Positions 1 to 36,729 of a stretch of 36,729 bases of DNA are shown here, one piece after another. Within the stretch, counting starts at the first letter, position 1, and each line of letters opens with the position of its first letter. Source of the DNA: Planctomycetia bacterium (GTDB lineage Bacteria > Planctomycetota > Planctomycetia > Gemmatales > Gemmataceae); contig SYLG01000144.1 in the NCBI GenBank assembly GCA_005808665.1, positions 1-36,729 on the forward strand. Direction: 5' to 3'. The notes beneath the pieces were generated by a model that worked only from the letters and a program-made list of their open reading frames with translations, did not search any database and was not told the origin of the DNA. The translations under genes and the position numbers were made by a program.

Positions 1-1496
1 CCGCCGCCCACTTCGTAGCCGTTGATGACGAGGTCATAGGCCCGAGCCATTACCTTGGAGGGATCCGAGTCCAGCAAGGGTATGTCTGCCTCGCGGGGAG
101 CGGTGAAAGGATGATGGTTGGCAACGAAGCGACCTGCCTGGGTGTCGTGCATGAAGGAAGGGAAATCCACCACCCAAAGCAGATCAAAGCAGTTTTCCTT
201 GCCCTGAAGTAAACCAAATACTTGAGCCAAATGCAGCCTTAATGTGCCCAAAACCTGGGCGGCAACCTCTTCCTTGTCGGCGACCAAAAGGAGCAGGTCC
301 CCGTTTTGCATTCCGAACCTGTCTCTGAGTGCCGCTTGGGATTCGGCAGAGAAAAATTTTTCGATTCCCCCCAAAAACTTGTTGTCCTCATACTTGAGCC
401 AAGCCAATCCCTTGGCCCCCGCTTTGACGGCGATTTCACTGGTTTTTCCGCCTGGTTTAAGATCCGTATTGGAAAACTTGGACGCCCCTTGGGGGATGTG
501 AATACCCCGAACGACCGATCCGGAAGCAATCGCCTCCTTGAACACCCGAAAATCAGTCCCTTGGGCCCAAACGCCAAGGTCACTGATTTCCAACCCGAAA
601 CGGGTGTCTGGCTTATCCGACCCATAACGCAACATTGCGTCCTTATAGCTCAAGCGGGGAATGGGTAAGGAAATATCGACATGCAGACACTCTTTGAATA
701 TTTTCTGGGCTAGCCCCTCAAGCATGCTTAAAACATCTTCCTGGTCCACAAAAGACATCTCCAAATCCAGTTGGGTGAATTCGGGTTGCCGGTCGGCCCG
801 GAGGTCCTCATCGCGAAGGCAACGGGCAATTTGATAATAGCGGTCATAGCCTGAGATCATCAAAAGTTGCTTGTAAAGTTGAGGGGATTGCGGCAAAGCG
901 TACCACGAGCCGGGATGGACCCGGCTGGGAACAAGGTAATCCCGGGCACCTTCCGGGGTGCTTTTCCCCAGGAGGGGCGTTTCCACTTCCAGAAAATCCC
1001 GTTCACTCAAATATTCCCGAATGACCCGATTGAGTGTGTGCCTTAAAACCAATGTTTTTTGCAAACTCAAGCGGCGTAAATCGAGGTAGCGTTTTTCGAG
1101 GCGAAGGTCCTCCCCTGCCAATTCTTCCCCAGGAAATTCGGTCACCTCAAAGGGAGGGGTAGGGCATTGATTGAGAACCTTGAGGGAGGTGGCCTCAATT
1201 TCAATCGCCCCGGTGATCAGATCCGGGTTTTCTTTGCCGGGAAGCCTGGGCCGGACGAGCCCTTCCACCGCCAAGCACCATTCCCGGCCGACCCCATCCG
1301 CCAATTGGAAAAGCGAGGCGTTTTCCCTGGTTGATTCCACCACGATTTGGGTGATGCCAAACCGGTCTCTCAGGTCAAGAAACACCTGTTGGCCATAGCC
1401 CCGGTAGGAATTGACCCACCCATTCAACCGCACAATGGTCCCAATATGATTTGCCCTTAGTTCGCCACAACGATGCGTTCTGCGCCAATCCTGCAT
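1..1496 (-). CDS. aspS: Aspartyl-tRNA synthetase, 3' part cut by window edge
   Basis: Class II aminoacyl-tRNA synthetase that charges tRNA-Asp (or tRNA-Asp and tRNA-Asn in non-discriminating versions) in the cytoplasm. About 498 codons are present. Order of parts: N-terminal OB-fold anticodon-binding domain (about residues 1-110, with the HRCGELR start and a GWVNSYRGYG stretch), the class II motif 1 region (LxxRxxxxxxIRExL), motif 2 with RDEDLRADRQPEFTQLD at about residues 227-243, and a bacterial-type GAD insertion (around 300-430). The frame runs off the window at residues GYEVGGG, just before motif 3, so roughly the last 90-100 residues are missing. ATG at 1496 is chosen because GGAAGG lies six bases upstream (1503-1508). 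It is transcribed away from the giant gene. Identification is confident; whether it is discriminating cannot be told here. Confidence 0.96.
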   Translation of the reverse strand, partial: MQDWRRTHRCGELRANHIGTIVRLNGWVNSYRGYGQQVFLDLRDRFGITQIVVESTRENASLFQLADGVGREWCLAVEGLVRPRLPGKENPDLITGAIEIEATSLKVLNQCPTPPFEVTEFPGEELAGEDLRLEKRYLDLRRLSLQKTLVLRHTLNRVIREYLSERDFLEVETPLLGKSTPEGARDYLVPSRVHPGSWYALPQSPQLYKQLLMISGYDRYYQIARCLRDEDLRADRQPEFTQLDLEMSFVDQEDVLSMLEGLAQKIFKECLHVDISLPIPRLSYKDAMLRYGSDKPDTRFGLEISDLGVWAQGTDFRVFKEAIASGSVVRGIHIPQGASKFSNTDLKPGGKTSEIAVKAGAKGLAWLKYEDNKFLGGIEKFFSAESQAALRDRFGMQNGDLLLLVADKEEVAAQVLGTLRLHLAQVFGLLQGKENCFDLLWVVDFPSFMHDTQAGRFVANHHPFTAPREADIPLLDSDPSKVMARAYDLVINGYEVGG

Positions 1497-1853
1497 GGTG
1501 TTCCTTCCAACCGACCCCAGTGAATGGGGACCCTTCTTCAAAAGGAACATGATAGGCCTTGGGTGGGGATCCTCCAGCAGGGGCATGGACGGATCCTGAC
1601 CAAAATTCCGGGAGTTACTGGTCCAGCTGAGAAAAATCGGCCATGGATTTTCAAAGGCAATGTCCTTTCCCGGTCCAACCCGTTGGGTAACCAAAAGTAA
1701 GCCAAGGAAGGACAGTAAAGTCTTTTTTTATCTAATAAACACGACAAGATAGCTTTTTAAGCCATAAAATTGATTTTTTGCCCTTGTGCTGGTCCTGCGA
1801 GGGACCTTCAGGACAAAGCGATAATTGATCCTAACTTCATAGTAAATAAAGAA
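1497..1853. other. Intergenic region upstream of aspS, no gene seen
   Basis: No convincing coding frame. The stretch from about 1720 to 1880 is clearly AT-rich compared with its surroundings and probably carries the aspS promoter on the minus strand, but I could not assign a convincing -35/-10 pair. A hairpin GGTCC-6-GGACC lies at 1791-1806. An alternative pairing of GTCCTG (1792-1797) with CAGGAC (1809-1814) would exclude it. Small open frames here have no protein-like character. Confidence 0.4.
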
Positions 1854-2275
1854 TTACAGGAATTTTTTAGGTGCAAAAACCTCAACCGATTTGGTTTGGG
1901 GATCCCGCCAAAGGAAGCAATCCTTTCCATAATGCAAGGCTTTGGTGGGGGAGGGGACCGGGGCAGCATTCAGGAACGGGTAAAATCCAAAACCTAGGCG
2001 GGAATTGTACTTGCCGTGATTTGACTCCAAATGGGACAATGCCCTTGTAGGGTGGGCAAATCCAAAAACTGGCCATCCTCGTCATGGATTTGGGAAAGCT
2101 GGGAGAGGGTTTTCGAGACCACATCTTGGGATTGATTGTCCAAATATGCGTTCCGTAGGACTGGTGCGGTTTGAACGGGGGAGAAATTCCTTCTCCAATC
2201 AGTTCCGACAAAGTCTGAATATCCTCCCGGTCGATTCCTAAAAAGGTGCAACCCCGCAAGGGGTTCGCCCAGTTT
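1854..2275 (-). pseudogene. Possible decayed minus-strand gene in two or three frames
   Basis: On the minus strand the reading looks protein-like in successive pieces lying in different frames. One piece includes FLGIDREDIQTLSELIGEG (about 2170-2248). The next is in another frame, from a run of five C (2173-2180) to a TAG at 1994, and includes KTLSQLSQIHDEDGQFLDL. A third runs to a TAA at 1854 and includes KDCFLWRDPQTKSVEVF. Joined, they would give a fragment of about 140 residues. No start with a ribosome-binding site and no recognised family. The composition is like the coding regions and turns AT-rich just after 1854, as at a gene end. It may equally be non-coding leader DNA of the giant gene, so confidence is low. 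Confidence 0.25.
2250..2265 (+). promoter_or_regulatory. Hairpin with GCAA tetraloop in the leader of the giant gene
   Basis: AACCCC at 2250-2255 pairs perfectly with GGGGTT at 2260-2265 around a GCAA loop, a GNRA-type tetraloop. It ends about 60 bases before the ATG at 2327. No T-run follows, so it is not a terminator. A role in mRNA stability or folding is only an inference. Confidence 0.35.
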
Positions 2276-2326
2276 CTATACCGGTCCGTACACCCGGATG
2301 GAATTCTAAAGGGGTTGGAGAACAAC

Positions 2327-5300
2327 ATGCTGCCGCGCATTTGGAATCGTTGGTTCAATCGACACCTCAAAAAATCCTCCACCATCGTTAAAAACAAGCC
2401 CTTGCCACTCCAACTGGAAAAGTTGGAGGACAAGGTGGTTCCGGCCACGATTTCCTACACCCCTCTTTGGGTAGAGTCGACCACGGCCGGCCTTTTCACC
2501 ATTTTTGATTCCTCAACGACCCCGGCAAAGGTCTGGGACAATGCCCCCTTTACCACCATTCGAGGGTACACTCCCCAGGACCTGGATATAAACCTTGATG
2601 CCGGGGAACAAATTTCGGTTACCACCGAGGTGGATTTTAATGTGCCCTTAACCGGCGAACGACAGGTGGACAAAATATCCAACCCAAATGGACAATGGAA
2701 TTTTGGCTCTTTCGAATACGCCCCTGGTCCAACCGTTTACAGCCATGCTCCATCGAAATGGTCCACCTCCACCTCGAACAACAAATACCTGGCCGATTTT
2801 AATAGCGATGGTGTCTCGGAATGGATGTATGGCCCCGCCACCATCTCCAATATCACCCAGGCCAATCCGGTCCCTGCTTATGGATATGCCAATACCGCCG
2901 GGATGACCTTGACCGGTTGGAATCCACCAGAAGGGGACGCTTCTACAGGGGGAACCAACAAGGGAATTTCCTCGCAATACTATGTTTACAACGCCAATAT
3001 CCCTTCGGAGCAGACAATCATTCCCCCCAGGACCCTTCCCCAGGTTTTGGGCAATGTAGTTCCTACCGGCCAAGGCTTGGGTACGGATGGGACAGTAGCT
3101 CCCTTTGGTGAATATCTGACCCTAAGAATATCGGTTACCTCGAATATGCCATTGGCGGGTGGTGGGGTCATTTCCAATGGCAATGCCGGGACAGGGGATA
3201 ACCCATCTGTCAATCCCTTTTCCTGGTCCATATCAGGTCAGGGACCGGATGGTTTGTATCGGGCAACGGGCCTGCTACGAAGCAAAAACCTCTATATGGG
3301 CAGTCCTGGCACCACCGGCACCGTGGCCATGGGAGTGGGCGATGCCTCGGTCACCTACAACACCGCAACCCATCCCCAGCTAGGGTACTTGTACACCAAC
3401 AATATCAATATCAATGCAGGGGCCGGGGCCGAAACGGTAGACCTCAACGGAATGACGCTCTATTCCGATCGAACCAAGCGGCTAACCCGCAATTTGGATG
3501 GTAACGGTGATGTCGATTACACCATGATCGGCATTTATGGTAACCTCAATGTGGATACGGGAGCCGCCGGCGGGGATGCCATCAATGTCAAGGGACCCAT
3601 CGAGTCCTTTGGAGCAAGGTCCATAGGGATGACCTTTAGCACAGATGCCTTTTCCAACGATTTCAATGGTGGTTCCAAGATCGAAACCCTGAGGGGAGCT
3701 TTCAATTTAAACGCCCGGTCGGCCGCAATCGGGACCACCAATGAGCGCATTTATGCCTATCGATTCACCTTAAGTGCAGCCAATATATCGTTGAACGGGT
3801 CCGAAAATACGGCGATGAATTTTACTTCCAATGAAATGCTTTCTTTCATTGGCCAGCCGATTCCCATGATGCCCCCTCCCAGCATCAATTTCCGCGGTGC
3901 CAATAATTTTGACATCAAGGGCAACAATAACAATGTAACCGATTTAACCAACAGCAACATCGTTTCGTATACCATTGGCAATTTTCGCAGGGTACAGTTT
4001 AACGCCCTCTGGAAATTGCCTGTTTCCTCAACGCTTGTGATTACTCTTGGCACGAGTGGCGGGTCCATTGAATCCTCCAACCCCCTTATTCCCACCAACC
4101 CCAACGGGATAGACCTGATCATGGAACAGGGTATCCTGAGTATGGGTACGATTGATAGCTACGGAAAAATCAATGGCGTGGGCTTGGTAGGGGCAAGCAC
4201 CAGGCCCCTACGAACCTCGATCAATACCTTGGATTCCCTGGAGGTGTTGGGTGATTTTTACATGGAAAATTTTTCCAATCCCGAGATCGGTGGCCAAAAT
4301 GCCGACCTGATCGTGGGGGCGGATACCATGACCGGGCCCATATTCCAAGCCTCAGGTGGTAACACTTTTTACCTTAGCACCACCAATGGCAGGGCTACGA
4401 TCAATGCCCAACTTACCGCCAACAAAGACCTGATCCTGAAAACGGCCTCCTACACTCTTGCTACCGCAGGGAGCCTTTGGGGAACCAACAGCATTCTGCT
4501 TGAGCCTTCCATTACCGATTACAATGTTTTGGTAGGTAATAAAACGGCCAATCTGACCGACCAGTTTTTTGATGTCACCTATTCGGATATCACCAACCGG
4601 ATCAATACCCAGAATTTGAAAATTGGGGCGAATGGGTTGGTTGGAAATTTCAGCGTTTTCAACAACCAGGATAGTGGCAATACCACTACCCCCTTGAATT
4701 TGATCGCCCAAAACTTCAATTTTACCCTGCTTGGCAAGGACTCGGATGTCCTGCTCAACACGGGTATTTTGCTTGCGGATAACCGGCGGATGTCGTTTCA
4801 AAATGGGTTGGGGGGCCTTGGCAAAATCAGCAGTAGTATTGCCACCAATGCGGCCTTGCCAACAAAATTTTATGATGTTGCTTTTGGAGCGAACGGAGCG
4901 GGCACCCGGGGCCAATTGGATTTTCGCTATACCGGTCAGGTCGGCGAAACCACTCGTCCCCTGCTGACAAAAGCCGAGCGATTGGATGAATCCACTGCTC
5001 CTTTGGGGCTTCACCTTCAAAATCAATCCAACCTTATCATCCTGAACCAGATCAACACAGGCACATCGCCTTTGCAAATTTTTGCCACCGGATCCATCAC
5101 CCGTAACAATCCGGCTGCCCGATCGGATTTGGTGGGCGGCCCTATCGAGGTTGTCACCAATGGCACCGTTTTGGGTGCCCTGGATGCTCCCCTGCGCCTG
5201 AGTGGGGACTCGTTGGCAGCAAGATCCAAAGGGGATACCGGCCTTTACCTATCCAACCCGACCTTGACCGATGGGGATATTATCGATGTGGCAACGGCCA

Positions 5301-8300
5301 CCTCCATGCGCATCTTTACCTATGGAACCGGGCTAAGTCCAAGTGCCATTCCTACGGGCATTTGGTCCACGCCTTCGGATGATACGGTCAATGAACGGGT
5401 ATTTGGTACCACTCTTTTATCCGGTTTGCCAGGTGCTTTGAACCCAAGCATTTACCGGATCAATCAGGACAATCAGATTACGACCAATCTGGTTCCCGAT
5501 CCCAACATGGCATCTGTAAACCTGGTTTCCGCCAAACTCGACCTGCAACGGTTTTCCCAACAGGTTCGGTATTTGACCGGAAACGGCGAACTCCTTTCGG
5601 ATCCCCTGATTGGTCAATCGAAAAACCTGACTGTGAAAACGACGCAGGTTTGGGATGCCCCCTTGTTTAGCGGGAAGATTGATGGCAGTTTGGACATTAT
5701 CAAAACGGATACCGACGCTAATAGTGGACAAAAATTGTCTCAAACAGGTTCGTTTACCCTTTCCGGGGATAACAGCAAACTGGTTGGTGATGTTCGGGTG
5801 TTTGCCGGGTCGGTTATTTTTGCAAGCTCAAAAGCTGCTGGCACCAACAACACCATAAGGCTAGGCAACGGTAGCCTCACTCCCGATGAGACTTCGCTTG
5901 GCCTTTCCAACAATATTACCCTTATCAACAAGGTTCAACTCAATAGTGACAATACTTTTGTCGCCAATGTGGATGGGATCAACCAATTGGCTCCTGCCAC
6001 GGGAGTCGAGTTGCCGCTTTCCAGCACCCGGTTGGTGATAGATGTTCCCGCCAGCCCGGATGCGACGGCGATATGGTCCTTGACCGTGGGAGCAAGCATA
6101 ATCGGCCCGGGGTTTGTGGATAAAACCGGAACGGGGTTATTGATTCTTACCAAGACCAACACCTTTTTGGGTGATCTCCATGTTTTTGGAGGAACGCTTG
6201 AGGTCCAGGCGTCCAACACCTTGGGTAGGGGCAAAGCAATTTTTGACCCAACCACCATTTTCCAGATTTTTAGCCCTTCGGGCGGTACCCTGGTTTTCGA
6301 TGTGGACGGTGGCATTGACTTCCTTGGGGCCAACACCTTGAGGGCCAATTCCAATGCGCATATCCGGGTCAGGAACAATTCGATCAACCTTCTTGGTGGA
6401 ACCGTACCCGTTAAAGATACCTTCAAGATCTTTGTAAATGGTGGTAAATGGCTTGAAATCGAAGCCCTGGAGGGAACCAATGCCCTTGATGGCATCAACA
6501 CGAATCTTGTTCGCGATGAAAAACTGGACACCCTTGGGGTAGCCACCGGAACTGGGGTCCTGGAGCTTCAGGGACCCAGTGTTTACAACGATCTGAAAGT
6601 AAATATTGGTACAGTGATTTTTGGTGGGCTCGAAACGGTTGGCTTGGGGTCTATCCATATTGGCCGGGTGGGAACGCTTAACACCTTTGGCACGGTTGCC
6701 TTTGATCCAGGCACCGGCGCCACGATGAGCATACCTAACCTGGTTTATCTTTTGGGTAAAGGAAGCGATGATAATCCCGCTCCCTTGGTCAATGATCAAT
6801 CGGTTCTCAAAGTGTTAACAGGTGATGTCACCATGGGAGGGGCAATCACCCTTACCTCCACCGCAAATGTTCCCACCTTGCCGATTTTTGTGGAAGACCT
6901 GGCCAAACTGAGGATCCTAAGCTCCATCAATGATAGCGGGGCCAACTTGGCCATGGAGAAAAAGGGAGCAGGAAACCTTTACCTGAGTGCCCCCAATGTC
7001 TATGGTGGGGGGACCCAAATCAAAGCCGGTACCATATTTGTCCTGAACAAGGATTCTTTGTACACCGGTCCCGTTCGGATAAGTGATCTGGCCGCCTTGA
7101 CAGTGGATTTGGGATTTGATGCGGTCGGAACGCCTTTGCCTGGAAATTTTGTCAATCAAATCGGTCTGGAAGGGTCAGGGCCAGCCGGGGCAGGGGCCTT
7201 GGTGGTTCAATCCGGCTTGGTGAATTTCACGCCAACCACTCCTTTTGTCCTTTACAATGCAACCACCATTGGTATTCCCGACCCAGACTCAAGCCTGACG
7301 CTCACCGCCAACATTACCGAGGGCGGCGTGGCAAGCGGAATCATCAAAACAGGTCCTGGTATCCTGGTGGTGAAGCCAACTACCTTTAATTCCACGACTG
7401 GGGCTAACCGCATTGCTTCCGGACCCATGGAAGTCCAAGGCAACCTCCCGTTTGGACGAGGTGATACCACCATTGCCAATGGGGCAGGTTTGATTATTAA
7501 CCCGACGACCACCTCCCTTACCGCCGACTTGTTCAACAATTTTATTGTGGCGGGATCGGGTTGTATTGCTCCCCCTAACACCAATGGAATCTCCACCAAG
7601 GGTGTGATTGAACTGGTGGATGGAAGTTTTTCCACGATCACAGGCAACATGACCCTTACCGAATCCATCACGATTGATGTAGGAACCGGGTCGATCCTCA
7701 CCCTTGATGGGGTTTTGGACGAAAGCGCAACCGGGGTTCAATACAACCTGACCAAAACGGGTTTGGGCATCTTGCGCCTGACCGGAACCACCCCGAACCT
7801 CCTGGACGGAAAGATCATTGTCCTTGAAGGCTCAGTGGATTTGGGGAAAACCGGGGCAGCCGGAACGGGTTTGATTCAAATCCTTGATGGGGGCACCCTC
7901 ATCGTAAGTGGGGCGAACACCCCAAGCCTTGCCACGGTGATTGACAACGCTATCGAGGTGGAAGGAAAGGGCCTTGCCGATCAGGGAGCGATAAAGGTTA
8001 CCCAAGGATATGTCAACTTGACAGGTGACATTACCATAACCGACAGCAATGGTGATCTAAGCAGCTTGCTATGGTTGGGTGCCAATAACCTTCCGGTGAT
8101 AAACAATCCGGGTATCCTGACCATCGAAAAGGCGTTCACCCTTGCCACCACCAACACTTCCCTTGATCTGGTTAGTGGTGGCATAGGGGCCGGGGTGGTC
8201 AATCTTGAGGGGACCAACATTTACACCGGACTAACCACCATTCAAGAGGGGGCTTTGGTAGCAAATGCCGTCGACGCACTAGGCACCAATACCCTTGTCG

Positions 8301-11300
8301 ATGTTTTGGACGGTGGCACCCTGGGTGTTACCGGTTTGGCCGCTTCCCTGGCCCAAAACAATATAAATCTCTCCGGGACCGGGTTGAATCTGTTTGGCAA
8401 GGACCTTGGTGCCTTGTGGTTCAATGATGTTTCCGGCGTGGTAACCCTTGACCAGAAAATCGTCCTGAATGATGCTTTAAGCCCGGTCCTGATGACCGCC
8501 CACGATAGTGCCTCCCAACTGAAAATTGCCGGAGCGATCTCCTCCCTTTCGTCTCCGTTTACGGGCAATATCAGTATCCGTAAGGGTGGTCAGGGGACCA
8601 TTGCCTTCCAATCTGCAAACACCTATGGTGGGGGTACCGTTGTTGAAAACGGGACCTTGCTTTTGCAAAATCCGGGAGCCTTGGGAAATGCCACGGCCAA
8701 TGTTTTCGTGCTAGCTACCGGGACCCTGGCCTTGGATATGGCCCTTGCCACTTTCAATAACCCGTTGTCCCTGGCGGGGAGTGGGTTACTAAATAGTGGT
8801 GCCCTCGATGTCCGGAGTGGCCAAGCCACATTTACCAATGCGGTCAATTTGACTGCTCCCTCGGTGACGGTGGATGTTGAGGCATTTGGTGTGGATCAGG
8901 CACCCGCCCAATTGATCTTTTCGGGGGCCCTTGCAGAGGGTGCCCTGACAAACCTTGTGAAGACGGGACTTGGCACCGTGGTCCTGAAAATGGACAACAC
9001 CCTAACCGGAACCGTCGAAATCCAGGCGGGATTGCTGACCTTGGAATCCAACAAGGCGGCCGGAACCGGAGCGATTGTTGTTCGTGATGGCGGTACGCTT
9101 GGAGTAAACATTCCTTCCACCACGATTGCCAACAAGATTACCCTTTCCGGGGAAGGGTTGACGCCCATTGTTCCTCCTACCGGAACCCCTGAAGCGGCAC
9201 TTTGGATCCAACCCAATACGACCGTGGCGTTCAATGGGGTGGTCGAACTGGGCTTGACCAACAGTGTGGTCAACAATCTTGCCTCCACGGCTATTTATGT
9301 CGATGGTCTTGCCAAGGCGACCTTCAATTCCGCCGTCAAAGAATCCAAAGCGAATGGTTCGGTTGCCTCGGAACTGATCAAACGGGGCCTTGGTCAGGCA
9401 GAAGTGCTTGGATCGGTTGCCAACGATATCAATTTCCGCGGGGGTATCAATGTCGAAGCAGGCAAGCTCACCCTTGGGGTAAATAATACTTCCAACAACT
9501 TTAAAAATGGTGGTGCCCTTCAGGTCAATTATGGGGCAACCCTTCTCCTGCAAGGCAATTCGGCGATTAACAATGCGGTAAATCTTGGAATCCCGGGACA
9601 AACAGGGGCGGCTCCCGGTTTTGGAACGGCGGGTACCTCAAACATTACCATCACCAAAGACATTACCGTTGACAACAATGCGATTCGCATCGAAGCTGCG
9701 GATACTTCGACCCTTACCCTAAAGGGATCCATCATAAGGGGAGTTGGCCAAACCACTCTTTCCATGGAGAAAGCGGGGACAGGGAAACTCGTCCTCAACA
9801 ATCAGCTTTCCAGCAATCAGGTGGATGGTGGGTTGACTGCCAGTGCTGGGGTTCTTGAGCTCAACGCCAAGGCTCCCTACATTCCGTTTGCAGGTAATCT
9901 GACGGTTCAGACCGGTGCCGAAGTTGTCCTTTTGGCGTCCAATCAAATCCCGGCGGTTGCCAATGTGACCATTCTTTCCGGCGGCATTTTGGACCTGAAC
10001 GGATTCAGCACACCTGTCAATTCGGTGGTCATGTCTGGTGACCCTTCCCAGATCCAAGGTCTGGGGAGTAAGCTCACCGCCAATGTGGATTATCTCCTCG
10101 ATGGCGGTTCGGTCGAGGCGAATCTTGCTGGCGCTGCCTTGGCCACCGTATCGCTCGTAAAGGATTCGACCTCCACCCTGAATCTGCTAGGCCAGAACAC
10201 TTACAATGGCTCCACCGATGTGAAAGCCGGGAAACTGGTATTGATCAATGCGGCTGGTAACGCTCTTCCGGACTCGGCGATTGTTAATCTAACCGGTTCC
10301 ACAAGTGTCCTTGATATTGAAGCAAATGAGACCATTGGCTCGGTGGTTACGGTGTTCAATAGCACCCAAATCATCATTGGAGCCAGCAAAACACTGACGC
10401 TGTCCAGTTCGGGAAATGCATTATTCCCCAGCCAATTGATTTCCCTCGGTGGGACTTTGGTAAAAACCGGCACAGGCTTGATGACGATCAATGGAGACAA
10501 CAGCGGATTTAGTGGCGGGGCCATTAACATCAATGCGGGTAATGCCCAATTCGACGGGGCAAAGTCCCTGGGGGCCCCGGCTACTCCTCCCAAATTGGGT
10601 TTTGCGATAGGCTCCTCGGGTACCATCAATGTTGCTGGAACCAACACTTTTAACAATGCCATTGATTTGGGAACAAATCTGACCTCCAAAGCAGGTCTGG
10701 TAACGCTTGGCGGGGTCATCACCCTTACGGGCCCGGCCACCAACCTGACGGTGAGCGGAACCGAATTGAGGGTCAAACAGCCTGTTGCCAACACCTCGGC
10801 AACCGTTACAAACCTGGCCAAATCCGGCAACGGGACCCTGGTCATCGAAAACGCGATGGACCTAAAGGGTGGCACTATCCAAATCCCATCCGGTAAGCTG
10901 GTGGTGGGAAACAGCAATAGTTTGGGTAACGGGTCAAGCAAAGTTTCGGTGGCCACAAGTGCATCCCTTGGCTTTGATGCGGGCATTGGGGGGGTAGACC
11001 TCACCATTGGTAATCAATTAACCGCAGGGGGAAATGGGTTTGGCGGGCAAGGTGCCTTGCAAATGGCAACCAGTGTGGGCCAAAGGGTTACCCTTTCGGG
11101 TCCGGTGGTTTTAACCCTTGACACACTTATGCGAGTCGATGCCGGCAGTACCCTTGAAATCAGCGGTGCTGTCACGGGGAATTACCGGATTACCAAGGTC
11201 GGTGCAGGAACCCTGATTCTCAGCGGAACCCAAGGAGGATCTTCGATCAACATCCAGGAAGGTGTCATTGAATACACCCCAAGCCTGGTTGGCAAGCCAA

Positions 11301-14300
11301 TCAACATTGGCGTGAACGGCACACTTTTGATGGATGCCGCGGTGGTTTCTTCCGCCACCAACAATATCACAACGGCCGGTCGAATCGAGGTGGAGGGTCT
11401 GGGTGCGGTATCGTTGGCGGGAGTAATTACGACCTCCGGTTCTCCCAGCTTCTTTGCCGCCGATGTTGGCTCTGTCCTGAATCTGGATTCCGCCCTTGGC
11501 GGCACGGCTACCGGGTTAAAAATTGGCGGGGCGGGAACGGTGAATGCCAACGGAACCAATGGCTTTACCGGGCCTTGGATCCTTCAGGGCGGGGTTCTTG
11601 GAATCAACAACACCGGTGCCTTGAACGGTAACAACATCCAGGTACTTAGTGGCAATATACTTCTTGGGGCCGATGTGAATCTTGGGGCCTTGGATTCCAC
11701 CGATAATGGATCGGTATTGGATCTTTTCGGGCACAAGGCTGTCCTCAATGTTTCCGGGAACCACAGTTTTGCCGGGTCCCTTACTGGTCCTGGTGTTAGT
11801 GTTTTGACCTTGGCAGGTACGGGTAGCCAAACCTTTACGGGTTCCACCGATAACTCCCTTTTGGGAAGCATCGTAGCGACTTCCGGGACCACTTGGCTTG
11901 CACGAACTGCCGTGGCGGTAGCGGGTTCGCTCGTAATTAATTCAGGAGCAATTGTTTCACTAGCGGGAGATGGACAGTTTGCTCCCGGTGCAAGTCTGGA
12001 TGTGAATGGTGGATCACTAGCCACCGGAAATTACAATCAGGGGCTTGGTACTCTTTCCCTGGCGGGGAATGGGATAATTTCGGGATTGGGCACGCTTTCC
12101 CTTGCAAATTCCATCAATCTGCTTTCTGGAAATGTGAGTGCAGACCTGGTTGGGTCTGCAGGACTCCTCAAATCCTCCACCGGAACGGTATCGATCTTTG
12201 GCAATGTGAACACAGTGGACAAAGTAATCGTAAGCGGCGGTATCCTGGTTCCAAAATCAACCGATGTTTTCCTGGATACTCCCGGGGTTCAGTTGGAGGC
12301 GGGAACCACCCTGTCCCTGGCCGCGGACCAAACCCTGAATGACCTTTCCGGGACCGGTGTCGTTCAACTCAATGGCTTTAAACTTACCATCCTGGCCAAC
12401 ACCCCTGTGACCTTTGGCGGGGCCATCACGGGGAACGGAACCTTGGTGAAATCGGGTGCATCCGACCTCACGCTCACTGGGGCTAACAGTCCCCAATATA
12501 CCAAAATCGAATCTGGAAACCTGGTCCTTGCCAACCCCCTTGCCAACAATTCCACGCTAGGTGGGGTGGTTACCGTGAATTCGGGTGCCAATCTCGAACT
12601 AGGCTTTGGCGACCAATTGGCAAATTCCGCATCGGTCGTGGTTAATGATGGCTCCTTTGCCATGAATGGCCATTCCGATGTGGTGACAGATATTACCCTG
12701 AAAGGTGCCGATGGGTACATTACGGGTGGTGTTGTCAGCGTCCTTACCATCAATGGAAACCTTTACCTTGAGACCGATCCTTCCCATATTCAGGTAACAG
12801 TCAATGGTCCCGGTGTGGTTGTCTATCGGGTTTCCACCACCATTAGCTCCCCGATTCCAACCACAGGAGGAGTGCGGGTGGAGGGTGCCACCACCGTGGT
12901 CACACTTGATGGTGCCAGCCAGGTGATCAGTGGCAACCTGACGGTTTCCGCCGGGGCTACGGTGGTACTTGGTGCCAACAATCAGATATCCAACACCGGA
13001 ATTATCCGCATTGAAGGTAACAGTATCTTTAACATGGGAGCATTCAGCGATACCGTAAAAGGTGTGGAACTGATTTTGGGTACGCTTGTTGGAACTACGG
13101 GAACCCTTACTTCTTCGACAAGCATCGTGGCGGAAAACGGTACCATTAGTGGAAATTTGGCGGGTGTGGATGGAACGGTGGGTTTCAACAAAACCAATTC
13201 CACCGGGACGGTAACGATTCAAACCCCGTTGTTGTTAACCGGGGATTTGAGAGTAACTGCTGGTCGCCTTATCGCAAATAGTCCTGTTGGTAAAACCTTC
13301 AATATGAACAAGGTATTGGTGAACGGGGGGACCCTTTCGGTGGGGGCCAATGCGACCACTTCGCAATTTGCCAATACGGCGGACCTAACCGTTTCTGCCG
13401 GCATGCTAGCCTTGGCCAACTTTGATCAGACCTTCAAAACGATTGCCTTGACCGGGGGAGAGATCAGTTCTACCGGAGGAAGCCTCTCCACTCAACAAAC
13501 CAATTTCACCCTAAGCAATGGAACCGTAAGTGCCCGATTGGGTGGGGTTACCACTGGCCTTGTTGCCTCCGGAACAGGGACTTTGGTTCTTATCGGGGTC
13601 AATACCTACGGGGGAACTACCTCAATAACAGGCGGTACGGTTGCCGCCAATTCCTCGGGGGTTTCGCTCCCAGGCAATGTCAATATCAGCGGTGGCAAAC
13701 TCTTGTTGCTGAAATCCCAACAGATCGCAGACACCGGTACCGTGGTAATCTCCGGGGGATCCATGGACTTTGGATCCGCGCTTATTGCCGAGAAATTGGG
13801 CACTCTCCGGGTGGAAGGTGGCCTCGTTGGACCTACCTCGGGTAGCAGCCTGGGAAGCGTGGAAGCAGCCTCGTTTGATTTGCGTTCCGGACGGGTCAAT
13901 GCCAGCCTCTCCGGGTCGGGCAAAATCACAAAAACCACCACTGGAATCCTGACCTTGTCAGGAACCAACACCCATACGGGTGGCAACGACATCCAGGCGG
14001 GAACTTTACTTTTGGCGGCAACCAACGGTGGCAGTCTCCCGGGAGCAACCAATCTTGGCGTGGCAACGGTCACCGTGCAGGTCAACAATCAAATTACTGG
14101 ACCCCTTACCATCCAGGGCGGAACGCTCAATGTGGCAGGATTCAACAACACCGTTCAAAGCCTGAATCTGGTTTCCGGAATCATCAATGGCAGTTCGGGC
14201 AACCTGACCTCCTTGTCGGATATTCAGGCCTCCCAGGGAACCATTGCGGCGGTTCTGGCGGGTGGGGTTAATTTCGCAAAGAACACCACCGGCACCGTTA

Positions 14301-16330
14301 CATTTGGCAAGCCCATGGCTTACTTTGGTACCACAGCCATAAACTCAGGTACCTTGGCCCTTACAGGAACCGGATCCATCCCGGATGGGTCCGTGGTTAC
14401 CGTTGCCACGGGAGCAACCATAAACCTGGCGGGGATTAGTGACAAAATCGGTGGCTTGGTTGGATCGGGCAGTGTCAGCCTAGGTTCCAGCACCTTGACA
14501 AACCTCGACCTGAGCCTGATAAACGCTGCTTCTACCAATTCGTTTGCCGGAAGCCTGACAGGAACCGGCAACTTGCTGAAATCCGGCCCAGGCACCCAGG
14601 TCCTGGCAGGGAGCAATCCTTTTGTAGGATCGGTTCAGGTGCAAACCGGAACACTTGCGGTTAATGCAGCGGGCAAAGACGCAATCGCCAATGGCAACCC
14701 TGTGGTGGTTGCAGGAAGCGGAACCCTTCGAATCCTTTCCAATGAATCGGTAGGTCCCCTTTCAGGATCCGGTTTGGTGGATATTGCCGCAGGAACGACG
14801 CTGACAGCGACCTACCTTGCTACAACACCAGTGAGTAACGCTTTTACGGGAGCTGGAACCTTCCTTAAGGCAGGGGCGGGCACAGTTACCCTGAATTCCA
14901 CATCTCCCGGTTTCACCGGAACGATCGTAGGAAGTCAGGGTGTCCTCTCCTTTGCGGGCACCACAGGCGGTACTCTTACGGCTACCGGTGGAACACTGAA
15001 CGCAACCGGCAGTACTGCGTCCATCACCGCAACGGGAGGTACTTTCTCCCCCGGTACAAGCCCGGGCACTGTAACCACGGGCAATCTGAACCTTTCCGCA
15101 GGTTCCACCTACCTTGAAGAAATCAACGCCCTTGGGGCGGGATCCGGATATGACCAAACGGTGGTAACCGCCGGGGTCAACCTCGCCGGATCAACACTTT
15201 CTGCAGTCGTTGGTACCGGGTTCAAACCTACCGCGGGCCAACAATTTACCATTGTTGATAATCAATCCTCCGGCCTTGTGCTTGGGACATTTAATGGACT
15301 TGGTGAGGGATCCAGTTTCACCTCGGGAACCACCCGATTCCAGATCACCTACAAGGGGGGCACGGGTAATGATGTGGTCCTTACCGTGGCTCAGGCCTCG
15401 GTTGCAGGCGGCATGGTCCTTGGCAGTCCAGGGGCAACCTCTCCCGGAGCGGTTTCGGTCGTAACCGTTTACAACACCAATGGGGTGGCCACCAAATCCT
15501 TTGCTCCTTTTGCCAACTATGGTGGGGCCTTGCGAACGGCAGTGGGCGACCTCAACAAGGATGGCACCCCGGAAATTGTGGTTGCAGCGGGAACCGGGGC
15601 GGCCCCTGCTGTCAAGGTGTTTGATGGAAGTACTGGTGCCCAAATATTCAGTTTCCTTGCGTATGCCCAAAACTTCAATGGTGGCGTTAGTGTGGCTGCC
15701 GGGGATGTGAATGGGGACGGGATCACCGACATCGTGACTGCTACCCTCACCGGTGGCAACCATATCAAGGTCTTTAGTGGTAAAGACCTTACTGTATTGA
15801 AATCGTTCATGCCCTTTGGCAGTGGGTACACCGGAGGCATCAACATTGCCTCGGGGGATTTCACCGGGGACGGCAAGGCGGATGTCATTGTTGGTGCTGC
15901 CAAAAACTCCAGCCACACTCTGGTTTTGAATGTTTCAAACATTGATCCAGCAGCTTTCACGGTGGTGCAATCCTTCTTTGCCTTTACAAACCAAAACCTG
16001 CCAGGTGGGGTGTTTGTGGCGGCAGGGGATATCAACGGCGACGGTAAGGCGGACATTCTTGCAGGGACTGGAAGTGGTACCCCGCAAATGAAGGTTTTCT
16101 ATGGCCCCAGCCGCACACCGGGTGTCACGGTCAGCCTCAACCCCAATTTTACGGGTGGAGTCCGGGTGAATATCGCAGATGTCAATGGGGATGGCCTGAT
16201 CGACCTGGTGGGTGGCTCCGGGCCGGGTTATGCCCCAACCATTTCGGTTTATGCCGGCCTTACCGGTGCCTTTGTAAAAAATATTACCTCGCCCTATCCT
16301 TCCACTTTCCGTGGCGGCATCGTGTTCTAA
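2327..16330 (+). CDS. Giant beta-strand-repeat surface protein with FG-GAP C terminus
   Basis: A 4667-residue protein without interruption. ATG at 2327 is preferred over a start 27 codons upstream because TTGGAG lies six bases before it. The N terminus has a basic stretch and then LQLEKLEDKVVPAT (residues 28-41), a form of the LEDR/LEPR motif seen at the start of many exported planctomycete proteins; no ordinary signal peptide is visible. Residues 1-1100 contain two D-x-N/D-x-D-G loops (near 157 and 390). Residues about 1120-4240 are diverged autotransporter-associated beta-strand units (KTGxGxLxLxGxNTYxGxTxIxxGxL; GGTL). Residues 4240-4355 are the terminal GGTxSPGTSPG...GGTGNDVVLTV unit. Residues 4370-4667 hold five FG-GAP/VCBS calcium-type loops. 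There is no autotransporter barrel, LPXTG or PEP-CTERM signal. I saw only one cysteine (residue 1746). Probably an adhesin or cell-surface/matrix protein; its function is not known. Confidence 0.9.
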   Translation: MLPRIWNRWFNRHLKKSSTIVKNKPLPLQLEKLEDKVVPATISYTPLWVESTTAGLFTIFDSSTTPAKVWDNAPFTTIRGYTPQDLDINLDAGEQISVTTEVDFNVPLTGERQVDKISNPNGQWNFGSFEYAPGPTVYSHAPSKWSTSTSNNKYLADFNSDGVSEWMYGPATISNITQANPVPAYGYANTAGMTLTGWNPPEGDASTGGTNKGISSQYYVYNANIPSEQTIIPPRTLPQVLGNVVPTGQGLGTDGTVAPFGEYLTLRISVTSNMPLAGGGVISNGNAGTGDNPSVNPFSWSISGQGPDGLYRATGLLRSKNLYMGSPGTTGTVAMGVGDASVTYNTATHPQLGYLYTNNININAGAGAETVDLNGMTLYSDRTKRLTRNLDGNGDVDYTMIGIYGNLNVDTGAAGGDAINVKGPIESFGARSIGMTFSTDAFSNDFNGGSKIETLRGAFNLNARSAAIGTTNERIYAYRFTLSAANISLNGSENTAMNFTSNEMLSFIGQPIPMMPPPSINFRGANNFDIKGNNNNVTDLTNSNIVSYTIGNFRRVQFNALWKLPVSSTLVITLGTSGGSIESSNPLIPTNPNGIDLIMEQGILSMGTIDSYGKINGVGLVGASTRPLRTSINTLDSLEVLGDFYMENFSNPEIGGQNADLIVGADTMTGPIFQASGGNTFYLSTTNGRATINAQLTANKDLILKTASYTLATAGSLWGTNSILLEPSITDYNVLVGNKTANLTDQFFDVTYSDITNRINTQNLKIGANGLVGNFSVFNNQDSGNTTTPLNLIAQNFNFTLLGKDSDVLLNTGILLADNRRMSFQNGLGGLGKISSSIATNAALPTKFYDVAFGANGAGTRGQLDFRYTGQVGETTRPLLTKAERLDESTAPLGLHLQNQSNLIILNQINTGTSPLQIFATGSITRNNPAARSDLVGGPIEVVTNGTVLGALDAPLRLSGDSLAARSKGDTGLYLSNPTLTDGDIIDVATATSMRIFTYGTGLSPSAIPTGIWSTPSDDTVNERVFGTTLLSGLPGALNPSIYRINQDNQITTNLVPDPNMASVNLVSAKLDLQRFSQQVRYLTGNGELLSDPLIGQSKNLTVKTTQVWDAPLFSGKIDGSLDIIKTDTDANSGQKLSQTGSFTLSGDNSKLVGDVRVFAGSVIFASSKAAGTNNTIRLGNGSLTPDETSLGLSNNITLINKVQLNSDNTFVANVDGINQLAPATGVELPLSSTRLVIDVPASPDATAIWSLTVGASIIGPGFVDKTGTGLLILTKTNTFLGDLHVFGGTLEVQASNTLGRGKAIFDPTTIFQIFSPSGGTLVFDVDGGIDFLGANTLRANSNAHIRVRNNSINLLGGTVPVKDTFKIFVNGGKWLEIEALEGTNALDGINTNLVRDEKLDTLGVATGTGVLELQGPSVYNDLKVNIGTVIFGGLETVGLGSIHIGRVGTLNTFGTVAFDPGTGATMSIPNLVYLLGKGSDDNPAPLVNDQSVLKVLTGDVTMGGAITLTSTANVPTLPIFVEDLAKLRILSSINDSGANLAMEKKGAGNLYLSAPNVYGGGTQIKAGTIFVLNKDSLYTGPVRISDLAALTVDLGFDAVGTPLPGNFVNQIGLEGSGPAGAGALVVQSGLVNFTPTTPFVLYNATTIGIPDPDSSLTLTANITEGGVASGIIKTGPGILVVKPTTFNSTTGANRIASGPMEVQGNLPFGRGDTTIANGAGLIINPTTTSLTADLFNNFIVAGSGCIAPPNTNGISTKGVIELVDGSFSTITGNMTLTESITIDVGTGSILTLDGVLDESATGVQYNLTKTGLGILRLTGTTPNLLDGKIIVLEGSVDLGKTGAAGTGLIQILDGGTLIVSGANTPSLATVIDNAIEVEGKGLADQGAIKVTQGYVNLTGDITITDSNGDLSSLLWLGANNLPVINNPGILTIEKAFTLATTNTSLDLVSGGIGAGVVNLEGTNIYTGLTTIQEGALVANAVDALGTNTLVDVLDGGTLGVTGLAASLAQNNINLSGTGLNLFGKDLGALWFNDVSGVVTLDQKIVLNDALSPVLMTAHDSASQLKIAGAISSLSSPFTGNISIRKGGQGTIAFQSANTYGGGTVVENGTLLLQNPGALGNATANVFVLATGTLALDMALATFNNPLSLAGSGLLNSGALDVRSGQATFTNAVNLTAPSVTVDVEAFGVDQAPAQLIFSGALAEGALTNLVKTGLGTVVLKMDNTLTGTVEIQAGLLTLESNKAAGTGAIVVRDGGTLGVNIPSTTIANKITLSGEGLTPIVPPTGTPEAALWIQPNTTVAFNGVVELGLTNSVVNNLASTAIYVDGLAKATFNSAVKESKANGSVASELIKRGLGQAEVLGSVANDINFRGGINVEAGKLTLGVNNTSNNFKNGGALQVNYGATLLLQGNSAINNAVNLGIPGQTGAAPGFGTAGTSNITITKDITVDNNAIRIEAADTSTLTLKGSIIRGVGQTTLSMEKAGTGKLVLNNQLSSNQVDGGLTASAGVLELNAKAPYIPFAGNLTVQTGAEVVLLASNQIPAVANVTILSGGILDLNGFSTPVNSVVMSGDPSQIQGLGSKLTANVDYLLDGGSVEANLAGAALATVSLVKDSTSTLNLLGQNTYNGSTDVKAGKLVLINAAGNALPDSAIVNLTGSTSVLDIEANETIGSVVTVFNSTQIIIGASKTLTLSSSGNALFPSQLISLGGTLVKTGTGLMTINGDNSGFSGGAININAGNAQFDGAKSLGAPATPPKLGFAIGSSGTINVAGTNTFNNAIDLGTNLTSKAGLVTLGGVITLTGPATNLTVSGTELRVKQPVANTSATVTNLAKSGNGTLVIENAMDLKGGTIQIPSGKLVVGNSNSLGNGSSKVSVATSASLGFDAGIGGVDLTIGNQLTAGGNGFGGQGALQMATSVGQRVTLSGPVVLTLDTLMRVDAGSTLEISGAVTGNYRITKVGAGTLILSGTQGGSSINIQEGVIEYTPSLVGKPINIGVNGTLLMDAAVVSSATNNITTAGRIEVEGLGAVSLAGVITTSGSPSFFAADVGSVLNLDSALGGTATGLKIGGAGTVNANGTNGFTGPWILQGGVLGINNTGALNGNNIQVLSGNILLGADVNLGALDSTDNGSVLDLFGHKAVLNVSGNHSFAGSLTGPGVSVLTLAGTGSQTFTGSTDNSLLGSIVATSGTTWLARTAVAVAGSLVINSGAIVSLAGDGQFAPGASLDVNGGSLATGNYNQGLGTLSLAGNGIISGLGTLSLANSINLLSGNVSADLVGSAGLLKSSTGTVSIFGNVNTVDKVIVSGGILVPKSTDVFLDTPGVQLEAGTTLSLAADQTLNDLSGTGVVQLNGFKLTILANTPVTFGGAITGNGTLVKSGASDLTLTGANSPQYTKIESGNLVLANPLANNSTLGGVVTVNSGANLELGFGDQLANSASVVVNDGSFAMNGHSDVVTDITLKGADGYITGGVVSVLTINGNLYLETDPSHIQVTVNGPGVVVYRVSTTISSPIPTTGGVRVEGATTVVTLDGASQVISGNLTVSAGATVVLGANNQISNTGIIRIEGNSIFNMGAFSDTVKGVELILGTLVGTTGTLTSSTSIVAENGTISGNLAGVDGTVGFNKTNSTGTVTIQTPLLLTGDLRVTAGRLIANSPVGKTFNMNKVLVNGGTLSVGANATTSQFANTADLTVSAGMLALANFDQTFKTIALTGGEISSTGGSLSTQQTNFTLSNGTVSARLGGVTTGLVASGTGTLVLIGVNTYGGTTSITGGTVAANSSGVSLPGNVNISGGKLLLLKSQQIADTGTVVISGGSMDFGSALIAEKLGTLRVEGGLVGPTSGSSLGSVEAASFDLRSGRVNASLSGSGKITKTTTGILTLSGTNTHTGGNDIQAGTLLLAATNGGSLPGATNLGVATVTVQVNNQITGPLTIQGGTLNVAGFNNTVQSLNLVSGIINGSSGNLTSLSDIQASQGTIAAVLAGGVNFAKNTTGTVTFGKPMAYFGTTAINSGTLALTGTGSIPDGSVVTVATGATINLAGISDKIGGLVGSGSVSLGSSTLTNLDLSLINAASTNSFAGSLTGTGNLLKSGPGTQVLAGSNPFVGSVQVQTGTLAVNAAGKDAIANGNPVVVAGSGTLRILSNESVGPLSGSGLVDIAAGTTLTATYLATTPVSNAFTGAGTFLKAGAGTVTLNSTSPGFTGTIVGSQGVLSFAGTTGGTLTATGGTLNATGSTASITATGGTFSPGTSPGTVTTGNLNLSAGSTYLEEINALGAGSGYDQTVVTAGVNLAGSTLSAVVGTGFKPTAGQQFTIVDNQSSGLVLGTFNGLGEGSSFTSGTTRFQITYKGGTGNDVVLTVAQASVAGGMVLGSPGATSPGAVSVVTVYNTNGVATKSFAPFANYGGALRTAVGDLNKDGTPEIVVAAGTGAAPAVKVFDGSTGAQIFSFLAYAQNFNGGVSVAAGDVNGDGITDIVTATLTGGNHIKVFSGKDLTVLKSFMPFGSGYTGGINIASGDFTGDGKADVIVGAAKNSSHTLVLNVSNIDPAAFTVVQSFFAFTNQNLPGGVFVAAGDINGDGKADILAGTGSGTPQMKVFYGPSRTPGVTVSLNPNFTGGVRVNIADVNGDGLIDLVGGSGPGYAPTISVYAGLTGAFVKNITSPYPSTFRGGIVF
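5690..15395 (+). repeat. Coding region of diverged autotransporter-associated beta-strand repeats
   Basis: Protein-level repeats inside the giant gene. The recurring unit is a K-x-G-x-G-x-L-x-L turn, N-T-Y/F-x-G, then an x-G-x-L strand, for example GAGNLYLSAPNVYGGGT (6968-7018), GQGTIAFQSANTYGGGT (near 8590-8640) and GTLVLIGVNTYGGTT (near 13575-13620). Units are of uneven length, and at DNA level they are too diverged to be simple tandem copies. The last complete unit, ending in GGTGNDVVLTV near 15390, is the version normally found at the end of such arrays. Confidence 0.75.
15520..16300 (+). repeat. Five FG-GAP/VCBS-type repeats at the C terminus
   Basis: Five copies of a unit of about 50-60 codons, each with a calcium-loop motif: GDLNKDG (15544), GDVNGDG (15703), GDFTGDG (15857), GDINGDG (16026) and ADVNGDG (16176). 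Each is preceded by a GG-hydrophobic strand and followed by a V/I-V-x-G/A-x-G strand plus a VF/VY segment. Such repeats fold as blades of an integrin-like beta propeller in known families. Five blades is fewer than the usual seven. Confidence 0.8.
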
Positions 16331-16359
16331 GGGCGGTTAAGGTCAATAACGAAAATCGG

Positions 16360-16386
16360 GGCGGCAGGTTGCCGCCTCTTTTTTTT
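16360..16386 (+). terminator. Rho-independent terminator of the giant gene
   Basis: A perfect 7-base-pair stem GGCGGCA (16360-16366) / TGCCGCC (16370-16376) with a three-base loop, followed directly by TC and eight T (16379-16386). It starts 30 bases after the stop of the giant gene and separates that gene from the next operon. Confidence 0.88.
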
Positions 16387-16439
16387 GCTCCCCAAACAAA
16401 ATCGGTTTATCAGGTAGGCCAAGCCACTTTGGTTCCGTG

Positions 16440-16468
16440 TGGACAGGGTTTACCAAGGCGTTTACAAT
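16440..16468 (+). promoter_or_regulatory. Sigma70-type promoter of the PSCyt1-DUF1501 operon
   Basis: TGGACA at 16440-16445 (five of six matches to TTGACA), a 17-base spacer, and TACAAT at 16463-16468 (five of six to TATAAT). Start of transcription would be near 16475, about 45 bases before the ATG at 16521. It lies after the terminator and before the only gene start nearby. Confidence 0.65.
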
Positions 16469-16478
16469 TACCTTGTAA
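16462..16478. promoter_or_regulatory. Operator-like palindrome over the -10 box
   Basis: TTACAA (16462-16467), five bases, TTGTAA (16473-16478): a perfect inverted repeat that covers the -10 box and the expected start point. Such a placement suits a repressor site. No regulator gene is adjacent, and the family of the regulator cannot be told. Confidence 0.45.
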
Positions 16479-16520
16479 CCCTCCTGGGCAGTTTTGCCCG
16501 ATTGCATTGGGCCATAACCA

Positions 16521-19500
16521 ATGAAACTCTTTTTGCATTGTGCATTTTTTTTTCTCTGCTGTCCGGGAATGGTCCTGGTAGCCAGGGAAGAGACCTTTTT
16601 TGAGTCGAAAATTCGTCCTGTCCTGGTGGAAAAGTGCTATTCCTGTCATTCGAAAAATGCCACAAAGGTCAAAGGTGGCCTTTTGCTGGATAGCCGTGCT
16701 GGTGTTTTAAAAGGAGGGGACTCAGGCCCGGCAATCGACTTGAAAGAGCCCCAAAAGAGCAAAATCCTGATTGCCCTGAGTTACGAAAATCCCGACCTCA
16801 GTATGCCCCCCAAGGGCAAGTTGTCCAGCGCGGTGATCAAGGATATGGCATCCTGGATTGCTTCCGGAGCCATTTGGCCTGGGGAACAGGTCAACACAAC
16901 TACCCAGAAAGATGTTTTCGATTTGGATAAACGGAAAGCGAACCATTGGGTCTGGACCCCTTTGCAATCCATGCTTCCCGGAAAAGGTAATTTGCCGAAG
17001 TCGTTGGATCCGGTTGATTGGTATTTGGAAAAGGCCCGGCGGGAAAAATCGGTCCAGGCAAGTGGACCTGCCGACCCAGCCACGCTTTTGAGAAGACTTC
17101 ATGTGGTGTTGACCGGTTTGGGTCCCAGGGAAGCGAATGTCCAGGCGTTCCTTGCCGATCCCAGCGAAGCCAATTATCGCAAGGAAGTGGACCGGCTTTT
17201 GGATTCATGGGAACATGCCGAGCATTTTGCCAGGCATTGGCTTGATCTGGTTCGCTATAGTGAAACTCGTGGTCATGAATTTGATTATACCATTCCAAAC
17301 GCATGGCAATATCGCGACTATGTCATTCGGGCAATGAAAGCGGACCTTCCTTACAATCGGTTCCTGGAGGAACACCTGGCCGGAGACCTGCTCTCCAATC
17401 CTCGCATGCGAACAGGTTCAGACTCCAACGAATCGGTTTTGGGAACCGGTTTTTGTTATTTGGGGGAGGAAATCCATTCGCCTGTGGATATTCGCCAGGA
17501 CGAAGCGGACCGATTTGACAATCGGATAGATGTGGTTTCCAAAACCTTCCTTGGGCTTACGGTTGCCTGTGCCCGCTGCCATGACCACAAGTTTGATGCC
17601 ATTTCAACGAAAGACTATTACGGTCTTTATTCTGTTTTTGAAAGTGCAAGTTACCGGCAGGTTCGTTTTGAACACAGGACAGCCAATGCCGCCCTTGCCA
17701 ACAAATGGTCAGGCCAACGGGCCCAAACGGAGGCAACGGTTGCCAAAGCTTTTGCCAAATTAATCAGGGAATCAGATGCGACCACACGGACCTTCCCCAA
17801 GGAAAGCCTCCTTTCGGCTTGGCTTGATGGGAAGGACGAAGTGCCTCCGGCCAACCCGGTTGTGGACTATGCCCAAATTTCCTGTTGGTATCCGGATGAT
17901 TTGAGTTTTGGGGCTGGCCCGCGGTTAGCCGGGGCAATTGACCTTTCCGGGAAAAATCCAGGATTGTTGCCTTACGGTGCGGCCTGCCGCGATCCGCTTT
18001 GGAATGGCATGGTTCCCGATCCCAAGGTTGAGAAGGAACCCGGGGCCCTGGCATATGACCGGACCGGACGAACACTAAAAACCCAAACTTTCAATGTTCA
18101 ATCTGGTGCCGTTTGGATCTGGATGCGGGGCCAGGCCAAAATCTACTCTTCCGTGGGTTCGCATGTAATGATTCTGGGGCCCCTTCATGGGGAGTTGGTT
18201 ACGGATTCGGGTGCCTCGGATGCATTTCGCTGGGTTCGACTGAACCTGACCCGCTACATTGGCCTCCCTTGCCATTTGGAATTCACCACAGACGATTCCC
18301 GATTTGCCCTGGCCACAGTTTTTGACCAAGTGGCCCAACCGGGCAACCCGGGTTGGGCATACTTTCCCAAGGGCAAAGCGGTAGCAAACCGTCACGATCA
18401 CCTGAAGATGCGTCTTTCCTATTGGGTTTCCCACCTGAAGGACCATGGCACTTTATCAGGCCTTGCCGATCATAAATGGGCTGCCCTAGTTCTTGCCAGT
18501 GCCATGGAGTCGCCAGCTTTTTCCGGGACAAATTCCTTGCCTGAAATTGTAGCATGGAAAAACCTTCTTGCCGGTTACTTTCCCAAACGGCAAATCCCTT
18601 CGGCCGTTGCCCCGGCCCTTTGGGAGGGTTCCCAGGTAAAAGACCATGTGTTTATTCGAGGGTCAACAAAGACCGCAGGGGCCATGGTAGAACCCCAAAA
18701 CCTGGAGGCCCTCGGAGGGGCCCTGAAGGGACCTGGCAGTCGCCGCCTGGAATTAGCCACAGCTTGGACCAACCCCCAGAAAACCCCTATGGTTCCCCGG
18801 GTAGCCGTTAACCGGATCTGGCACCACCTTTTTGGCCGGGGTATTATCCCAAGTGTAGACAATCTTGGGGTCATGGGAGATCCGGTTTTGCACCAGCCTC
18901 TTTTGGATCAATTAGCACTCGACTTTGTCCGGGATGGTTGGTCCAGCAGGAAAATGATCAAAAGACTGGTCCTCACCCATGCCTGGAGGCAATCCTCCGA
19001 TGCCTTGGCCGATGCGGTAAACCGTGATCCGGTAAACAGCCTTTTTCACTATTACCGTCCAAGGCGCATGAGCGGTGAGTCCATCCGGGACAACCTCCTC
19101 CTTGTTTCAGGACGCCTGAGCGATAAACGGTTTGGTCCACCTGCCGCTCCCTGGATTAACGATTTCCAGGAAGGGCGTGGTCGGCCGAATTCCGGTAAGC
19201 TCGACGAAGAAGGCCGCCGTAGTATCTATGTCGGAGTTCGGCGGAATTTCCTTTCCAACTGGATGCTTGCCTTTGATACACCGATTCCTTTTTCGACCGT
19301 GGGACGGCGTACAGAATCCAATGTCCCGGCTCAATCGTTGATCCTTATGAACCATCCCCTGGTCCATGAGTTATGTGAAAGCTGGGGGCAAAAACTGGCT
19401 CTTATGCCTGGAGATTCGGGGAATCGAATAAAGGCTCTTTACCTTCAAGCCTATGGGCGTGAAGCCACGGCGGAGGAGGTGAGCTTATGTCTTGATTACC

Positions 19501-19592
19501 TGCAATCACATAATTCCATTGCTGGGCCAGAAGGTTGGAAAGCCCTGACCCATGTTCTGGTAAACACCCGCGAATTTGTCTTCCTCCGCTAG
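16521..19592 (+). CDS. PSCyt1/DUF1549/DUF1553 planctomycete cytochrome-like protein
   Basis: A 1023-residue exported protein of the family often annotated as a DUF1553 or Planctomycete cytochrome C protein. Residues 1-21 form a signal peptide (hydrophobic FFFLCC core). PSCyt1 covers about 25-100 with a CYSCH haem-type motif (C39, C42, H43) and SMPPKG. DUF1549 (PSCyt2) spans about 165-370 with WLDLVRYSETRGHEFDY and a second CxxCH (C350, C353, H354, in CARCHDHKFDAI). Residues about 450-640 look like an inserted beta-sandwich (LamG-like) segment. DUF1553 (PSD1) runs from about 743 to 1010 with VNRIWHHLFGRGI and RRMSGESIRDNLL. ATG at 16521 has no strong ribosome-binding site but gives the signal peptide directly. 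First gene of an operon with the DUF1501 gene 29 bases downstream. Haem binding and any enzymatic role are family-based inference; the substrate is unknown. Confidence 0.92.
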   Translation: MKLFLHCAFFFLCCPGMVLVAREETFFESKIRPVLVEKCYSCHSKNATKVKGGLLLDSRAGVLKGGDSGPAIDLKEPQKSKILIALSYENPDLSMPPKGKLSSAVIKDMASWIASGAIWPGEQVNTTTQKDVFDLDKRKANHWVWTPLQSMLPGKGNLPKSLDPVDWYLEKARREKSVQASGPADPATLLRRLHVVLTGLGPREANVQAFLADPSEANYRKEVDRLLDSWEHAEHFARHWLDLVRYSETRGHEFDYTIPNAWQYRDYVIRAMKADLPYNRFLEEHLAGDLLSNPRMRTGSDSNESVLGTGFCYLGEEIHSPVDIRQDEADRFDNRIDVVSKTFLGLTVACARCHDHKFDAISTKDYYGLYSVFESASYRQVRFEHRTANAALANKWSGQRAQTEATVAKAFAKLIRESDATTRTFPKESLLSAWLDGKDEVPPANPVVDYAQISCWYPDDLSFGAGPRLAGAIDLSGKNPGLLPYGAACRDPLWNGMVPDPKVEKEPGALAYDRTGRTLKTQTFNVQSGAVWIWMRGQAKIYSSVGSHVMILGPLHGELVTDSGASDAFRWVRLNLTRYIGLPCHLEFTTDDSRFALATVFDQVAQPGNPGWAYFPKGKAVANRHDHLKMRLSYWVSHLKDHGTLSGLADHKWAALVLASAMESPAFSGTNSLPEIVAWKNLLAGYFPKRQIPSAVAPALWEGSQVKDHVFIRGSTKTAGAMVEPQNLEALGGALKGPGSRRLELATAWTNPQKTPMVPRVAVNRIWHHLFGRGIIPSVDNLGVMGDPVLHQPLLDQLALDFVRDGWSSRKMIKRLVLTHAWRQSSDALADAVNRDPVNSLFHYYRPRRMSGESIRDNLLLVSGRLSDKRFGPPAAPWINDFQEGRGRPNSGKLDEEGRRSIYVGVRRNFLSNWMLAFDTPIPFSTVGRRTESNVPAQSLILMNHPLVHELCESWGQKLALMPGDSGNRIKALYLQAYGREATAEEVSLCLDYLQSHNSIAGPEGWKALTHVLVNTREFVFLR

Positions 19593-19621
19593 GCCGACAA
19601 CCCGAAAACTGGGGAATTGGA

Positions 19622-21043
19622 ATGGATTCTCTGAATTATCACCCTTGGATGACCCGCCGCTCCTTACTTCGGGGAGGGTGTTTGGGTTTGGGAGCAATTG
19701 CAGCGGATGTCCTGGCAGGGAGGTTGGGTCTTGCCGATGTTTCAAAGGGTTCGGTGGATACATTGCACCATCGGCCACGAGCAAAAGCCGTCATTTTTCT
19801 TTACATGGATGGTGGGCCCTCCCAAATCGATACCTTTGATCCCAAACCTCATTTGGATAAATACGATCGCCAGGATCCCTATAAGTTAATGAAGGTTGAA
19901 CCGACGCAGTTTAATAGCATTGGAACGGTTCTTGCCAGCCCATGGAAATTCAAACAATTTGGCCAATCCGGGTTACCGATAAGTGGCCTGTTTCCCTTCA
20001 CAAGTGTCCATGCCGATAAATTGTGCATCATCCGGAGTATGGTTGCAAAATTCCCTGAACATACTTCTGCGAACTATTTCCTTCATACCGGTTTCGGCCT
20101 TCAGGGCAGGCCAAGTTGGGGTGCCTGGTTTGGCTATGGGTTAGGTTCTTACAACGATAGCCTTCCCTCTTTCATCGTTCTCAATGGAGGGCTGATCCCT
20201 CCCGGTGGCCTGGACAATTTCAATTCCGGTTTTTTACCGGCAGCATATCAGGCCTCGGTCCTGAAAGGGGCTGCGGCAGAACCCGTAGCAAACCTCAAAC
20301 CAAAAGAAAAATCCCCAAGGGATCAGCGCGAAAAACTGGCCTTGGCTGCCCAACTTGACAAAATTGCCAGCACAAAAAAGGGCATTTTTCCTGAATGGGA
20401 AGCTGCTCTCAAAAATCAGGAAACCGCTTTCCGAATGCAAACCGGCTTGCCCGAATTGGTGGATATTTCCAGGGAATCCAAAGAGTTGCAAAGGCGATAT
20501 GGTCTGGAAAGTTCCTACGAACCTACCAGGATTTATGGCCGTCAATGCCTTTTGGCACGCAGGTTTGTTGAGCAGGGTGTTCGCTTCATCGAAGTTACAT
20601 GTCCCAATGTCGGTTTCGACCGTTGGGACCAGCATAGCGACCTGAAAAATGGCCATGAGAAGAATTCCTTGGCGGTAGACCAGCCAATCGGTGCCTTGCT
20701 TGAAGATCTCAAAGCCCGGGGACTATTGGAGACAACATTGGTCGTCTTTGCCGGGGAGTTTGGTCGAACGCCTTTTGCCCAGGGATCCAATGGTCGCGAT
20801 CACAATCCCATGGGTTTTTCCATTTGGATGGCGGGTGGTGGGGTCAAGGGCGGCCTGGCGTATGGGGCCACTGATGAATGGGGCTACCGTTCCGTTGAAA
20901 ACCCTGTCCAGATCCATGACCTGCATGCTACCATGCTCCGCCTGCTTGGGGTGGATCACAAGCGGCTTACCGTTCGTTTTGGGGGCAGGGATATGCGCTT
21001 GACGGATGTGCATGGTGAGGTGGTTGAAAAAATCGTGGCATAA
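19622..21043 (+). CDS. DUF1501 protein, Tat-exported
   Basis: A 473-residue protein of the DUF1501 family, which has an alkaline phosphatase/sulfatase-like fold. ATG at 19622 is chosen over an in-frame start 29 codons upstream because it puts a twin-arginine signal at the N terminus (TRRSLLRGG, residues 11-19, then a hydrophobic stretch) and leaves the upstream gene intact. Family motifs are visible: FLYMDGGPSQIDTFDPK (59-75), WDQHSDLKNGHEKN, GEFGRTP (378-384), RDHNPMGFSIWMAGGG, and IHDLHATMLRLLG near the end. It is the second gene of the operon; DUF1501 and DUF1553 genes are paired very often in planctomycetes, which suggests a joint periplasmic job, unproven. Its stop is 17 bases from the stop of the convergent ACT gene. 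Confidence 0.93.
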   Translation: MDSLNYHPWMTRRSLLRGGCLGLGAIAADVLAGRLGLADVSKGSVDTLHHRPRAKAVIFLYMDGGPSQIDTFDPKPHLDKYDRQDPYKLMKVEPTQFNSIGTVLASPWKFKQFGQSGLPISGLFPFTSVHADKLCIIRSMVAKFPEHTSANYFLHTGFGLQGRPSWGAWFGYGLGSYNDSLPSFIVLNGGLIPPGGLDNFNSGFLPAAYQASVLKGAAAEPVANLKPKEKSPRDQREKLALAAQLDKIASTKKGIFPEWEAALKNQETAFRMQTGLPELVDISRESKELQRRYGLESSYEPTRIYGRQCLLARRFVEQGVRFIEVTCPNVGFDRWDQHSDLKNGHEKNSLAVDQPIGALLEDLKARGLLETTLVVFAGEFGRTPFAQGSNGRDHNPMGFSIWMAGGGVKGGLAYGATDEWGYRSVENPVQIHDLHATMLRLLGVDHKRLTVRFGGRDMRLTDVHGEVVEKIVA

Positions 21044-21060
21044 AATGTGTGGGTCATTCG

Positions 21061-21453
21061 CTACCTGATCAGGCAATCTTTCACCAGATCCAGAACCAAA
21101 TCTGTTCGGGTGGCCGTTAGGGCCACAATGGCCTGGCCCCCTTGACGGCTGACAAATCGGATGCTGGACAGGTTGATACCCGCCCCGGAAAAACGCTCCA
21201 TCAATTCTGCCAATGCCCCGGGTTTGTCCTCCAAACGAATCAAAAGAACCTGTTCCCCAACGGCCTGGTATTCCGCCTCGGCTAGCAAGGTCAGGGCCCT
21301 GTCCGGTTTATCCACCCATATCCGGACGATGGCCCGGCCCGCAATGCTCTCGGCATCCAGCCGATCAATGTTTAAACCGTCAAGGGCAAGGATGGAGCCA
21401 ATGTCAGCAATCAAGCCTGGCCTATCCTCCGTCACCACCAGAATCTGTTTCAT
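21061..21453 (-). CDS. Tandem ACT-domain protein
   Basis: A 130-residue protein made of two ACT domains and nothing else: residues 1-65 (TEDRPGLIADIGSILALDG) and about 68-130 (LEDKPGALAELMERFSGAG). ACT domains bind amino acids and act as regulatory modules; both halves keep the DxPG loop that usually lines the ligand site. ATG at 21453 is chosen over a start 45 codons upstream: AGGGG lies five bases before it, and the upstream extension would lie inside the decarboxylase gene. The ATG overlaps the TGA of the decarboxylase (ATGA), so the two are translationally coupled. It is therefore likely to sense or control the decarboxylase substrate or product, which is inference. No terminator is visible before the convergent gene. 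Confidence 0.85.
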   Translation of the reverse strand: MKQILVVTEDRPGLIADIGSILALDGLNIDRLDAESIAGRAIVRIWVDKPDRALTLLAEAEYQAVGEQVLLIRLEDKPGALAELMERFSGAGINLSSIRFVSRQGGQAIVALTATRTDLVLDLVKDCLIR

Positions 21454-22745
21454 GGAAGCCCCTTTTTGTTTGGATGGACCGAATTGGGATCGTTTCGAAG
21501 GTCGTTTGCAAAGCGTTGAATGCGTTCCAGATTGACATGGGGCATACAAATGATATGAGAAATTGGGCCTTCGGTAGCAAGTTGCCATTTGCGAATCAGG
21601 CCCTGGGAAGGACGGTGAAAAACAACCGTGATGGACTTCTCATGAGCCCACGGATGACGACCCAGGGTGGTTAGTATTTCGATCGTTTTTTTTGTGGTTT
21701 CCTGACATTTTCTGACCCAATCCCGGAATCCTTTTTCACCAATCGTGTGAAACGCATACCAAAGGAAAAGGGGCGTAATGGCATTGCGTGATCCGGAAAG
21801 GGTAGTGTCACGGGTACCAATATATTCCACACCGCTTGCCACCAAATCGACCAATTCCCGCCTTGCCAAAGCCACGCCACAAGGAATTGGAGAGCCAATC
21901 ATTTTGTGGCCACTGATCGAAAGCGTGTCCGCTCCGTGGGCGAAGTTCCAAGGGGGGGAATCGTCCATAAAAGGAAGGAGCATCCCTGAAAGGGCCGCAT
22001 CGATATGAAGGTGATTTTGGGTAATCCCCATCTCGCAAAGAACATTGCGGATCCCAACCAAATCATCTATGGCTCCCTTCATGGTGGTTCCTGCATTGAC
22101 CACCATAATGGCAGGTTTATGACGCTCGATATGGACGGTTTCACGAAGGTCATCAAGGTCCATGCGGCCGTCTGGCAAACTTCGGATCATCAGGCTTCGT
22201 ACCTTCAGAACCCTCAATATCTTGGCAATGGAATAGTGCGAATCCTCTGAGTAGTAGACAATGCCCTCGGGAAATCGTTCCCGGGCCAGGAAAAGTCCAT
22301 ACATATTTCCTTCGGTTCCGCCATTGGTCACATAACCCCAGGTGTCCGGCCGGGGGCCTTGGGTCAATCGGCAGAAGATTTCGATTAATTCCCTTTCCAG
22401 CTCATGGGTGTTAAGACCCAAATTACTGGCCAAAAACGGATCACCCACATTGTTGGCGCCAAATGCCAAAAAAGGTAAAAGGGAAGAATAATCAAAAAGG
22501 GAATTGGTGGGATACCCAAGTAAATGATCCGCCTCCCTGACAAATTTTTGATAAATCAGTTCCAGGCGGGCTTTGTCTGGGGCGGATAATTCCCCCATTT
22601 CAGGCGGGCGGTCAAAAAGGGGCAATAGTCCAAAGGGTTGCATCATTAGGTCAATATAGCTGCAAAGATCTTGTAAAGGAATGCCCCACCAACCCTGCTC
22701 GGGACGATTCAACCTGAGGCCAGGGCCGTTTTCTGTTCCTGGCAA
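21450..22745 (-). CDS. PLP-dependent decarboxylase, histidine/serine decarboxylase type
   Basis: A group II pyridoxal-phosphate decarboxylase, up to 431 residues. Visible in order: LLGYPTNSLFDYSS (75-88), NNVGDPF, TNGGTEGNMYG (140-150), the cofactor-stacking region YYSEDSHYSIAK (H170), HIDAALSG (D249) and the cofactor lysine in SISGHKMIGSPIPCG (K281). These fit bacterial histidine decarboxylase (histidine to histamine); plant serine decarboxylases share the same motifs, so serine to ethanolamine is a real alternative. The most upstream start is a TTG at 22745 with no ribosome-binding site. ATG at 22646 (residue 34) is possible, and homologous sequence begins near residue 54, so the start is uncertain. 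About 270 bases upstream to the next gene hold nothing recognised. It ends overlapping the ACT gene by four bases. Confidence 0.87.
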   Translation of the reverse strand: MPGTENGPGLRLNRPEQGWWGIPLQDLCSYIDLMMQPFGLLPLFDRPPEMGELSAPDKARLELIYQKFVREADHLLGYPTNSLFDYSSLLPFLAFGANNVGDPFLASNLGLNTHELERELIEIFCRLTQGPRPDTWGYVTNGGTEGNMYGLFLARERFPEGIVYYSEDSHYSIAKILRVLKVRSLMIRSLPDGRMDLDDLRETVHIERHKPAIMVVNAGTTMKGAIDDLVGIRNVLCEMGITQNHLHIDAALSGMLLPFMDDSPPWNFAHGADTLSISGHKMIGSPIPCGVALARRELVDLVASGVEYIGTRDTTLSGSRNAITPLFLWYAFHTIGEKGFRDWVRKCQETTKKTIEILTTLGRHPWAHEKSITVVFHRPSQGLIRKWQLATEGPISHIICMPHVNLERIQRFANDLRNDPNSVHPNKKGLP

Positions 22746-23019
22746 GGAGTGAAAAAGGCCAACCCAAATCCTTACGATTTGGATTTACCAGGAAGTGGTA
22801 AGTTTTACCCAATAAATAGGCCCCGTTCACCGTTTGTTTGCCGATTATCAAACTTGCCCAAGTGCAACAATCATCATTCCCCATATTGTTTGCCAGAGCG
22901 GCATTTTTCCTTGCTTAATGGCTACGGTTTTAGGAAATGGCTTGGATCGGGACCAAAGTATTTTTTGCAATGATAGATGATCAGTTTTTGTAAGCCGGGC
23001 ATAGTCCATAAAAGGCAAT

Positions 23020-23538
23020 TCATTGATCCTTCCAATAGTCGGATTCGATGGCCAAATCTTCCGTTCCCGTCGGGGAAATGTTGAAAGAAACCAGCCGAAG
23101 GTGTTTGGGTCCTGGAGTGATGATGGTCCGCCACCCCCAATTTGGGCCAGTTGATGCCTTATAAGATCCTAAAAGGTCAAAAATGCCCTTCCCATCTATT
23201 GATCCAAGCAGGGTTATGCCCCTATCATCGGTATGGAACGAGTCTAGCCAAAAAGCCGATGCTTTCTTGGTCCCCTCCTGAACACCAAGCAGGATGGTGC
23301 CTTTTTGGGGAGATTGGTGATGGCTCCAAGTGTAATTCATTAGGGCAAATGGGCCATCACTTTTCAGGGAAACGCAAAGGTTGGATGCGGATTCCCCAAG
23401 TAAATCAGAGGCTGGATCCTGAAGGCGAATCCTCCCGGTCCAGTTTCCCAAAAGCACCTGCATCCATTTTAATCCATTCATGGACAAGTACTCTCTTTGG
23501 GAATTTTGGAATGCAGGAAATTGGCTCCAGGGTAGCAT
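23020..23538 (-). CDS. DUF1579-like protein
   Basis: A 172-residue protein without clear signal peptide. It shows the pattern of the DUF1579 family, a calycin-like beta-barrel fold of unknown function: LLGNWTGRIRL near residue 30, ALMNYTW, GTILLGVQEGTKKASAFWLDSF in the middle, LLGSIDG, WGWRTIITPGPKHLRL and a final TEDLAIESDYWKD. The ATG at 23538 lies six bases after the stop of the DUF1559 gene, so the two form a unit. No good ribosome-binding site is seen, which suits coupling to the gene before it; ATG at 23481 (residue 20) is an alternative start. If the DUF1559 gene is dead or stops early at its TGA, translation of this gene may be affected. Confidence 0.65.
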   Translation of the reverse strand: MLPWSQFPAFQNSQREYLSMNGLKWMQVLLGNWTGRIRLQDPASDLLGESASNLCVSLKSDGPFALMNYTWSHHQSPQKGTILLGVQEGTKKASAFWLDSFHTDDRGITLLGSIDGKGIFDLLGSYKASTGPNWGWRTIITPGPKHLRLVSFNISPTGTEDLAIESDYWKDQ

Positions 23539-23544
23539 CAGAAA

Positions 23545-24336
23545 TCAAGGTGTTTTCAGGGGACGAAGTCGGCCATCCGTAAGTAAATCCCAACCCCCGG
23601 ATTCCAGGTTTACAATCTTTTCTCCCCCCTTGATGGTAATTAAACCCCGGAGTGTTTCAGGGAGAAGGTTTCGTTGGAGGCGATGAAGGCTTCCATCGAT
23701 CATCACCACAGCGGCATCCGAATACGGGCTGCTAATTCCATTAGGATGGTCAAGTCGAAAATCCATTTCGGCAAGAGAGAGGTCCCTTGGCTCCATCCAT
23801 GAAATCCTGGCCCCCAGGTTTTCTACCAATAAAATGCTTTGATCCTTTTCATCCTGGATATCCGTTGAAACAAGGGAATGGGGACCCGGCCAAGCCGTTT
23901 CCTTGCCAACAATTACAACATAGTTCGTAATGCTATTTGCAGCATGATGCTTTCCGTGGAAGGCGTAAATGGATGGCATTTTTTCTGCCAATTTTTGATT
24001 GTTCGGGCCGTTCCATGGTTCTGAAAAACAATATTCCTTATAAAGGTCATTTTGTTCGAGATAAGGAAGGATCAATACCCGCCAACTATGCCAAGGTTTT
24101 CCATCCGGGCCAATTACAAAGGCAGGTGGATAATGACCATTGGAGTCGGCGTAGTTGGCGACCGCCAACGCCAATTGTTTGAGATTTCATAAATCCGAAC
24201 TTCTGTTCGCCGACTTACGGACCTGAGTTACCAGAATCGCAAAATAGAACCCACCTCCTGCCAAAATCGCCAAGGATAGGGTGGCCAGGAATAGGTTTCT
24301 TTTGCGGTGAACCGAAGATTTTGAAAATGAAATCAT
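23545..24336 (-). pseudogene. DUF1559 gene interrupted by in-frame TGA (codon 50)
   Basis: A DUF1559-type (planctomycete pseudopilin-like) protein of 263 codons if read through. It starts at ATG 24336 behind an excellent GGAGG (24343-24347, six bases away). Residues 1-49 contain a basic start and one membrane segment (LFLATLSLAILAGGGFYFAIL) without the usual GFTLIE prepilin motif, ending RKSANRSSDL. Then comes TGA (24187-24189), and the same frame goes on with NLKQLALAVANYADSNGHYPP, SWRVLILPYLEQNDLYKEY, a PYSDAAVVMIDGSLH part and a stop at 23545. In the family the joint reads like RRSQCSNNLKQ, so the TGA falls where a residue is expected and both flanks are conserved. Most likely a nonsense mutation or a base error (CGA or TGG to TGA). 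Recoding as selenocysteine is possible but unproven: the family cysteine sits two positions earlier. Confidence 0.8.
24154..24169 (-). other. Hairpin 17 bases after the in-frame TGA
   Basis: Read on the minus strand: GTTGGC (24169-24164), loop GGTC, GCCAAC (24159-24154). It is a perfect six-pair stem with a four-base loop, starting 17 bases after the TGA of the DUF1559 gene. Distance and GGTC loop resemble bacterial SECIS elements such as the apical loop recalled for E. coli fdhF, but the bulged U of that element is missing. A chance hairpin in coding DNA is equally possible. Confidence 0.3.
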
Positions 24337-24496
24337 CAAATACCTCCAACCCCATTGTAGTCAAGTTAGCCTGGCAGGAGTCCGATTTTTCCTGGTGTCG
24401 GGATGAAGTAGGGCTTCACCTACCATCAATGCGATTAAAACCCAATTTCGATCGCCAATATCCTTGGGAAAAGTCCCGGGCGCTCCAGCATCCCAT

Positions 24497-25687
24497 TTAG
24501 GGGTTCAAAACCAGTTTTGCACGAGTTTCAATTTCCTCCCACAAGGGAACCTTTCGGTATCCATAAAGCCTGGGGTCATTGGCAAGGTCTTTTGGATTGG
24601 CCTGTACGCATAGTATCCATGGAATGGTGGTGGGAAGGGAAGTGCCCCTTGTTAATCCCGAGTTCCCTTTAGGTAAATGGCCAAATTCCAAAAAAAGCTT
24701 TTTTTGACTCTGTTTTTCGACCAAACAAAGGTCAGGAACATGGAACCTTTTTCCCTCCATGAGCACTTCATGGGTTTCCAATAGTTCCCAGGATGCATTT
24801 GGTCTTTTGGTAAAAAGTGCCACCAGATCTTGCTTGATAGGGTTGGGCTGCTGAGGTGAGCTATCCACGGGCCTCAAACCAAGGCCACTATCCAAATGGA
24901 AAACCTTCGGCACTTTCCGTTTTCCCCAAGCCAGTTTTGCCTTTAACTCGAATTGTTCAAGGGATAGTACCCATGGAAAAAAACAGGCGAGCTGAAATCC
25001 ATAGCGATTTGTCCGGCCGAAAAGTGATAAGGGACCATCAAGGGTGATTTGGATTCGCCCGTTGGGTCGGCTTTCATAAGTGGCCAAAAGCCGATGAAAC
25101 CTTACCCTTTGAATGATTCGCCTCAGGTCCAGGGTATTGGGTTGAACCGCCTCGATAACGAGCGAGAGGGAATGCAGCAATATCCCCTGAACGAGGCCAA
25201 TGTTGTAGGCATGGATCAATCGTTCGGAGGAAAGGGACTCAAAACCCATAAGTAGTTGTTCCGCAGGCAAATCGGCAAACAATTTTGATTCCGATTGATC
25301 CGGATTCATTCCCACAACGGTTGCGGCTTCAGTGAGCAACCTGGTTCGGTCAAAGTTATTATCCTTTCGGGCAATTGCGGCCCGGGCAAACACCTCAAAT
25401 CGTAGTTGTTCTTCAAGTCCATCCAAACCTTCGGAGAATGAAGATCGTGATTGGAGGATATGATAAAATCCTTCCCAAATGCGTGGATTTCCAGGACCAT
25501 TAAGAAAGGGAGACGCCAATTCCCGTAATACTCGCCGCGTGGTTTTATCATGGGAGCAGGCACATTCCGACCACCAGTCGATAAATTGTTGGGTTGGGAC
25601 TTGCAACCATTCCGCGTTTGGTGGGAGATACTCCGGAAAAATTTCTTTGCCATCCATCCGCACAAGGGAAAGGTTACCTGTAAGCAT
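24497..25687 (-). CDS. DUF790 / Bax1-type nuclease, partner of XPB
   Basis: A 396-residue protein of the DUF790 family, whose archaeal member Bax1 binds XPB and cuts DNA with it. The hallmark LDGPLSLFGRTNRYGFQLA is at residues 217-235. Before it lie helical parts including YNIGLVQGILLHSLSL (161-176). The C-terminal nuclease-like core has PDL (D319) and LFLEFG (E334), matching the D...LEI/V-x-G pattern of the family; the usual GFWTPEY continuation is here HLPKGNSG, so catalytic activity should not be taken for granted. ATG at 25687 overlaps the helicase gene by 14 bases. Cytoplasmic; probably works with the helicase on damaged DNA. A gap of 160 bases separates it from the DUF1559 gene downstream. 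Confidence 0.85.
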   Translation of the reverse strand: MLTGNLSLVRMDGKEIFPEYLPPNAEWLQVPTQQFIDWWSECACSHDKTTRRVLRELASPFLNGPGNPRIWEGFYHILQSRSSFSEGLDGLEEQLRFEVFARAAIARKDNNFDRTRLLTEAATVVGMNPDQSESKLFADLPAEQLLMGFESLSSERLIHAYNIGLVQGILLHSLSLVIEAVQPNTLDLRRIIQRVRFHRLLATYESRPNGRIQITLDGPLSLFGRTNRYGFQLACFFPWVLSLEQFELKAKLAWGKRKVPKVFHLDSGLGLRPVDSSPQQPNPIKQDLVALFTKRPNASWELLETHEVLMEGKRFHVPDLCLVEKQSQKKLFLEFGHLPKGNSGLTRGTSLPTTIPWILCVQANPKDLANDPRLYGYRKVPLWEEIETRAKLVLNP

Positions 25688-27086
25688 CGTGATCCCGCCT
25701 CCTTACACTGGCATATTCTTCGGAGGTTTCGCGGGTAATTACTTCGTAAAGAGTGGCATGTTTGCTGCCTGATTTTCTGAGAATTCGGCCCAAACGCTGC
25801 ACATGTTCACGAACCGTGGAACTTCCTGACAGGACTATTCCCACAGCGGCAAGGGGCATATCAACCCCCTCATTGAGTACCCGGCTAGTAACTAGCGTTG
25901 GGAATTTGCCAGAGGCAAAACCTGTCAGGAGGATCTTTCGTTCCTTTGCCGGAGTCAGATGGGTTAGAGGGGGGATTAGCAAGTCTTTTGCGATTTTGTA
26001 AACCGTTGCATTGTCTACTGTGAAAATCAGGGTCCGTTCCCTGGCGTGGAGTTTGAGCAGGCTTTCCAAAACGGTGTTTTTAGCCGGATTCGTTTGGGGA
26101 ATCTGTTTTTGACGGCGAAAGGCACGAAATGCTGCCAGGCCTCCATCGACCCTGGCACAAAGGGAGATAAACCTGCCCCAGGCACCTTCGGTTGACATAT
26201 CGAGTTGGTGACGGGTGCAAAAATCCAGGTAAGCTTTGCGACAAGCCTTGTATTCGGACCTCAAAACGGGATCAAGGTCAACATAAATCCTTTTAGTAGA
26301 GTAATTGGATAGGTATTGCCCGGATAGGTCGGGTATCTCCCGTCGATATACAATGGGACCAATCAGACCATCATAACAGGAGAGGGGTTGTTCCATTTTC
26401 TCCGGGGTTGCCGTAAGGCCCAGCCGAAACGGTGCAATGGAACCGAGGGCAGAGGTGGAAAAAGCTGGCCCAGGGAGGTGGTGGGCCTCATCAAAAACAA
26501 TGAGGCCAAAACGGTTTCCCCACTTTTCCAAATGGATATGAGCCGATTGGTAGGTGCTTACGGAAATATCGGATAGGTCTTGTTCCCCACCCCCCATTTG
26601 GCCAATGGGGACCCCAAAGGCCAAATTCAGCTCCTTGCGCCACTGATTCAAAAGGTCAATGGTGGGGGTTACCACCAGGGTTGACCGTAGAGCCCGAATC
26701 ATGGCAAGGATGGCCACAAATGTCTTTCCCGTGCCTGTAGGCAGAACTACCAAACCACGGGCCCCGGAAGACCACCAATGGTCCACCGCATCCCTTTGAT
26801 GGGGAAAGGCAACCCTGTCGGTTTGGAGGGAAAGGGCCATTTTTTGATATTGTCTTGCCTCGTCAAGCAATGGGGTTTTGTTTTCTTTGGCGAGGCATAT
26901 CAAATCGCGATAACGGCATCCTTCGGCCCGAAAAACCAATTCCCTTTTATCCCACAGAACCCAGGGTGCCTCCTGGAGCCATCCGGGAATGAAACCTCTT
27001 ATGACAAGGGTTCCGGCCTCAAAACGGATCGACATTTCGTTAAGGGTTGGCACCTCATTTCCAAAGGGAAGGCCTTGCTCAGGCAT
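25674..27086 (-). CDS. XPB-family superfamily 2 DNA helicase
   Basis: A 470-residue ATP-dependent helicase of the bacterial/archaeal XPB (Rad25) type. The N-terminal 90 residues resemble the damage-recognition domain (AGTLVIRG, PWVLWDKRELVFRAEGCRYRDL). Motifs: FPHQRDAV (Q), Walker A PTGTGKT (116-122), DEAHH (199-203), TATP (225-228), TLIFTVDN (352-359), SRVLNEGVDMP (401-411) and motif VI QRLGRILRKSG (430-440). The RED motif expected just after TATP in XPB is degenerate (EKME). ATG at 27086 overlaps the end of the RND gene by eight bases, and its own end overlaps the DUF790 nuclease by 14. The adjacent nuclease argues strongly for an XPB-Bax1 pair acting in nucleotide excision repair or a related process; the exact lesion is unknown. 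Confidence 0.9.
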   Translation of the reverse strand: MPEQGLPFGNEVPTLNEMSIRFEAGTLVIRGFIPGWLQEAPWVLWDKRELVFRAEGCRYRDLICLAKENKTPLLDEARQYQKMALSLQTDRVAFPHQRDAVDHWWSSGARGLVVLPTGTGKTFVAILAMIRALRSTLVVTPTIDLLNQWRKELNLAFGVPIGQMGGGEQDLSDISVSTYQSAHIHLEKWGNRFGLIVFDEAHHLPGPAFSTSALGSIAPFRLGLTATPEKMEQPLSCYDGLIGPIVYRREIPDLSGQYLSNYSTKRIYVDLDPVLRSEYKACRKAYLDFCTRHQLDMSTEGAWGRFISLCARVDGGLAAFRAFRRQKQIPQTNPAKNTVLESLLKLHARERTLIFTVDNATVYKIAKDLLIPPLTHLTPAKERKILLTGFASGKFPTLVTSRVLNEGVDMPLAAVGIVLSGSSTVREHVQRLGRILRKSGSKHATLYEVITRETSEEYASVRRRDHDAYR

Positions 27087-30000
27087 GATTCTCTACCTGG
27101 TTTGGACCAAAATATCTACCAAGCCAGGCACGCAGGTCTTCCATGAGAACATAAAAAACGGGAACAAAAATCAATGAAACCAGAGTGGATACGAGGATAC
27201 CGCCAATGATGGCACGGGCCATGGGTGCCCGGGTTTCCGCCCCAGGGCCAAGCCCGATGGCTGCCGGGATGGCCCCGGCAATGGTAGCAATGGAAGTCAT
27301 CAGGATGGGCCTAAGCCTCAATGGTCCCGCCGCAAGGACCGCATTACGCGCGCTCTTTCCGCCCAGGCGGGCTTGCTCCGCATAATCGACCAAAATGATC
27401 GAGTTTTTCTTGACTAGTCCCATCAGGAGTACCAAGCCAATCATGCTCATCATATTCAGGGTGTCCCCGGTGAGCCAAAGGGTTGCAAGAGCCCCGGTGA
27501 CGGCAAAGGGCATTGCCATCAAAACCGTTACCGGATGAATCAAGGAATTAAATTGTACTCCAAGAATCATATACGCTACAAAGATGCCAAGGAGCAGGGC
27601 AATTGCCAAGCTCGAAATGGTCTCTTCCATGGCCTTGGCATTTCCTAATTCCACGACCTGGTACCCTGCAGGAAGGATTTCCTTAGCAACCTTACGGACC
27701 TCGATCAGGGCGTCTCCCTGGCTTATCCCTTGAGCTGGATTTGCCGTGATGTTTACGCAGCGTTGGTGATCGTGGCGCCTGATGGTTTGCAAGGTGGATT
27801 CATGTTGGAGGTCCTCGATCAAATCCTCCACCCTTACAAGTTGATTATCCCCCAACCGGACCGGTAAAAAACGGAGTCGATCCGGGCTATCGCGGTCCTG
27901 TTCCAAAAGGCGCATGCGCACATCATAACGCCTGCCATGGTCAGTGAATTTGGCCACTCTTTCACCCCCCACGAGGAGGCTTATGCTTGTGGCAAGCCTC
28001 TCGATGGGCAGGCCCATCATAGCCAGTTTTTCGCGATCCGGCCGAATTCGAACCTCGGGCATTCCGGAGCGAAAATCGGTATAAATGTCAGCAAAAAGGG
28101 GCAATCCTTCCTTTGTCTGACATGCCTCCATAGCCCGTCCAAGAGACTTGGAAACGGCACCAAGGGATCCACCTGGGCCGATCACGGCAAGATCTATGGG
28201 ATAGCCTTGTTGGGCGGTGAAGCCCTCGGTGGATTGGTCACGGGGAATGATTTGGAGATCCTGAACAACGCCAAGGTTTTCCCGCAATTGGCCTATGACC
28301 CCGGTCTGGGAAACGGAGCGATCGCGACGGGGTTTTAGCCGGACAAATAGGTCTCCTTCATTGAGGACCGGGTTGGTGTCCGTTCCGATGGTGGACAAGA
28401 CACTTTCGACAGACTGGTTTTCCAGAATGATTTTCTCGCAATCACTCAAAAGCCTGGACATTTGATTGATGTTGGTTCCCACCTGGGCAGTGGCATGAAA
28501 CAAAATCCTGCTCTGATCCTCGGATGGAACCAATTCGCGTCCAAGGCGGTTTCCGGTAAAAAACCAGCCGTTTATTGCTGTCAACAAAATGCCAAGTGCC
28601 AGAACCACGGGCCAAAAAGCCAGGGACCAGCGCAAAACCCCGCTGTAGAAGTGTTCCATTATTTTCATCAGGGTATCGACAGGCCATTGCAGGATTGGGC
28701 GAATGATCCAGTTGCCCACGAAACCAAGGATCCTTGGCAACCCATAGCGGAGAAAGACCATTGTAAGGCCACCCAATCCGGCTCCGAGGACAAGGCGACC
28801 ATAATACAAAATGGAAGTATCCACTTTGGGGAGGGGAAATTCCGATTCCAGGAAATCCATGGTTGAACCCATCCAAGCCATCCAGGTCGGGCGATTGGGT
28901 TGGCAGCCAAAATAAATAAAAACGACTCCCATTATGGCCCCGGTTGCCAACCACTTTAGCCAGCTTTTTTTTGGGGAAGGAGGTGAGTTCTGGTGTCGTC
29001 CTTCGGGGAAATAGGCCGCCAACATGGGGGTTAGGGTAAGGGAACACAAAAGGGATAGGGATACCGCCACGGCTACGGTCACACCAAATTGGAAGAAAAA
29101 TCGGCCAATGACTCCTGTCATAAACGCCACAGGGAGGAAAATGGCAACAATGCTAAGGGTCGCAGCCATGGCGGCAAATTGAATCTCCCGGGTCCCCTTT
29201 TTCGCCGCCCGTCTACGGCTTTCACCCTTTTCTTCGTGCCGATGAATGTTCTCCAGAACCAGAATGGCATCATCAACGACGACACCAACCGACAGCGAAA
29301 GGGCCAAAAGGGTCATGAGGTTCAAAGTGAAGGGTGGGAGGCCAAACCAGCTTAAAAAATCCTTGGTAAAAAAAAAGGTTCCCAGGAGGGATGTTGGAAT
29401 CGTCAGGCAGATGTTCAGAGTTGTGGTAAAGCTTCCCAAAAAAGCATAGCAAACGATGCTTGTCAGGAGTACCCCAAGAATGAGGGTTAACTGGAGCTCG
29501 TGAATGTTCTCTTTGACAAACTCGGAACTATCGACCGATACCGCCAATTCGACCCCTTCCGGGAGGAGTTTCCTTAGTCGGGGTAGGGCACTTTGAATCG
29601 AATCACATACCTCCACAAGGTTGCCCCCGATGGCTTTGCGTACACCAAGGGCCACCGCAGGCAGGCGATTGAATCGCGCCAGGCTTCGGCGGTCTTCGCC
29701 CCCATCCTCCAGGATTGCGACATCTCCCAAATGGATCGTTTGATCGTTGCGCCTGGCTACAACCAATCGGCGAAATTCCTCCGCATTTTCAGCTTCGCCC
29801 ATGGTTCGCAGGTTGAATTCAACCTGATTGCTCTTGATGTACCCGGCCGGTAATTCTGCGTGTTGGCTTTGGATTGCGGCCCGAATATCCTCGGCTGTCA
29901 AGGCAAAGGCTTCAAGCCTTTCAGGGTCGATCCATAGCCGCATGGACCTGGCCTGTAGCCCGGCGAATTGAATGCCACCCACACCATAAAGCGAACTGAT

Positions 30001-30495
30001 TTCGGCTTTCAAAACGCGATCCGCCAAATCGCTGAGTTTATGAGGGGCAAAGGGGCCGGCCAAGGTCAACCATATAACGGGTAGGTTATTGGGATTGACT
30101 TTGGAGATTATGGGAGGATCAATATCAACGGGTAGGCGCCGCCTGGCCGAAGCCACTGCATTTTGGACATCCTGCATCGCCGCATCAACATCGCGATCAA
30201 GCTTGAAATAGACCGTTACAATGCTCGTCCCTTCGGAACTTTGGGATTGAATGGAATCGACTCCCTCAACGCTGGCTATCGCATCCTCGACAACATCTGA
30301 AACATCACCGTCCATGATTTCAGGAGAAGCCGCTTCGCGGTTGATGACTACACTTACCACCGGAAAATCGACTTCCGGGAATTGGCTAATCCCCATGGTT
30401 CGGTAACTCATCCACCCAAAAATCACAAGGGCGAGGGATACCATGACCGCAAAGACAGGGTTTCGGATGCTAACATCTGAAAGCCTAAGACTCAT
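27079..30495 (-). CDS. RND efflux transporter (second of pair), enlarged
   Basis: An inner-membrane resistance-nodulation-division pump of 1138 residues, HAE1/MdtB-MdtC type, driven by proton flow. TM1 is near residues 14-30 (VFAVMVSLALVIFGWMSYRTMG). The TM4 acidic pair D408-D409 lies in SVGVVVDDAILVLENI. Late TM segments include SLAIALLLGIFVAYMILGVQF and MIGLVLLMGLVKKNSIILVD. It is about 90-100 residues longer than usual because the linker between TM6 and TM7 is expanded and carries two further hydrophobic stretches (WLATGAIMGVVFIYFG and LVLGAGLGGLTMVFL). Start ATG overlaps the stop of the first RND gene (ATGA). Substrate unknown; drugs, metals or lipids are possible. Confidence 0.92.
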   Translation of the reverse strand: MSLRLSDVSIRNPVFAVMVSLALVIFGWMSYRTMGISQFPEVDFPVVSVVINREAASPEIMDGDVSDVVEDAIASVEGVDSIQSQSSEGTSIVTVYFKLDRDVDAAMQDVQNAVASARRRLPVDIDPPIISKVNPNNLPVIWLTLAGPFAPHKLSDLADRVLKAEISSLYGVGGIQFAGLQARSMRLWIDPERLEAFALTAEDIRAAIQSQHAELPAGYIKSNQVEFNLRTMGEAENAEEFRRLVVARRNDQTIHLGDVAILEDGGEDRRSLARFNRLPAVALGVRKAIGGNLVEVCDSIQSALPRLRKLLPEGVELAVSVDSSEFVKENIHELQLTLILGVLLTSIVCYAFLGSFTTTLNICLTIPTSLLGTFFFTKDFLSWFGLPPFTLNLMTLLALSLSVGVVVDDAILVLENIHRHEEKGESRRRAAKKGTREIQFAAMAATLSIVAIFLPVAFMTGVIGRFFFQFGVTVAVAVSLSLLCSLTLTPMLAAYFPEGRHQNSPPSPKKSWLKWLATGAIMGVVFIYFGCQPNRPTWMAWMGSTMDFLESEFPLPKVDTSILYYGRLVLGAGLGGLTMVFLRYGLPRILGFVGNWIIRPILQWPVDTLMKIMEHFYSGVLRWSLAFWPVVLALGILLTAINGWFFTGNRLGRELVPSEDQSRILFHATAQVGTNINQMSRLLSDCEKIILENQSVESVLSTIGTDTNPVLNEGDLFVRLKPRRDRSVSQTGVIGQLRENLGVVQDLQIIPRDQSTEGFTAQQGYPIDLAVIGPGGSLGAVSKSLGRAMEACQTKEGLPLFADIYTDFRSGMPEVRIRPDREKLAMMGLPIERLATSISLLVGGERVAKFTDHGRRYDVRMRLLEQDRDSPDRLRFLPVRLGDNQLVRVEDLIEDLQHESTLQTIRRHDHQRCVNITANPAQGISQGDALIEVRKVAKEILPAGYQVVELGNAKAMEETISSLAIALLLGIFVAYMILGVQFNSLIHPVTVLMAMPFAVTGALATLWLTGDTLNMMSMIGLVLLMGLVKKNSIILVDYAEQARLGGKSARNAVLAAGPLRLRPILMTSIATIAGAIPAAIGLGPGAETRAPMARAIIGGILVSTLVSLIFVPVFYVLMEDLRAWLGRYFGPNQVENHA

Positions 30496-33400
30496 GAAGG
30501 ATTCTCCAGGGAAACAGGGGAGGGGATCGTGCAGGAATTAGCCAAGGACTCTCCTTTGTAACCAAACCGCAGGGAAATCTCTTCCAGCCAGAGGAAAATA
30601 ATGGGAACGGAAATCAGGGTTACCAAGGTTGATAGGGCAACCCCGCCAATGATGGCCCGCGCCAAAGGGGCACGGGTTTCAGTACCCGGACCGATGCCAA
30701 GTGCCAAAGGTAATGCCCCTACGATGGTTGCCATGGAGGTCATCAAAATAGGGCGTAAACGCCTGGGACAGGCAAATAAAAGGGCTTGCCGCGGTGCCAT
30801 TCCGCTTCGGCATGCCTGCAAGGTCACATCCACAAGGATGATCGAGTTTTTCTTTACCAACCCCGCAAGAAGAATGAGGCCAATCATGCTCATCAGGTTT
30901 AATGTGTCCCCAAACCACCAGAGCGTTGCCAAAGCTCCGGTAAGGCCAAATGGTACAGCCGCCAAAACGGTGAAAGGGTGGACAAAGGAATTGAATTGGA
31001 TTCCAAGGATCATGTAGGCAACCAGGAATCCAAGGACCAAAGCATCCCAAAGGCTTCCCATGGTTTGTTCCATGGCTTTTGCATTGCCCATTTGCACAAT
31101 CCGGTAGCTTTCCGGGAGGCCAAGTTCCTCCCGACAAAGACGCGCCATTTCCAGGGATTTTTGAATGGCATCCCCTTGGGATATTCCAGGTACCATGTTT
31201 GCCGTGATCTCTACTTTCCGCAAATGGTTGTACCTGGCAATGAGGGGCAACATGGATTGGATTTCGGTTTGGGCCAGTTCCTCAAGGGACACAAAATTCC
31301 CCAAGGGAGCATTTTCGGGCTGGGTTGGGTTCCCGATTTTGAGTTGAATCTTCATTAGGTCATCCGGAGATTGTCTCTCTGGTTCGAGGTTCCGAAAGCG
31401 CACATCATAGCGCCGATTGCCTTCGGTAAATCGCCCCCCGCGAAGTCCTCCAAACTCGACATTGACAGTCCAAGCCAGTTTTTGTGTGGAAAGGCCCATT
31501 TGGGACAATTTGTCCCGATCCGGATGCAGGTGGGCCTCCACCATTCCAGGCCGGTAATCGGTGTTCACATCACTGACGAATCCCCCATTTATGAGCCTTG
31601 TCCGGATGAGTTCAGAATAACGGATTACCTTTTCCCATTCCGGCCCCTGGATCGCAAAATTAATCGGAAATCCTCGGCCAGAACTGAAGCCTTGGGTGGA
31701 AAGATCCAGCACTACGGCCCGCAAACCGGATATTTTCCCGAGAATAGAACGAGATTCATTGATCAATTCGGTTTGGGTGAGACTTCGCTCCGTGGACGGG
31801 ATGAGGCGAATGAATATGGTTCCCTCGCTAATAAGTGACCCGGGGCGTATGCTCACAGCGGAAAACATGGATGCAATGAGTTCCTCGCCATTTTTGGGAT
31901 CCTTTAATTGCATCATTGCCTTTTCGGATTCCCTGATCATTTTGTCTACATAGTCGATGCTTGATCCTACCGGGCAAATGACATTGATGATAAAACGGTT
32001 CTGGTCTTCACTTGGAATGAGTTCGCGACCGATCGGTTTGAAGGTCCATGCGGCTGGTTTTCCTTCCTTGAAAAACCAGCCAGGGAGTGGAATGGTCACG
32101 CCATTGAGAAACAAAAAAGCCCCAAAGGTAAGGGTCAGGCTAAGGCATAATACGCTCCGTCTCCATTCCATGATCACGCATAGTATAACCCTGTAGAGAT
32201 CTTCCAATTGGCCAAGTACCCAGTGAACCGGGCGGACGATAATGGGTGACAACAAATAGCGGTCAAGCAACATCATCAACGACCATGGAATGCCAAGGAA
32301 CAGGTTTCCCTTCCTGGGCACTTGCCCCATTCCCAAAAGAAAACGGGAAAGAACCGGGATGATGCTCAACGAAATCAAAAGGGAAAGGAGAACCGCAACC
32401 GAAACCGTGATCCCGAATTGATAAAAAAACTTTCCCGCGGCTCCTTGCATAAAAGCAACGGGAATAAAGATCGCCACAATGGAAAGGGTTGCCGCACCTG
32501 CGGCAAAGGAAATTTCCTGTCCACCTTTTAATGAGGCCAATCCCGGGGATTCTCCTTCTTCGAAACGCCTGATGATGTTTTCCAGAACCATTATCGCATC
32601 ATCCACCACGACCCCGACCGAAAGGGACAAGGCCAGCAACGACATGAAATTGAGGGTGAAATTCAGCCACCACATTACCACAAGCGTCCCCAGAAGGGAT
32701 GCTGGGATGGAAATGCAAACAGTAAAGGTAGATCCAAAAGATCCTAAAAAGAGGAATGTTACCAGGGCCGTCAGTATGATACCCAGAACCAGGGACCCTT
32801 TCACCTCCTCAATATCGTCCCGGATAAATGCCGAATAATCAACGCTGACTCCCACCTTTACATCCGGTGGGCAAATCGCATCCAGTTTTGGGATGCGCCT
32901 TTTGACCTCATCACAAAGTTCCACCACATTGGCACCTTGGCCTCTAAGAACCCCAATTCCCACCGTGTTCATACGGTTGAATCGACCCATACCCCTTTTG
33001 TCGCTCAAACCGTCTTCCACGACCGCAAGTTCGCCAAGGGGGGTTACATCCCCTGCTTTTCCCCTGGCCAGGGGCATTTTCCGAAAGTCATCCCTGTTTC
33101 TAGACTCCCCCAAAAAGCGCACCGTGGTTTCACGATTGAGACTGTTCAGGGTTCCCGCAGGCCGTTCTACCTGATTACTCCGGAATGTCTGGAAAAATTC
33201 CATGGAGTCCATGCCGTGAGTTCGCGTCGTTTCAGGATCTATCCAAATCCGCATATTGCGTTGTCTAAGCCCCGAATACATCACCCCCCCACAACCAGGA
33301 ATGGTTTGGATCATCTGTTTGAGATGGTCATCCACCAACCGGTTCAATTCCTGGATGGGTCGTGGACCATTAAGTGATAGCCACATTACAGGAAATTTGT

Positions 33401-33800
33401 TGAAATTGACTTTATTGATTACGGGCGGGTCGATGTCGGTAGGCAATCTCCGCATGGCGGTGGAGACCGCATTTTGCACATCCTGCATGGCATGGTCCAC
33501 ATTGCGGTTCAAATCGAAGAAAACCGTCATGACCGATTGCCCCTGAAGGCTTTGGCTCTGGATATAGTCGATCCCTTCAATCGTGGACACCGCATCCTCA
33601 AGGATGTCCGTAACATCGTTTTCCATGATTTCAGGCGATGCGGCCTCACGAACCGTGGAAATGTTTACGACGGGAAAATCGATCTCTGGAAGTTGGCTAA
33701 TGCCCAGTTTTGAACCTGCAAGGCCACCGAAAACGACCATGGACAGGGTTACCATGATCGCAAAAACGCTTTTGCCCAAACTTAACCGGACGAGATTCAT
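30492..33800 (-). CDS. RND efflux transporter (first of pair)
   Basis: A 1102-residue RND pump, similar in layout to its downstream neighbour but clearly diverged from it, so this is an old duplication. TM1 near residues 12-28 (VFAIMVTLSMVVFGG), then porter domains with SPEIMENDVTDILEDAV and DVQNAVSTAMRRLPTDIDPP. The TM4 pair D400-D401 is in SVGVVVDDAIMVLENI, and the C-terminal half has GRELIPSEDQNRF, PFTVLAAVPFGLTGALATL and LIGLILLAGLVKKNSIILVD-like segments. It starts in an ATGA overlap with the fusion-protein gene and ends in an ATGA overlap with the second pump. One fusion protein followed by two RND genes is the order of E. coli mdtABC, where the two pumps form a mixed trimer; the same is inferred here. 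No outer-membrane TolC-type gene is in the window. Confidence 0.92.
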   Translation of the reverse strand: MNLVRLSLGKSVFAIMVTLSMVVFGGLAGSKLGISQLPEIDFPVVNISTVREAASPEIMENDVTDILEDAVSTIEGIDYIQSQSLQGQSVMTVFFDLNRNVDHAMQDVQNAVSTAMRRLPTDIDPPVINKVNFNKFPVMWLSLNGPRPIQELNRLVDDHLKQMIQTIPGCGGVMYSGLRQRNMRIWIDPETTRTHGMDSMEFFQTFRSNQVERPAGTLNSLNRETTVRFLGESRNRDDFRKMPLARGKAGDVTPLGELAVVEDGLSDKRGMGRFNRMNTVGIGVLRGQGANVVELCDEVKRRIPKLDAICPPDVKVGVSVDYSAFIRDDIEEVKGSLVLGIILTALVTFLFLGSFGSTFTVCISIPASLLGTLVVMWWLNFTLNFMSLLALSLSVGVVVDDAIMVLENIIRRFEEGESPGLASLKGGQEISFAAGAATLSIVAIFIPVAFMQGAAGKFFYQFGITVSVAVLLSLLISLSIIPVLSRFLLGMGQVPRKGNLFLGIPWSLMMLLDRYLLSPIIVRPVHWVLGQLEDLYRVILCVIMEWRRSVLCLSLTLTFGAFLFLNGVTIPLPGWFFKEGKPAAWTFKPIGRELIPSEDQNRFIINVICPVGSSIDYVDKMIRESEKAMMQLKDPKNGEELIASMFSAVSIRPGSLISEGTIFIRLIPSTERSLTQTELINESRSILGKISGLRAVVLDLSTQGFSSGRGFPINFAIQGPEWEKVIRYSELIRTRLINGGFVSDVNTDYRPGMVEAHLHPDRDKLSQMGLSTQKLAWTVNVEFGGLRGGRFTEGNRRYDVRFRNLEPERQSPDDLMKIQLKIGNPTQPENAPLGNFVSLEELAQTEIQSMLPLIARYNHLRKVEITANMVPGISQGDAIQKSLEMARLCREELGLPESYRIVQMGNAKAMEQTMGSLWDALVLGFLVAYMILGIQFNSFVHPFTVLAAVPFGLTGALATLWWFGDTLNLMSMIGLILLAGLVKKNSIILVDVTLQACRSGMAPRQALLFACPRRLRPILMTSMATIVGALPLALGIGPGTETRAPLARAIIGGVALSTLVTLISVPIIFLWLEEISLRFGYKGESLANSCTIPSPVSLENPS

Positions 33801-35110
33801 GGACTTTTTCTCTGGCTTAAGTCCATTTCAGCAAGGATTTTAACCGAAGATTCCTCGTCCAACGCCAATGGGGTCCCCTCTTCAAGGGCCTCCGCTCCCC
33901 TTCGGACAATCCAGTCCCCAGGACGCAAGCGATCCAAAATTTCCACAACTCCAGGTCGCCTCCTGCCGGTCTGCAGCCTTTCCACCGCTTCGGCTTCCCA
34001 TTCTATTTTGCCATCACCCCTGAATAGGGGTTTTGGCCTAAACACGAGGAAACCTCGCTCCGTAGCACGCAAAGATTCTTCGGGAATGATCATGGTTTCT
34101 CCTGCCGATGCGACAGGAATGTATAACTTTGCGGTGAATCCCGGGCGGATTCCCTGGGTGGCTGCCCAAGGGGGAAGTTCCGCCTTGCACTCAAACATAT
34201 GGGTGTCGGGATTGCCTGTTGAACTTAGGTAGAAAAGCTTGGCATTAAAAACCCTTCCCGGAAAACTCCTGAGGGTAAAAGGCACCAAATACCCCTCCTG
34301 AAGGGCACCGCTATAATACAGTTGGCTGGTAATGATCCCTTGCCATGGTCCGGATACCAGACTGGTGGCGAATCTCAACTCCTCCTGTCCCGGAAGTGTT
34401 CGTTGCCTGTTCTGGGTGCTTTTTTCGATTTGAATGCGGACAAGTGGGGTCGACCGCTCCGGGATGAATCCAACCACCCGAAGTTTGGTAAGATCTGCAA
34501 GGGTGCCAATGACTGTTTTATCTTCAACAAAACTACCTAAATTGATCCGCTTCTGGTTGATTTGCCCACGAAAGGGGGAACGGATGATGGATCGCTTCTG
34601 ATTGTACTGGGCAAGGGCATAATTTGCCGTGGCTTCTCCTACCTCTGCCTCTCCCAGCCGCACATCTCCAACCAACCGGGCTCGTTCTTCCCTGCTCACC
34701 CCAATGCCTGCCCCCAGGGATATTCCTTGCAGGTTTTTGGCTTTTTCCAAACCGGCTTTTGCTTTATCCAAAGTGCTTTGGGATATTTTCAACGCCGTTT
34801 CATAACGGCTTTGATCGACCTTTACCAACGGTTGGTCCTTTTCCACCCATTGTCCCTCACGGAAAAGGATTTCTTCCACAACCCCTGAGGTCCCGGCAGC
34901 GATTTCCGATTGGCTTTCCGATTCCACGAATCCCACGGATTCCACATTCGACTCGAGGCGGGTTAAACCCACCTTTTCAACGGCTACGGACCTTCGAAGT
35001 CGGGCTTGGGAGGGTTTTCCCGTGGTGGAGCCGGTCTGGTCCGTTCCCGACCTGGAGCACCCCACCATGAGCCCGAGGGAACACAAAAACAGGCTGATTG
35101 TAAGTCGCAT
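33797..35110 (-). CDS. RND membrane-fusion protein (lipoprotein)
   Basis: The periplasmic adaptor of the efflux pump, 437 residues. A lipoprotein signal ends in LMVGC, with lipid-carrying C18. A lipoyl half (AAGTSGVVEEILFREGQWVEKDQPL, about 71-95) is followed by a coiled-coil hairpin of about 105-175 (LDKAKAGLEKAK and EERARLVGDVRLGEAEVGEA). The second lipoyl half and barrel follow (SPFRGQINQKRINLGSFV, 178-195), then ADLTKLRVVGFIPE and a membrane-proximal region (IIPEESLRATERG; ILDRLRPGDWIVRRG). ATG at 35110 gives the signal peptide; the ribosome-binding site is weak. First gene of the five-gene overlapping operon; its promoter must lie in the 229 bases shared with prs. Confidence 0.92.
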   Translation of the reverse strand: MRLTISLFLCSLGLMVGCSRSGTDQTGSTTGKPSQARLRRSVAVEKVGLTRLESNVESVGFVESESQSEIAAGTSGVVEEILFREGQWVEKDQPLVKVDQSRYETALKISQSTLDKAKAGLEKAKNLQGISLGAGIGVSREERARLVGDVRLGEAEVGEATANYALAQYNQKRSIIRSPFRGQINQKRINLGSFVEDKTVIGTLADLTKLRVVGFIPERSTPLVRIQIEKSTQNRQRTLPGQEELRFATSLVSGPWQGIITSQLYYSGALQEGYLVPFTLRSFPGRVFNAKLFYLSSTGNPDTHMFECKAELPPWAATQGIRPGFTAKLYIPVASAGETMIIPEESLRATERGFLVFRPKPLFRGDGKIEWEAEAVERLQTGRRRPGVVEILDRLRPGDWIVRRGAEALEEGTPLALDEESSVKILAEMDLSQRKSP

Positions 35111-35237
35111 AATGACCCGCCAAGGGTGGATAAAGGGGATTACCTTGGCATTTTAGGATAGGTGGATGACCAATTCATGAGAAATAGCACAAGTTTGGAA
35201 GGTTCAAGAGGGCTGAAACCAATAGGGATTAGGGTGG

Positions 35238-35260
35238 TTGGACCCAAGATTCTTGGACCC
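35238..35260. repeat. Direct and inverted repeat between prs and the efflux operon
   Basis: TTGGACCC occurs twice, at 35238-35245 and 35253-35260, with starts 15 bases apart. The joint also makes the inverted repeat CCAAG-3-CTTGG (35244-35256). It sits in the divergent promoter region and could be a regulator site, which is inference. Confidence 0.35.
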
Positions 35261-35281
35261 TGCATCCCGATTTCTTAAAAA
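35253..35281 (+). promoter_or_regulatory. Weak candidate prs promoter
   Basis: TTGGAC (35253-35258), 17 bases, TAAAAA (35276-35281). Spacing is ideal but both boxes are poor matches. The second TTGGACCC copy covers the -35 box. Confidence 0.25.
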
Positions 35282-35339
35282 ATCAGCATTGGCCCTCTCC
35301 AGTCGGGGCTCCTTTCTTTGATTGAGCACACAAAAAACC

Positions 35340-36290
35340 ATGCTTCACGACGAACTTCGGGTCTTTAGTGGTCGGGCCAATCTTCCCCTGGCGGAAAAAA
35401 TTGTCCAGCACCTTGGAGGGACGCTTGGACGAATGACCGTGGGAAATTTTCCGGATGGGGAAACTTCCGTTCGAATCGAGGAGGATGTCCGGGGTCGCGA
35501 TGTTTTCATTGTCCAGCCAACCTGCCCCCCGGTAAACGAACATTTGATGGAACTATTGGTAATGTTGGATGCATTCCGAAGGTCCAGTCCGGCCCGGTTA
35601 ACCGCAGTATTACCCTATTATGGCTACGCCCGCCAGGATCGTAAGGATGTGGGACGGGTACCCATCACCGCCAAATTGGTGGCAAACCTCCTGACCAATG
35701 CTGGAGTCCACCGGGTATTGGCACTTGACCTTCATGCCGCCCAATTGCAGGGTTTTTTCGATATTCCTGTCGACCATTTACATGCTGCCCCGGTTATCGT
35801 GGAACATGTCAGTTCGCTGAATATTCCAAGCGACGATTTCATCGTTTTGAGCCCGGATGAGGGAAGCATAAAAAAGGCGCTAACCTTTCAAAAAAAACTG
35901 GGTGGGTCCATTGCCATCGTCGATAAAAGGCGCTCAAGTGCCACGGAAACCAGCCAAGCCAACCTGATTGGGCCATCCCTGGAGGGTAAGGTGGTCTTTA
36001 TTTTTGACGATATGATTTCCACGGCTGGGAGCGTTGTCGGAGCCGCCCATGTCGCCAAGGCCCACGGGGCAAAAGAAATCCATGTTTGTGCCACCCATGG
36101 TGTTTTGGTTGGCCCGGCTATTGAAAGGCTAAAAAATGCCCCGCTCCAGTCGGTTATTGTCACCGATTCCATCCCTCTGACACCCCATAAACAACTGCCA
36201 AAAATCAAGGTTTTGAGTGTGGCAGGCTTGCTGGCGGATGCCATCAAACGGATTCATAAAAACGAATCGGTAAGCAGTTTGTTTGTCTAA
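35340..36290 (+). CDS. prs: Ribose-phosphate pyrophosphokinase (PRPP synthase)
   Basis: Makes phosphoribosyl pyrophosphate from ribose 5-phosphate and ATP, the precursor for purines, pyrimidines, histidine, tryptophan and NAD; cytoplasmic. It has 316 residues, a normal class I length. Motifs: LRVFSG (6-11) and NFPDGET (36-42) at the N terminus, the catalytic/ATP region YYGYARQDRK (93-102), DLHAAQLQGFFDIPVDHLHA (130-149), and the PRPP-binding loop FIFDDMISTAGS (220-231). SPDEGSIKKA (171-180) replaces the more usual SPDxGGxxRA. ATG at 35340 is preferred because known members start M-x-D-E-L-x-V-F-S-G; an in-frame TTG six codons upstream is possible, and neither has a strong ribosome-binding site. 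Confidence 0.96.
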   Translation: MLHDELRVFSGRANLPLAEKIVQHLGGTLGRMTVGNFPDGETSVRIEEDVRGRDVFIVQPTCPPVNEHLMELLVMLDAFRRSSPARLTAVLPYYGYARQDRKDVGRVPITAKLVANLLTNAGVHRVLALDLHAAQLQGFFDIPVDHLHAAPVIVEHVSSLNIPSDDFIVLSPDEGSIKKALTFQKKLGGSIAIVDKRRSSATETSQANLIGPSLEGKVVFIFDDMISTAGSVVGAAHVAKAHGAKEIHVCATHGVLVGPAIERLKNAPLQSVIVTDSIPLTPHKQLPKIKVLSVAGLLADAIKRIHKNESVSSLFV

Positions 36291-36379
36291 AGAAAGTCGA
36301 TTTCCTCTCCCATTGATCAAGGGGTGAGGCTTTTCCCGGACATAACGAGGGTTTTCTTACCCTGTTGGGTAGTTGTGTC

Positions 36380-36415
36380 GGGACCATGAATGGTGTCCCC
36401 AAAAAAGTTTTTTGT
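36380..36415 (+). terminator. Possible terminator after prs
   Basis: GGGA-CCA (36380-36386) pairs with TGG-TCCC (36391-36399, with two extra bases bulged) around a four-base loop, followed by a run of A and then GTTTTTTGTTTT. The T-run is some ten bases from the stem, so this is a weak terminator call. The stretch from the prs stop to the promoter at 36559 otherwise shows no gene. Confidence 0.35.
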
Positions 36416-36509
36416 TTTCACGAAGACCGTTCAAGTATAGGCCCAAGAAACTTCCTAAATCATTCGCCAATGAATACTTGTGGTGTTATTCATGAAAAAC
36501 CAAAAGGAG

Positions 36510-36586
36510 GTATTTTCAAATTTTTCCAAAAGTTTTGCCAACCTTTTTTTGGGAGCCGTTGACAAACTCTGGTAGGGGAGTAAAAC
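36510..36586 (+). promoter_or_regulatory. Strong promoter with AT-rich upstream tract, likely rRNA promoter
   Basis: TTGACA at 36559-36564 is a perfect -35 box, followed after 16 bases by TAAAAC (36581-36586). The 50 bases before it are rich in A- and T-runs, as in UP elements of rRNA promoters. Transcription would begin near 36593. Confidence 0.55.
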
Positions 36587-36679
36587 ATCAAAGTTCCAAG
36601 CGATTGGGACGCGCGATGCGGTAACGAACAGCGCAGTGGTGGGTGACTTTCCTGAGAGGGAGGGTTGTCTGCTGCTTTA

Positions 36680-36691
36680 AGGTCTTTGACA
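36680..36691 (+). promoter_or_regulatory. boxA-like antitermination site of an rRNA leader
   Basis: AGGTCTTTGACA matches the E. coli rrn boxA (TGCTCTTTAACA) at nine of twelve positions and lies about 90 bases after the proposed start of transcription. Together with the promoter it suggests that the 16S rRNA gene begins just beyond the right edge; no 16S sequence itself is inside the window. Confidence 0.5.
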
Positions 36692-36729
36692 AATCGGTGA
36701 AGTAATAGCCAAGCAAATTACAAGCTTGC

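Follow-up and report, generated by a model that had tools for sequence, protein, structure and literature searches.

Introduction

How does a gene whose reading frame meets a TGA stop at codon 50 come to retain, in the same frame, the remaining 213 codons of a complete conserved domain? The question is posed by a gene of the DUF1559 (PF07596) family in a Planctomycetia bacterium of the Gemmataceae, located in a 36,729-nt stretch of contig SYLG01000144.1 (hereafter the window, meaning the whole stretch of DNA analysed). A preliminary description of this locus had offered three explanations, namely a very recent mutation, a base error or recoding, and had drawn attention to a hairpin resembling a selenocysteine insertion sequence (SECIS) shortly after the stop. 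The evidence assembled below leaves us highly confident that the TGA is read as selenocysteine (Sec) and that the gene encodes a selenoprotein; the DUF1559 clade to which it belongs very likely represents a new selenoprotein family, predicted from sequence.

The gene and its reading frame

The gene lies on the reverse strand at 23545–24336 and comprises 263 codons, codon 50 being the TGA (24187–24189) and the terminal stop a second TGA at 23545–23547. A GGAGG ribosome-binding site is found in the sequence at 24343–24347, 6 nt before the ATG at 24334–24336. Translation gives the order MISFSKSSVHRKRNLFLATLSLAILAGGGFYFAILVTQVRKSANRSSDL, the in-frame TGA, NLKQLALAVANY, and then 213 codons to the terminal TGA; the product reads M...RSSDL*NLKQLALAVANY... 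around the stop, and codon 50 is the only internal stop. Upstream of it, a hydrophobic N-terminal anchor spans approximately residues 17–39 (24220–24288, with boundaries placed approximately from the sequence and an AlphaFold model). Downstream, the globular DUF1559 part (23548–24186), whose synthesis depends on decoding of the TGA, carries the motifs NLKQ, PWHSWRVLILPYLEQ, EPWNGPNN and WMEPRDL. The protein scores 62.5 bits against the DUF1559 model of Pfam, compared with a gathering cut-off of 23.3, and matches no NCBIfam model. The preliminary description of the gene proved exact in every detail, from the ribosome-binding site and the position of the TGA to the uninterrupted frame beyond it and the geometry of the hairpin (17 spacer bases, six pairs and a GGTC loop).

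Two other features of the window deserve mention in their own right. Just upstream of the DUF1559 gene, an XPB-like helicase gene is followed by a DUF790/Bax1-like nuclease gene (24497–27086, reverse strand), a pair of archaeal type. On the forward strand, a repeat-rich open frame of 4694 codons with an autotransporter-like look (2246–16330) takes up more than one third of the window.

Conservation and evolution of the in-frame TGA

A TGA occupies the same alignment column in 42 distinct genomes (a total that includes one further genome, that of locus L173) distributed over the Gemmataceae, Isosphaeraceae, Planctomycetaceae and Pirellulaceae. Among 149 related genomes searched, 20 orthologues from other genera, at 42–56% identity, each contain one TGA, in every case at the same codon and preceding N/S/H-L-K. 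A scan of named genomes found TGA at this column in 35 of 79 loci, the carriers including Gemmata sp. IIL30, Fimbriiglobus, Isosphaera, Singulisphaera, Rhodopirellula, Blastopirellula and Fuerstiella. The recoded stop is always TGA, and neither TAG nor TAA ever appears at the column. Between close orthologues, dN/dS after the TGA is approximately 0.13–0.32; such purifying selection indicates that the part beyond it is both produced and put to use. A base error confined to one assembly, or a nonsense mutation so recent that the frame has yet to decay, would fit the intact remainder of the frame, but conservation of this exact codon in 42 genomes of several families, with purifying selection beyond it, refutes both and leaves them a negligible probability.

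Maximum-likelihood analysis places the 41 TGA rows in one clade (support 99/93), within which the TGA has been lost twice (L113 and L116), both times to Gly. Homologues without TGA have Asn, Gly, Ser, Cys or a few other residues at the Sec column. The alignment of homologues had been proposed as a discriminating test, with Cys or TGA at the column favouring Sec and Arg or Trp favouring a nonsense change; its outcome favours Sec, with TGA in 42 genomes and neither Arg nor Trp in any aligned homologue. Six homologues have Cys (L132, L138, L144, L152, L156 and L162), but in the nearest non-Sec relatives (L113 and L116 along with most members of the sister clade) the residue is Gly, which is unusual for a catalytic Sec.

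A general reassignment of TGA across the genome was also considered and rejected, since the gene's own terminal stop is TGA and since no more than two of the 53 DUF1559 matches in the window's genome have a TGA inside the frame. Another DUF1559 gene of that genome (L032, G000:C20:210-737) has its in-frame TGA at 528–530, in the C-terminal half, at a different column and near a contig end; it may reflect mutation, error or recoding.

The selenocysteine machinery

Decoding of UGA as Sec calls on selA, selB, selC and selD, and the search for them that the preliminary description had recommended finds all four in the window's genome. selA (532.9 bits) directly adjoins selB (335 bits); a tRNA-Sec with anticodon TCA scores 70 bits and is also recovered by ARAGORN; and selD scores 353.7 bits. 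The selD gene (L201, G000:C155:15072-16007) itself encodes a selenoprotein, with an in-frame TGA at the active site in the context CAG-TGA-AGK. As UxxK is the known Sec site of SelD (PMC13188914), this TGA constitutes an independent sign that the genome decodes UGA as Sec. The combination that had been named as fatal to the proposal, a genome lacking this machinery together with homologues bearing an ordinary residue, is therefore not what the genome presents.

Across genomes, selA exceeds its curated cut-off in every carrier of the TGA gene (21/21, 20/20 and 1/1), compared with 17 of 29 genomes of non-TGA homologues, although these counts are not fully independent because the genomes are related. 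Within family f4, selA occurs in two of the 10 genomes examined, and the single carrier of the TGA gene, G435, is one of those two; like it, the carrier in f6 stands alone.

The SECIS hairpin

The hairpin, GTTGGC-GGTC-GCCAAC, lies on the reverse strand at 24154–24169, corresponding to nucleotides 18–33 after the TGA, with its apical GGTC loop at 24160–24163 and the start of the loop 23 nt after the TGA. Its four inner pairs form at the same place in 37 of 41 distinct TGA homologues, as opposed to none of 44 homologues without TGA. A GGTC loop is present in 39 of the 41 TGA forms; the outer two pairs are weak (29–32 of 41). In three sequences (L125, L141 and L148), the pair between nucleotides 21 and 30 is flipped from G-C to C-G, and that between nucleotides 19 and 32 is T-A or C-G. 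The covariation score surpasses those of all 500 shuffles and of every slid register.

The constraint reaches into codon choice and the protein itself. Codons 8–10 after the TGA are GCG (40/41), GTC (39/40) and GCC or GCG (34 + 3), with a codon entropy of 0.17–0.41 bits, against 1.3–1.9 bits at several other fourfold codons nearby. TGA forms read LAVANY at this place and the others are mostly LALHNY-like; to judge from this, the amino-acid sequence also bends to the RNA hairpin in the TGA forms.

The 28-nt RNA from the window reaches its minimum energy, −11.8 kcal/mol (z = −2.1), in a structure that retains the loop and the four uppermost pairs but has a bulged or shifted lower stem; the bare hairpin has an energy of −7.8 kcal/mol. 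The published bSECIS model specifies a loop of 3–9 nt with G in the first two positions, a stem of 4–16 bp, a loop located 16–37 nt from the UGA and a minimum free energy of −7.5 kcal/mol or lower (PMC13188914). The 4-nt GGUC loop, 6 bp, 23-nt distance and −7.8 to −11.8 kcal/mol of the window hairpin all fall within these limits, and the prediction of a bacterial SECIS is thus borne out by conservation, covariation and geometry alike.

The closest mechanistic parallel is decoding of the FdhF type of formate dehydrogenase, where a UGA and a hairpin within the coding sequence are likewise read by SelB and selABCD are present. The E. coli fdhF hairpin has a GGUC apical loop, like that of the window. 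The two systems differ in that the proteins are unrelated and that the window hairpin has a 6-bp stem and a 17-nt spacer, with a lower stem that is not clearly conserved.

Taken with standard bacterial Sec decoding, these conserved signals suggest the following course of events. Ribosomes would start at 24336, make the N-terminal membrane-anchor helix and reach the UGA at codon 50; SelB, engaging the SECIS hairpin situated inside the coding sequence after a 17-nt spacer, would deliver Sec-tRNA(UCA); and Sec would be inserted, after which the 213-residue DUF1559 part would be made. The hairpin could instead stimulate near-cognate decoding of the UGA, for example as Trp, yielding a little of the long form beside a short anchor peptide and involving no selenium, as downstream stem-loops are indeed known to do at some read-through sites. 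We regard this as very unlikely: such read-through does not account for selA in all 42 genomes, lone carriers in f4 and f6 included, for a hairpin fitting the bSECIS model down to a 4-nt loop beginning with GG, or for a stop that is never TAG or TAA in a family with no Trp among its aligned homologues. Together, the machinery, the conserved TGA column and the conserved SECIS settle the recoding option raised at the outset in favour of Sec.

Protein architecture and the possible role of Sec50

The AlphaFold model (mean pLDDT 93), computed from a 33-row alignment with Cys substituted for Sec, consists of a single helix spanning residues 6–66 followed by a globular part of short strands and helices. 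The hydrophobic residues at approximately 17–39 probably make the first part of this helix a membrane anchor, with the remainder extending outward. The decoded product would accordingly be a membrane-anchored protein, likely facing outward, with one long N-terminal helix that carries Sec50. From the spacing of the residues, Sec50 would lie on the same helix face as the near-invariant Gln54, Ala58 and Tyr62. Several Sec-type orthologues (L051, L055, L057–L061, L063, L064 and L098) have twin-arginine-like RRxF N-termini, which suggests Tat export of an already folded protein.

The long N-terminal helix region and the HSWR, EPWDGPNN and EPRDL motifs are held in common with other planctomycete DUF1559 (SBP_bac_10) proteins. 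The usual form of these, however, is C-x-N-NLKQ without recoding, whereas the protein described here has Sec directly ahead of NLKQ and lacks the Cys at −2. At −2 to the Sec column, 39 of 44 non-TGA homologues have Cys; among 36 TGA forms the residue there is never Cys, and in 28 it is Asp. As every Sec form is without the Cys typical of its non-Sec relatives, the lineage seems to have traded this Cys for Sec.

Structural comparison offers few precedents. No Foldseek match to a solved structure reaches E ≤ 0.001. A weak likeness to type IV pilin-like proteins, in which one long N-terminal helix also packs on a globular domain, is seen with 4d40 (Z 3.6 over 85 residues at 3.3 Å) and 6t8s (Z 2.3), Z values too low for assignment; inspection of the protein's N-terminus, moreover, reveals no GFTLIE-type prepilin motif ahead of the hydrophobic helix, where a prepilin peptidase site would read G-[FM]-T-L-x-E. 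A glutathione-peroxidase-like Sec-Gln-Trp-Asn site was considered in view of the conserved Gln54 and several Trp and Asn residues, and was set aside, the same residues being conserved in non-Sec DUF1559 proteins. Gene neighbourhoods give no guide to function, no neighbour or operon being conserved from one genus to the next.

The family has no conserved Cys partner for Sec, many members having no Cys at all after position 50, and no UxxC or CxxU motif. With no conserved Cys to pair with, Sec most likely acts either by itself, its single selenol forming a redox or ligand site, or together with a partner protein; a redox role as such is an even proposition. It is also conceivable, if improbable, that Sec is inserted at a position where the residue matters little and that the UGA serves as a selenium-dependent switch, restricting production of the full-length protein to times of selenium supply. 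The two losses to Gly, the tolerance of homologues for Asn, Gly, Ser and Cys, and the missing Cys partner would all accord with such a switch. A switch could sit at many codons, though, and the TGA has been kept over a deep clade, the same column has apparently been hit twice independently and is the one used by both clades (see below), and the Cys at −2 is gone from all Sec forms.

A second TGA clade and a TlpA/ResA-like neighbour

Eight further DUF1559 genes, in genomes of the window's own bacterial family (in the ranges L083–L087 and L203–L210) have a TGA at the same column and form a separate clade, supported at 100/96 in a maximum-likelihood tree that includes five of the eight. The RNA downstream of their TGA folds differently from the SECIS of the window's clade: L085/L207 has ATGGC-GGTC-GCCAT, placed two codons nearer the TGA, and others form longer stems, which the simple model does not accommodate. 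selA is present in seven of the eight genomes; none was found in G018, perhaps owing to an assembly gap. This clade is a probable independent gain of Sec at the same column.

In two genomes, a second-clade DUF1559 gene has downstream of it a TlpA/ResA-like gene whose WGIN-U-GPC motif contains an in-frame TGA, located at L210:2228-2761 on the forward strand, approximately 60 bp from the DUF1559 gene, and at approximately L086:1408-875 on the reverse strand. This neighbour hints at a redox pathway in the second clade; no counterpart was found among the gene neighbours examined in the window's clade.

Significance

A 2026 review catalogues 119 prokaryotic selenoprotein families and subfamilies, in which DUF1559/PF07596 is not listed (PMC13188914). 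Like these families, the window protein combines a UGA, a SECIS, Sec machinery and a presumed redox role; it differs in lacking both a UxxC/CxxU motif and any sign of a thioredoxin fold. The open-licence literature yielded no report of DUF1559 as a selenoprotein, and in the one paper where "selenoprotein" and "DUF1559" both occur, DUF1559 figures only as a large gene family. Gene callers that take TGA as a stop will give these genes truncated or shifted frames, and mis-annotation of the family is therefore probable. Its recognition adds a selenoprotein family devoid of UxxC/CxxU to a phylum whose selenoproteins have received little attention.

DUF1559 may have gained Sec twice independently at the same helix position, once in a clade where two genomes have the gene upstream of a U-G-P-C selenoprotein gene resembling TlpA/ResA. 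This reading, somewhat less than an even proposition, would point to an outward-facing, selenium-dependent redox pathway that is previously undescribed. Planctopirus limnophila alone has 68 DUF1559 paralogues, two of them essential (PMC10632474); for a family present in dozens of copies per single planctomycete genome, Sec provides a chemical handle.

Follow-up and report, generated by a model that had tools for sequence, protein, structure and literature searches.

The five minus-strand genes described here, which encode an efflux adaptor, two RND permeases, a short XPB helicase and a DUF790 (Bax1-like) nuclease, form an old, inherited unit whose order is shared across a clade. We consider it rather probable that an RND efflux operon acquired a pre-existing XPB–Bax1 bicistron, with co-expression inherited and the two machines working independently. 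Shared transcription of the five genes is likely; a joint function of the two halves is no more than possible, and across the family the data tend to speak against an obligatory tie between them.

Organisation of the five-gene block

The window, that is, the whole stretch of DNA analysed, comprises bases 1-36729 of contig C134 in an assembly of 4.48 Mb and 186 contigs. The initial annotation had read a run of five minus-strand genes overlapping by 4, 4, 8 and 14 bases, and all of these open reading frames were found at the coordinates below. Pfam and NCBIfam agree on the domain names it had given them (fusion protein, RND, RND, XPB and DUF790).

35322..36290, plus strand: PRS (ribose-phosphate pyrophosphokinase; Pfam), conserved divergent neighbour
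35111..35321, no strand: short divergent intergenic region, 211 bp; a TetR gene lies at the same place in relatives, none here
33797..35110, minus strand: gene 1, adaptor (membrane fusion protein); HlyD_D23/HlyD_3 (Pfam), TIGR01730 RND_mfp above cut-off
33797-33800, minus strand: adaptor/RND1 overlap, 4 bases
30492..33800, minus strand: RND1, first RND permease; ACR_tran, E 6e-224 (Pfam)
30492-30495, minus strand: RND1/RND2 overlap, 4 bases
27079..30495, minus strand: RND2, second RND permease; ACR_tran, E 1e-254 (Pfam)
27079-27086, minus strand: RND2/XPB overlap, 8 bases
25674..27086, minus strand: XPB helicase, short, archaeal-type, with DRD domain, 470 aa; ResIII, ERCC3_RAD25_C and XPB_DRD (Pfam, the last two above cut-off)
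25674-25687, minus strand: XPB/DUF790 overlap, 14 bases, coding for HDAYR at the C terminus of XPB and for MLTG at the N terminus of DUF790
24497..25687, minus strand: DUF790 / Bax1-like nuclease partner, 396 aa; DUF790, E 2e-54 (Pfam)

The pump belongs to the AcrB family and is a tandem pair. RND1 and RND2 are two distinct permeases, RND1 forming one clade apart from RND2 in the tree, and the layout, an adaptor gene and then two dissimilar RND permease genes within a single operon, is that of operons of the MdtABC/MuxABC type. The pump differs from these systems in its scores, in the divergent TetR-type gene found in relatives and in the XPB-DUF790 genes appended to it. The adaptor exceeds its RND_mfp cut-off. 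The permeases reach none of those for MdtB, MdtC and RND_permease; RND2 scores 545 against an MdtC cut-off of 1774 and 531 against an MdtB cut-off of 1584, and RND1 also lies under both. The earlier description of the pump as MdtABC-like holds for the tandem-permease layout but not for the MdtB/MdtC equivalog scores. The adaptor is a periplasmic one, and its translation reads a lipobox-like MVGC close to the N terminus.

The XPB–Bax1 pair and its distribution in bacteria

By sequence and predicted fold, the XPB and DUF790 proteins of the window are a true XPB–Bax1 pair. A profile built from 27 family XPB proteins matched Archaeoglobus (A.) fulgidus XPB (6p66_A) at E 3e-148, and the DUF790 profile matched the solved Bax1 chains. 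The AlphaFold2 model of the window DUF790 protein (mean pLDDT 86) aligned with five Bax1 entries at Z 23.7-27.6, the next entries standing at 7.7. Both proteins therefore resemble the archaeal complex (A. fulgidus, S. tokodaii; PDB 6p66, 6p4o, 6p4f) by sequence, and DUF790 also by predicted fold, the common features being the DRD and helicase domains and the PD...E nuclease core. In contrast to the archaeal pair, that of the window is bacterial and lies behind an RND pump, its RED residues are altered, motif III (GFW) is missing and the first acidic nuclease-domain residue is probably lost. The operon XPB shares its helicase family with the canonical bacterial XPB (NF045503) but is shorter, archaeal-like and paired with DUF790, and it reaches 168.6 bits against that model's cut-off of 610; the same genome carries a second, longer XPB-like gene on contig C88. 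Assignment to a defence system was rejected: DUF790 matched no PADLOC model, and XPB was hit only through helicase domains that belong to other systems.

The pair is ancient and widespread in bacteria. Of 80 loci from many phyla (Planctomycetota, Myxococcota, Acidobacteriota, Lentisphaerota, Poribacteria and other groups), 64 have DUF790 directly 3' of XPB and on the same strand. A start codon allowing the identical 14-bp overlap is present in 23 of these and in 10 of the 31 family pairs that are adjacent. As in the window, the majority of the overlaps, but not every one, code HxAY where XPB ends and (M/V/L)LT where Bax1 begins. Since the overlap recurs across phyla, in Gemmataceae-type, Acidobacteriota and Myxococcota loci, it must be old. 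In one class-level relative (L046:9140-16110) DUF790 is found about 3.8 kb downstream of XPB rather than adjoining it. The initial annotation was right to recognise an XPB–Bax1 pair, although its view of the pair as archaeal proves too narrow. According to a 2012 paper no bacterial XPB–Bax1 complex had been identified (PMC3353954), and bacterial XPB function has been called elusive (PMC13024598); our comparisons add a gene pair that is widespread in bacteria and shares an ancient 14-bp overlap.

Across bacteria XPB and DUF790 stand adjacent without a pump, and the upstream neighbours of XPB are varied. No independent pump–XPB linkage was found in the 80 loci save for one doubtful case. Two candidates were not accepted as such linkage: an Isosphaera locus (L119), where a 786-aa open reading frame with partial ACR_tran similarity lies just before XPB, and L129, where an RND gene is on the opposite strand.

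Conservation of the pump–repair order

In a survey of 95 family genomes, 75 carry an XPB-type orthologue and about 23 an orthologue of the adaptor or of RND2, with strong orthologue-level RND2 matches in 20 family genomes other than that of the window. The linked order adaptor-RND1-RND2-XPB-DUF790 is present in 12 species of four genera: g1, which includes the window; g28 (G029); g19, with seven species, in some of which contig ends truncate the block; and g22, with three species, in two of which (G094 and G023) a contig end cuts XPB. The proteins are about 50-60% identical across these genera, and PRS lies divergently upstream of the block or pump in g1, g19, g22, g28 and g29. The order is thus neither unique to this genome nor, as the initial annotation had offered as the dull alternative, a chance merging of operons, its recurrence in 12 species being more than chance. 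What stands of the proposed single operon is a unit of five genes, arranged so that cotranscription is possible and kept in the same order in four genera. The 8-bp overlap at the RND2/XPB junction does not recur: those relatives whose starts are clear have gaps of 5 to 32 bp at this point, and for g22 the start is uncertain. The clade-wide linkage, the conserved PRS and the divergent TetR gene of relatives had escaped the initial annotation. Among the papers available for searching, none describes a pump–XPB operon.

The join is clade-restricted, and pump orthologues and XPB are both present but unlinked in g6, g13, g31 and g34. Absence of the block from the congeners G001 and G002 could not be used as evidence of loss, because the neighbouring PRS is unmatched there too and the region is probably missing from the assemblies. 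In G029, two Band_7 (SPFH) open reading frames sit between RND1 and RND2 (L033:13243-15029).

Gene adjacency in the block is conserved above average. When G107 was compared with the window genome, close codirectional gene pairs were kept in 7 of 21 cases and those of the block in 7 of 7, in a small sample covering about 0.6 Mb of G000 and about 0.45 Mb of G107 and with non-independent tests within the block; this difference leaves room for selection on linkage. Within g19, each of the five genes has a dN/dS of about 0.02-0.08 where computable, indicative of purifying selection.

Separability and origin

Pump and pair are separable in both directions. G030 has the order PRS-TetR-adaptor-RND1-RND2 followed by an anthranilate synthase gene (TrpE), with exactly XPB-DUF790 missing and no short XPB detected anywhere in the genome, and G020 has the same order with the pair between RND2 and TrpE (PRS-TetR-pump-XPB-DUF790-TrpE). 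Conversely, in G026 PRS is directly divergent from XPB-DUF790 and there is no pump orthologue. Over the 95 genomes, presence of the pump and of the pair is unassociated (19/21 vs 56/74, Fisher p=0.23; by genus p=0.69).

The join probably arose once. In each half of the RND tree, RND1 as well as RND2, the linked pumps group together to the exclusion of the unlinked ones (support 87 and 93). The G030 pump is nested among the linked pumps, a position that points to a single origin and subsequent loss of the pair in G030. In the XPB tree G029 does not group with the rest of the linked species, which makes a second origin or a transfer possible, although a single clade is not rejected (p-AU 0.124).

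The TetR gene

A TetR_N protein of about 200 aa is encoded divergently from the adaptor gene in g19, g28 (G029), g29, G030, G023 and G014; the G023 match holds one in-frame TGA, and in G014 the gene is divergent from the pump although that pump is unlinked to XPB. This arrangement resembles AcrR/TetR-regulated efflux operons, in which a divergent TetR_N protein adjoins the adaptor gene, but the window genome departs from it in lacking TetR and in an operon that runs on into DNA-repair genes. Here the TetR gene has been lost: only the 211 bp separate PRS from the adaptor gene, and no close TetR orthologue was found in the genome. Predicted promoters and terminators did not rise above shuffles.

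Motif changes in XPB and DUF790

The window XPB retains Walker A (GTGKT), DEAHH and QRLGR, while its RED motif reads KME where nearly all relatives have R-x-D; the changes are conservative. Mutations of RED in the archaeal protein lower DNA binding and ATPase activity (PMC7672443). In the DUF790 protein columns E285, G337 and W339 are changed and the NUS-domain motif residues are partly lost. With respect to the acidic triad of AfBax1 (E275, D305 and E318), it keeps the D and E of PD...E, two of the three metal-ligand positions, and the likely E275 column holds K in an uncertain part of the alignment. The acidic residue D305 matters for incision by the XPB–Bax1 complex (PMC7293015). With several otherwise conserved motif residues lost from both proteins, the pair of the window may not be fully active in repair. 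A missing GFW motif was ruled out as proof of a dead nuclease, since ELFH.WH is used at that place in other phyla.

At family-conserved columns the window DUF790 protein departs at 34 of 87, compared with 13-25 for the tested Acidobacteriota and Myxococcota copies, and XPB at 25 of 174. XPB and DUF790 of g19, g22 and G026 are likewise unusually divergent, and those of G029 are normal. As the acceleration is seen in pump-less G026 and not in pump-linked G029, it does not track linkage.

Proposed origin and competing explanations

We propose the following course of events. An XPB–Bax1 bicistron would have been gained downstream of RND2, probably once, in the ancestor shared by a subclade of one Gemmataceae-type family, by an RND efflux operon that has a divergent TetR-family gene at its flank in most relatives. 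A single promoter upstream of the adaptor gene would most likely drive all five genes as a single transcript, and a regulator may bind at the operon. The pump would export compounds with a TolC-like outer-membrane partner presumably encoded elsewhere, and XPB–Bax1 would act separately in the cytoplasm, where it may open and cut damaged or forked DNA.

The initial annotation had gone further and suggested a joint response to DNA-damaging compounds, a view that the distribution of the two halves does not bear out. Under such functional coupling, a DNA-damaging compound would be answered both by the pump, lowering its level inside, and by XPB–Bax1, excising the adducts, with a TetR-type sensor switching both. 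Retention of the order over four genera at this protein divergence, the adjacency of the block against its background and the divergent TetR gene of several relatives all speak for coupling. However, pump and pair part in both directions, their co-occurrence does not exceed chance, the combination does not clearly recur across phyla (the one doubtful case among the 80 loci aside), TetR also accompanies the unlinked G014 pump and has disappeared from the window genome, and in the window lineage the Bax1 motifs are decaying; we regard coupling as doubtful. We judge it unlikely that the operon is a bacterial stress module whose single ligand-sensing promoter switches on, together, the export of a genotoxic compound and the excision of its DNA adducts by XPB–Bax1. 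If pump and pair were coupled, export and repair would be joined in a single operon. A clade in which the pair lies behind an efflux pump, with TetR next to the pump in relatives, gives a concrete regulatory handle, and candidate inducers, with which to approach the role of XPB–Bax1 in bacteria.

Two further accounts would detach the repair genes from the pump or from repair itself. XPB-DUF790 might be transcribed from its own promoter inside RND2, the conserved order being residual synteny: background synteny at such divergence is not negligible, PRS is conserved beside the block without a known tie to either half, and RND2 holds a promoter-like site at 27478-27449, of a kind no commoner than chance. 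Yet in the linked genomes whose starts are clear the junctions overlap or nearly abut (from -8 up to about +32 bp), and in g19 purifying selection acts on all five genes; we regard this account as quite improbable. It would be more surprising still, and we hold it to be highly improbable, if the window pair were a weakened or repurposed passenger whose nuclease and fork-binding motifs erode while the reading frames stay intact. The excess of departures in DUF790 over the Acidobacteriota and Myxococcota copies, those in XPB, the three changed DUF790 columns and the KME reading, at a motif whose archaeal mutants are impaired, point that way; against it, the PD...E ligand positions and the checked helicase motifs are retained, a differing motif III also occurs in other bacterial lineages, the g19 copies are under strong purifying selection, and the acceleration is present in G026 without a pump and absent from G029 with one. 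Acquisition of the bicistron by an efflux operon, with the two machines independent, is the reading that we retain.

Additional observations

A second PRS-adaptor-RND1 copy is found in G111 on contig C58 (L088:7807-12634), cut at the end of the stretch examined. Elsewhere in the window, an open reading frame of 4694 aa at 2246-16330 with PATR and FG-GAP repeats probably encodes a giant secreted or surface protein, and 16521-21043 encodes a PSCyt1/PSCyt2/PSD1 protein followed by DUF1501, a pair typical of planctomycetes.
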